In this document: positions 1 to 64,000 of the stretch, piece by piece
Layout of the letters: every line of letters starts with the position of its first letter
Numbering within the stretch: the first letter of the stretch is position 1
From: Ceratodon purpureus
Lineage: Eukaryota; Streptophyta; Bryopsida; Pseudoditrichales; Ditrichaceae
Direction of reading: 5' to 3'
Length of the DNA: 64,000 nt
NCBI GenBank assembly: GCA_014871385.1
Contig: CM026424.1
Location: 14,784,892-14,848,891 of the forward strand
Made by a program: the position numbers and the translations under genes
The notes under the pieces: generated by a model
Database searches by the model: none
The model's input: only the letters and a program-made list of their open reading frames with translations
Told to the model about the DNA's origin: nothing

Positions 1-83
1 TTGAGGGTGATTTGTTGCGGAGGTGGTGATGGGTTGGGGGTTTCAATATAATGGGCAGGAGGAAGTGATACGACGGCATCAAG

Positions 84-833
84 ATGTCAGGATCGACGCA
101 GCGTCTCAATGTGGCTCCGACCATTACTATGATGGGAGTGGTGAAGGCGAGGCTAGTGGGCGCCACGAAGGGGCATCAGCTGTTGAAGAAGAAGAGCGAT
201 GCGCTCACGATGCAGTTCCGGCAGATTTTGAAGCGGATTGTGGAAACGAAGGAGTCGATGGGGGACACAATGAAAGCGTCCGCGTTTTCGTTGACTGAAG
301 CGAAGTATGCAGCTGGGGATAACATCAAGTATGTGGTATTTGAGAATGTGGATAAAGCAACGATCAAGGTTAGGGCCAGGCAAGACAATGTTGCGGGCGT
401 GAAGCTTCCCAAATTTGAGCATTTCTCGGAAGCTGGGGAGACGAAGAATGATTTGACAGGGTTAGGTCGAGGTGGGCACCAGGTTCAGCTGTCGAGATCT
501 GCGTTTATGAAGTCGATCGAAATCCTGGTGGAACTGGCATCGTTGCAGACATCCTTCTTGACGTTAGACGAGGCGATCAAGACGACGAATCGGAGGGTGA
601 ATGCTCTGGAGAATGTCGTGAAGCCGAAACTGGAGAACACAATAACGTACATCAGGGGAGAGCTGGATGAGTTGGAGAGAGAGGAGTTTTTTAGGTTGAA
701 GAAGGTGCAGGCGTACAAGAAGAAAGAGGTGGATAAACAGCTTGCAAAAAACAAGGCACACATGGAGCTGGGCTTAGAGCGGCCGATTAGTAGCCAAGCT
801 GAGCCTGCTCAGGATGAAGATCTTCTTTTCTGA
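84..833 (+). CDS. VHA-D: V-type proton ATPase subunit D
   Basis: The 249-residue protein matches subunit D of the V1 sector, the central-stalk rotor subunit that couples ATP hydrolysis in the A3B3 head to proton pumping into the vacuole and endomembranes. The N-terminal LNVAPT and the helix beginning KGHQLLKKKSDAL are characteristic, as is the conserved ETKESMGD segment. The C-terminal helix carries RRVNALENVVKP and ends in an acidic DEDLLF tail. Long N- and C-terminal helices with a short middle are the expected rotor shape, and the length is the family's usual 245-260 residues. The frame is open without introns. The ATG at 84 is chosen because the family motif starts within ten residues. 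An upstream ATG at 29, in another frame, opens an overlapping frame that ends at 298; it matters only if the 5' leader includes it. Confidence 0.96.
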   Translation: MSGSTQRLNVAPTITMMGVVKARLVGATKGHQLLKKKSDALTMQFRQILKRIVETKESMGDTMKASAFSLTEAKYAAGDNIKYVVFENVDKATIKVRARQDNVAGVKLPKFEHFSEAGETKNDLTGLGRGGHQVQLSRSAFMKSIEILVELASLQTSFLTLDEAIKTTNRRVNALENVVKPKLENTITYIRGELDELEREEFFRLKKVQAYKKKEVDKQLAKNKAHMELGLERPISSQAEPAQDEDLLF

Positions 834-2477
834 TGTCGTTCTTGGTTGCATAAGTTCGAGAAGCAGGAGACCTCGCGGGCAATCAAAGTTGTTGCACTTT
901 CCGAGCTTCATGTGAAGTTCACGAAATATCAGTCAGCATTCTTTCATAACTGTGATTCATGTTTGCAATTGTGATCTGTCGATCATGTTACTTTGTAGGG
1001 TTGCAGAAGCTCATCATACACTGGTAATTAATGTGGTATGCAGGGGACGCTTCTTCATGAGGTTCTGCTTTAAGGTAGAACCATCTAAAACCGACCAGTT
1101 AAGGTTTGAGCATGTGTTTTTGAGGCGACGAATTTGATGAGGATTTTTCCCCTGTGGAGACATAAGCTTATTCTTGAATGCAAAAGAATTTGGAATTTTA
1201 CACGCAATATTGAAATAGTTACAAATTTTTTAAGTGAAAAGTTGAAAACCACCCATAACTAATATGTAGGCCCACCTAAAACCGACCACCATGACACCAA
1301 AACTTGATCACCAGAATATTTTCATATGATTCCCTTTCTACCAATCATGCTTGATACTTTCTTCTAGATCTCTCAAGATTTTAGATGTGACAGAAGGTTG
1401 GAATGGGAGAAGACTACTGATTGGTTATGGGGACCCGGTCAGAAATCGGTGTCTCTACCTTAGGTGAGATTTTCCTCAGAGAAGGGCTGGATATTTAACT
1501 ACTGATGATGGGTTGCTGGTTGCCTTATCCAATAATCCACTTTGATTCTGGATTTTGAAAGTAGAGGTGGACTTGTCAGGGTTTGTTTTCATTGAACTAT
1601 TCAGCTGTAGATAATTGAAATTGTAAACGCACCAGGACCAGCGTTCCCTAAACAGGCTAAATTTCGCCCTTTTCATACCAAAAAACCTGATCAGCTACAC
1701 CCCGTGTGAAAAGGGAGGCCTGAAAATGGATTTTGAGCGGATGTACTCATGAGCTGGGGTCGCTGGTGGCACATCGGCTACGTGGATGTCACGTCAGAGA
1801 GCACATCCAAAATGTTGCGCCCCCACTCAATCGCCTTTCGACTCTACCCGTTGATCTCCCCTCGCGAGGCAGCAAGATCTAGGCCGTCCAATGAGCAAAC
1901 CCTAAGCCCGGGGGGAGGGGCTCTTAGCCACTTAATTACTCTCTTGGATTCTCATTAATCGCAAGCTTCTCTCCTCTGTGAACGCATTGATCGCTCCCTC
2001 CTCTCCTCCGAATCTTGCATTGATCGCTTGTCCTGTCCTCCATATCTGCATTCATTTTTGCGTTCAAACCTGCCGCCCTTCTCTCAGCTTTGGCTCTGTG
2101 CTTCCCTGCAACTTTGCAAGCTCAGAGACCCGAGAGAAGAGCTACGTAATGGATCGCCGCTGATTTTGTATCGTTGGCAGCACAATCTGGGACGAGGGGA
2201 TACGGGGTCTTTAGAGAGGGCACCTGTGGGGCTTGTGGGAATGCTGGGTTGTGTTTTGGATCGGAGGCATTGTGCAATGCGCAATTGCACACTCATTGTA
2301 TTCACATCCAGCTGCAATGCTGGGAGTACTTAAGTGATATGGGTGTTCTACGATTCCACACTTCTACTCATTGCCAATCTCCTTGCCTGCGATCCCCTTG
2401 TGCACATTGCTCACTGCCTCCGATGCTCATTGCCTCCGATCTTGGTGTGCACAGTGAAAGGTTGGCCTTTGCTGCCT
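834..2477. other. Non-coding stretch left of the TIR element
   Basis: No gene is supported here. The first few hundred bases are probably the 3' UTR of the V-ATPase gene. Around 1890-1920 there is a GC-rich block with AAACCCTAAGCCCG, which resembles the telo-box leaders of plant promoters, followed by a C/T-rich tract to about 2110. This could be the promoter and leader of a plus-strand gene whose body is no longer present. The short frames here have no recognisable protein character. Confidence 0.5.
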
Positions 2478-2493
2478 CCTCGGGGGGGTCACT
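2478..2493 (+). repeat. Left terminal inverted repeat
   Basis: Sixteen bases, CCTCGGGGGGGTCACT, identical to the reverse complement of 10708-10723. The seven-G run is the same length in both copies. Confidence 0.7.
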
Positions 2494-3468
2494 CTTCTTA
2501 AAAATTAAGGGGATAGGTGCGAACATGGGGTATTTTAAGGGGGGCTATTACTTAGTGTTTTTTTTTTTTGAAGGGGCTATTATTACATAATTTTCTAATA
2601 TGTGTTATTAAATTGGGGGCTATGGGTAAGTATAAGTGCCGGGTTAGGGTGTTTCATGGCATGGTATATTACTTATAATAAGTGTCAATTTTTTTTTTGG
2701 TACAATTCCCCACACTCCTGTTACTGCAAACAAGTAACTAGATAATGAACAAGAAGATCAGAGCAATGCTTTTGGTTACTGTTTCATACAGGTTCCTCTA
2801 TTATGTAGCATCAAGCAAAAAAAGGAAAAAAACATGGAACAGAAGTTCGAAGCATTACAGATACATGGTCAGACATAATCACAACACACAAACAGGAGCT
2901 TCGGATCAAATTCAAAGGGGATCGGCACTCTCTACAAGACGGCACACAAACTGACCAACTCATTCATTACTCCGAAAACAAGGTTTCAAAACAGAATTAA
3001 CTCCTGGGCCTACAGATTCAGTACTGGTATTGTTCCAAAGTTGGACAAGCAATTCAAACAGGTTTCATGACAAAGAAAAGTGTTCAAAAACACAAAAAAA
3101 AGGCCTAAGCTCTAATTCACATCCGTAGAGCAGGAGTTCCTCGTAACCGCCGTCTCAAATGAACCTGATACATGACGAAACCCAGAGCATAAGAAAAAAG
3201 ACCTCGGGCATGAGATGGCAAATAGATTGCAAAGAAACTGACAGCCGCAATGAAAACAATTTAAACAGCAAGGGCTGTGGAAAATGATACGCAAGTACAA
3301 ACCGTGACAACTACATGGGAAGCAAAATGGAAGAGCAGCAACAAATGAAACATCGGAGAAAGGGTTTGGAGCGTACCTTCACAAGTGTTTGGAGCGCTTC
3401 TCCGGTGTGACCCAGACAGTCTCGAGCAACTCCTGCCCATCTCCTGGAATCACTTGAACTTCAGCCAT

Positions 3469-3936
3469 CTAACCGCTCATGAGGAAGGCCAGCAGGGACT
3501 CGAGTTCGGTGTTCGAGAGCGCACCCAAGGGCTGGGTCCGAAGCCTCATCGGCAGGGGGGTCGTGAAGGACCAGGATTTTGTGAAGACGGCGACGGCGGT
3601 ATCAAACTCCGCCAAACGATTACCCCGGCCGTGAACCATCCAGTTTCTCTCGGCAACAGGCAGATGGAACTTCCGCAACAATGGAGCAGCGCGCAATGCA
3701 GCGTACTCTACGCGGGACCTGATCGCTGCGTTCCACTCCTTCGACAAACACGCAAGCTTCGGGATGAGCTCCAACAACTCGCTTCTATCAACGTTGAGCC
3801 GATCGACAGCAACCCAAGGATCTGCGGGAGCACAAGCAAAGTCGAGGACGTGGTCAATTAGAACATGACACGCCACCATGTCAAAGCAGCATCGCTTGTT
3901 CTTCGCGGCCTCTACAATCCAGCGAAGGTCAGTCAT
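3469..3936 (-). CDS. Unknown 155-residue protein inside the TIR element
   Basis: I do not recognise this gene. From the ATG at 3936 the frame encodes 155 residues. It begins MTDLRWIVEAAKNKRC and contains a Cys/His patch (CCFDMVACHVLIDH) and a leucine-rich helix, LLELIPKLACLSKEWNAA. The last resembles the helix after an F-box in some plant proteins (leucines, then SKEWN), but the F-box itself is not convincing, so that reading is a guess. The open frame continues upstream of the ATG to 4155 without another in-frame ATG; those extra residues are hydrophobic and serine-rich and are probably leader. There is no clear splice donor before the stop. Its place inside the inverted repeats suggests either element cargo or a captured host fragment. 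Confidence 0.45.
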   Translation of the reverse strand: MTDLRWIVEAAKNKRCCFDMVACHVLIDHVLDFACAPADPWVAVDRLNVDRSELLELIPKLACLSKEWNAAIRSRVEYAALRAAPLLRKFHLPVAERNWMVHGRGNRLAEFDTAVAVFTKSWSFTTPLPMRLRTQPLGALSNTELESLLAFLMSG

Positions 3937-5360
3937 CTTGGGCAAAACAGAAACGAAAGCAAGAAGAAAACGGGGGCGTAGAAGCAGAGGAAGGGAGAAG
4001 TGAAGGTCGGGGGAGCTCGAACTGGAACAACAAAGCAGCGCAAAGGCAAACTCAAGAAGGAGTTGGCTGTAAACAAGGTGCAGGACTTGGGTTTTAGAAG
4101 ACACACCAGAAGAGACGATGGAGAAGACGGCAGCGACTAGACTGTCAGCCGTCACAAATCACTCATGTCAGCCCACCATGCTCGAGGGTTGATGATGGGG
4201 ATTAGAGGTAAGTCGGATCAAATCACTTCCTACTTGGAAAATGGTGATTAGGGACAGTAGAAGAGTAATCATACCTGGAACCCTCCATGTTCATGATGGA
4301 GTGAGCTGAGCTGACAGCATGAGGTCAGAGTCTCGCGAGTTGACATTCGCCTGTCCCCAACAGCCCCCATCATCCTGGGTACATGGATGAAAATTTATTA
4401 ATGTTAGTGTGGTTCCGAGATATAGTGTGACCGAATTAGAGAAAATGCGCTGTCTCTGAGAATTAAAGGAGCAGAATCGTACCTTGTTCAGTGGGCCGAG
4501 ATGATTGCATCCGAGAATCCAAAAAAGTAACCAACATATGGGTATCATTAAACGGCCCTGGAATTTGAGTCAGTAATTGGAGGAAGTTCCCTATTTAATG
4601 CAGAAACAGAGCGGTTCAGAACATTTAAAGTTAAGAATGTTATCCTAAAAATAACATCAATGTCCAAGGAATTTGAAAATGTACCTGATCTCTCATGAGC
4701 AACCGTTGAGGTACGTCGGAGAATGTTCAAGTCCCACATAATGCACCCACGGGATCATGGCCTGCAATTCAAGCAGAACATGTTACAACCCAGATAGTAT
4801 GAGAATACATCAGATGCGTCGAAGCTTCAATGCGAAAAAATAAATTAATTACATAACCATGTCTGAAAAGAGAGGAATTTCTAGGGACCATACTCATGTG
4901 CATACCATTGACGGGTTTGCAGATCCTTTCTACCACATCAATAAAAATAGCCATGACAAAATATTTAAACTGCACTTACCTGAAAATGAGCTGCAACCAC
5001 CTCACCGACTTGAAGATATTAATGGCGACCTAGTGAAGGAAAAACGAGCTTCCACTGCATGCACCAGCAAGACAGAAATCAGTAGACTCCAAATAATCAT
5101 GCAAGCCAATCTAAGTGCGGGTTTGCCAACAGAATAACAAATATTTTTCAGAGTGTCCACTTTGTATGCATTCAGTAAATCAATCAAACTTCCAACTAAA
5201 TAACGAAAACTGAATCTCAAAGTGAACACAATTATGACCAAAAAACTTAACTACATAATCCGCAACATCTGGATGCACATACCTGCGATTGAGAGCAACT
5301 GGATCGAGCGCCACCACCGAAATACATAGAGCTAGGTAAGACGCTTCGCACACATTACAT
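3937..5360. other. Non-coding interior of the TIR element
   Basis: I see no gene. Composition is moderately AT-rich. Short open frames on both strands lack codon bias or recognisable motifs. This stretch probably holds the 3' flank of the transposase and the leader of the small ORF at 3469-3936. Confidence 0.5.
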
Positions 5361-8300
5361 TCATGCAACAAACTCGTCTAAAACAGTTCTGTCGTTCTCT
5401 TCTAAACTATATAAGTTAGTTCTATTGTTGAATGACAGGGCAACGGTAGAAATTACGCCATCCAGATCAATCCATTGCGTGTCTGTTGCATCATACTTAA
5501 ATTTATTTCTACCAGGTGCTCGTTTGAACCAATTCAGCAAAAGTTCCACGGTAGGTCCAGAACTCACCTTCTTACCTGTTGAGTTCCGATTAAGCAGGTC
5601 AATTGGATACCGACACAAGCCCCATTTAGTCCCCACTTTTCTGCGTATTTTCTGGACACGACCTAGCCACCACGACCCTACATCTGCACCCCCTGAAACA
5701 TTACATGGAGCACCAATCCGAACTCCCGACCCTTTCTTCCTCCTTTGGGCAGCCTTTACAGCGGATCCAATGTCGAGGTCTGATGGCTGCATAAAAAGAA
5801 CCCCGCAGTCACTACCGAGCCCTATAAGACAAGTACTGGTAGAACTAGCTGCAGACAAGTAATCCTCGGCGTTGTTGAAGTACAGAGAATTTTTGATTCT
5901 AGTCAGACGGTCCTTTGAGAGGAACGGGTTACCGTTCAATTCAGACACCAATGTCGACTTGAAAATTGTTTTCCCCATGTACTCCACAACGGGGAGGATA
6001 TTGCCAACGGCTGGCCCGGTTCCTTAACAGTCCTCCGGGAAATCCTCAACCGAGTCCAGCATGTCGGAGATTGCGCCTCTACACTCGTTTTCAGCAACAA
6101 CAGTAGGGTCTAAGCCATCCTCGAATACTGAATCTTCCAGATTCAACCCATCATTGGACTGATGTTCCAAGGATTCAGAATCTACATGACCTGACTCCAT
6201 CATCGTCTCACGTAAGACCTCAGCATCACCGTCTTCGCCCGGGGTGGGCTTATCAGGTGCGATATAGGACCAGTGTTTAGGGTCAGAACACTCATGCAGC
6301 CAAGGCTGCTGAAACCAGGTCTTGTTTCGGGCGTACGTAGAAGGGGCCATGTTCAGACTATTTAGCATACCCTGGGCCGCCTTAAATCCTTCTTTTAGGG
6401 CAATGACGAATTCTTCGTCTGTAGCCAGTTCTGAATAGTCTGAGAGATCTGCCGGTAACTCCCCAGGTGCCATGGGGTGGATTTCGCTCCAGACGTTTCG
6501 CTGTTTGTTGTGTGCACGATCAAACTGCAAACCATTCTTCCTGTACTCCATGGCTGCCAACTTGTTCACCGTGTTAGCACACCCAACGAGTTCATGGAAG
6601 TCATACGCCCGTTCCATCCCCTGCATCCCCCCAACCTTACTAAAGAAAATTTCACATGAATCAGAACCGGTAAGGTGGAAGGAAACAGGTAGATGGTCAT
6701 ATGCGTCCCTAAACAATTTTATCAAGAGCACCACAAAATGGCAAGACAGTTGGACGTCCAAGAAACATTGGTTCGAGACGAAGCACTCCTGTACCGTGAG
6801 TGTCTTATTATTACCACCTACGGAATGGTCACCGTGTTTAAACCAGAGCTTCCATAAGCGAAAAAAAAAGGAAACCTTCCCGGCTAGAACAACCCGCTCT
6901 CTCAGAGTCAGAGACAAAGACAAGAATATGTCAACATAATCCGCACATATTTGCAAACACATCTCCGTTCCGAGCGTTCTCTCCTGATGGGCGTCTCGGC
7001 TGGTCCTCAGCAACTACAGACAGCTCCTAGCCTTCGCCGCACAAATTCTTTGAGCACTACCCCAGTTCTGACGATCAGTTCTTTGCACATCCTCTTTTCT
7101 AAGACCGTGCTGATCTAGAGTGAATTTTTGGTACACTTGACCGAGGTGGTCCAAGAAGCAAACATCAGCCCCCAACTGCAGGGTTTTAACGGCACTGTCC
7201 AAGGGGTTGATTAATTTTTTTCCATTATGAATAAAATCTTGATCATGCAAGCCCCTTACTTTGTTTTCCCCCAACCACTCAGCAGTTAGGCCCCACCCTC
7301 CCACGGTATTTCATATCTTGTTCCCATCTTGCTGGAATAATCGGCCAGCATTAGTTGCCGCCTTCTTGGGTCTCCATCAGACGCGTGCCCCACGATGGGC
7401 CCGACTGCACCTGCACATGAATCCTCCCACAACCTGTCTATACAATCCCACTGTCTTCTGACCCATCCCGAATCGAAGCAATTACAGGTACACGACACAA
7501 CCAACACAAGTCTGGGTAATAACAAATGCAATGGATTGACCATTATGACCCTAGCGAAACTCCCCTTCCTGTTGAAACGAAATGCATCTACGATTGACTC
7601 ATAGCCTACTGTACCCTCCCCTATGACTGTTTTAAAGGAAGAAATACAGCAATGACCTTCATTCGGCCCACAAAAGCCTAGTAAACAATCAGTCTTGGCT
7701 TCCCACGAAATCCTCGTCTTCACCTTAGTTTCGTCTTCAGCTAAAATCACTGGAATAGGTCCCGTAATTCCATGCGCTTCCTTTGCCTCCCTGTAAATGT
7801 TAGCAACTTCAGAAAAAATGGAAGGGTGTTCACCTGCAATGAAGTGAACTCCCTTCTTATTTTCTCGTTTAATACTACAATACGATGGTCCCGCAAAATT
7901 CAGTGCGAACAGGTCACACATACGTCTGCCACCATAAATCTTCATAGCCTGTGAGAAACATTTTGTATTCTGCGAAAATCTGTGACCTTGCCTCACCCGG
8001 TTTAGATTCGTGGCAATGTCTCTTAGGAAGTCCCAGAGCGCGGGTTTTCCACCAAATGCATTAGTTCTGTGGGCAGCCAAGATGTTGTTACAAAAAGAAA
8101 GCACATCCTTACGATTAAAATTCTCGACAGCAGACAGTTTTAGACCACGCTGGGACATTTTCAGCTGAGCCACCTTGGACTTCATCTGCTAATGTAGCGC
8201 CCTCTCTTCTCTAAACCGCCTTGCTAATACTCGACTATGACTTCCTAACTCTTGCGGTGATAAGTAATCAATTCGACAGCCCAACCTGGTATTTCTAGAT

Positions 8301-9835
8301 CCTCGTTTCACTAAAGCTCGTCCTTCTCTAATCACTCTAAGTCTAAAATCAGTTTCATTCACAATACTAGCACAGTATACGCAGGTGAAATTACCGAAAG
8401 CCTCACCACTACTAGATAGACGGTTACATAATATATGTCTGAAGCATCCGTGAACAATGCAAGAGACATCACCATACACGAACTCCCCAGTAGTAGTCGG
8501 CTCAGCTGCCTAGCAGGACCCCGGCTTAGGATCCCCCAGCAACCCGCAAACCTTGTACACCTTACCCCCGTAGGAGACAGTCCCCTTCCAATACCCCCAA
8601 CAAAGCAATGACAACAAAGAGTACTCCTTACCTGCTTGATCCGTGTTCACAGAGCCCGAGGATTGAGAAGTCGCATTTCTGAACCAACCATGCAGGTCTG
8701 GTTGGTTGCCAACTGTGGCTCTAGACCTCGAAGATGGACGGCCCCTTTTACCACTCTGAGTCCTTGACACGGATGAGTTCTTCGATGAGTCGGACTTGGC
8801 CTCCAAGCATTTCGTGTGAGTGAACCCGTGGAGATGGTTCTCCAAGTTCACCCGGAGGTTCTTCTTTGGAGGGCAGAGGAGTAGCAGCTCCCCGTCAACC
8901 TTACACCGCACCTTGTACCAGAAGCTTTTCAGCTCTGTCCAACCAACGTCACCGACTACTGTAAAGGGAGGATCGTCCACGGAAACCTCTTCGTTTACGG
9001 CCTTCAATATACTCAGACTTTCTTCAACAAGCCTCTTATGGTCCGCACCGGTATAGATTACAGGTTTGCCTTTCTTCCCCTCCTTCGGATGATCATTAAA
9101 CTTCACTTTCTTCTTTAGACACCACTGTTTGATGTAGAGAGTCGAATGAAGATGCGACTTTTTAAAATTAGCAAACAAGTTAGCTACGACAGATTTGGAG
9201 TGATCTCCTGTAGCTCCACCGAAATCCTTGTTGCATTCGCAGCAATGAATCTTTACCACCCCGACATCGTTCAGATCGTAGGTTTTCAGGTGCCAATCGT
9301 GGTCGGCCATGTCCAAGTTCTCGAGATCCTTCTTCAACTTCAGGACTGCTGCATTGTATTTCTGCATCACCTCGTCGGATAAGAGTGTCGAAGTCAAGTG
9401 ATTAGGCACCTCAGCCTTGACTTCAAGCTCCACAGCGGTGGCATCTTCACCCTCCCCACCGACATCGCATTCCAATTCTTCTGTCCACTGGTTCGGGAAA
9501 TCCATGCTCGGGTTCTGCTGAAATTCGTTGCTTGCATTCTCCTCCACGACATCTAACCGCCGTCGCTTGAACTGCCCAACGTTGACATCGTCCTCCATTG
9601 GAATCACGTAGGTCCGCTCTGTGACGGGGTTCAGCTCCTCAAACTTCTGGCGGATTCTACACAGATCCTCTAGATCCCAGAATTGTAATTCCCAATCCAA
9701 ACACCCGAGCCTCTCCAACTTCACCCTCAAGCCTCGATATATTTCACCAACCTGACTCACTATTGGGCCAACCAATTCGGGCCTCGAATTCTCATCAGCC
9801 ACAGAGTACAACTTGACCTTGTAATTAGAAGCCAT
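5361..9835 (-). pseudogene. Decayed zinc-finger/RNase H-like transposase
   Basis: Read on the minus strand, exon 1 (9835-8632) encodes 401 residues. It has an NLS-like FKRRRLD, two Cys/His finger-like segments (HCCECNKDF with HLHS; LLLCPPKK with HGFTHTKC) and an AT-hook-like GKRGRPSS. A CAG|GTAAG donor and a phase-matched acceptor give a 126-bp intron (8631-8506). The second part (8505-5361) runs in one frame except for a one-base shift near 7286-7306. It contains a Cys cluster, then acidic motifs spaced like an RNase H-fold transposase: ILAEDETK, HASDGDPRRRQ, GLHDQDFIHNGKKL and TGSDSCEIFFSK. In-frame stops lie at 8189-8191 (TAG), 7014-7016 (TAG) and 6024-6026 (TAA), with coherent protein continuing after each. 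The likely role was excision and integration of the surrounding element; P/THAP9-like or another DDE superfamily is possible. It appears dead. Confidence 0.7.
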
Positions 9836-10707
9836 AACAAAAGCAAGAAAGAACTGAAACCCTAATTAAGCAATGAAACCATGCACGATCTAAACTCAAA
9901 ATGTGTCCACGCTTCCGCTTAGAGCGCTGTGAAGTCCGATCCAAAACCAAACCCCTGCCACCCGAAAGCACCCACATCACCGATGTTAGGAAGGTACCCA
10001 ATTAAAACCCAAATAAACCCTGAACCTACAAACAAACCACAAAAAACCGCAGGCACTCGAAGAACCCAAAATATCGAATTCACCTGAATCACTCTCGCCC
10101 ACCTTAAGCGCAGGAACCCACTACCAGCATCAAAACATGAACATCGCATCCAAAGCCCACCTCAAGCGCCAACGTCCACATTCACGAGCATCGCAGTAAA
10201 CCCTAAACTCAGCAAAGAAGAACATGATAATCGGAAATTCGCAAAATGGAAGTGGAAGCCCAAGAATTCTCCCAGCCTCACTGCAAAACCTAACGCCGCC
10301 AATTCCATCCCACGGGCCAGCCTCATCACCCTGCAGCCCTTGATCTCAATTCTCATCGACGGCCCTTGTTGAGGAATCTATCATTCAACAGCTTACCAAG
10401 AACTGGCGCGTGATGATTTTTTTTGAAATTCAAGAGTGACCAGCCCTTCCCCTTCAAAAAAAAATGTGGCAAACGTATGATCTTCATAATACCCATAATT
10501 TGTCATCATTTTTTTATAAAGTGGGGGGTATATTACAATTAACTAAACTCTAATATGACCACATTACCTACACACTATATTACTTATAATGCCCCGAAAC
10601 ACTTTCTATGCCCTCTATGGTAGAAGTAAAAAAATTCTAATTTTTATTCATAATGAATTTAAGGCACCCTATATTTGTTCTCACCTATATGTCTACTTTT
10701 TACGCCC
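9836..10707. other. Right sub-terminal region of the TIR element
   Basis: No gene is supported. The first part is likely the promoter and leader of the transposase. From about 10420 the sequence is AT-rich, with G- or C-runs that mirror the left sub-terminal region in inverted orientation. A GAGTGACCAGCCC block near 10430 again carries the AGTGACC core of the terminal repeat. Confidence 0.45.
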
Positions 10708-11324
10708 AGTGACCCCCCCGAGGTAGTTCTCTTTTTGAGCTGAACATGGTAGCAAAATATGGCACTTATAGCATAAATCATTCTTGAATTCCCCATCTAT
10801 GATAAGCCAAGCATCGCGATTGTAAAGCACTTTCCGAAGTCCAGAGTCGTCTCCCCCAACTGGACCATATGCCTTCGCAGCCTTTATGTCGCTGAAGTCC
10901 GGTACAAAAAAGCGATTTTGGACTTTCCAAGCGACTTCCTTCTTCCTTTCCGCCAGATAACATATCCAAAAAACAGAAAAATAGGACTTCCCAATGCCCG
11001 ATGTACCCTTAACAATGAAGCTTGCACTCGGCGCTGCCGTCTCCAGGATCGTCTTCAAATCTCTGTAACAATCTCGAACCCAAAGAAGAATTGACCCATC
11101 ATAATTATTAAGCGGATCAGCACTCAATTTCAAGAATGGCACGTCAGGAACGTCACAACCCTTTTCAACTGAAGCCGTGTCAGCTTCTTTCCGCTCCCTA
11201 TACTTTCTTTCCCACTCCGCGTACTCTTCTTCCCACTCCCTGTAATAATCTCCTGCTGATTGGACAAAGGATTGCAAATGATCTGGAGGTTCTACACGTT
11301 GCTTTTTTGAAGCTGAACCTCCCT
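10693..11324 (-). pseudogene. Truncated Crinkler/RHS-like P-loop NTPase
   Basis: The frame encodes about 210 residues. A charged helix rich in EWEEEYAEWERKY is followed by PFLKLSADPLNNY. Then come a Walker A loop, GTSGIGKS, within FIVKGTSGIGKSYFSVFW, and a Walker B-like AWLIIDG. The KGTSGIGKS-to-WLIIDG spacing and the following ILLPCSAQKENY match the NTPase module of Crinkler and retrotransposon-hot-spot proteins; that assignment is from memory of the family. Right after ENY the frame enters the 16-bp terminal repeat and adds only LGG and a short tail before a stop, so the C-terminal effector region is missing. There is no in-frame ATG. A GCAG acceptor just upstream suggests this is an internal exon with the start in the unresolved region toward 11.7 kb, where a CCCTAGGGTTT leader motif is present. 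Confidence 0.6.
10708..10723 (-). repeat. Right terminal inverted repeat
   Basis: Sixteen bases, the exact reverse complement of 2478-2493. It forms the last codons of the truncated NTPase frame next to it. Confidence 0.7.
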
Positions 11325-13772
11325 CTGCATTCACACCGCACAGTTAGAGTCCACACACTCCAATGCAATACTATTATGGCCTTCCGTCCATCAACTGACC
11401 ACAAGAGGATATAAGCACATGTAAAAGCATATTAAGCACATAATATTTATCTGACAAATCTTTTAAGACGGCCAACCCCCGACATAAACAGAATGAGTAT
11501 CTTCCGTCGCAAAAGTACATTCCTTACCGCCAAAATTATAGAAGAAGATCACACGCAACGCTCACAAAACAGACCTGACAAAAACCCTACGGTAGACCAA
11601 AGTCAGCCACGAACCTGGGATGAAAGACACACTGAGCATCCGATTCCTGAAGAAAAATCAAACGAACCTAAACAGCCGAAGATCGAACTATCTGTGAGGC
11701 GTCTTGGCAAACCCTAGGGAGAATCACGTTTGCTTCTTTCACGCCCCACAACTCGTAAAACCTTGGTGTAAGATTTTCATTGCAAGAACAGAGGACCAGA
11801 GAGGGCATAGGGTGTAAAGACGTTCATTCCAAGTTCTTTTTGGATTAAATGACGCAATTCAGTGAATAGTGTACAACGTCAGAGGACCAGAGTATTAATC
11901 GCAGAAGATGAATCTACACTCAACCTCGTTGACATCTCGGTATAATCCTAAGCATTTCAATATTACAGCCATAGCTCCCAGCAAATCCTAACGCATTTCA
12001 TTGGCATTTCAAGAGAAAGAAACAAGTGCTACATCAGCTGAATTCATACTGATGCGCATGGAATAATAACAGAAGTGGACGCAGTGACAGCACGCACTCA
12101 AAACATCACGGGCATCTCAAGGGCAGAAGAAAACCCGATCTGGTGACTACAAACCCTAAGTATATGAACCCCATAGTCAGCAAACTCAGGTCACAGAGCC
12201 TTGAGAAACTAACCAGGTGCTTTTCTGTGAACTTAGCGTGATCACTGTACAGCATTTCCTTTAAAACTTGAAATAAGGAAACAGAAACGAAGTCCTTAGG
12301 AAGACGCTTCATACAAAAAAATTCCGGATGAGGAGAGGTTACAACACAGAAGTTCGAATTGCAAGACACACAAAGATACAGGCATGAGTCTTGAAATGAA
12401 TCAATCTTGAGAAAAAATCCAATGCCAGCTAATAAACCGCAAGTATCAACGAACAAATGACTTGGAATAAAAATAGAAGAGGACGCAAGGACAGCATTCA
12501 TTCAGAATACCACGGTGAACTGCCAATTCTCAAGGCAGAAGTCACAACGATGTAATCGTTTTGACGCTTTCCAGCATCATACTTGCTGGATCTGAATGAA
12601 AATTCTTTGAAAGCAAGAAGCCCTAACCTCAAATGCTAGTCCAGACCAGCTTTCCTGCATGACCAAGTTGAACTTCACAGTTTCAGTTTTCTCATGAGTT
12701 CAATTTCATTCGATTCTGTACTCATGTCCGGCCAGTCCAACTGTTTTTTCCGTCCCATTTTAGAGTATTATTCTCATCCTACCGGGCCAAGCATCTTTTC
12801 CCCTTTCCTGTGCAGTTGGTAAAGATTTAATACCTCAAATCCTACACTGTACTTCTTGCGGCTAGTGGAACATAAATTAGAAATGTACCTAGATCCATAG
12901 TGAACAGTAAAAGTCAAAACACAAGTAAGGTTAACTAGATAACATAAAGAGAGAAGGCGCCCACTATTTTCAGCACTCCACATGGTTTATATTTTTTTTT
13001 TTTTTCACAGTGAGTCAGATAAATTTTAAACTCGATATTGTAAATAATTTGAATAAAAGCATCGAAAGTTAGAATAGTTTTGATCAAGGACACCCTCTAA
13101 TTTTTGTTATGAGAGTACATACTTGCCAGCTTTGTCACGACATGCAAGTGTTCAAGACAAGAATCTCATAGTACACACTGTACTCTTTGAAGGTTGCTAA
13201 CTTACAACCCAAATAACCCGGACTTGCCGGGTTTGAAGATAACTTGTCTGGTTGCATAGAAATGATCAAAATTCCAACAGTCATCTTGATACCAGACTCT
13301 ATGCCACCACAGCACAGATTGTACTCCATTGCCCCTACATCCATTGCACATCTGAATATCCTTGGAAATCCCATTTTGGTTTAAATTGGACTGAAAGATG
13401 AATATTCTGTCTTCACCTACCATTAGATATGGAGACTTGGTTACACTGCAAATTTATACGATACTTCCACAATAATCATGATCTTGAGAAAATGGCTTCT
13501 TTGCAATTCTCACTCTCAGTGTCCAGCATGGTAAGATCAAACTATCAAATCATGACCAAACAAGAACTTTGCTCATGGTTATTACACAATTTCTTTTCAT
13601 TTCAGTACTCCTTTCCTTCTCATCAAACACCTGTTTTCCTACCATCATATAAAATACATTGTACTCACCTTCTTATTCTTTTTGAAACACAACTCACTAT
13701 CACTACAGCAGTATTCTATTGCATCCTCCTCCTCAAATATAATCTTGGGACACCTCTCCTTTATATCGTGGT
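11325..13772. other. Gene-poor stretch, probable leader of the truncated NTPase gene
   Basis: On the minus strand, 11700-11750 has a CCCTAGGGTTT telo-box motif. A GGCG|GTAAGG donor lies near 11525, consistent with a 5' exon of the NTPase gene, but I could not fix a start codon. The remainder to 13772 shows only short frames without protein character. Confidence 0.4.
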
Positions 13773-14038
13773 ACCATAGCAGGTTCGTCCAAAAATAAAT
13801 TTAAAAATAAAAAATATAACAATTAAAAAACACATAAATTTAAAAAATATAAAACAAAAAAATAATATAATAATATTAGTTTTTGCAATATTTTGTTATT
13901 TCTAAGCCATTTAAGGTCATTTCTACTAATTATTTTTTGCTGAAGAACGACATTTGAGTAATTCAATTTTTTTAGAGAAAATTTCATTTTTTCAAAAAAA
14001 ATATAAAATTATTTGCCAAGTGACGAACCTGCTATGGT
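13773..14038. mobile_element. MITE-like element with 17-bp perfect terminal inverted repeats
   Basis: ACCATAGCAGGTTCGTC at 13773-13789 recurs as its exact reverse complement at 14022-14038. The 266-bp interior is strongly AT-rich with no coding frame. Length, composition and perfect ends fit a non-autonomous DNA transposon. No clear target-site duplication is visible, although the flanks share GGT and GGTA-like words. Confidence 0.65.
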
Positions 14039-14689
14039 GTTACGGTACAAGCTGCATTGGTTTTCCATTTTGCAGAATCCTAGACTAAAGTCATTTCACA
14101 CAAGTACAGAATACGGTGTATGATTGCATTAATTTTCATTTCGACTCAGAAACTAATTGTGGAATATGAAGCTCCATCATGGATGTTTCTACTTCACAAC
14201 AATTGTCAGGGCTCCTAACTTAGTTTAGTTAAATCTTCAGTTTTCCTTGCAATTTTACTCTTCCATTGCAAGTTGGTTCAATTGAATGCCTGGTTGGTTA
14301 ACACAGATCCAGGCTGTATGTCCAAGTTCAAAAATGATATTTCCACCAGAGCAGAGACCAAGCACCCAGTCATAGAGAGATGCCATGCCGTGCTCAATTA
14401 TGGATTCAACAAGTCCAGTCCTTCCTGCCCCCTACAGAATCCCCTCAAAGGAGGCCCGAGAATGGTTCCGGACGGCAGCCCAAGGCGCATCCCAATCACC
14501 CCGCTCCGTACATGTCCCCGCGCATGTTCCCAACGCGCCTGAATCTGTCGACGGAATCTATCCCACGAGCATCCCTCCCTCCCCCTGCCGCGTTCCCAGG
14601 CTCCCCTTCCCTTCCCTCACGCCTGCCTAACTTATTTTGGCAACCCCACTCTCCCCCACTCCCCCTCCACCCAAACCGCTAAGTCACAA
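14039..14689. other. Non-coding spacer
   Basis: No gene. 14420-14680 is C-rich and pyrimidine-biased on the plus strand, and the overlapping proline/serine frames there are products of composition. A CTTATTTTGGCAACCC word at about 14629 recurs at about 14948, which suggests local duplication. Confidence 0.4.
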
Positions 14690-15665
14690 CCATCCCAATT
14701 ACATCCTAATTTTGTACCATATTTTTTCTTGATGACACCCTACAGTAATTAAATCCCAGTTCCATTCTAATTCCACCCTAATTGTGAGTCTCCCAAGGCC
14801 ATCCTAATCCTATCGTACTTGAACCCAAGATGGACGTGAAATTGGTCCATGTCGAAGGTTACAATAGTACTTCAACTCATATATTGATACGAGAAAGAAG
14901 TGGAGAAAGAATAGTGAGAGGCGGAGAGGATTTACAAACGCCTGCTCACTTATTTTGGCAACCCAAACCCCTACATCCACCAGTGGAAAGGATGTACAAC
15001 TACACAAAAGATGAACATCAGAAGATGTCCAATCACACCAAAATTTTAATTTTTTTGGTGTAATTGAATATTTTTTGGTGTTCATCTTTGGTGTAATTGT
15101 ACACCCTTTCCACTAGTCATCACAACCATTCCGACTCCATCCTAATTGCATCTTAACTTATTCAATTTCCCAATAATCCCATCCTAATTACTTCCTAATT
15201 ACACCCTAAACACATCCTAATCACATACTAACCACACCCTAATAAAATCCTACTTACATTCTAATTACACCCTAAACACATCCTAATCACATACTAACCA
15301 CACCCTAATAAAATCCTACTTACATCCTATTTATATCCTAATCACATCCTAATTACATCCTAATTTCCATATCCTAAACCCTTTCCTAATTGCAATTGCA
15401 TCCTAATTCCGCCCTAAGTGCGAGTCCCACACGGCCACTGCAACTCCATCCTAATTCTGTCGGACTTGAATCCTGATTACGTAAATACCTATGTCAAATC
15501 CCTCCTAAATCCGTCCTAATTCCGTCCATATTCCGTCCATATTCCGTCCATATTCCGTCCTAATTCCGTCCATATTCCGTCCTAATTCCGTCCATATTCC
15601 GTCCATATTCCGTCCATATTCCGTCCTAATTCCGTCCATATTCCGTCCTAATTCCGTCCATATTC
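14690..15665. repeat. Degenerate CATCCTAATTA minisatellite grading into a 12-bp CCGTCC array
   Basis: Words of the form CATCCTAATTAC recur across about 1 kb on the plus strand. Near 15196 and 15262 a 66-bp unit containing ACACCCTAAACACATCC is tandemly duplicated. From about 15511 to 15664 the pattern becomes an array of 11-12 bp units alternating TTCCGTCCATA and TTCCGTCCTAA. No coding frame. It sits about 1.2 kb upstream of the large gene's start codon. Confidence 0.75.
14982..15114. repeat. Foldback element with 35-bp arms
   Basis: AGTGGAAAGGATGTACAAC begins the left arm (14982-15016). The right arm (15080-15114), reverse-complemented, reads AGTGGAAAGGGTGTACAAT and continues in register, with about 32 of 35 positions matching. 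The 63-bp centre includes an ACACCAAAA / TTTTGGTGT pair. This looks like a small foldback or MITE; it lies inside the degenerate CATCCTAATT repeat field. Confidence 0.6.
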
Positions 15666-15802
15666 AGGACGACAGAATGTTCGTCCCAGTTCCGTCGTGA
15701 TTCCGTCGTGGTGACGTGCTAATCGCGTGGTAAGAGCGTCATTAGGCGTCACTAAGAAGGCCAGAGAGAGAGCACAAGACTCGTCTCTCTGCCTGCGAAG
15801 GG

Positions 15803-15975
<173 letters not shown>

Positions 15976-16908
15976 GACAAGAAGCTTTTTCTCTGCAGCG
16001 ACTGCGGGAGGGAGGGAGCTCCACTGCACTGTTGCCGTAGGACTCCGTTATGGCGCCTCCACCCCCGCTACTCCTACTCCTACTCCGCCTTCTCCACTCG
16101 TAGATTCCCTTCCACCACGCACTGCACTGCACTGCCCTGCCCACCACGCGCGCTCCGGAACCTCTGTAAGGCCACTCTCGCAACCCTCACGGACCGCCCT
16201 CGCATCGCTTAGATTGCTTAATTCAGGTCGCTTCCTGTAGCGGATGTTGCTTTTTGCTAGCGATGGAGATGGTGATGTTGTTGTCGTAGTGGAGGTAGTT
16301 GAGAGGTTAGCGAGAGTTTGGACTGGTGCTGGCGGATAATTCTGTGCGATTGCGTTGGCGATGGTGCGAGGTTTTTAGATTTTTGGAGTTTTGGATTTTT
16401 GGATTTCTTGTCTGTTTAGGCGGGGAGAGGATTTGCAATTGGAGGAATGAGGAGGATGCGCGCAGCTTGGGGGATGAGTCGAGGTTTTGTGGCGGAGTTT
16501 TTTGTAGGTTTTTTTTCGTTGAGGTTGTGAATCGCACGTGCATTTTTGGTCTCGGGAGTGGATTTGGAGTTGGAGGTAGGGCAGGGAGAGATCGCGGTTT
16601 GGCGACTTGCGCGGATTGTGGTGCAATTCGGTGCTTGCATTTGTTAGTTTCGTCGGAATTGGTCTGGTGTCGCTTTAGCTTCGTTTTTCGATTGTTAGGA
16701 TTGGCGTTGGTAAACTTAGGGTGCGGAGTGTTCGGAGAGATGAGAGAAGTGGAGGTTGGATTCGAGAGCTGGATGAGATGGTTTGACTAATTCGATGGCT
16801 TAATGCCAGATTGAGGTGGCGAGAGGAGCTAGGGATCAACCTGGATGGTGAGAGGAAGGTTTTATCTGTGCATCGCCGCTACGAGCAGCTGTAACGGTGA
16901 GCGCGGTA

Positions 16909-19900
16909 ATGGCGACCGGAGTGTCAACGAGTGAAGGCGATTTAGAGGCGTTATTTACCACTGATATTGTGAATAATGTCGTGAAGCTGAAGAACGTTAT
17001 CCTCAACGAGTTTCATGTCCTTCGCAAATTCTCATTCATCAGGTGCAGTTCCTCCTGACCTCCTGCATTATTAATCTGGTGTGTTTCTGTCTTCACAAAG
17101 AATTTTCTCTGTGCATATGGGCGTTCAGCAGTGAGGTTAAGATAACTGTGCTGAACGAAGCAGATTTTTTTCCATCTTGGACTGGTCGTGTTGACTGAGT
17201 GCAACTTTATGTTCTCATCTGCCCGATGATGTTTGTTGGAGCAGTTTGTGCAACGAAACCCTTTGCGTGAAGCTCGAGAGCGACCTGGGATCGCAAATTG
17301 GATTTCAGATCGACAACGAAAATTTTGACCATGAGAATGTTGCGGAGCAGACAGTGGCGACATTCTTAGCGGATGACTTCAACCAAGTACGTAATATTTC
17401 CTATGACCTTTTACAGAGGAGTTATATGTGGATTTGATCCTGAAGCATCTGCTTTCAATTGAGTCCTAACTGCTTGCCCTGTTGTGATAAAGATATCTCG
17501 CCGGTGCATTGGTTTCAGTCATTTAGTTCCACCTTGGTCGTCATGCAAAACTTGGAAGCCAGACTTGGAAGTTGACCTAGGATTTATCGTAGGACAGTAT
17601 TTTAGTATTGTACCAGCATTTCAACCATGCAGCTGTATGGAGAATGTATCTGTAGTAGTTATAACGCGTGCTTTTTTTATCAAAAACACTGTCAGTCAGA
17701 CGGTTGGTTTTTCTTTTCTAGATTGGACAATGAAGATGTAAGTACTTTGCGAATGCGTTGTGCGGCTTGTATTTTAACTGATAACACTTGTTTAATGCAT
17801 TTTTCGATATGTTTTGCAGTTGTTCAATACTGTGAACCTTGTCACTGAGGTTATACTGCAGCCAAGGCAAGTCCAGCAAGTGATACTGACTTTTCGGCCT
17901 TCCGAACCTCTAAATGGATCGTCGGAAGAGAAGGATGAGAAGGATATTAACGAGGTTCGCAACATCTGTCTTTACCTCATTCATTTAAAGATGATTGTTT
18001 TGTCACGTGTAACTCCAGTTCAACGAGGTTCGAAATATCAAGCCTCACTTTATTTTACTGAGCTGACATTCTTCATGCTCTGTACAGATTTCAGGGCAAA
18101 ATGCGTCAAGAGTGCCTTTGAAGCGTCTTAGTGCAAACGTGACTGAAATTTTTCAGGTCAATGGGAAGCTTAGTTTTTCAGCCAGTGTTATTGGTGACAG
18201 CGTGGAAACTAGGCATGGGGAGGCCACCAGAATTAATCACCAAAACATCACTGTACAGTTCAACTCCTCAGTGTGTCGGTCAGTCTTGAAGACAGATGTG
18301 TCCGAAATCGTATTTGAGGACTGTGTTCCAGGAGGCGTTTTCGTCAAAGACTTTAGCGTTTGGAATCTCTCCGAAATTCCTGGGTCGTTTGAACTTAATG
18401 TGAAATGTGGGCCATCTGAGAAACCGGTATGCTTGTTGTCAACAGAGCTTCTTGCACTTCCTGTTCCTATGTCCTTACGCTTGTTTGAATTAGTTAGATA
18501 CTAGGTTTGTTGAATGGTATTGGAGACTTTTGCCATGAATTGCAGGATCGTACATGCTTCCACTGAGATTTTCTTTGTTACCATTGGAAAGGCATGGATG
18601 GAGGCTGGATACACAGGATATATAGTATTGAGCCATATTCATGCAGCTAGTCTGTTTACATCCATGTCTGTTTTTTCGTTTTCTTTTCGTATTTATTTTT
18701 TGTGGGGGCTACAGGTATTGGAGCTTACAGATTATGACACTGGCCTTCCAATTTCGAGAGGGGATATCAAGAGTTTTTCTCATCGTCGTATTCGTGTTAC
18801 ATACAAACCAAAAGATGTTGGGGATTTCACCTATATTGTACACCTGCAGAATAACTTTGATGAGAGAAATTCCAAATCTGTTCCCTTTCGATGCATAGTA
18901 AGCTTTTAAAACTCTTACCTTACTTTTTAAAACTTTGACTGGATCTATTTACAAGAACCTGCGTTGTAATTATTGATATTTTCGTTTTAGAAATATTGTC
19001 AGCATTTCTTGTGATGTATGCAGTAGCATTTACTTGATTGGGTTTTCGAATATGTTTTAGTAAATGTGTTTTCGTTTCTATTTCAGGTTAATCCTGAGCA
19101 AAGACAGGAAGGGCTCCTGGTTACTGGTGTCAGAGAAGATGGAGTTCTAGACTTTGGTGACTGCTACTCAGGAAATGGAACGTGCCAACTTTTAACGCTT
19201 AGAAACGTTACTCAGGAGGTACTATCTACTCTGAACAGTTTGTAGCTTTGGGAATGCTGGGATGAAGGTAGTGCTTGAAGACGCTTACCTGGAGTTTTGA
19301 AATGCAGGCATTGGTTGTCAACTTGAGCTCAGATCATGCTTCTGGCGATAAAGTCACCTTTTATCGGCAGACTGAGTTGGACCTTCTGTCGGCAACTTCA
19401 AAAGCTCGACTCAAGGATGTGGTTAGCCCTGTTGAAGACGATGTTGTCAGTTTGGAGGGGGCTCACAAGGAGACACTTGTTCTTGACAAATTGGTACGTT
19501 TTCAAATTGCTAACTGGTTTCAACCTTATTAGAGGCATGAGCACTTTCTTATACCACCACAGTGTGATGCTTTTTGGTTATTGTTTGGTGATTGGTTTCT
19601 GTTGGGGGGATTAGACTTACAATTCTTCTACCACTGTGTTAGACCCGTCCGTTTGAACAATTCAAGAATCATGAGACTTTCCGTACGAATGTTTGCCTCA
19701 TTTTCCGATACTTGACGATTCATGGGCCTTGAATGCTTTCTGATACTATTACAGACCTTTGTCTTAAATGTTTTTTCTTCTAACTTTTAAGCATTAGGCA
19801 GACGTTTTCAGTTTGTTTCGTTATGTGATTTATAAATACACTTCGCAGATAACATTACTTACCTCTTTAGATTTATGATGCGCAGGAGAGTCCCACTGGT

Positions 19901-22900
19901 CCGAGTGTCATCGTAAACAAGAAGAGTAAGGTTGACTTGATTACCTTAGGAAAGGGTGAAGAGAAAAATCTACTCGTCTGGTTTTTCCCGGCAGGTGCAT
20001 CGGATGAATTGAAGGCCGCAAGGTTGCAAAGACGTAACTTTCGACTGTCGCTGAAGTGTGCCGAAAAGAAAGGGTATAGCAAGCAGCGCTTCTCCAAGAT
20101 CATTCAGGTATCTGTGTTCTTGCATCCATCTTGGTGAAATGTATTATTTCAGACTGCTGATTACTGCTGAAATTTATTATCCTCTTACTGGAAGTACCTG
20201 ATTATTAGATTTGGTTTTCACAAACAAATGCGAGGAGATTTGCCAAGGACGTCATTTACTAGCTAGATATTCACTATTTCTGAACCTTATGATTGCAGTG
20301 CAAAGCTCAAATATGCACTTCTATTGTGAAGCTGTCGACTCTGGAGCTCAATTTCGGTGATTGCAATGTTGGCTCAACGAAAGCATCAAGTGTGCAGATT
20401 CATAATCTCTCTGATCTTCCAGCACTCATCACCCCATATGTTACATCGACTATACTCAGTATAAAAAGTCAGGCGGAGCGAGTATCTATTCCAGCTCGTC
20501 AGACACACAGTCTGGATATAGATCTTGTCCCTCTTAAGATCAATCATAAGTATAGAAAACAAATTCGAGTTGACAATCTTTTGAACAAGGAAAATAATCA
20601 GGTACTAGAGGTTCGAGCCAAAATAATGGACCGTCACCATGTTTTATTCCATTCTGTCTATTACAAATTGCAAACCCCGTCAGCGAGCAACTTTCTCATA
20701 TTTGACAGGTGATTTTGTCACAATATACCAGACTAGCTCTTTTTATGTCTTCTCAAGGATTTTACGTTTTCGTGTTTTAAACTTCATTGTTATGCGTGCT
20801 TTTGTTCACCTTCTTGGGTGAGGTAGGAGCGTACTGTATTGCTTTTTCCTGAATCTATTGGAAGTTTTCCTTTTTCTAATATTTACTTCCTGTTTTGGTT
20901 GTTTGCGAACCAGTGCGGTTGTCAATAACCCATGTGTGAAGATACTTACGGTTGAGAACATCACTGATAAAGAACTAATTCTGGATTTCAACACCAACAT
21001 GCCGGATGAACTGGGTATTTACACTTTACAAGATAATTCTTCATCAGAGTACGGAGACCTTGGTGTTGGCGATGTATGCAGTCTTTCTAGTGAAGCAAGC
21101 GAGGAAGAAATTCATGAGAATCGAAAGAGGTGTGTCGCGTACTTGATCACTTGGTTAGTTTTCAGATTTCGTGGAGCAAAAATGATTAAAGGATTTTGCT
21201 TTGTAGATTTGATGTCTTAAAGCTGAGTAATGATTAATTTTATATTATTCTGATTTTGATTGCAAAATCTCATCATTACAAGTTGAAACCGTTTCTCATA
21301 TGGGGTATGCGTAGTCAGCAGGGAATTCGTGGTAGCATAGTACTACTAGTCTAGACTGGTTTTGTTGAATGATCATGAGCTGATGAGACAGTTTGGGATC
21401 ATAGTATACACCCTAGTGAACAGGTCGTGATCTGCATCTTTATCATATACGCAGAGTGCTTTGGGCACTCGAGGATGTTTTTCATTACCGCGTATGGACT
21501 GTTATGTTATGAACTACTTGAAGCAGAGACTGAGACTGTTGTGTTGTTTTGTATTCTCAAGAGCTTATGCAGCATCTCTGAACAAGGAGAAAATTCTTGA
21601 AACGCTTGAAGAGTCTCAGCCTCGGTTAAGTAAAGCGATTGTTGATTCCGCTCCCTTTCCTTTGCAGCAGGGCCATTCGAAAACAGCGCCCATTAGAACT
21701 CCACTATCCTCTTCAGAGAAGAAGGGAAGAATGAGGTAAGGACTACAGATATTTTCTTGCTTTAATTTTGCTTAGAAACCTGCGACAACTGAAAGTTATT
21801 CTTGGATCTGAACTCTTAACGTGGCATGAAGGAGAATAGACGCTGTTGGGAAATATGATTTCTGTCGTGGTTACCGTCTTACCGGCCGGTGTAGCTGATT
21901 GCCGTGGTTTTGGGGGTTTATGATCCACTTAGTCAGTTCTCTTTGTAATCATTTCAGGATGTCGTTAGATCTCTCAACAAGTCCGCTTTCGACCAGTCTT
22001 TCAGGGCTTCAAAGTCTGGAGACTGGCTCTCTTGCTATTTCAGCAATCACTGATGATTCAACAAACGAGGTTGTAGCTGATGTAAAGTCATTTGAAGACA
22101 CAGATCAGAATGTCAAACCAGGAACGTTGAAGAGAGTACAAAGCGATGCTATGCTGAATGCCGCTGAGGAAGCCTCCAAAGTTCTTGGATCTTCCCGGAG
22201 AGGTTCCGACGATGACTATCTTGAAGAAGTCCTAACTCGGCTTGGTTGTGCAACGGCTTTAGACTGCTCCTTCATGGACGAGGATGCTGTGAAGAAGGTT
22301 TGTTCGTTCTTTGTGCTCAATATGACTTCTCTACATCTGGATTTTTGACTTTTTGCTCGTTCTGCTTTCTAGTTTACCCCTTATGTCCTCTCGTTAGTCA
22401 AGGGTCTAAAATCACGCTACCAGATGAATATGACGAGACTAGCTCAGATGGCTTACTGAATTCTGCACTTGCATGTTCTTGTTATATTCTGATTCTAACA
22501 GTATTAATTCCTATTGTAATGTTGGTTACAGTTCATTGATAATCATATCAGAGACAGAGAGCTTACCATGCACGCTCTAGAAGATGTTCCGCACACTTTG
22601 TTGCCTCTTGGAAAGCTTGAGCTCTTGCCAGGTGAATCAAGAAACTTGTATGTTATACTCGTTTTAAATGGACAGTCCCACTCTGATCTGCAAGGGCGGC
22701 TGCAAAAGCTTGAAGCGAAGGTGGGTGTTTATTTGAGAATGTCGAAGAGTGGGCGTGTTACTTGAAAGTGTTTTTATTCATCATTTTTACCTGGATGGCA
22801 TCCTATCTATGTTCTTGATCAACACGCTATGCAACCTTTGAAAGTTTACAGCTATGCAGCACAAGTCTCAGCAAAAGTGGATGTCTACAATTCTAGTCTG

Positions 22901-25900
22901 ATGCACTGCTTCTTTCATATTTAATAAGGTGGATGGCAACCTATTGGCAGGTTACCATTCAAATGATTGAGTATGATAAGGAGCGCCAGGAACATCTGGA
23001 GCCTGGCTTTTTGGAGCCGATAGTTGATGATGACCTCTTGACTCGAGAAATTCCTGTAGAGATTAACGTACGTGTTATCGTTCTCTCCTATTTGCTTTGA
23101 ATTAGTTTGACAGTTTATGTATTTGTATCTGATTTGAGGCAACGATGTCCCATTGGCTCTTGGGGGAAGGTGTAGTTAATAACACGAGGCAGGATCCATT
23201 TAGTGAGATACGTTCTGTTTATCAAATTACTCATGTCTCATGCTTTTGTGTGCGTTTATTTAGGTCTGTCGGGCTGTTCTGTCACTTGCTCAAAAGAATA
23301 TCAGTTTTGGTAAACTGCTCACCAACGAGCATCGAGCAAAAACATTGGTTCTAAACAATGTATCAGATGTTCCTCTCCTGTATAAGATCAAGAAAACAGG
23401 TATAACTCTTGAGACTGGCATTTCCTTGAGCTTGTTCGTTCTGTTTAGAGTAGTGCATGGCTTTACCTACTCGGAATCACTAGATATATGGATATTTTCA
23501 ACAGTATATCTTAGCAGCTTAAAATCACGATTAGACACCTCTGTTGTCTCCCGTGGTCCCTTCAGCTTCGAAGATGAGCTGTTGGCAAGGTTTGAAGTTA
23601 AACATGCAATTTTATCTCCGCCTTTTTGATGAGCTTGAACAAGTCTGTTTATCATGTCCTGTGATGAACTACAGGTTCTATTGCTTCAGGCGATTTACAT
23701 ATCATCGATGGACGCAGTGGGGTTCTACAACCCCACAGCAGTCAAGAAGTGAACTTCGTGTTCCAGCCTTCGTTGAGTGGGTCTTTCCACGAGACGCTTA
23801 TTGTTAGCAATGTGTATGACCCAAACAATGACCAAGTGGTGAACTTAAAAGCCACAATCAGTCGAGCTGAAACTTTCTGGCTCAAGAGCAGCAGCATCGA
23901 CTTTGGGGCAGTTATTTCTGGCCAGTGGTCTTCCTCACAGAGTTTTGTGTTTTCTAATACCAGTAAACAGTCAAGAACCTTTATGTTGAGGGAAGTTGAT
24001 TGTGGAGGTGAGGAAAAGGGTTCCCCTGCCCCTGGGCCTGCCACAGATAATTTGCATTCCACATGTGCACTATCTGCTCTGATTAAGTTAAGATTTGTTC
24101 TCGAGCCAAAGAGACACACTGTCGAAAGTCACGTGCGACCCGAGCAAGAAGCTATTGAAGCTTTAGAGAGAAAGGCTTTAGCTTACGAGCGCAAAGGCAA
24201 AGCCGATAAAGTAGCTAAAATCAGAAAAGAGATTGAAGAGCTTAAGGTGAAAGAAAATGGGAATGGAAAGAATGACAAACACGAACAAGTGGTAGCTGGC
24301 GAAGCCGTGGATCTTGTTTCTGAGACTAAAGGAATGCAGAATCCCTTGAATTTCGGAAGCGTTGACGTGTCTGCTACTGTAGAGAAGGAGAAGGATTTAA
24401 CTTCTAAAAACTCAGACGGCTTCATTAGCTTTACTTTGAAGCCCAGTGAATCTCAGGTACGTGGTTAGAAGCCCATATGATGTCCGTGTGTCCATTTTCA
24501 TGCTGTTTATTACTTATTGAAAGCTTTTCCAATCAAAATGTGGTACCCATTTGCCTTATTACTAATTCTATTCATCTTGCTGTGAAACATTCATCTGGAG
24601 CTATAGTTTATCCAGTTTCATCCAGAAAAATACAGTTTAGTAATTTTAATGATTTAGAATTTAGTTGGAGCTGATGAATATGGATTAATGCCAAAACACT
24701 ACTTGCATTTTGTCTTATGTTTGAGCACGTTCGATTGTTGCCATGCCACTAATTGGCGTAAGTAATTGCTTTCTAGGTCGTACTTGTGAGCTGTTATGCA
24801 TGGATGCCAGAGTCTACGCCCTTGGGAGAACAAGTTAAAGGGGCTTTTCTCGCTTATGAAAGCAAAAATCAGGTACTATTTTCGAATTTTTTGGTAGATC
24901 TCAGTTACACGTATTTTTTTAAAGATGTCTTTAATAATCACGATTTCATTTAAATATCATTATCATGTGTTCCATTTGTTCGTATTGATTATTTGATTAG
25001 CTTATTTTGTTTTCCTGTTTTTGCCGAAGATGGTTTTGGTAGTGCCGTTTCAGGCATTTGGACCTCATGTCGTTCAGTATTATTCCATAAGCTTTCATTG
25101 CTTAACCATTCTTGAACACTTAACTGATTGACTTAAGTGTGGACCTTTTCTCTGAACTCAACTGATTAACTCAAAACTACAGAGGAAAGCCTTGATCCTT
25201 GGGAATGGAATATTGACAGAGAAACCGACAACGGACAGTTTCAGACCAAATATGATGATCGAGTAGATGTTCAGGTATTCTTTCTGATATTTTGGTTTGG
25301 TGATGGGGCAGGATGTAGTGAAACGTGTTGAGTTTGAAGCAACTGTTTGCTCTGACAACACCTATCATGACGACCATGCTTTGAGCTCAATGAAACAGGT
25401 ACACACAACAATTTTTGGTTTGTTTTATAATACGGTTCTGTTAAAATTTTACTCTGTAGGATAGCATCATGGGGAATTTGAATTCCTTATTTTTTTCTCA
25501 AATCATATGAATTTTAAATCCAAGTACAAGGTTATATGCGTGCATCTTTATTGATGTGAGATTGACTTTTTATATCTCTGAACGTGCTCAGAGTAACAGG
25601 ACTGGAGAGGACTCTCCAAGTTCGATACCCTCATTGTCTCCGACTATTACACCTGATAGCTCTGTTCCAACCTCTCCTATTGGAGGTCAAACTCCGCAAA
25701 TGCTTTCTGGTCATCAGGCATCACGAAAGTTATCTGCATCAAGTTTGTTCGCTTCTATTGAGCCTGTAGACCTGAACTTTGATGGCGGTATCAGTGCCTT
25801 GGCTGCAACTTCTTGCAAGCTACCACTTGATCCTGAGCATCCACAAACTGTGATGAGGATGTCGAACTCAGAAGTTCCATTCCCTGTCAGTGTTGGAAAG

Positions 25901-28900
25901 GCTGTAAATGTGGGAACTAGTGATGTTTTGGCTGGAGGTAGCCTTTCTAGCCCTAAAGCTCTTTTCAAAGTAGACCTTCTGCAACCCGGAAAACTCGAGT
26001 CGGTCTCGAAAGAGGATCAACGAACACATGAAGCCAAGCAAACATCCTTAGCAGCGCAGAACAAAACTTCTGTAGACAAAGAACTTGCTGGGGAAGTTGT
26101 TCTGGAAGACCATGCTGGTGGAGATATTATGGAGGCAAACTATCTGTTGAGATCACTGTGCTCGTACGATATTTGGATTTCCTTTGTTCTTGATTGGCCT
26201 GGGGCTCGTGATCTTCAGTTGTGGGTTAGGGATCTTGGTGTCGATCATATTAGCAACATACGCACAGGTATTGCCGAATCTGCTCTGCCCCTACTTAGAG
26301 CAGAAAGCGGAAGCTGGAGTGGGCCTGCTTCTCCTGGTCAACCAATACAACTTCAATGGCAACAGCTAGAGAGCCAGGCTTTAGAAAAGGATTCGCCTGA
26401 GAAACCGAAGTTAATGACCTCCGCGTGTCTTAAAGGAGGCATGGGTCAGTGGATTACACTTCGTATGCTTGATGAAGGTTCTCAAAGACATGTTTCTCCA
26501 GTAAGAAAGGATGCTAATACTTTGACTGTGGAGTCTTCTGCATTGGTCAACAATGGAATTTCTGGTCAAGGATTTGGAATGGGAACTCTAGCAATGCAAG
26601 CTCAACCGAATGGAGCACCAATTCAATTGCTGCTTCGTGCCAAGCAGCTGGAGAGATATCTGAAGGTGACACCCACAGACATAGTATTTCCAGAGTCAGA
26701 CCTCTCGACTGTTTTGATGGAGGAGATTACGATTTCAAACAAATCGAGATTTGAAGTCGACTTTGAGACAAAGGTGTTAGGTGGCTCCAAAATGCTTGAC
26801 AAATCACTCGAGATGTTGAGGTCTGGCAAAACTGGAACATTAGCTGCTCTGCCATCAGCAGAGGAAGGTCGATCTTTCTCTCTGGTTGAACCAGTAGTTT
26901 CCGTAACCCCTGCTTTCGGACGAATAGAGGGGCATGGATCTTTGACTGCCAAAGTAGTCTGCCAACCCGTGAAATCTGGAAAACAGGCATACACAATTCA
27001 TTTCCGAAGTTCGCATTGTACTAGCGAAAGTAGAGTAAACGTCACGATGGCTCCTCGTAAAGTCCATCGGCTGCGATTGCCGGATGTTCCGTCTGGATGT
27101 GTTCTGGATATGGGCTATTGTTTTATCAATGCCTCCGAAGGTGCAAAAGTGGTTCCCTTGAGACTTGAAAACCTTTTTGCCAAGCCTCTCTCTTTGGCAT
27201 TTCGATCGAACCTTACCAAGCAGGTGTACATCTCGCTGAATCCTACTGGTGATTCTCGGACAGATGAGATGCAGCTTCAGGGAGCTCAATCAGAGACTGT
27301 ATATTTGTGCTTGCGACCCGGTGGTGATGTTTCAGCTTACAAAAGCGGATGTTGCAGAGAGGTTATTGGTGGTATGAGGATCTCAGTGAAGTCGAAAGAT
27401 ACGCCTAGTAATTCTACCGATTCTCAAGAAGATTTTCAGGATGAGATGATGGTGAAGTTTAGGGCAATGGTAGGACAAAGCCTTCTTCAGGTGTCTACCT
27501 CACTGGTAGATCTTGGGCGTTTGGAAGAAGTCGGAGGATTTATATCAGGTTGCTTTGTAGTGTCCAATCCAAGTAATCAAATGCCTTTAGACTTTACATT
27601 ATCAGCTGGCCGGGCATCCTTATCTGTTGTGAGGGGCCGTCTAATCGGAAAGGAGGCTACTGCATCAAGAGGCAGTCAAGAGAAGTCTGAAATAGCTATA
27701 GAGTATTGCTTGCCAGTAACGGAGTATGGGCTTATTGAAGATCGTGTAGTCGTGCAGAACCTCTCTTGCCCGGGACAGAACGCTGAAGTGTTGCTGCGGG
27801 TATATGTGGATCGTGGTAGCCTTAAATCTCACATCCAACCTCCCGTGCGGCGCTTCCCATACTTAAGTCCAGAAATGGGGAGTGTTCTGTTGAATGAGAA
27901 CCTGCCATCAAATGATTCTCACAAACTTCCACTTTTAAGTTCAACGGACTTTTATGGTGAAAATGGTTCATTGCCGAGCAATCAACCTGGCATTGGCACT
28001 TCAACCAAGGATTTGGAGAAGACTTTGGATTTTGAAGAACTGTCACCCAGAAGGACATATTCATTACCTGCTACGAACTTGGAGCTTGAGGATTTTCAGG
28101 ATAGGCCCATTTTTGATGCAGGCAGGATTGTGGGTCCACTGCAAGACAACCACTATCTTGACATGGGGATTGTGTATATTTCTCTTGACTTTGGTGATAT
28201 TGAGGTGGAGAATGGCAATCTTTCTGAAAGCGGGGGGAAAGTTTCGGCTGAGTATTCTATATCCGATGTGTGTTCGTTCCAGTCTTCTCTGCTCCTCACA
28301 AATTCCTCAGACGAAGCACTTACTCTGCAACCTGTTAGTACACTGCCGTTGCGGGTTTTTGAGGAAAACCACAGTGTGTGTCAACGGTCCGATAAGTCAT
28401 TGGCAATGGCAGATATGAGATCAGGGCAAACCATCTGCTCTGCCACTTCTGGCATCACAACAGAGAGCACGAAGGAAGTACCTGGAAGTGCGTTTGCATG
28501 GAATCCATGTGGAAATAAATTTAGTATCCTGCCTGGGTCTGAGACTCGATTGCTGGTGGCTTGTGATGGGATTCAGCCTTTTTCATCTGTGGATGTATCT
28601 CATATGGGGAAGGGGCAGCTGTGTGCTTTTGAGGGACTTCTGGCATTTTGCAAATCAAATGTCACCGAGGACGCAGAGGATTTAAAATCTGAGGTTACAG
28701 TCCTGCAAGAACAGTGGGACTTTTCTCAGTTCCTAGAGCTTTTAACTGTTAAAGGCTCTATGTGCGTGTCGTATGGGGAGGTTGAGACGAAGGAGATAAA
28801 TCTTGGTAAAGTTGGTGATGCGAACGGATGGCAAGATCTTGAGTTCGATATAGAAGTTCATAATAGCAGCGATGCGGAAATGGTGTTTCAGATCATTGAT

Positions 28901-31900
28901 GCTCCTGATATTTTTTCATTCTCATATCAAGGATTGGAGTTACTTGCTGGAGCAAGCGGTTTTACTGTTTGTCATCTGCCTGCAAGAGGAACAGATTCTA
29001 TCCAGGTCATTTTGCACACATCAAAGCTGGAGCAGAGGAAGGAGGCTAGGACATGGTCGTGGAAGCTATGCTTGGTGAACTGCAATAATAGAAAAAACAT
29101 TATGGAAGTTTCTGTTGTTGCAGAAATGACCGTACGTAACCTTCGATTTGTGGGTTTAACCGAGTCAACACTAGTATTGCCACCTCTTACTGTGCCAGTA
29201 CAACCCAAGGCGCTACCTTGCAGCAGGAGATTTTCGGTGAGTTTTAGGCGGAAAATAAATCATAATATTCTTCTCTCAAGCTTTTGTGCATTTATTCCTG
29301 AGAATGGTTGTGGTTAGTAAGGTCAATGTTAAATCGACAGACTTACCTTCTAACAGAATACAAATTTTTATATCTGTCATGCGGCATGGTTTTCCTTGAT
29401 TGTATGATTAAAATTATCGTGCAATTCTTTTTAGGTGGAAAATCTGTCAACTGGGCCTATTGGTGTAGCACTGGAGTTGCATCAAGTTGAAGACACCGAG
29501 TCGCTGGTGAGTTCAATGTTCATTTATGTGGGCTTTTATCTTTCGGAGTCTACGGAAGGTTCTAGACCTTTGTATAGATGAATTACGTCTACGGTAAGAT
29601 GTATTCATGTAATATTCTTTCCATTTCATGATCTTTTCATAAGTCATCTTGGCCGAAGTAGTAAGATTGACTGAATACAAGGGTTTGTTATAACATTGAC
29701 GTTGATGCATAATAGAGTTCCTCTTGAATCATTAACATTGTGTTCGATCGACATGTTTTGAATGCTTGCGGCGTGTGATTCTATAGGTAATGCTGGAGGT
29801 CACGTCAAAGGCAAGCAATTCCTCGATTACAGAACTGACTTTGCAACCTGGAGAAACGGTAGAGCTCCAGGTAGGAGCTCGGCTGGTGTCCGACTTCATA
29901 CCTCATGGTCTTAGAGGAGATGACGCTGAAAGGCACAGCAGCGGATTTACGATCAGCCCAAGAAGTGCACTTGAGAGCGATGATAAATCGTTTACGACAT
30001 CATCATTTACGAACGTAGAGCAACAAGGATCCTCAGAGAAATCCTGGGTTGCCGTCTCAAATTCTGATCCAAGTAGTTTTAATGCCTCGAGGCCTGCAAA
30101 TGAGAAGAATAACACCGATGCTACAGGTTTTCGAGAAGATCCTACTTTTAGTAATGAAGAAAATTTATCAGATACAACGACGATGGTGTGCTTAGGGCAC
30201 TTGTATTTGTATTCGTCGCCTTTGCCTGACTGCATTGATATTTTTGGGACCCTGATTCAAGGTCCAATGATTGGTGTTTCTCCCAGCACCTTGCAATGCC
30301 AGGTGAGCTCCACCCTCTCTTTGAGCAACATTCATCTGGTTTTGAGAACTTAACCTCATTAACTAGAGTCTTTTATGCTGTAAAACTTTCTAACTGTCGG
30401 AGTCGCCAGTTTGTTTCCAAGTTCGTTCCCCTCTAGCCACCTTGTTGCTAGTTAAGCTCCTTCCATGCAACCTGTTTAGAAATGCGACAGTAGTTCTAGA
30501 TTTTTTGTAGCCGACGAGCTGACTTGTGCGTGAATTACATGTGGTCCAGGCAAAGTTGTCAGAGAGAGATACTGTCAATCATGCAGATGATGTTGGAAAC
30601 GGGATCGATGCAACTCATGTTAATTCGAGCGCGAAGGTGGAATACGACATTACAAGTATGCGGCTTGAATCATGGGAAGGATGGCACGATAAGTCTAATT
30701 TTTCACAGAAGATAGTCGTTCAAAACTATCTTGCTTTTGACCAATTGCAACTGAAAGCCTGGGCTCAACAAACATTGTCGGATGACTTTGGTACCCAATT
30801 ACGTTTCTTGGAGGTCCATCCTGTGGAGGCGATGGTTCCTCCTGGTGGCAGCATTGACATTATTGTGAGATTCCTTTCATGGTCAGGTGAAATGTATGAG
30901 GCTTTCTTGAGGCAGGTCTCTGAAGGCCTCGGTACTGCTGAATATCTCACGGCAGCCGTATTTATTCAAGATGTTGAAGAGCGTGATAATCGTCAAAGGG
31001 TCGATGTCCGCATTACCCCACCAATTTTTCTACAGAATTCACTTTCTCAGGCTGCAGGTCCAGATTTAGAAACTCAAAATTGCTCATCTAGCAATGCTTG
31101 TGAGTCTGTTAGTAAGGACCTTGTTAAAAATGTGAATCCTTCGAAACAAAGGTTGCCAGTTCTTGGTCTACGGGGTTGTACAGCTGTTAACGGAAGCCCA
31201 GTATGTTACGAGTTCAACCTAGGTCAGCAGAATATTTCATCGGGTGGTCATCGACACTGGACTCTAACTCTTGTTGGGGATGAAGAACGGCCGATTTCAT
31301 ATCGACTTTGTACCATCAGTGATGGGGACGCAAGCTGGCTTAGTATCAGCAGCTCAGCAGGGGTTGTAGAAGCTTTGCAGCAGAACACTGTAAAGCTTTC
31401 CTTTTCAACTAAAGCGATGGGTGAGTTGCTTCATTGGTTTAGGTTGCGAAGTGATTTCTCTCTGTCGTTCTTTCTTCGCAATGTTCCAAGTGGTGTATGA
31501 GCAACTTTCAACTTTTTTTTGTTAGTTGTAGCAAGAAGAGCCTTGCTCTCTTGTCTGTTTGGTAGAATATTATTTTCTGGAATTCCATTAAAGTGGGTCT
31601 CATATGTAACTATTAGAAAAAAAACGAAGTCAACTGACAACGTATGTGAGAATTTTAAGAAGCCTTACTGTACTACCTCTCTGATTTTAGTCTACTTCAG
31701 AGGTGTAATTGATATTAACATGAAAATTTGATTTGCAGGGGTATATTCTACCTATCTTGTTGTGGAGAATTTCGACAATCCAGCAGATTTAAAAACAGTG
31801 CACCTTAGTATGGAGGTTGTAGCTCTTAAAAATGCTCGTCCAGAGGCCCCATTGGTGCCCTTCTTTTATGTTCTGGTGCAAGGAGATAGGTACAGTAAGA

Positions 31901-34900
31901 ACTGACATTGCTCTTTCATCGCTTTGCCTGGTCCATTTCAATCTGTCTTATTTGGCAGACCCAGTTCTTCTTGAGAATTTAGTTCTTATTTGTTGAAGAA
32001 CAGTACCTTCGGTCTCTGGAAAAGAATGTGAAGTTTGTGAAGTTTTGACATGTATAAAGTGCTTCTCACCGTATTTGGCCTTTTTTCAATATTTCAGGAC
32101 AGAAGGTGCTGCGATAGATATGGCGGAGATTTACTACAATTTCTGGTATCGGAATCGGTCTTTCGTCATTGTGAATGAAGCCTCGGTTGCCATGGAGTTT
32201 CTCCTTTCTTCCACCTTAGATCACAATGACTCTACAGAGCTTAACTTCTCTCTTGAAAATACATCTTTGAAGCGCTTCAGCTCAGTGACTGTGGATGCTA
32301 AAAGCAGGCAAGACCAAGCGCCTTTTCTTGAATTAAATGCTGAGTTGTGTAGAAAATTGCGATTAAAAACTGAGTGGTTCTGATATAAAAATATTCTTGA
32401 CCATGTAGGTTGAAAGTTGCGATGACTGCTGTCAATATGAAATACTGATAAAAGCAATAATGGTTGCCCTAATAGGTTGTCATATTGATTTCTAAGAATT
32501 GCTTAATTTGAATGGATTTAGCACTATATTGTTGACGTTTTGAACGACTGAAAACTTTGAAGTTTATAACTTTTGAACGACTGACAATTGACGACTGTTC
32601 TCATGCAGTATCCGGCTTTGGATCCACTTTTGCATTGCTCCACCAAAGGAGGAACCCCTTATGGAAGACACGTTTGATGAATTGTCTGCCACGATTTTCG
32701 TCAATTGTCGACTTGTGAAGGCGAGTCCTCTGATTCCCTTCTGTGCATGTGTCATTGCAATCCGAACTCTATTATTTTGGAGAGAAGTTACAATGTCCTC
32801 AACAGTTCTGGTATTCGCGGCTGTGTGTTCTAAAACTTCATGTCTCAATTTGTTTCTCACGAATCATAACCCTGTTCTCGTAATATAATTGCAGGATTAC
32901 CAACGTTGTATACCGTTTCACGCAAGGTGCCGGTACCCTCAGATTGGAATCTCTTCGACTGATGTGGTATTCTCGACAAGAAGGCATGGTAGTGGCTATA
33001 CTTTCACGGACGTGACCAGCGATGTAGGGGTATGTTCAACAGCGAATGGAGGGTCTTCCAACACTGATGCCCCTGTCAATTCTCCTTTTATTGAAAACGA
33101 GGTCTTGCTGGGCTCGACTGGAATCCAGCATTTGGGAAATGTTCCTAGCGAATTGCCTTTAGAAACTTCTGCGACGGACAATGAAACTCCAGTTGAGTCC
33201 GAGGTTCTCTATGATGTTCTGCGTTCCTCACAGCAATCGAATCCTGCTCTCAGAGTGCACCGGGATGATGACCTTGTTTTAACGCCTACTTTCCAGATCC
33301 TTACTTTAAGAAACTTGTATCTTCACCGGAAGCTAGAATATGTTGTCAAGAACGATTCACTTTTCTTTAAGGTAGACGTTCCTGGATTGCAAGAGATATC
33401 AAGTGCTGTTTCTCCAGGTTTGCACTTAGATGTGCATACACTGTCTACGAAAATGCATGAGAAAGCGGGTCACGATATCGTGGTTCGACCAAATCTTGAT
33501 ACATTGCGAGAAAATTGGAAGATGGTAATGAAGCAGAAGTACATCGAAGAGCATCTTACCATCTATAACCGATCCAATCCTCATGAGAAGTATACTGTGA
33601 GCTTGCGTCTTACAGCTGGACACCTCCGCAATTTCTTTGCTGCTTCTGGGTTAGTTTGCTTATCCTAATTTGTCCTTTCAAGTTGTCTCTATTTGCCTGT
33701 GTTCTGGCTCTTACTCAACGTGTAGCACCTTCAGAGATGTGTCAACATGGTGGAGAGGCACTAGTATACTTTATCGTTGACTCTACTATACTCTGATCAT
33801 GAACAGCTTGAACTTTACGAATTTTTACGACCGTGACAGGTAGTCTCTTTTGTGTCTAGTTACTGGTTGTGCTATCTGAGCTTACGAAATGCACGGGTTG
33901 GACTTTTGCAGGCCCAAAAAATCATATACCTTTGAGCGCTTGGAACTCGCGATCACTTCCTTTCTCAGCACATTTTATTCCTTAATGAATCGGCTGTTGA
34001 TGGGTCTTCATGAAAAGTCAAGCATGGGATCGAGGTTGGATCTGCAGATGTCTGCACATAGAAAGGATTTCTCTGGTCCAAAGAGTGGTAATAGCAAAGA
34101 GACTGGCTTGGCATCCGGAAACCTGGTGAAGCAAGGAAGCTGGAGCATGCAGAATCAGGATGCATTTCAAGAATTTGAAAAGTGCTTAGAGGCTTTCTCA
34201 ATGAGAGGCGAGGGCTCGCAACAACATGACTTCCTTTTCTTTGATCTGCAGTACCTTACAGGTGGGTTTCGTTTTCTGGGTTTCGGTTGCAGAATTTTTT
34301 TGGCCACTGCCTTCACAAGTTGGGGAGTATTGTCGGTAGAATTTCTTTCTGTTTTAATCTGCTCGAGTAGTGATGTTATCTTCTTAACAATGTAGGGGGC
34401 ATTGTAGGCTATGGCGTTATTGCCTTCCTGTCTGACTTAAATATTCTGTACGCAATGGTGGGTGTAGATGAGCTTGTGTTCTACAGCTTGAAGGAGCGTT
34501 GGAGCAAAGGCGGAGCCACTTTAGAGTTATCAACAGTGAAGCTTGCTAAGCTTTTATATTGCGCCCTTTATCGCTGCCAGGTAACGATTGATATGCTTCA
34601 CTTTGGGAGCTTCCTTACGTTTTCTACCAAACTTTTTTTCACCTGATCTGTGAACCATTGATGTTTTTGATTTTTGAGTTTGGCGTTGCTTGATCTGTCA
34701 CATTCACTTCCCCTTTTGTGTAAAAGTTGGCTGTTATCCACGTCAATAATGTCTTTGCCTCCAAAAAGGTTGTGCAGTTTATGGGGTTTTAGCGAGATTT
34801 TATCAGGAAAAAAGAAATGAAATGTTACAATGCCTGTTGTTTATTAATTAATGCGCTGGGTTGTAACAGATATTCCAGTTGTGTTTGGAGAGCTGCCAAT

Positions 34901-35217
34901 CCTTCACTGCGCTTGCTACCCAGGTTTTAGCTGAAGATTCCATAGATGGTGCGTTGGACATGACGAGAACGTCTTCTGGACAGACCTCTGCAAGCACTGG
35001 TTCCAAAAACGAGGGACAAAAACACCCTCTCGGCAAACTTGTACCTATCCCACCGTTGCATTGTTTCAAATTTATTGAGAATTGGACCGGACAGTTGAGG
35101 CATTTTTTGTCCTTTTTCCCTGACACAAGGGATGATATTAGCTCTCTTCGAGACCTGAATCAACAATTGCAGGAGATATTAGTTTCGTGTAGGATCGCTT
35201 TAGACCAATATTCATGA
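16909..35217 (+). CDS. Giant multi-ASH/MSP-like repeat protein, about 3,774 residues
   Basis: Thirty exons join in consistent phase: 16909-17042, 17245-17386, 17820-17954, 18088-18426, 18715-18897, 19087-19218, 19308-19493, 19886-20107, 20299-20708, 20914-21129, 21562-21735, 21958-22297, 22532-22720, 22951-23067, 23264-23399, 23675-24456, 24777-24872, 25185-25274 (doubtful), 25312-25398, 25592-29236, 29435-29506, 29787-30302, 30550-31420, 31739-31889, 32098-32307, 32609-32720, 32895-33649, 33912-34261, 34396-34580, 34870-35217. Repeated modules have the ASH/PapD-like pattern of an FG strand, a conserved N, then a long strand: LDFGDCYSGN (about 330), LNFGDCNVGSTKASS (505), ISFGKLLTNEHRAK (985), IDFGAVISGQW (1090), DIVFPESDLSTV (1730), VDLGRLEEVGG (2009), INLGKVGD (2439) and FNLGQQNISSGG (3003). 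A charged helix lies near 1150-1210, and the C-terminal 180 residues are helical. No signal peptide or membrane segment is evident. ASH proteins of this size usually serve cilia or centrosomes (HYDIN- or CFAP47-like), which would suit a plant with swimming sperm, but I cannot assign the family. Confidence 0.82.
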
Positions 35218-35762
35218 ACTTGTAGTAGTGAAAACTGTACATTAACCCTTCAGAATTGGAAACCTCGACATTGTATATTAGATTTGTTAGTCGGCATAGC
35301 ACTCGGCTCCATTGTACGATGCCTTGTTTGTCGAAATATGAAATAATGCCCTTTGAGGATATATCTGTTACCAAATATATCTACCACCTGAGAAACCAGA
35401 TTCTGCTACTTACATATTGCACTGTTTAATGATGTACTTGTCATGGCGTAGCGCATTCTTTTCATTCGCATTCTTCCTCCGCCTGAATCTCCACCAAAAT
35501 ATAGCTATTTTCTATTTTATTTTGCAATAATTATATTCGATGACTGAGTGGTGAAACATAGTTTCAATTCAGAAGATAACTGACTCTGTGCATCTGCCCT
35601 TACCGATAGCTGTTGCAATTGGATCAATGCGCAAAACTCTTGAGATTTTCTGAGCCTAGTTTCTGAGATTGACAAGGAGGCTAATAAGCAATTGTACAAT
35701 GGTTTGATCCAAGGTGGAAGAGCGTGAACGTCCTAATCGGGTATGTTCTAATCGAACCCAAC
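35218..35762. other. Convergent 3' intergenic spacer
   Basis: 545 bp between the stops of two tail-to-tail genes. It presumably holds both 3' UTRs; no other feature is seen. Confidence 0.6.
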
Positions 35763-38700
35763 CTACTCCAAAAGATTGAGCAGTTGCTTTGCCTTACGTT
35801 TACACCGTTCGGTGGAATTCTCGTCTCTAAGAAGAAATGACAAGGGACTAACTGCTCCACAATGAAACGCTGCCTCTATGAAACCAGGGTCTTCGGTGCA
35901 GAGCTTGCACAGGAGTGAAGCTGCAAGCTCCTTTCCTTTGAAAGATCCGCAGGTGATGAAATCTACCAACATGGCAGTAGGCTCCATGCTAGCGATGTCA
36001 AGGAGACCCTCCTTTAGCAGTGAAAGGTTCGTCAGAATAGACAGAGTTATGTCGTCCAGCTCGGTGATAGACTGGTTACGCACAATCTCCATCAGAAGGC
36101 TGGTGAGACCGGCTTGAAGTGCACGCTTCTTGTTGCCATCCTGGAAGCTCACGAGGTTGCAGAGCGCGTTGGCTGCGTCTTTCTTGCCTTGGCGAGTTCC
36201 ACTTCGCAGGAGCTCCACCAGTGCAGGAATTGCCCCCGTGTTGCCAATGGAGATCTTGTTCTCGTTGTCGTATGAAAGGCATTGGATTGCTGCTGCCGCG
36301 TTTTCACGAGCCTCTGTGCTCTGCCCCAGCTTGACAACATGGACGATGTCGTCTATTGCCCCTGCCACAAGAGAAATCACAACTCCCGGTTAGTTTTCTG
36401 GCAACTCGGTTTGAGTTTGGGTATCAACTTTAGGATTAAGGTGAGATCTATTGGAACTTATAACATGGATTTTTTGAAAAATGAGTACTGCCGTGACAGA
36501 CTGGTGTTTTTGTAAGCAAATGAGGGCAAGTGTATAATGTATATGTGTGTACCTGCTCTCATAATGAGGCCTCTGTTGTTTTGATGCAGGGACAAGTTCA
36601 TTAATGCGGTGATGGCGTGCTCTTGAGTCTCCTTATCGGGCGATCGTAGAAGGTTGATCAGGAAAGGTATGCCTCCTTGTTCTGCAATACGAACTCGATT
36701 TTCTTTGTTCACCTTTGCGAAGTATCGTATGGTTTTGGCAGCATCCCGATGTACCTTTGTGCTCCGGCTGGATAACTTGGTGATTAGCTCGTTTATAAGC
36801 GTGGAGTCATCAACCTGCCCAGTGAAGCAGTTGGCAGAATTCTTCGTTAGCCAAGTCTTCAGAACTAGTGGCAGTAGATAAAGTCGCCTTATTGTAATTT
36901 TCTCTACATGCAGTTTCGTATACGTTGATAGCAACCGTCTATAATCAGTGACAAAACTTGAACTAAGTGCCTGAACTTACCTTCTCAACTTGGTCGGAGT
37001 GGCGTTTGTGTATAATGTGAGAGTCAGAGACGAATGGTGGGCCTGTACTGCTCTGAGGAGCATCCTTACTCTTTCCTGGCATCGATGTTGTTGAATGTGA
37101 ATCCGACTTCATTGCCAAATTCTGTCAAAAAATTAGTCACTCGGTTTGTTAACTGACAGACTGCTTTGAAATAATACGTAATGCATTCATGAAGCTCATA
37201 TTCCATAACCAATGCGTGACACACGATTTCTGTGACTGGCATCAAGCAGGACTTTCATTTCTTATATTCCTAGCTTTTTCTTAGACAAACATTATGCCTC
37301 TCTCTGGTCAGTTTTAGGAATGTGGTTTGAACAGCAAACAGAAATAATATTGACGTGGACTATCTCAGGTCTGGAGGCCTTACCTTATCCTCGTGAACGA
37401 CGGCATTGCGTTGCCTAACAGCAGACCTTTTGCTGCACATTCCGCGGGCATAATCGGTGAAGGGAGGATTTACAAATGGAGCTTGAAATCTAGAAGAATC
37501 CCCTCTCGTCAATCTGTTTCTCACACTTTCAAGTCTGCAGCAGATGTCCACAAGTAGAGGTCGTTTTCTATAATCCCTCGCCCAGCAATCCCTAACAATG
37601 GAACCCAGCTCCTCTGGACAATCAGAAGGCAACTGGGGTCTCATATTATTGAGAATCGCCTCGTTCAGCTGAGAGGCAGGCATTCCTTCAAATGGTTTCT
37701 TCCCCGTAAGAATATGGGAAGCAATAACAGCAAAGCTGTACACGTCGCCCTTAATTGCAAACTTGGCACTTCTTCCGTCTTGAGAGAAAGCCTCTGGTGC
37801 TCTGTATACTGTCTTTCTAACACCAGGTCGAGAGCTTGTACCAGCTCCTGAGCTGGTCTTCAGAAGGCCAAAATCAGCCAACTTCACATGCAGATAGTCA
37901 AGAAGATACGGCGAATTGTGTTGGTTTACGAGAATATTTGAAGGCTGGAGATCTCGGTGTGCGACATCATGGTCATGAAGGTAACACAAACCGTTGGCGA
38001 TTTGGATCAGGATATCAACTGCGACAGGAAGTGAAAAAGGAACTCCTCTCCCACTCTCCACCTGCTCTTGAATCACGTCCTGAAGGCTCATCTCCATGAG
38101 TTCCATTGCAAGATAGCACTCACGACTATCATCGTCGCTCAGCTCGCAGTGGAAGAATTTGACGATGTTGGGGTGATTTAACGTCGGCAGAGTGGTGGCC
38201 TCTGTCGTGTACTTGGTGACGTTCCATTCCCCATACTTGAAGACCTTCTTTGCGCAAGGCATGCCGAGCCATGTCGTTCTGAAGACCGCACCTCTGATGA
38301 CATGGGAGTCACCCCAGAAATCCAGAAGGAAGTTGTCCCATTCGATTCCAAGGTCAGAGTATCTCCCTCTGCCTTCGTTGTTCTGCTGGAGAACGGCGTG
38401 CAATCTCTCTAGCAGTTGTAATGCCAGGCGTCTGCTCTGGATGAGCCAGTCATTCCAGTGCTTTGGTTTTGCCAATACCAGGTCCTTGAGTCGGCCATAC
38501 AGCTTTTCTTGGTCCTTGCGAATCTCGGTTGCGGTTGGAGGTGAGAACGCTGAAGACTGGCGGAGATCCTCAATCTCAAAGCTAGACTTCTCCCTAGCTT
38601 GCTCGTAGATCTCGTCGTAACATAACCCTGTTTCAACGAGTATTTCACGAAATGCTTCTTCGTTGTTGATTTGCAACGCAGCTGCATGGCACCAGTTTGC

Positions 38701-39042
38701 GCTGCAACAATTCTCTATTAACCTCTTCGCATTCTCTGTAATCCGAAAAAAGTTCTTGACAGATAAATCGAAGGCTTCTCTCTCAAGCTCCGAGAAGTGA
38801 ACCAGATGCTCGATGTTGAGTGCCGCTCTTGAAAGTTTTGTCGACAGATCCCAGCACTGGACTTCGTTCAGGATATGCTTTTGACTTCTCAGGAGTTCGT
38901 GAACTTGACGCACATTCAGTAGAGAGATTTTTAGGAAATCGACCTGACTACTACTTGGAACTTCAAATTTGACTTCAGTGCTGGGTTCAACTTCTTCAAT
39001 TCTTTGAAAGTTGGGTGGCAGGACTCTCTTGTGACGCTCCAT
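35763..39042 (-). CDS. TKL-type protein kinase fused to C-terminal ARM repeats
   Basis: Four exons (39042-37384, 37122-36981, 36814-36553, 36361-35763) join in phase to 886 residues. Residues 1-230 are helical (LERLHAVLQQNN, LSRAALNIEHL) and resemble the MCAfunc-type helical bundle of plant kinases. The kinase domain, about 235-525, has AKK at 264-266, the catalytic loop HRDLQPSN at 362-369, DFG at 390-392, APE at 415-417 and the GDVYSF segment. The glycine loop is poorly conserved. The usual catalytic-loop lysine is Q366, so activity may be altered, although D364 and N369 remain. Residues 600-886 form ARM repeats (AAKTIRYFAKVN, GGIPFLINLLRS, AIPALVELLRSG, AANALCNL). Such proteins probably signal through protein-protein contacts; no substrate can be read from sequence. 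Confidence 0.88.
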
Positions 39043-40247
39043 GGTTGAACTCTAGTGCAATGTCTCTGGCTGAGCAAGAGAGTTGAAGACGTTTGTGCCA
39101 AGTCATACTTGGTTCAGCAACCCTATGCCGTCAACAACTAGCCCAGCCTTAACGTCTAATCTGGCTGCACAAAAAGCACAATCATGCGGCACAGTACAAC
39201 ATAGTCATAAAAGTAACTCAGAGGGATCAACTCACGCTCATAACCGAAGGCTGGATGTCAGGTATGGAAAACTTACAGATTCCCACGTATCTTTTGCAAA
39301 GGTCTATCAAATTCCTACATACTCTGTCATACCGACTAGCGAAACCTAAAAACCAAGATGTCAAATTCGTCAAAGAAAAGAGTCTATATGTGCACATACC
39401 ACACTCGCAAAATATGTTCCCGTAATAATCTCCCGCTCCATACGCAAGATGAAAAGAACGTTGCAATGGTTTTGTGGTTGAAGTCATAAACAAGCTCCGG
39501 TCGAGTTAAATCTAGACCTGCTCCGAACCCCTTCTGAGCAGCTAGACATCCCACCCAAACACACCCTAGTCCAGATCCTCTTCAATCCCAAACTCATTCT
39601 CAAACACGCAGCCAAATGGGGCACTTCAACTCCGAAAAGAAGCAAGGGAAGGCTCCTTCTATATCAACTCCAAACCGACAATCGTCACACTCACAGACCA
39701 CGCAGACAATTCCCAAATGTACAAGTTTTGTCGGCAAATCTCAGTGTCGGTATCTCCTTCCGAGACAGAACCTGCAACCCACCTGCACTTCCCTCCACAC
39801 CCTGCCATCAACTACAAACTTCTGATATCACTGCAAATCAACCCTATCACACCATCACTGCAACCAAACCTCTCCTCTCAAACCCAATCCCTCCACCACA
39901 ACATACAACCCCGTCACACAAATGGGTCACCTTCTCCATACCAAGTTCCAACCCCACTCCAAACACAAGAAAACAAAAAAACAAAAAACAAACAAAAAGC
40001 TAACAACACTTCCAGCAACAAGGTTGATAACTTACACAAAGATCCAAGACCGAGCAGGGTACTACTTCGCAGGTGCGGCATTATTCCAGCCTCATGGGTA
40101 GACTTTCCCCCGGATGTACCGATTAATCTATTTGAAAAACATATATTATAAGGTCAACATGATTGTGCACATAATTCCAGGCACCTACCGATTCGGTGGT
40201 GACTGCAAACAGTCACTAAAGCTGACCTTCAACGTTGCAGTTGAGAT

Positions 40248-40320
<73 letters not shown>

Positions 40321-41981
40321 TAATTTTTTATTTTTATTTTTATTTTTATTATGTTACTGGAGTGATGAAATGGGTCCTCGGAGAGTCAGAATGTTTGGAC
40401 TGGTGACATACTCCGGCAGCTTTGCAGATTGTACAGTGCATTACAATAGTGTAATTTGACTTTATTTTTTAGATATTATTATTGATTTGAAAACTGTAGT
40501 TCAAAAATCGTTCTATATAGTCAATATGATTTCTTACTTTGTCGGTTTTTTGTTCTGAATGTAGGCGTGGTTGGCAACTGGAAGTATCCTGTAATAGAAT
40601 TGATTTTACTTCGAAGGTACATTACTTCGGTACATCTGCATGGTGGGACTGTAATTCCCGGCCTTGGTGGCTTAAAAAATTGCTTGATGTAATGGACTGT
40701 GGAGAACAGTTTTGTGCAAAATAAGTTAAGCCCATGGTGTGACGTTCATACAGTGTTCTGATGTTGTGCATTTACAACTGATCTGGAAAACAGGGATGTG
40801 CACACTTCGTTTGATCCCAAGTTCACTTTGAATTTACTTGTTTCTGTATTTTAAATTCATTACATGTTTATTATGTGAGTGTTTAATTTTGACCATAAAC
40901 TTTCATGTTTAGATGATGTCTATTCTTTTTTGTTATTTTTTCATAATTTTTTAGAATTTGGAGGGTGCTATAAATAGGCATGAACTTATGAATAGGTTAG
41001 CTTATTGTGCATCTTGTTGAATCTTATTTCAGTGATTTTGAACAGATGAATGCAACTTTAGATAGCTAAATTAGACACTATGTACTGGTGATTGTATTGG
41101 TATATATCACTCTAATCGTTTTTACTCATTTCTCCCAAAAAATCAATATTTTGGAAAGGACTACCTTGGATATAAAAATGGTGATATGCCTGACAATTTT
41201 GGTTAGATTGGATGTCTTCATTCAAACTCCAAGCTTAAGTAAGCATACTTGTTTCTAGAAGTACCAAATTTGGTCTAAAAATCCTATATTTTTGAAAAAT
41301 ATTGTTTATAAGAAATGCGCATTTAAATATGATATTCTAAGTCAATAAACATTTATAAACAAAAAATAGCATAACTTGTAATCAATATATTGGTTTTTCC
41401 TAGTGTATCTATATCCATGAATATGTACTACACCACAACCTTTTTCCTTCCAAAACTTAGCATTCCAAAACTTAGCATACTCTTGTTGCAACAATGACTT
41501 GTTGTCGTATTAGGTAGAATGAAGGGAGTACAAGAAAAGGTCAAAATTTACTTTCATAGGAAGTGATTATAGATCTTTAAAATCCTACCTTACTTAAAAA
41601 AAAATTCTAACACTCCATTTTTATTTATTTTTTAAATCCATAGATTAGTTTTTAAAGATATTGCTTTAAAAATTGTATTAAATCAATGAAATATTTTAAA
41701 ATCTAAATTATTTGTAAAATCATCATTTATTCAACTTAAATACTATGTATTTTTGTTTTATTTTATTATTTATTTGGACTCCCTATAGTTAGGAGGCTGT
41801 ATATTATGAAAAAAATTGGTGATACAGGAGTTGCACCATGCCATCCAAGTTGACTAGATGCAATGCTTCCCTCATCCCTCCCTCCAATGCAGCACAATGA
41901 TATCACCTTCCAAAATTCAAGGTCATAAATTAGGGCTGGTATTATGTGTTCCTGCAGACCAACTCAGAAACAACAAAACAA
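39043..41981. other. Non-coding interval between divergently placed genes
   Basis: The first few hundred bases are the kinase promoter and leader. From 39490 to 40020 the plus strand is C/A-rich, giving spurious proline/threonine frames. After the TA microsatellite the sequence to 41850 is AT-rich with no frame of substance. I see no RNA gene. Confidence 0.5.
40251..40316. repeat. (TA)n microsatellite
   Basis: About 33 uninterrupted TA units, followed by a T-rich TTTTTATTTT stretch. Confidence 0.97.
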
Positions 41982-42163
41982 CCAAAACCAACACCTCCCT
42001 TCCCCAAAACCAACACCTCCCTTCCCCAAAACCAACACCTCCCTTCCCCAAAACCAACACCTCCCTTCCCCAAAACCAACATCTCCCCCCAAAACCAACA
42101 CACACTCCCAAAACCAACACCTCCCCGCCCCAAAACCAACACCTCCCCCCCCCCCCCCAAAAC
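41982..42163 (+). repeat. 22-bp minisatellite upstream of UMP synthase
   Basis: The unit CCAAAACCAACACCTCCCTT plus two C occurs in close copies, with CAACACC at 41989, 42011, 42033 and 42055. It then degrades into shorter CCAAAACCAACA units and a C-run ending near 42163. It lies about 0.35-0.5 kb before the UMP synthase start. Translated frames across it are artefacts. Confidence 0.9.
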
Positions 42164-42311
42164 CCTCACAAATAAAAATCCCTTCCAGCCACAGTGCCGC
42201 CTTTACATCCACAACCCCCAAACCCACCATCTCCTCCCAAACAGACACCAAAACACCAACCCCCTCAAACCAAAGCACAAAAAACACTCTCCCATTGATC
42301 TCCCAACCTCC

Positions 42312-42325
42312 AAACCCTAGGGTTT
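42312..42325. promoter_or_regulatory. Palindromic telo-box
   Basis: AAACCCTAGGGTTT lies 165 bp before the UMP synthase start codon, with GGGTTTAAG repeated at about 42371 and 42385. AAACCCTA telo-boxes are common near the transcription starts of plant housekeeping genes. The position fits a core promoter or leader; the exact transcription start is not known. Confidence 0.5.
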
Positions 42326-42489
42326 AAGCCCCTCCAAAACCACGCCCCAAAGCCCAAAGCCCAAAGCCCAGGGTTTAAGGGCAAGGGTTTAAGCAGCGCC
42401 AAGGCAGCATTTGCTCAAGTTTGCCCAAGGACATAGCATTTGCATTTGCAATTGCAATTGGATTTGGAGTTGTTGCCAATTTGGTGGCG

Positions 42490-43911
42490 ATGGAGGATGC
42501 AGCAGTGGACAGCCTGGTGCTGGCGCTGCACGGCGTGGAGGCCGTCAAGTTCGGCAGCTTCAAGCTCAAGAGCGGCATCACCTCCCCGATCTACATCGAC
42601 CTGCGCGTCATCGTCTCCTACCCTGCGCTTCTGCAGCAAGTCGCGGACTCCGTGTGGGCGACGGTCGCGGGAGTAGAGCACGACGTCATCTGCGGGGTGC
42701 CGTACACGGCGCTCCCGATCGCCACCGCGATCTCGCTCAAGCACGGCGTCCCCATGGTGATGCGGCGCAAGGAGGTGAAGGATTACGGCACCAAGAAGGC
42801 GATCGAGGGTTTCTTCGAGCCCGGGCAGCGGTGCTTGATCATCGAGGATTTGGTGACGAGCGGGGCGTCCGTGCTGGAGACCGTGGAGCCGCTCGTGGCG
42901 GCCGGGCTGCGCGTTGCGGAGGTCGTCGTGTTGATTGATCGGGAGCAGGGCGGGCCGCAGACGCTGGAGCGGCATGGATTGCGGTTGCATGCGGCGTTGA
43001 AGCTCACGCGGATCGTGGAGGTTTTGGTTAGGTTTGGGAAGCTGACGCGGGAGGTGGCGGACTCGGTGGAGAGGTTTCTGCGGGAGAATCAGACGTCGGT
43101 GAGTGTGCCGCAGGGTTTAGGGATGGTGCGGCGGTTGCCTTACGGGGAGAGGGCGGGGTTGTCGAAGAATGTGACCGGGAGGAGGTTGTTTGAGTTGATG
43201 GAGCGGAAGCAGAGTAATTTGTCGGTTGCGGCGGATGTGAGTACGGCGAGGGAGTTGCTGGCGCTTGCGGATGCGGTCGGGCCGGATATTTGTGTGTTGA
43301 AGACGCATGTGGATATTCTGCCGGATTTTACATCGGATTTTGGGAGTAAGCTTCGGGAGATTGCTGATAGACATGACTTTTTGATCTTTGAGGATCGGAA
43401 GTTTGCGGATATTGGTAATACGGTGACCATGCAGTATGAGGGCGGGGTTTATCGGATTGTGGAGTGGGCGGACATCACGAATGCGCATGTGGTGCCTGGA
43501 GCTGGCATTGTGGATGGTTTGAAATTGAAGGGGCTTCCGAAGGGACGTGGGCTGTTGCTCCTCGCGGAGATGAGCTCGAAAGGGACGTTAGCCAAGGGGG
43601 AGTACACTCAGGCGGCTGCTAAGATTGCAGCGGAGCATCCGGAATTTGTTATTGGATTCATTTCAACTAATCCCGCGGCGTGGGTGGGGGGGCCGGGAAG
43701 CCCTGCATTGATTCATATGACTCCTGGCGTGCAGATGAGCGCTGGGGGAGATTCTCTTGGCCAGCAGTATAATACTCCTAGCTCAGTGATTGGGGAGAGA
43801 GGCAGTGATATCATCATTGTGGGACGTGGTATCATCAAGGCTGCGGACCCTGCTGCTGCAGCGAAGGAATATCGCAAGGCGGGGTGGACAGCGTACGAGG
43901 AAAGCTTGTGA
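42490..43911 (+). CDS. UMPS: Uridine 5'-monophosphate synthase (bifunctional)
   Basis: The protein has 473 residues, the usual plant UMPS length. Residues 1-190 are orotate phosphoribosyltransferase: [13 protein letters not shown], the loop lysines of [13 protein letters not shown], and the PRPP motif [13 protein letters not shown] (115-127). Residues about 215-473 are orotidylate decarboxylase: LKTHVDI around K271 and the catalytic [12 protein letters not shown] with D302, K304 and D307, then TNAHVVPG and the phosphate-binding IIVGRGI. It converts orotate plus PRPP to OMP and then to UMP, the last two steps of de novo pyrimidine synthesis. The start at 42490 is the first in-frame ATG. The frame opens earlier, at 42421, but without an ATG. 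There are no introns. The 5' half is markedly GC-rich compared with its flanks. Confidence 0.97.
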
Positions 43912-46650
43912 GCGGAACTGGTAGATTCGGTTAGGTAATGGTCACAGTTTTCGCAGTGACTGCAAACTTTTGGTCTGTTGAATCCTAAGCAAGATTGGAT
44001 TCTGAAGACAGCTGGGACACTGGTAAAGGAACTGTCTCTTCTGATCTTTGGGAGTATATAGAGGGAATTTTTAAATTTATTGATTTTCAGGTCATATTGC
44101 AGCAAAGGGCTGCATTCTGAATCGACATGTGCTATAAGGCTTCATTTTTTTTTAATATTAATGGAAATACATGAACGATTTGTTCACTATGGAACACCGC
44201 AAACTTTATAGCTACTGGTTACACAGATGTCACGAATCGAAGCTGTAGACATTTACGTACTTCTGCAGACTCATGCAAACCTGTTCCACAATCTTATAAA
44301 CCCCGCCCACTCTGCAAACCTGTTCCAATGTAATGAAGATACTCAAGATTGGAAGGGACTGGGTTTGAGTCAATGTTTTTGTAACGATTAAGTGAAGCAC
44401 TCAGCAGTGGATATAAACAGAGTAGATTCTGAGTTGAAATCTCCTCTTTAACTTCCGATTAACATGAAGTTGAGCGTAGTAGCAATCTGTCTTAGAGAAT
44501 TGCAAGTACCAACAGCTCGGATGCAGCCTTTGCAGGGAGGTTACTTAACGAAGTTCTGTCATGAGGTGTGACATCTTAACGATACTTTTGAGACCGAAGA
44601 ATGGATTGGACCAGAATAATTGTGAGGTTGTGTTTCGGGCCTGCAACAGGTGAGCAGTGAAACCTAGACGTCATTATTTGATTGAACACTAATAGAGCTG
44701 ATTTAAATTCTTGCATTTCATCACAAATTGTATTGTACCACAAATTCCATTCGTTATGAGAGTAAAGCAGATCATTAGAAATAATATATTTGTATTGACG
44801 AGATGTAGATCATCCTCATGCAGGTCCACATCTTCCCTCAAGCAATGATATGACTTGGTGCAATTCATACTATACAGATAGAAAACGTCAAAATTAGAGT
44901 TTCTCAATGAACTATGAAAGGAACCATGGTATTTGAGAGACTCTCGCTACACATCAGCTTGCAGGCAATGATATGACTTGAGCATAATTGATGGACGACT
45001 TGCTCTTCACCGTCCTCATTCCCGGAAGAACGAATGTGCTCCACAAGCCTGAACTTGTAATTTTCATTGAATGTGACAAAGCAGTGGCAATGACCACATT
45101 GATTCTACAGAAGTGGGCTTCTTGCCCCACACTTCTCTGAAACCTTAGTCAGGTGATAACAAGTCCTCATGAGCCACTTTATTTTCATGCTCGAGAGAAC
45201 TGTAAGTGTAGGCTCTGTTTCTGAAGGCCTCTTGTTGTTTAACTCATCCTCTGGGAATGTGTGCAGGCAATTGTCTTGATGTGCATGCTTCAGACGGCTC
45301 GCAAATAATACTTCATCTCTGGATTCGGAAATGTTATTGGTCAAATTGAACAACTCTTGCAGGAATGGATGTGGAGAAAGCTTTGAGATTGAATCGTGGA
45401 CAGGATTTCCACAACCATACCGTTTGGGAGACGCATTTTGACATGCTATATACAGTATTCATGGGCTACCATCCTGCATAGGCAATGATATGACTTAGGT
45501 ATAATCGAGGAGCGACAGTCCCGTAACATACTGATCTACGGATAAGATGCTGTGCTCCAGGCGCCTTTTTGCCATATCTTTTTGCACTCGAAGAATTTGG
45601 ATGGCAGTTATCGATCCTGAAGAAAACTTGTTCTTCACACACCGGAACTTGGATGGAGACAACACCTCATGGATCTACCCTTTTGTGTTTTATGTTTTGC
45701 CTGCTCTTGTAAATTGATGTATTTCTCAGGGTTCGTTGTTGCGTAACTGACCTCAGGGAAAGAGGGTATTTCTTTCGATCGGCTGTTGTTTGGGCCTATA
45801 GTGGTTTACTGTGAATTTCTGACTTTGTATGCAGGTAGAAGATTGACAAGGAGGATGCAACCAGTGAGCTATTTCAAAGGAAAACGTCCACAACTTCACA
45901 TTGTCACAAGCGTTAGCTGGTAGAGTGCACTTGTGACTTGGCATAATTTGATGGACGTGATTGGTGAAATATTTTGACCTGTTTGTTCCTCGCAGGAGAA
46001 TTCGTTGAGTCAACACAAAACTAATTCCAGCAAAATCACAATATCGTATACTTTCTTTCTTGTGCATTGAATGACCAATGATAGAAGAACCATAGTGTTT
46101 GACGGACTCCTTTTAACCACGTATAGCTCATCCTTTCACCATACCTCTCCACGTAGGCAATGATATAACTTGGGCATCACTGCAAGGCATCCTGCCCTCC
46201 AATAGTTCTGATATCTACAGAAAATCGGATGCCTCATGAGTCTATCCCAAAGTTTTCTTTTGAATTTGAATGAATGTCCTAGAGCATCTGCAGATGCCTG
46301 TTCTTATCTCCCAAGATTTCAGCGATTTGTTGCGTTGTTATGCTGTGAGGTGCTTCTGTCGTCTCTTGAAGTTTTTGTTGATAGATTGGATTTGTTATTG
46401 GTTTTGTCATGTTTTTATTCTGGAATCGTGCATTGGATATTTCACTGTAAGGTGTCCAGTTAGCAGACAAACTGTGCCACAATTTTCGACTGGAGTTATT
46501 CTGTACCCATGATATGTTTTAGAGTAGACACTGGTGATAGACTATCGTTCAGATTGAATGAATTAGGTGAAATTTTTGAACTGCTCCTAAATGTTTGATG
46601 TATGAAATGAGTTGCAATTTGTTTGTAAAGAGAGAGAGAGGAACTCTGGC
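43912..46650. other. Non-coding interval downstream of UMP synthase
   Basis: The beginning is UMPS 3' UTR. No protein-coding frame with recognisable features is present on either strand. Diverged repeats of a short core are described separately. Confidence 0.5.
44842..46171 (+). repeat. Dispersed diverged repeat with core GCAATGATATGACTT
   Basis: The core occurs at 44842, 44965 and 45482 and, with one change (GATATAACTT), at 46157. A partial copy (CTTGTGACTTGGCATAATT) lies near 45931. Similarity extends on the right as GGCATAATTGATGGACG. In two copies it extends about 80 bp to the left (AACCATGGTATTTGAGAGACT against AACCATAGTGTTTGACGGACT). This looks like an old local duplication or a family of related non-coding units. 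Confidence 0.55.
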
Positions 46651-46877
46651 CCGAAGGGCCACCGTGAATTACGGGTTCGTTGGGGGAAGTGCTACCAGTA
46701 TGGTCACGAGGACCAGGCTGGGGCGGGCTACCCTTGATGCCTTCTTTCGAAGGTGAACCTTATGGACACGTAAGAGACTTAAGACACAGAAAACAAAGAC
46801 ACGAGAGGGGGTTGGGAGTTTGGGGGAAGAGATTATTGAATGTGGGATTATGTTGAAGGATGTACGTGTATAGAGAT

Positions 46878-46985
46878 GTGTATGTATGTATGTATGTATA
46901 TATGTGTATATATATGTATGTATATATATATATATATGTATATGGATATATGGATATATGGGTGTGTGTGGAGATATATGTATGT
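46878..46985. repeat. TATG/TA compound microsatellite
   Basis: Interleaved TGTA, TATG and TATA units. The tyrosine/isoleucine-rich frames across it are artefacts. Confidence 0.9.
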
Positions 46986-47990
46986 AGGAGGGAGGTGTGT
47001 ACGGGCATGGGTGGGTAGAGCTAGTCAGCAAGCATGGGTAGGGATTGTTTGTTCTCGACGCGTCCGTTTGTAAACATAGTAGAAATTGCCAATTACATAT
47101 CAAATAGTTTCAGTATGTGTGCATACCATAGGTTACTAGCAACTAGGGCATTGTTTGGCCTAATGATTAATTAAAATGCAGAAAGGTTAGGCAATTTGGA
47201 AAACAATATCACAAAGTTGGACAATTTTAAATTTCTCAAAGTAATATCGGGCAATAATATCTCAAAGTTGGACAAACAGAGTCTTTAGGCATACTGTAAT
47301 TAATTATTTTCTGCGTACTGCTAATAACCTATGGTAGATATTCCAAAACACTGTAGTAGAAGAAGAGTTCCAGCACTCGCCACTTCGCAGCAACCAAGCT
47401 CCCGCCCCAACAAAGCCAAGTGTGCTGCCACCAATCCCACTCCCTCTCCCTCTCCCTCTCCCTGTCCAACTCCAAGCCCAAGCCCAGATATAACAACACC
47501 AAGATACCACTCCATTCTACTCCAGTGCATGCCATGCCCACTCCCCACTCTCCACCCAAACACCCCCAAAACCAATCCCCAACTCACCACAAATCACCCC
47601 CCAACCAATGACACCAAGGCTGCTCTCATAACCACAGTGCCAACTTAACCACATCAATCAGCTTACCATTCATTTCCAAGTGACCAACCAGTCCTCCAAG
47701 TTAAGTTAAGTTACTCACCTGGGTTGCAACACAACCAAGTTCCAAGTTCCAACCGACCATCATTTCATTTCATGGAATCATGATCATGATCTCATCATCA
47801 CTTAGCTTCCGCTGACCTTTAACTTGTTAACATATCACTCTTTTTCCTGCTCAGGCTTCAAGCTATTTCATCAACCATCCTAAGTTTTCTCCGTGAGCCA
47901 CTTTTTTTCTTCTGCTAGACTGTTTTTCATTTGGTGCAGCCGAGGATGGAGAGAATCTGGATATAAAGAGCACGTGAGGTGGCATCCATC

Positions 47991-48030
47991 TCCATTTTCA
48001 GCCATTTTCAGCCATTTTCAGCCATTTTCA
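47991..48030 (+). repeat. Four 10-bp tandem units
   Basis: GCCATTTTCA is repeated, with the first copy starting TCCATTTTCA, about 0.36 kb before the SPATA20-like start codon. Confidence 0.9.
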
Positions 48031-48261
48031 GGTGTGAGTTCATCACCAAAGTCATAGAGTTCTGCCCCCTTTTTTTTCTTCTGAGTTTTTCTGGTTTTTT
48101 GTTTTGGAGGGACTGGGCATGTGAAGTTGGCGGAGCGAGGAAAGGAGGAGTTTTTTGGGAGGTTTATTGTGTTAGTTGAGTGGTTTGTTTTTGGTTTTTG
48201 AGGAAGGTATTGGTTGGATTAGAGAAAGGTGGCAGCTTTGGTGAGAAAGGGCAGAGAGTTT

Positions 48262-48297
<36 letters not shown>
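48262..48297. repeat. (GT)n microsatellite
   Basis: About 18 GT units, roughly 95 bp before the SPATA20-like start codon and probably within its leader or promoter. Confidence 0.95.
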
Positions 48298-48301
<4 letters not shown>

Positions 48302-48389
48302 AGGAGGTGGTTATGGTGGTGAAGGGGATGTTGAGAGAGTGACTGGGGTGGGGTGGTTGGACACATTCGGAATTAGGGTTGCGTCTGCA

Positions 48390-51300
48390 ATGCTGGCCAG
48401 GCACAGCAACGTTGTAGTGTCGCGGGGGATAAGTTGTTGCATTCGAAGGGCGCATTATCCAAAGAGATCGTCCTTTGCGCTGTTGGGTGGCAGGCCAGGT
48501 TGTGGTGGCGGTGGGGGGTCGGGGAGTTGTGCTTCTTCACCTACGCTTTTCAATCCGGGGATTGGCGCAGCTGCAGTGAGCAGCAGCGAGAGGGTCTGTT
48601 TCCGGGCAAGCTCGGTGAGGATGGCAGGAGGAGGGGCGGATGGCGGTGAAGGCTCCGCATCGCACAAGTACACGAATCGTCTCGCTCAGGAGCACAGCCC
48701 TTATCTTCTCCAACATGCCCACAACCCTGTAAGAATGTCATCGCCACTTGGCGACTGAATTTGCTGAATATTTGGACCTTGTTGCTCTTTGTTAGTGTAA
48801 TTAAATGTACATCAGGTTAACTGTTCCAAGGATTTTAGTACCATATCCTAATAAGCTTCGTATCGCTTTACTCTTTAAAAATTAGGGATAAATATCATGG
48901 TTGTCTGCTGTGGAACCTGGAAGCAGAGGTGCTAAATGAGTCTTATTATGCGTAAACTTTGCATGAATCATGTCTTGAGGATCATAACTGAAGCATTTGG
49001 GGTGCAGGTGGATTGGTATCCATGGGGCGAAGAGGCTTTTGAGAGAGCACGAGCTGAGGACAAGCCCATCTTTCTCTCAGGTAGCACTTTTGCTCATGTA
49101 GGACCAACGAGTGCCACGTCTTCATGAATGCATTTTTATTTCCCCAGCGGAGTTGCCAGGACATTGAAATTTGCATGGCAGTTTGCATCCGAGTATTCCG
49201 TTTCTCACCAGTATTTGTTGCCAGGAGTACTAATGAGCAGAATACGTTACAGAATACCGTCACTATGTGTGCTTTCTGGTTTGTGAAAGAGAATATAATT
49301 GGTTTGTTAGTTGTCTCACCTTAATATTTGTTTTACACTAATTCGTAGTCATGGTAACACCAAATGTAATTATTTCAGGATTATTGGTAGGTTCTCTATA
49401 GTTTCCTCACATTCTCGTGGATGGCTTTTGATTCTGACTCATGTCTTTAGTCTAGTCGGTTGTTAAAATGCATATAAACCAGTGTGAAGTGAATATTGAG
49501 TTCCTTCGCATTATAGAGTAATTGTTCAGATCGGTGTCCAGTAATGTATGCAGCAGATGTTATCTGTGGTAGTCTGACCTAAACCTTGACATGTTTGATA
49601 ATCGCTTGCCGTTACAACTAATTTTTTTGTAGACTGACTTCAGAATTGTATTACCATTTTGGTAATCTGTTGCTGACACTTTTGTCTGTCTTGGGGCTCA
49701 TCTGATGTATTGATATTCAAGTCGGCTACAGCACCTGCCATTGGTAAGCTTCTATTCTGACTCTCATTTCCGGTAGAGTGTTCTCTTTACCCTTTCGAAC
49801 GTCATAACGACAACACAATGGCATTATCTAATCAAATGTAGAAAGATACTATCAAATCATCTACTAATTTGCTGTACACGCTTTAACTTGAAAAGAATCG
49901 AATTTTCGTGTATGCATGCCTGCATGAGTTCCAGGAAACCATGCATCTTAAACGACACTTCTAAGGCGTTTAAGATGCATGGTTCCTGGAAAGCCTTGGT
50001 TTGCATGACGTCTTAAGTTATATCGCAAAGATAACGGTGAAAGTGTCCCTAAGACTAACCCTTCATCACTTCAATTCTTTCTTTGGGGCTCCAGGTGTCA
50101 TGTCATGGAGGTGGAATCTTTTGAGAATGAAGAGATCGCTAAGCTCCAGAATGACTGGTTTGTCAACATCAAGGTTAGTTCACACCATTTTCTAGTTTCA
50201 TTCGCGGCTTAAAATTATCATAGCGAGCATCATCAGCTGGGTTATGGAGGATGGCACCATTGTACTGAGGTAAATTGTTGTTGAGTGGATTTGCCAAAAT
50301 CTTAGCGAGCTCCTGGTGTTATTTTGCAGGTTGATAGAGAAGAACGGCCTGATGTGGATAAGGTTGGTTTTGTACTTTCCTTGTTGGCAAGTCATTTTGG
50401 GTAGGTTTACCTGAAAGTATTGATCAGTGGATAGATTATGCATTGCAAGTATTTTCATTTATGTTGGAGATGTGGTGACGCAGTTCCGTAAAGTGCACTC
50501 TGCTAACTTACAACTGCAGCTACATTTTCTTTTCTGAGTCGTAAAGCCAATGCACGCAGGTTTATATGACTTACGTGCAAGCTTCACAAGGAGGTGGAGG
50601 GTGGCCCATGAGTGTGTTCTTAACTCCTGAGTTAAAGCCCATCGTTGGTGGCACTTATTTTCCTCCGGATGATAAGTATGGTCGACCTGGCTTCAAGACT
50701 GTGCTGAAGTGAGCAATTCCTCTGGCATTTGAACTGTTTTGGGAATATGAGCTTATGTGAATTACGAGGGAGTTTAACATTGAATATCTTGCTGTGCACC
50801 CTGATTTTTGAGATGAGGAGATTATAAATGACAGATCCTTAGCTTCAGTGCACTTTCAGGCAACTTCACTATACTGGTAATTGTTGTCCTTCTGAGCTAC
50901 AGAATGGATTCATTAGGAATTGAATGTGCTCTCTGATCTTTCCAGACGTGTAAAAGAGGTATGGGAGTCGAAGAAGGAGTTATTGCGAGAAACAGGAAAG
51001 CAGGTTGTCCAACAACTTGCTGAAGCTACTGCTGCAATTGCCCCTACTCAAGATCTTAATGAGAGCAGTACCCCTGCTCAAGCTGTCTCGCTTTGTGCTA
51101 TTCAGGTCCTTTCCCGCTTCTCTACATAAATTGATCCATTTCTACATTTAGCCTCTGGGAAAGTTCTACATTGACTTTTGGAAAGTTAGACTTTGCAAAA
51201 CTAAGAGATTTGATGCCTACGTTATATGATTGATTCATTTAAAGATCATCGAAACAAGAAAGCATCAAATCTTTGTGATATAAACGATAGTGCTTCATAT

Positions 51301-54300
51301 TGGCTTAGATTTCCTCTCCCTTGACATCGTTGATTTGTGCTGGATAACCTTCATTTCGGTCAACCTACTCAGGGAGGACTTCTTTTGTCTAGGTGAACGT
51401 ATAAGATCAATGTCCAGCATAGTATTGGGGGTTATTTGTCCATGTAATTTAGGCCTAGAACGTGTGCCGCCGATTTATGCTTACACCATCTTTAGCCGAT
51501 GGGACTATCTTGGCTGGAAACTAGCCAGGTTGCTTTTGCTGTTGAAAGATAATCTTCTGTGATTGGCGATGGAAGTCAATTTTATTGTTTAACTCACTTG
51601 TGAAGAGGGTCTCCGTGGTGTGGTCACAGCTTTCCAAAGGATTTGATGCTAAATTAGGAGGCTTTGGAGGAGCTCCCAAGTTTCCTCGACCTGTAGAGGT
51701 AGCTCTTATGATGAGAAACTACAAGCGTTTGGAACAGCAGGGGAAAGATTCTGCTGCCACCCGAGCACTGGAAATGGCTCTGTTCAGCCTCCAATGTATG
51801 GCGAATGGTGGCATGCACGATCACGTTGGAGGCGGATTTCATCGTTACAGTGTTGATGAATACTGGCATGGTATGTTAATCCATGTTTTAATCGTGCCTT
51901 AAAGTGAACCTTGTCCTTTATTGGTCACGTTGTCAATGACAAGTATTTCAGAAGGTGATGAGGGATATATGCCTGGAAAGTGAACATTGGGTTTTCATAT
52001 TTGGCTTTGGCAGAAGAGACATGCTCCTTCTGACGTGATGTCTTTTTTATTATTTCGGTCCTTATGGCATTTGGTTCTGTAATTTTTTTGCAGTGCCCCA
52101 CTTTGAGAAGATGCTATACGACCAAGCTCAGCTCGTGAATGTTTATCTCGATGCTTTTGCTGCTGTAAAGGATCATACGTATTCGTACGTAGCTCGGGAT
52201 GTGCTCGACTACCTTATTCGTGACATGACTCATCCTGAAGGAGGAATTTACTCTGCTGAAGATGCAGATAGTGCTGAGACTGCAAGTTCAACTAAGAAAA
52301 AAGAGGGCCTGTTTTACATCTGGACTTTGCAAGAGGTCAGGTTCATCATGACCTTCATCTTAAGTTTCGCAACCGTCTGCAAAAATTGGGTCCATGCACT
52401 TTCTGTCCAGACTCCACTATTACTCTGTTGTCTGTTGGACCATCTTACTGCTCTCTAGACGATGTCAGATGGTCTAGATATTGTCGTATTCATAGACCTC
52501 TAACGCATGAAAATACTACTTTTCGGCCTTCGAATTGTACAATTAAAGTAAACTACTTGCCTTAGGTGTTTTTTTCAATCTTCGAAAAGAATTGGAGTTC
52601 CTGCCGTTGCTGTGCATTTGATCAAGTTCTTCAGTGGCTCCCTTTTCGTTAGGATCTCTAAGTCTTGGACAATTTAAGGTATATTCTGTCTACAATCTTA
52701 ACACCAGATGTTTAAAGCGCACTTAATGATGTGTTCTTAAATCACAGATTGAAGAGGTACTTGGCAAGGAGAAGGCTCAAATGTTCATTGCATACTACTA
52801 CGTGAAAGCTGAGGGAAACTGCGACCTTTCAAGAATGAGCGATCCTCATGGAGAATTTGGGGGCAAGAATGTGCTCATCAAACGGCCAACTGTTGATGTA
52901 GCAGCCAAGTTTGGGAAGAAACCTGAAGAGATTTCTCAGTACCTGGGGCAATGCAGGGCTCAGCTCCATGCTTACAGAGCCTTGCGGCCTCGTCCACATC
53001 TTGATGACAAGGTCATTTTCTCCATCTTAATGTCTTCTTTTTTGGGTGGTTGTAATTGGTCTGATAGAGTTTCACACATTTTAAACAATTAGGTGCTTTT
53101 TAGGATATGGTTACGAGTGCTTTAGGTTGTCGCCAAGTAATTGAGCTGTTTGACATGCGATGTGCTTGTGCTAGTCAATCTGTTAGTGTACGCTTCCGTT
53201 GTTAGTAAGCAGGTTAATGGGACTTTTGGAACCGTCTGATAGGACTTTTAATCTTGGATTTCTCTTCAATAAAAAACTGGGAAGGAAAAAATGGCCTGCC
53301 ACGAAAGTTGTTTATACTAGATTTTATTTGCTTCTTTATGATAATACAAGCCATGGCGTTCCGGAGTCTTTGAGATTTACATAGCTTAACTTATTAGTAA
53401 CTAATTTCAGCACGTGTTCCGTTTGAGCAGGTAATTGTCGCCTGGAATGGTCTCGCAATCTCAGCCTTTGCAAGAGCTTCACGTATTCTCCTTACTGAAC
53501 CTCCTGGTGTTCGATACGAATTCCCTGTCACTGGATGCCATGTACGAGTTTCTTCCTCTTACTTTTCTTGTGAAATTCCCACATTGCAAGTATCTCACAT
53601 CATTTTGTGATGGGGTGCTCTTCGTTGTTATATCAGTAGGATGTAGAGTGTTTTCCTTGAAATATTGGCTCGTTTCTGGCACTTACATAGAGAGCCTCCT
53701 TTCTTGTATAGAGCTTATTGCTGGGATCGAGTTCCTGACGGGTTGCATTGGTTGCGCAGCCAAAGGAGTACCTGGCAGCAGCTGAGCGTGCTGCACTCTT
53801 TGTAAAGTCAAAGCTGTACAATGAGAAGACGAAAAGATTAACTCGCAGCTATCGAAACGGACCTTCTAAAGCCCCTGGATTTCTGGATGACTATGCTTTT
53901 CTTATTGCTGGCCTGTTAGATTTATTTGAATCCGGGGGTGATTACAAGTGGCTCCAGTGGGCCCTTGAGCTTCAATCCTCTCAGGTGGGCATCTAGTGAA
54001 TTGCATTTCTTTTATAATTACGGGGTGTCAATATTAAGATCAGTAATGCATGATACGAAGCGATAAACGTGGGCCAGTAATACTGAATTATTTTGATTAC
54101 CATTTTCTAGGATGATCAATTTTTGGACAAGGATGGTGGAGCATATTACAGCACGGCAGAGGGTGACGCATCTATTCTCTTTCGTATGAAGGAGGACTAT
54201 GATGGTGCAGAGCCATCTGGAAATTCCATTTCAGCCCTCAACCTTCTCCGCCTGTCATTGTTCGTGACAGGGGATCACTCCAACAGCTTCCAAAACTCAG

Positions 54301-55247
54301 CAGAGCACCTTCTGGTATTATTATCTACTATTGAAGAATTCTCTTTCTCGTGGTTGAGATGAAGGTCTTTGTATGTATGCATGTGCTCCCTCTAGAGGTA
54401 CTCACACATTTGAAGTACTAGCACGCTTATTCTTGAATGGTTAAGTTTTCATTGTAAGTCCTTGATTTTTATGAACAGGCTGTTTACGAACAACGGGTAA
54501 AGGAAGTGGCAATGGCGGTGCCGCTTCTCTGTTGTGCATTTGATTCGTTCAATTTTGCTGCCAAGCGTCAGATTATCATTGCTGGTGCTCGAAACGCACC
54601 AGATACTGAGGCTCTGATGACTGCTTGCCATGCTCCCTTTGATCCAGACAAAACTGTAAGTGCAAAGGATTACAATCACTTCCATTCATCCATTTATACG
54701 CCCTTATGTCTTTTTGTTTATCCCCTTTGCTGCTATCTTGTTGTGATGCTGGTGAAGATTGCTGTTGGCCTCTTGGAAGGGAGAGGTACCCATTATGAAG
54801 GTCTATCCCTATGGTTTCAGATCTAGTTTGATAACTAATATACATGGTGCGCAAATATTACATTCCAAGTAGCATTGGACTGCTCTTGGTTTGCACCTTG
54901 TGGTAGGACAAAATCATGATTCCAAACAGTTTAACATGGGCTACCAGAGTCTTGATTATGGGTACTGCTACATCAAGTGCTAATTGGGTCACTGAACTGT
55001 GATCTTCTCACAGGTCTTCCTGATCGATGAATCGAATCCTGAAGAAAGGGCTTTCTGGCAATTAGTCAATCCTCCAGCGCTTGCTATGGCACGAAGAAGC
55101 CCAGATGGGAAACCATTGGCATATGTCTGCCAAAACTTTACATGCCAAGCGCCTCTGGCTGACCCTGTTGCACTCGAACAGCTGTTGCGGCAAACATTCA
55201 CAGGCCCCAAGATCTCATCATTCAAATTAGGTTCAGTATCGAAGTAA
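48390..55247 (+). CDS. SPATA20/YyaL-type thioredoxin-fold protein (DUF255)
   Basis: Fifteen exons join in consistent phase to 850 residues: 48390-48728, 49008-49080, 49722-49743, 50095-50173, 50330-50362, 50560-50708, 50946-51105, 51630-51870, 52094-52335, 52748-53011, 53431-53541, 53760-53984, 54111-54314, 54479-54655, 55014-55247. Residues 1-75 are rich in R, S and A and look like an organelle transit peptide. The thioredoxin-like domain starts [19 protein letters not shown], continues WYPWGEEAF, and carries CHWC at 143-146, [22 protein letters not shown] and GGTYFPP, all family hallmarks. The C-terminal half is an alpha/alpha-barrel: [65 protein letters not shown] and [15 protein letters not shown]. 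The biochemical role is not established; homologues are proposed redox or sugar-modifying enzymes. Confidence 0.93.
49929..49991. repeat. Near-perfect hairpin in intron 3 of the SPATA20-like gene
   Basis: The left arm, 49929-49954, starts TTCCAGGAAACCATGCATC. The right arm, 49967-49991, is its reverse complement except for one extra A in the left arm. The loop is 12 nt (49955-49966). In RNA it would fold into a 25-bp stem. It could be a miRNA-like hairpin, a short foldback element or a recent inverted duplication. Confidence 0.85.
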
Positions 55248-56699
55248 ATCAGTTTGACTCTCGTTCAATGTGTATTGTGTACAGAAAAAAAGTTTGTAGC
55301 CCAATGTCACGTAGAGGTGACCTACTATAATATTTAAGTAAAACCTGTTAAAAATTCGAACTTTCAATGTGAAATTTTTGTGACCACTTTTCTGCCAATT
55401 GTATCGTGAACAAATATACTAGCATGAGCTGAGAAATGATGTTGGATGCATAATCTTGTATCGTCTGCTGTCAAAACTGGGTGATTGTATGCGGGGGGTA
55501 GTATTGTGGGTGGCATTGGACTTCGTCATTTGCAAATGAATACCGGTAAGACGTTATGGTCGCATGCAGAGGGAGCTGACTTGACTCACATATGCCTATG
55601 CTCTTCCCATGCTCGCACATTCTTTTCAGTCCTTCAATTATCTCACTTGTGGACATGACCCCTCAAGAACATTGAGGAAAGGTACAATTTGCAGCAACAA
55701 AGCTCCCACAGGAGGGTCAGGCCTTTCGGAAACCGAGTACATACTTGAATGGACCGTTGAGCAATGACCTGATTTACAAGGGTTTCCGTTGAGAGTTAAA
55801 ATTTTGCCGTGAAGTCTTAATCGAGATCCAGCCATTTTGTGCTCTGCCTCTACAGAGTATCGCCAGGGGCCAGGAAGACTGTAAGTATTGATCATTACGA
55901 AACACGTCACCTGCTCGAACTCAGATGCGCGGTTACAAATGTTGTTCGCATCATAGAAATCTGTGGTTGCTACTCTTCCTTTCTGCCCTATCTCATTTGA
56001 GAGTACAAACAATGATTGTTTGCTGGACACCCATGCTGTGCTTGCTGCTCATACCACATAATCCCATCCAAATTCACTTCATCAATACGACGTGATTGAA
56101 GCATCTCTTTGCCTGCCAAGACTAGATTATTCAATCACAAAACAGTTTGTGATACAGTATTCACGTGTCTCTAATTGACCCAAATATCTCTGTCTCAAAA
56201 TCACAACAAAACTAGGCGAGCTGACAAAACACTCCCAGGCTATGTATGCCAATAATGTAACAAACAGAATTTCAGATATAAATGCCGAGAGTTGAGAACA
56301 ATCTATCATATTGTGTGATAATATATTCATGTATATGGAACATTTCACCTGCACACGACAGGTGTTTGATGAAGACGAAACTACCAAGACTGAAAGACTA
56401 GGATAGATTGCATAGCCTCTTGCCGAGAAGCAAACCAGACCATATTGTTGTACTTGGAACGTGGTAACCAGATGCTTGACTAAACTCTCCTACAAGGTTC
56501 AAGCCAACCTCTACAGATGGACCCCATAACATGAAAAAGATAGTACTCCAAAAAGTTCACTGCACAAGATGTACCTCTCACATGTCAAGGGTATTGGCTG
56601 CTCTAGTCGAAAATTGGGAGCAATACTATATGCAATATATTCCAAACTGCAGCAACTGCAAATTCTTGAAAGAAACTAATCGGTAAACTACAAGCACTC
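55248..56699. other. Convergent intergenic spacer
   Basis: This lies between the stop of the SPATA20-like gene and the stop of the PLAC8-family gene. No coding frame with protein character; it presumably contains both 3' UTRs. Confidence 0.5.
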
Positions 56700-58990
56700 C
56701 TAAGGTTCCACAGATTGTGTGGGTGGTGGAGTCAAGGTGGTCCGTTGAGTGGGCTCACTCTGGTTTATCTTCCCTACATCCGACTCAAGGTTGGGCTGCA
56801 TCTGTGACGCTGGAACAGGATTCAACAAAACATCTGGTGCAGGTGACTTTCCATCGTACCCAGGTGAGTGTGGCATTGGATGCTCCTTGTGATAGAACTT
56901 ATCGTCTATAACATGGAAGGCCTCTGCAGTGCGAACTTCCTGGCATAAAGAGCACAAGCTGCAGAAAAACCATTGCGTGCAATCGGTCATGTTTGGCTGC
57001 CCACAGCACCATGTGCTAGCTGGTAAGTGGTACCTCTTTCTCATCCGGATCCTCCAGTAGCCTCCATACAGCAATCCGAAGACACAGAGTACGATGCCTG
57101 ATCCTCCCAAGCTCAACCGAATAGTACTGAAACATCAAAGATATTATGTTAGAAAAATGAACCTCGTGTAAATATCCAAAGAACTAGAAGTTAATTTGTG
57201 TGCCCACGCAACCAAATTATAGATGTGGATGGCACAATCCAGTACACTAAGGCATAAGCAACAGGGGATCGCGCAGCACTGATCACTAGCACAGAATTAA
57301 TTGTTCGTTCGACGACCAAAGTAAACATGATAACACAAAAATGCTGTGCAAATCTCTGGGACTAAAATGCTGCATATGATGTGAAGTGAGGATAGGAAAC
57401 ATGGGTTGAAGGCTTGGCGCCAAACTATTTGAACAATTACAGATTCAGCTCCAGTTATTGCATTCACTACATTCAAATAACTGAAGGCTAAAAGATATAG
57501 CTGAGCAAGCCCCCACAAAGGCCCCTGAGGAGCAGGTGTACGAGACTCATACAATAGCTAGCAAATTCAAAAATTCAAAATTCAAAAAAAATCAAAAAAA
57601 AAAATCAAAAAAAGGATAGTCTCGAAAGGGTTCAGTACCTGTTATCAATGTTGATTGCTGCAAGGTCCAAGACGAGAAAGGGGGCAAAGATCAGAAGTAG
57701 GAACGTGAAGATATGGACATAGCGATTGCCGAACCCAAGCCTCTCTAGATTGTATCCCAGGACGCAAGAAAAGCAACAAGTTGAGACTGCCGTAATCTTG
57801 GGCGTTTCAAAACAACTACAAAGTCCTCCTTGCCACTCAGGATCGTCCACGACCTTGCCCTCCCTGGAAGCGAATGTCATTCGTCTCTCAAGAAGTCGAT
57901 ACTTCTTTGGCAAATGAAGCAGCGTAGGCGGTGCCTTCACTTCTCCCCTCTCCGCCATGCTAGTAGCCGCTGACGATAAATCATCCTCATCAGCTTCTGG
58001 AACAAAATCCTTTCCAAGAGGACTTACACTGTTGTAAATTCCTGCTGCACATCCCGCACCCAGAGCAACTACCAAGCAAATTGCCACAGCATAAAACGGA
58101 CGGTCCGCTCTTCTGTACCCCCAATTCAGTCCAGCGAGTGCATATGTAGCAATACAGTTCAGCTGCAGGAGAAGTACAACTACAAGCATGTGCTTCCACT
58201 CATGCGGCTTCCGCATGCCTTTCTTGCAATACACCGACCGCAGCTTCAAGATATCCTCCGGGTTCCAACGTATCAACCACACCAAATGCAAGATTCGAGT
58301 AGGATGCACATACAGCGCCATCAGAACGAAAAGAGCATTAATAACCTGATTCGAAACCTCAAACCACAAGTCCCGGTCGGCCTTCTTCGGAAGAACCTTG
58401 TTGAGCATTCCCACCATAACCATAAACAGGATTGCTCCAGAAACAATCACTCCAATCAACCACAACAGAAGCGCAACGTTCTTAGGATTACGCAGCCATT
58501 CCTTAGCCCAACCCTGGAGAGTTTCTAGAGTAACCTCTCCCAAGTAGGGCAAAGAAAAACTCTTGCTCCGCAGATGATGTTCCTTCGGTGTCGGAGTCAT
58601 CGCCGACATGTCATCTCTCTCGGCTTCTATCCTCGCGAATGTCTTCGATGGTGACATAGCTGCACCCACTGGTTTGACAAGCCTGGGCGGAATCGCCAGT
58701 CCCCCAGGTGGAGTATTTCCAACTCCGACATTGATTCCTCTCGGTACCTTCGCTCCTGGCGACGCATAATCCCCCGAGCCATTCTCGGTGATACTCTCGA
58801 CAAGCTCCCCATTCGTACCACTCTTCACAGGAGTGCCCACCTTCTCCTCTGTATGCAAAGGAATCGAATGGAATGGAGAATCACCACCACTTCCTACTCT
58901 TCCCCCAGGGACAGACCTACCCTCGTTGTTGCCATTCACATCCTGATCCTCAAACGCTTTCCCCTCGCCCTCCATTGCCAGATTACTCAT
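56700..58990 (-). CDS. PLAC8-family cysteine-rich multi-pass membrane protein
   Basis: Two exons (58990-57639 and 57126-56700) join in phase across a 512-bp intron to 592 residues. Residues 1-150 are polar and probably disordered (Gly/Ser/Pro-rich, with SKSFSLPYLGEVTLETLQGW at the end). Hydrophobic segments follow: VALLLWLIGVIVSGAILFMV, INALFVLMALYV, MLVVVLLLQLNCIATYALAG, FYAVAICLVVALGAGCAAG, then one near FTFLLLIFAPFLVLDLAAI and one at VLCVFGLLYGGYW. The PLAC8 cysteines come in two blocks: GGLCSCFETP...TCCFSC from residue 388, and DCTQWFFCSLCSLCQEVRTAE in exon 2. Plant PLAC8 proteins sit at the plasma membrane or ER and act in organ-size control, cadmium resistance or calcium handling; which applies here cannot be told. 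Confidence 0.92.
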
Positions 58991-61956
58991 CGCAACGGTA
59001 CAAACCCAGGTGACTCAACCACCAGCAAAAAAAACTCTCCCACCGCTATTGTACAAAGGACATAACCCCTCCCAAAAGCTGAGAATCCCTGACCCTCATC
59101 TTGACTCCGAAACACTTGAACTGCAGCAACCTCCTCACCAGCTGCATCATGAAACCTCCCCCAATTAAACTCAAACCTCAAACCTCCCTCTCCATCAACC
59201 AGCTCCAAAACTCCACAACATAAAAACTCTTCTCAAAAAACACTCCCCACTTTATAACCCACTTCAAGTAACACCTGCCCAGCTGTTCCAGGTATGCTCA
59301 ACCTGGTACAAAAACTCCGAGCTTTGCCAAGTAACACCACCACAACAACAACATCAACAACACAAAAGCTTCTCACTGCAGGCATCAACAGTACAAAGTA
59401 CTCATCACCAGCAGTAAAATATGTTCCAAAACTTCAAATCACATTCCCACAGTGGTCCTCAAACTTACACCAAAACTAGGGCTTTTGAGTCAGGATGAGA
59501 TTTCGCAACCTGATTGCAAACCGACACAGGTGAATTTGAATGATGCTACAAAGACAGGTAGTATTTGTCCAGATTTACTACAGATCTAACTTGAGTGCTC
59601 TATTTTTTACTGGAAATAAAAGCTAGTACCGCTGTCTCCCTATCATTGAGCTCTCAAGTTTGCACCTTTAGGCGATGTTACCGTATCCAAAAACCGTCAC
59701 TGTACTTGAAAGAGACCACATCTGTCCCATGTGAACATTTTGATTCGAGGATCTAAGTATTTTGTAGATTTGGGGTGACCCACCTGGGAGATTGACTGTT
59801 GGGAGAGGGCGGGTGTTGGCAGGCTAGTTGCAGCGTAATCGGGCATTGCAGACATGTGGAGCTGCGGAGCCAGTAGGGGAGGGCGTCTCCGAAATGGGTC
59901 CCAGAATATAATATCGAAAATTGAACCGGACCTTGGTGCCGTCCGAGCTTAATTGCGCCACCTGTGCGATGCTGCGATGTCGGCAGCTTGTGGCCCCCAG
60001 GTGCGCAATACCGTCACACCAACCTTCATACAACGATGATCCTGTCCGTTTTAGGTTCCGTATCGGTTTTGGGTGCTCAGTTTTTGTGAGGGCCTTGTCT
60101 GGCGAGCGATGTCTGGTGTGACCATGTCTGCACACAGTCATGGCATGCGGATGGCACAATCTAGGAATATCGTAGAATCTGGTTGAAGAAATGTAGGGAC
60201 GTGGTAGATGAGGAGGGCTAGTTGTGAAGATTGGGGGAGGAAGGGAGATCTTTAGAGGAATAGCGGCTCTTGGATTGAGGAAAAGGTGGGAGGGCGTGTC
60301 GCCGTGGGAATGCGGCAGCTCATCGGGAGGGTAACTGGACGTTGGGGCGTCCAGCGTGGAATGCCAGCAGGCTGGCCTGGTGGGCCCGGGTGGGTGACAG
60401 GGAGTGCGGTGGCGCTGTGTGGCCCCAACGTAGAAGGGGGTTTTGGAGGGAGGGGCATGATGTGATATAGAGAAGAATTTTTTTGATTCATCCAAAATGG
60501 CATTTTTTATTTTTTATTTTTTGGGGTTTTTTTCTTTCTACCAATTTGTAGATTTAGGAGTAATATTATCACAATCCATTTTTATTAATTATGTTTGTGG
60601 TGTTATGTCACTTTCATGTAGATCTTAAACCGAAAAAAATATCTAATTTATAATATTTTTTAATTATTTTAACCCCTAAAGTTGAAAGGCCTCAACTCTG
60701 CCAAAAACCCTCAATATTAGACTTTTCAATATAAGGTGTAAGTTTTAAAGTATTGATGTATTTTTAGGGGGAAATAATTGTAAGATCTAGTACCTTACTT
60801 GTACATGTATATGTACTTCGAATCTTAGATTCAGACTCCTTACCATTTGTGAGATCATAACGTTCTAAGTTGGAAATTAAGTTTTTTTAGATTGTTGTAA
60901 AATTGGTTTCAAGTGTTTTGTGAGCCAAAGAAACAATTTCAAAAACAAATTGGATTTGACGCTCTTTAAATTCTTGTTCCTAGATGCATGTTTTTCCCTC
61001 ATATGGCCTATAAAGCCTAAAGAAATGCTTGATTTTTTACATGGAGGTATGCTGAAATTCAAAAACAAAGGCCGGTCTATGATTGTAAAAAAGGCACACG
61101 GAAAAATATTGGATTGAAAATCCGAGCGATGAGATCATGCCTTTGAAATTTTATTTATATGTTCAAAAAACAAAACATGAAAAAAAGTAAAATCTCAATT
61201 TTTGGTGAATTTTTAAAGTTTATGTGACCTAATTGATTATAGACAGATTTTGAGCATATACTTCAGTTTGGGCAGATTTCAGTGTGCCCGAATAGTGTTT
61301 TCAAACTTTGTCCATTGATATCTCTTAAAGTATGAGGAATTTTGAAGTATGAATGGTCTTGTTAGAAAGATATGATAATTATCTATATTGTGCCAAAATT
61401 ACAGCTTCATCCTACAAAAATTGACTTATGGAGAACCTGACCGAACCCTAAATTATACCATTTTTGTTGAGTTGATGCTTTAGGGGTTAAAGGAAGTTAT
61501 GGTTTGTCCTACCTTATTGTGAAGTCACCATATTGAAGCATTCGACCATGCCGGAATCTTATCTTTGTCTGGGATAACATTATTCTTTAAGAATTATCAA
61601 ATAAGAAACATGTTATTAAATTTATAATGCATAAAAACATTATAAATATATGTCATTATACATTTAATATTCTAAATGATGGAAAAATGATGGGCATTTG
61701 ATATCATATATGCCTTTCCTATAAGGTTTTGCAAATCTTAGAAATTTGACAAAAATTTAATGTATTAGAAATAAAAAGATATTGGATTCTTTAAATTCTA
61801 TAATAATTGTTTTATCCATATTATACCAATAATACACTATAAAAGATTGTGCAAAGGACATGTAAAAGTTAAATTAATAAGATGGAGGATATTTAATCAA
61901 ACAAAAAAGGAAACATGAATGAAAAATAAAAAAAATGTTCAACTTGAGGAGTATAA
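58991..61956. other. PLAC8 promoter and AT-rich intergenic DNA
   Basis: A minus-strand TTATAAAG at about 59250-59257 lies some 260 bp upstream of the PLAC8 ATG and could be its TATA element. 59824-60495 has a minus-strand open frame of 223 codons with proline/histidine/threonine-rich sequence and no recognisable domain; I do not call it a gene. From 60500 to 61950 the DNA is strongly AT-rich and featureless. Confidence 0.45.
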
Positions 61957-64000
61957 CCAACTACGGCCAATTGCCCCGTGGTCACCCGATATCTGAAGCT
62001 AAAGCCACGTCAGCACGCTTCCGTGGCTCAGTTGGTCAGCGCACCGATTCAGAACGTATACCATCTCAGATATCACCTCAGGAGGATACATTATGCCGAT
62101 AGATACGTAAAATTAGAATCTAACCAGTTGAAATTAGTATCTCAGGCCCCAGCTCCGATAAACCCTAGACACCTCGAAGCAGTCAAAGTTGTGACCCGAC
62201 AGGAGACCAAAGGCAAATATATAGGATACAATCCGGCCACAGATGTCGAACAAGACACCTCAATCTGGATATACAAGAGCCTTCCTACCCGAAAACTGCA
62301 ATGGGATCCGGCAGCTTGGAAATGGAGGGCGATTAATAAACAAAAGGCTGTCCCCTTCTTCCAGTACGACGTCAAACGCGGGTATAATATTGGTCTGCAA
62401 CAGCGACAAATCCCAATGGCGTTCAACTTACAACTTCAGGAAATAGGATACTCCCAAAGTGAGAGAGACAGCATATTCAAAAGGATCTGGCACACATGGA
62501 AACCGCACAAAGTCTCAGCCATGAACTGGCTAACTCTGGCAGGCGGATTACCAGTAGGTAGCTGGAGGAAAAAGATAGGTGATAGAGGTACCTGCAAGAT
62601 GTGTAACGATGACACAGAAGACACTCCTCAACACGCCTTAGTCTCCTGCCCACATGTCACGACAGCCTGGACACGATTTAACACCATCAGACGACAAATA
62701 GACAAAAACCATCAAGACCTGGTATGGCCTCAACATATCACAGGTAAACTAGCAGCTCCTGGAGACCTGGAGCAGCTGCCCTCATTCAAATGGGATTCCC
62801 AAGGAAACACTCACATTGACGCAGAAACCCCGTGGGACATATTGAGATCTTGTCTCCTATGGTTCATTTGGTGCCAAAGATGTAAGTTTGAGATGAATGA
62901 GGAACCGTTCCATCTAGGAGCAGCACTACTAAACTCTTGGAGAACAACGATCTACATCGGCATGGAGGCAGAGCAAGAAATCGGCAAATGCAGCAAACCG
63001 GAAAGAAGAACAGTGTTAAAACAAACACTAGCTGAGATCTGGACATCGGCAGAACTATTCGCCAAACCAGGCACCTATGGACTAGAATGGATACTTGTAC
63101 CTCCGGACATATGGCTCAAACGAACTGAAGCCGTCCAGCAAGAAGCTCTCCCGATCCCACAAGAATCTGAAAATGAACAAGGAGAACCTCCATGCCCCGA
63201 GCATCAAGATCCCAGGTTAGCAGAATCGATAGCCACACTCTTTAGAACAGTTAGGAAAACATTAGGAGACAGACTCAATGCGAATGGAGCAAGTACGAGT
63301 GGATCCAAACCCAAACCCAGAGCCCGACCTAAGATGATGGCCAAGAGGCACTCCCACAATAAAAGACCCCAATCTAATCCACAAAGAGCTTCCACTATCC
63401 CAGTAGAACCTTTCCCCACGGAAGCAAACCCTCTCCAACCGACGACAGTTCCAACAGCTGGAGAAACCCCCGGGCCCTCATTCCCACCTGAACCGGACCC
63501 AACTCCAGCAACTTTACACCCCCTACGGACCTCTGCACAAGATCTAAAAACCAGAAACTCAGGCCCCAACAGACAGGGCCGGAAGAGAAGAAGGAGATAT
63601 CAGAGTGAACCCCCTAGCCCAAGAAAGCACATGCTGCTTCCTGCGGAATATGTCGAGCTACACAAGACAGGGGTTGGGCAATTACCTCAACAGGGAGAAG
63701 AGCGTATGGAGTCAGAACAAGAAACAGAAGATCTCATCTCCGACATAAACAACCACATCTTCCAAGGTATGCCCTCCCACAACTTCATTCCATACGAAAC
63801 TCCTTTAGACAGAGACAAAATTGTTACTCAGGAGGAGCAAGCAGGTAGCTACGCACCACCAACACGGCCAGGACCCCTTGACGGTTACATATCTGGGAGA
63901 CAACCCTATATTATGTATCATGGTCACAACCCTATCAGGTCCAGACAAGTACAACAGTTTATGAACGACTCTGGAGGCCTTGAAGGAGCCTCTTTGGACC
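61957..64000 (+). mobile_element. Non-LTR retroelement-like C-terminal ORF (zf-RVT), runs off the window
   Basis: One frame is open for 681 codons, from after a TAA at 61954 to the window end. Residues about 105-260 resemble the region after the reverse transcriptase in plant LINE-type proteins: LQWDPAAWKWR, FFQYDVKRGYNIGL, IFKRIWHTWKPHKVSAMNWL, GGLPVGSWRKK. They include a zf-RVT knuckle with C-x2-C...H-x4-C (GTCKMCNDD and PQHALVSCPH), then PWDILRSCLLWFIWCQRC. The remaining 400 residues are basic, proline-rich and low-complexity. No reverse transcriptase motif is present upstream, so the copy is 5'-truncated or its 5' exons lie elsewhere. The absence of stops over 2 kb argues for a young copy or a retained coding sequence. 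There is no ATG before residue 155. Confidence 0.6.

What the first reader, a model, noticed from the sequence alone, without database searches (positions are those of the whole stretch)
16909..35217. A 3.8-kilodalton-residue-scale ASH-repeat protein of unknown family
By eye, 30 exons join without a phase break into about 3,774 residues with at least eight ASH/MSP-like modules. I cannot match it to HYDIN, CFAP47, CFAP65 or TMEM131. In plants with swimming sperm such proteins could be ciliary or centriolar; in non-flagellate lineages they would be unexpected. It is the best candidate for something undescribed in the window.
Basis: partly seen in the sequence, partly recalled or inferred. Interest (0 to 1): 0.75.

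Follow-up and report, generated by a model that had tools for sequence, protein, structure and literature searches.

The report
Giant ASH-repeat protein gene in moss
A plant genome, most likely a moss, carries one very large gene for a protein built from a chain of ASH modules, the building block of scaffolds inside swimming-sperm tails; it matches none of the named members that could be tested and probably serves the moss sperm's flagella, but that has not been shown.

Summary
On the + strand, 29 exons (16909-35217) join in phase into one frame of 3,749 aa, about 413 kDa; 26 of 28 introns are GT-AG, two GC-AG. Pfam finds ASH/Ig-like domains above curated cut-offs: CFAP65_4th 3e-16, HYDIN/VesB/CFA65 Ig 5e-13, ASH 6e-12. 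A profile trained partly on this protein sees eight modules at E<0.01, against none in 41 decoys. The C-terminal ~300 aa match nothing credible.

The same genome holds separate, better matches to CFAP65, HYDIN, FAP81/DLEC1 and TMEM131. The window protein's best PDB match is HYDIN at E=0.013. So it is most likely none of those four. CFAP47 and CFAP74 domain families were not found in the genome, but no control rang, so a diverged CFAP47 or CFAP74 stays open.

Best reading: a long ASH-chain scaffold of the moss sperm flagellum, an unnamed member of a known kind. Expression, localisation and distribution across plants could not be tested, and no structure was predicted. The large partial copy on contig C11 is broken and truncated.

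The parts
16909..35217 (+). whole gene, 29 exons, 3749 aa (ATG 16909, TGA ends 35217)
18283..18897 (+). ASH-like module, aa 203-311 (exons 4-5, intron inside)
   Evidence: seed; the best PDB hit, HYDIN E 0.013, covers aa 171-253
19132..19924 (+). ASH-like module, aa 327-435 (exons 6-8, introns inside)
   Evidence: ASH 4.5e-4 in slice, below cut-off; seed
20326..20625 (+). ASH-like module, aa 506-605 (exon 9)
   Evidence: PF24798 8.7e-8; ASH 6.8e-5 in slice, below cut-off; seed
23276..23859 (+). best ASH module, aa 983-1085 (exons 15-16, intron inside)
   Evidence: PF24507 3e-16, PF22544 5e-13, PF15780 6e-12 for the whole protein, best stretch here; PF22544 5.4e-8 in slice; seed
23677..24456 (+). 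exon 16: rest of the best module, a partial ASH-like start (aa 1095-1128) and a charged, probably helical stretch about aa 1175-1225
   Evidence: domain E 0.0033 for 1095-1128; helical stretch judged by eye
25592..29236 (+). giant exon 19, 1215 aa, continuous; contains ASH-like module aa 1702-1832 (26660-27052) and several others judged by eye
31198..31818 (+). ASH-like module, aa 2973-3073 (exons 22-23, intron inside)
   Evidence: (PF24507 2.3e-4 in slice, below cut-off)
32111..32654 (+). ASH-like module, aa 3102-3182 (exons 24-25, GC-AG intron inside)
   Evidence: splice choice
33912..35214 (+). C-terminal region aa 3456-3749 (exons 27-29), no known domain, looks helical by eye
   Evidence: no credible match

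Best explanation
It is a gene (the only complete copy found) for a ~413-kDa elongated scaffold: a string of roughly 8 to 16 ASH (PapD/Ig-like) beta-sandwich modules with a charged helical insert and a C-terminal region of its own. By analogy with HYDIN and CFAP47, successive ASH modules would each bind a partner or a microtubule protofilament, so that the chain ties parts of the flagellar axoneme together. In a moss the flagellated cell is the biflagellate sperm, so the most likely site is the sperm axoneme, in the central apparatus or its projections. Shown here: the gene, the frame, ASH modules, and that other loci in the genome match HYDIN, CFAP65, FAP81/DLEC1 and TMEM131 better. Inferred: moss origin, sperm expression, axonemal location, the tethering mechanism.
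For: Open 29-exon model. Pfam ASH-type families named after flagellar proteins (CFAP65, HYDIN, CFAP74) are the top hits. Eight modules at E<0.01 versus 0 of 41 decoys, with a partly self-trained profile. The genome keeps central-apparatus genes: CFAP65 (E 4.5e-54), HYDIN (E 2.3e-21), FAP81 (E 1e-12). HYDIN (33 ASH domains) and CFAP47 (20 ASH domains) are long chains that link the C1 and C2 microtubules (PMC12297659, abstract and passages read). No convincing transmembrane segment.
Against: No expression, proteome or localisation data. ASH domains also occur outside cilia (TMEM131; OCRL, recalled). The protein has no significant match to any PDB chain, although central-apparatus chains are in that library, so if axonemal it is lineage-specific or too diverged to see. 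The signal per module is weak: one of ten slices passes a Pfam cut-off. No structure prediction could be run.
Confidence: 0.45

Rival explanations
1. It is a scaffold of the basal bodies or of the plant-specific parts of the sperm locomotory apparatus (lamellar strip, spline) rather than of the axoneme itself.
For: It has no significant match among PDB chains, while ORFs of axonemal genes of this genome match them strongly. Moss (Physcomitrium) spermatids build a lamellar strip and a microtubular spline with two basal bodies (PMC8128824, passages). Cep192-type ASH models also score, below cut-off.
Against: The top Pfam families are named after axonemal proteins. No other centriolar domain was found.
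Confidence: 0.25
2. It is a strongly diverged orthologue of CFAP47 or CFAP74 that sequence profiles miss.
For: Size (3,749 aa) and many ASH modules recall CFAP47 (20 ASH). Neither the CFAP47 family (PF24529) nor CFAP74 domain 2 (PF24770) was found in the genome, so a slot may be free.
Against: No calponin-homology domain and no PF24529 hit in the protein. No PDB hit to the FAP74 chain, which is in the library; a CFAP47 chain was not seen in the library. The two genome-wide negatives had no control that rang, and such scans miss domains split by introns: the PF22544 scan missed the window gene itself.
Confidence: 0.15
3. It is not flagellar: a cytoplasmic or secretory-pathway ASH protein, for example distantly related to TMEM131.
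For: A TMEM131-type model scores weakly at the N terminus (TMEM131L_4 6.7e-4 in a slice, below cut-off).
Against: No convincing membrane segment (highest 19-residue hydropathy 1.6); no signal peptide by eye. TMEM131 has its own locus with TMEM131_like_N 4.6e-14.
Confidence: 0.13
4. Several genes or a pseudogene wrongly joined.
For: Exons were joined by hand without transcripts; one AAG acceptor and two GC donors are needed.
Against: 3,749 codons without a stop, 28 junctions in phase, higher total coding score than the other five frames, modules that continue across introns. The near-identical C11 copy shows what a decayed copy looks like: frameshift and deletions.
Confidence: 0.02

Closest known systems
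HYDIN (hydrocephalus-inducing protein)
   Same: Very long chain of ASH modules; the best PDB match of the window protein (7n6g/7sqc chains, E 0.013-0.02; a HYDIN domain entry, 2e6j, at 0.86).
   Different: A separate HYDIN locus on C11 near 5.27-5.29 Mb: one 253-aa ORF of it matches HYDIN at 2.3e-21. No adenylate-kinase-like domain in the window protein.
CFAP65 / FAP65
   Same: Shares the Ig_CFAP65_4th type of ASH domain (3e-16).
   Different: No hit to PF24291 or PF24816. The better CFAP65 candidate is on C5:1749375-1754890 (PDB CFAP65 E 4.5e-54; PF24291 4.3e-48, PF24816 2.1e-31). PF24816 also hits the HYDIN locus at 5.9e-7.
CFAP47 / FAP47 (bridge between C1 and C2)
   Same: Similar size (recalled) and many ASH modules (20 in CFAP47).
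   Different: No calponin-homology domain and no CFAP47 (PF24529) hit; no PDB match, though a CFAP47 chain was not seen in that library.
DLEC1 / CFAP81 / FAP81
   Same: ASH repeats.
   Different: A separate locus on C4 near 9.90 Mb: one 382-aa ORF matches FAP81 at 1e-12, a HYDIN chain at 3.4e-6 and a DLEC1 chain at 0.13.
CFAP74 / FAP74
   Same: CFAP74_4th-type domain at aa 509-595 (8.7e-8).
   Different: That model also hits a HYDIN-locus ORF (2.4e-13), so it is not specific; no PDB match to FAP74.
TMEM131 / TMEM131L
   Same: Weak PapD/Ig similarity.
   Different: No convincing membrane segment; TMEM131 has its own locus on C1.

Membership tests
ASH/PapD-like repeat proteins (general kind) | Multiple ASH-type beta-sandwich modules | tested here: met
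   by sequence only, no structure
HYDIN | Best match in this genome to solved HYDIN chains | tested here: not met
   (E 0.013, whole protein) against (E 2.3e-21, a 253-aa ORF of another locus)
CFAP65 | CFAP65 Ig domain PF24291 and PDB CFAP65 match | tested here: not met
   absent; present at the C5 locus
DLEC1/CFAP81 | Match to solved FAP81/DLEC1 chains | tested here: not met
   no match; the C4:9.90-Mb locus matches FAP81
CFAP47 | CFAP47 domain PF24529 and calponin-homology domain among about 20 ASH modules | tested here: not met
   neither found; divergence not excluded
CFAP47 | Match to a solved CFAP47 chain | tested here: inconclusive
   no match, but a CFAP47 chain was not seen in that library in any call
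CFAP47 | A separate CFAP47 gene in the same genome | tested here: inconclusive
   no match, no control rang
CFAP74 | Match to solved FAP74 chain and CFAP74_2 domain | tested here: not met
   no match; PF24770 only E 0.43 over the whole protein and 0.083 in a slice
CFAP74 | A separate CFAP74 gene in the same genome | tested here: inconclusive
   no match, no control rang; PF24798 search did not complete
TMEM131 | TMEM131_like_N above cut-off and a transmembrane segment | tested here: not met
   PF12371 5.4e-5, 23.8 bits against cut-off 28.8; hydropathy; own locus
Flagellar protein | Antheridial or sperm expression, axonemal location, restriction to flagellated lineages | not testable with these tools
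   no plant transcript, proteome or plant genome collection

The most novel reading that the evidence does not exclude
Mosses have replaced, or so rebuilt that sequence no longer shows it, the CFAP47-type bridge of the flagellar central pair with this giant ASH-chain protein: a plant-lineage scaffold of the sperm axoneme not present in the central apparatus of green algae or mammals.
Probability: 0.1. Interest if true: 0.65.

Novelty: new member of a known kind. Interest (0 to 1): 0.4.

Why it matters
Plant sperm flagella are, to my knowledge, far less studied than those of algae and animals. A 3,749-residue ASH-chain protein that is none of the named chains for which a test was possible is a concrete candidate for a part specific to plant sperm, or for a missing orthologue. 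Knockouts in a model moss and cryo-tomography of moss sperm could test it directly.

Tried and rejected
Automatic splice prediction over-split the gene: 46 exons, some of zero length. It was replaced by a manual model. An alternative exon at 25183-25274 was dropped because one frame hits a TAG and the other needs a GAG acceptor; the exon at 25312-25398 fits phase and coding instead. One scan of viral contigs with exon 19 gave no relative. NCBIfam, given four single-exon pieces (exons 16, 19, 22, 26) and not the whole protein, gave only a sub-cut-off 'choice-of-anchor D' hit on one. PF07288, PF25158, PF17817, PF14669 and PF21634 hits in slices, and the UPF0134 and outer-membrane-receptor PDB hits, were dropped as chance level. 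Three further weak PF24507 matches in the genome (C10, C13, C6; E 0.18-0.48) were not followed up. Not used: the genome-contig scan, and the phage, plasmid and E. coli collections. Recalled, not tested: an unnamed PANTHER family of giant ASH proteins in algae and protists may include this protein.

Ten paper searches (listings with starts of abstracts seen) did not surface a description of a giant plant ASH protein in the open-access library. Most subscription papers are not held, and one sought moss flagella paper was not held. Of papers opened, only passages from term searches were seen: PMC4947347, PMC12297659 (with its abstract), PMC8128824, PMC10057591, PMC8000587, PMC5371999, PMC5406480, PMC9110296.

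Full report
The observation. I rebuilt the gene with splice sites and phase (after an automatic first pass). Twenty-nine exons from 16909 to 35217 on the + strand give 3,749 aa with one terminal stop. In frame there are no internal stops, against 185 and 276 in the other two forward frames of the same exons and 163, 139 and 188 in the reverse frames. Coding log-odds are 719 in frame, 107 and 172 in the other forward frames, and 307, 415 and 373 in the reverse frames; stops were left out of these sums and the scale was trained on this model, so the stop counts are the better evidence. Introns are AT-richer than exons (37.5% versus 45.0% GC), with a median of 232 nt; 18 are in phase 0, 3 in phase 1 and 7 in phase 2. 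Twenty-six of 28 introns are GT-AG. Two are GC-AG (after 32307 and after 32720), chosen because they keep both phase and an ASH strand pattern. The acceptor of exon 11 (AAG) is weak. No transcript was available, so single splice sites may be wrong, but the gene as a whole looks secure; exon 19 alone is a continuous 1,215 aa.

What the protein is made of. Pfam on the whole protein gives five families over their curated cut-offs: Ig_CFAP65_4th 3e-16, HYDIN/VesB/CFA65-like Ig 5e-13, ASH 6.3e-12, CFAP74_4th 8.7e-8 and CFAP65_7th 1.6e-6, best at aa 982-1082 and 509-595; twelve more were listed below cut-off at E up to 1. Ten overlapping slices of 374-450 aa, covering all 3,749 residues, place further, weaker ASH-like signals near aa 87-124, 331-373, 512-576, 1702-1738 and 2995-3054; only the slice at aa 751-1200 exceeds a cut-off on its own. 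A profile seeded with four segments of this protein and seven ASH segments from other genes of the same genome, then iterated six times, finds eight modules at domain E<0.01 in the window protein. None of 41 decoys (40 shuffles, one reversal) has one with the final profile; three decoy domains fall between 0.01 and 0.1, the best at 0.014. The profile contains the protein's own modules, so those E-values are optimistic: the three complete modules not in the seed (1702-1832, 2973-3073, 3102-3182) came in at 2.5-2.9 bits before retraining, and decoys were not tried at that stage. The partial one at 1095-1128 was never in the training set (E 0.0033). By eye there may be up to 16 modules. There is a charged, probably helical insert at about aa 1175-1225 (by eye). 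The C-terminal 300 residues have no credible match. The highest 19-residue hydropathy is 1.6, so a membrane segment is unlikely.

Is it a known family? The strongest test used the same genome as its own control. PF24507 and PF22544 searches of the 362-Mb genome show ASH genes at four other places. C5:1.75 Mb is CFAP65: a 591-aa ORF hits a PDB CFAP65 chain at 4.5e-54 and PF24291 at 4.3e-48. C11:5.27-5.29 Mb is HYDIN: a 253-aa ORF hits HYDIN at 2.3e-21; that all matches across these 22 kb belong to one gene is inferred. C4:9.90 Mb is probably FAP81/DLEC1: a 382-aa ORF hits FAP81 at 1e-12, a HYDIN chain at 3.4e-6 and a DLEC1 chain at 0.13. C1:13.87 Mb is TMEM131 (PF12371 4.6e-14). Against this, the full 3,749-aa window protein has four PDB hits at E up to 10: HYDIN at 0.013 and 0.02, a UPF0134 protein at 0.11 and a HYDIN domain at 0.86. 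Chains named FAP65, FAP74, FAP81, HYDIN, CFAP65 and DLEC1 are in that library (seen as hits; that they come from Chlamydomonas and mouse is recalled). So it is most likely not an orthologue of the four families with their own loci. These genome scans see a gene exon by exon: the PF22544 scan did not list the window gene at all, and PF24507 gave its exon 16 only 22.4 bits, below the cut-off. Other ASH genes can therefore be missed. For CFAP47 and CFAP74 the protein fails the Pfam tests, but no separate gene for either was found: PF24529 and PF24770 gave no match in the genome, with no control genome ringing, and PF24798 did not complete. A CFAP47 chain was not seen in the PDB library in any call. 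A strongly diverged CFAP47 or CFAP74 is therefore still open.

Which organism. The genome has 362.5 Mb in 151 contigs and one 110.5-Mb contig, C6. A review states that the sex chromosomes of the moss Ceratodon purpureus are each over 100 Mb, about 30% of a 360-Mb genome (PMC8000587, passages). C6 is 30.5% of this genome. That makes Ceratodon purpureus the likely source, by inference only. Bryophyte sperm carry two flagella (PMC5406480, passages; PMC8128824, passages on Physcomitrium).

How it probably works. HYDIN with 33 and CFAP47 with 20 ASH domains run as chains between the central microtubules, single ASH domains touching protofilaments and partners; loss of CFAP47 leaves a hollow bridge and poor sperm motility in mice (PMC12297659, abstract and passages). 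A protein of this build in a species that keeps central-apparatus genes most likely acts as a similar tether in sperm. Whether it sits in the axoneme or at the basal bodies and spline is not decided by the data. I put about 0.45 on the axoneme and 0.25 on the basal apparatus, with the other rivals as listed.

Copies. Exon 19 (1,215 aa), searched in the genome, hits itself and partial copies on C11, C13 and C6 (8 matches). Exons outside 16 and 19 were not searched genome-wide. C11 carries window 20768-25090 and 25087-32282 at 99.2-99.7% identity, split by a 38.1-kb insert with 39-bp terminal inverted repeats (37 of 39 matching) flanked by ATAA. That copy has a frameshift, a 9-bp deletion and a 458-bp deletion; within the flanks read (7 kb upstream, 14 kb downstream) it lacks exons 1-9 and everything after part of exon 24. 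Short fragments lie on C13, C6 (two), C2 (three) and C7. The window gene is thus the only complete copy found.

Limits. No plant or protist collection could be searched. Ten paper searches found no description, in a library that lacks most subscription journals. The finding is real and mildly surprising, but on present evidence it is a further member of a known kind of protein.

Noticed in passing
window 20768-32282; G000:C11:12163741-12212922 (L045, L046, L017, L018): A 99%-identical partial copy of this gene on another contig, truncated at both ends, with a frameshift and deletions; its right end runs directly into an exon that looks like SmD1 (recognised by eye). The 458-bp deletion is filled by a short inverted copy of nearby sequence.
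   Followed up: partly
G000:C11:12168055-12206176 (ends in L046, L017): A 38.1-kb insertion in that copy with 39-bp terminal inverted repeats (37/39) and a 4-bp ATAA duplication; near its right end a 706-aa ORF with DUF7869 (1.1e-43). It looks like a giant DNA transposon; about 10 kb of its middle was not read.
   Followed up: partly
window 26254-26789; C13:2864577-2870402 and C6:34246944, 34254797 (L021-L024): Fragments of exon 19 with the same left boundary and similar flank on C13 and twice on C6, as if captured by a repeat; the C13 fragment is split by a ~5.3-kb insert with a 6-nt overlap.
   Followed up: partly
window 23534-23996; C2:489417, 493033, 496662 and C7:348067 (L040-L043): A 97% identical fragment of intron 15/exon 16 in a ~3.6-kb tandem array on C2, next to an ABC-transporter membrane-domain ORF in L040 (PF00664 1.1e-15), and again on C7 (surroundings not examined): it looks like a chimeric captured-gene repeat.
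   Followed up: partly
window about 15740-15980: Long (GA/CT)n repeat upstream of the gene.
   Followed up: no
window 69-830, 35763-36976, 42379-43908: Neighbouring ORFs look like V-ATPase subunit D, an ARM-repeat protein and UMP synthase (recognised by eye, not searched).
   Followed up: no
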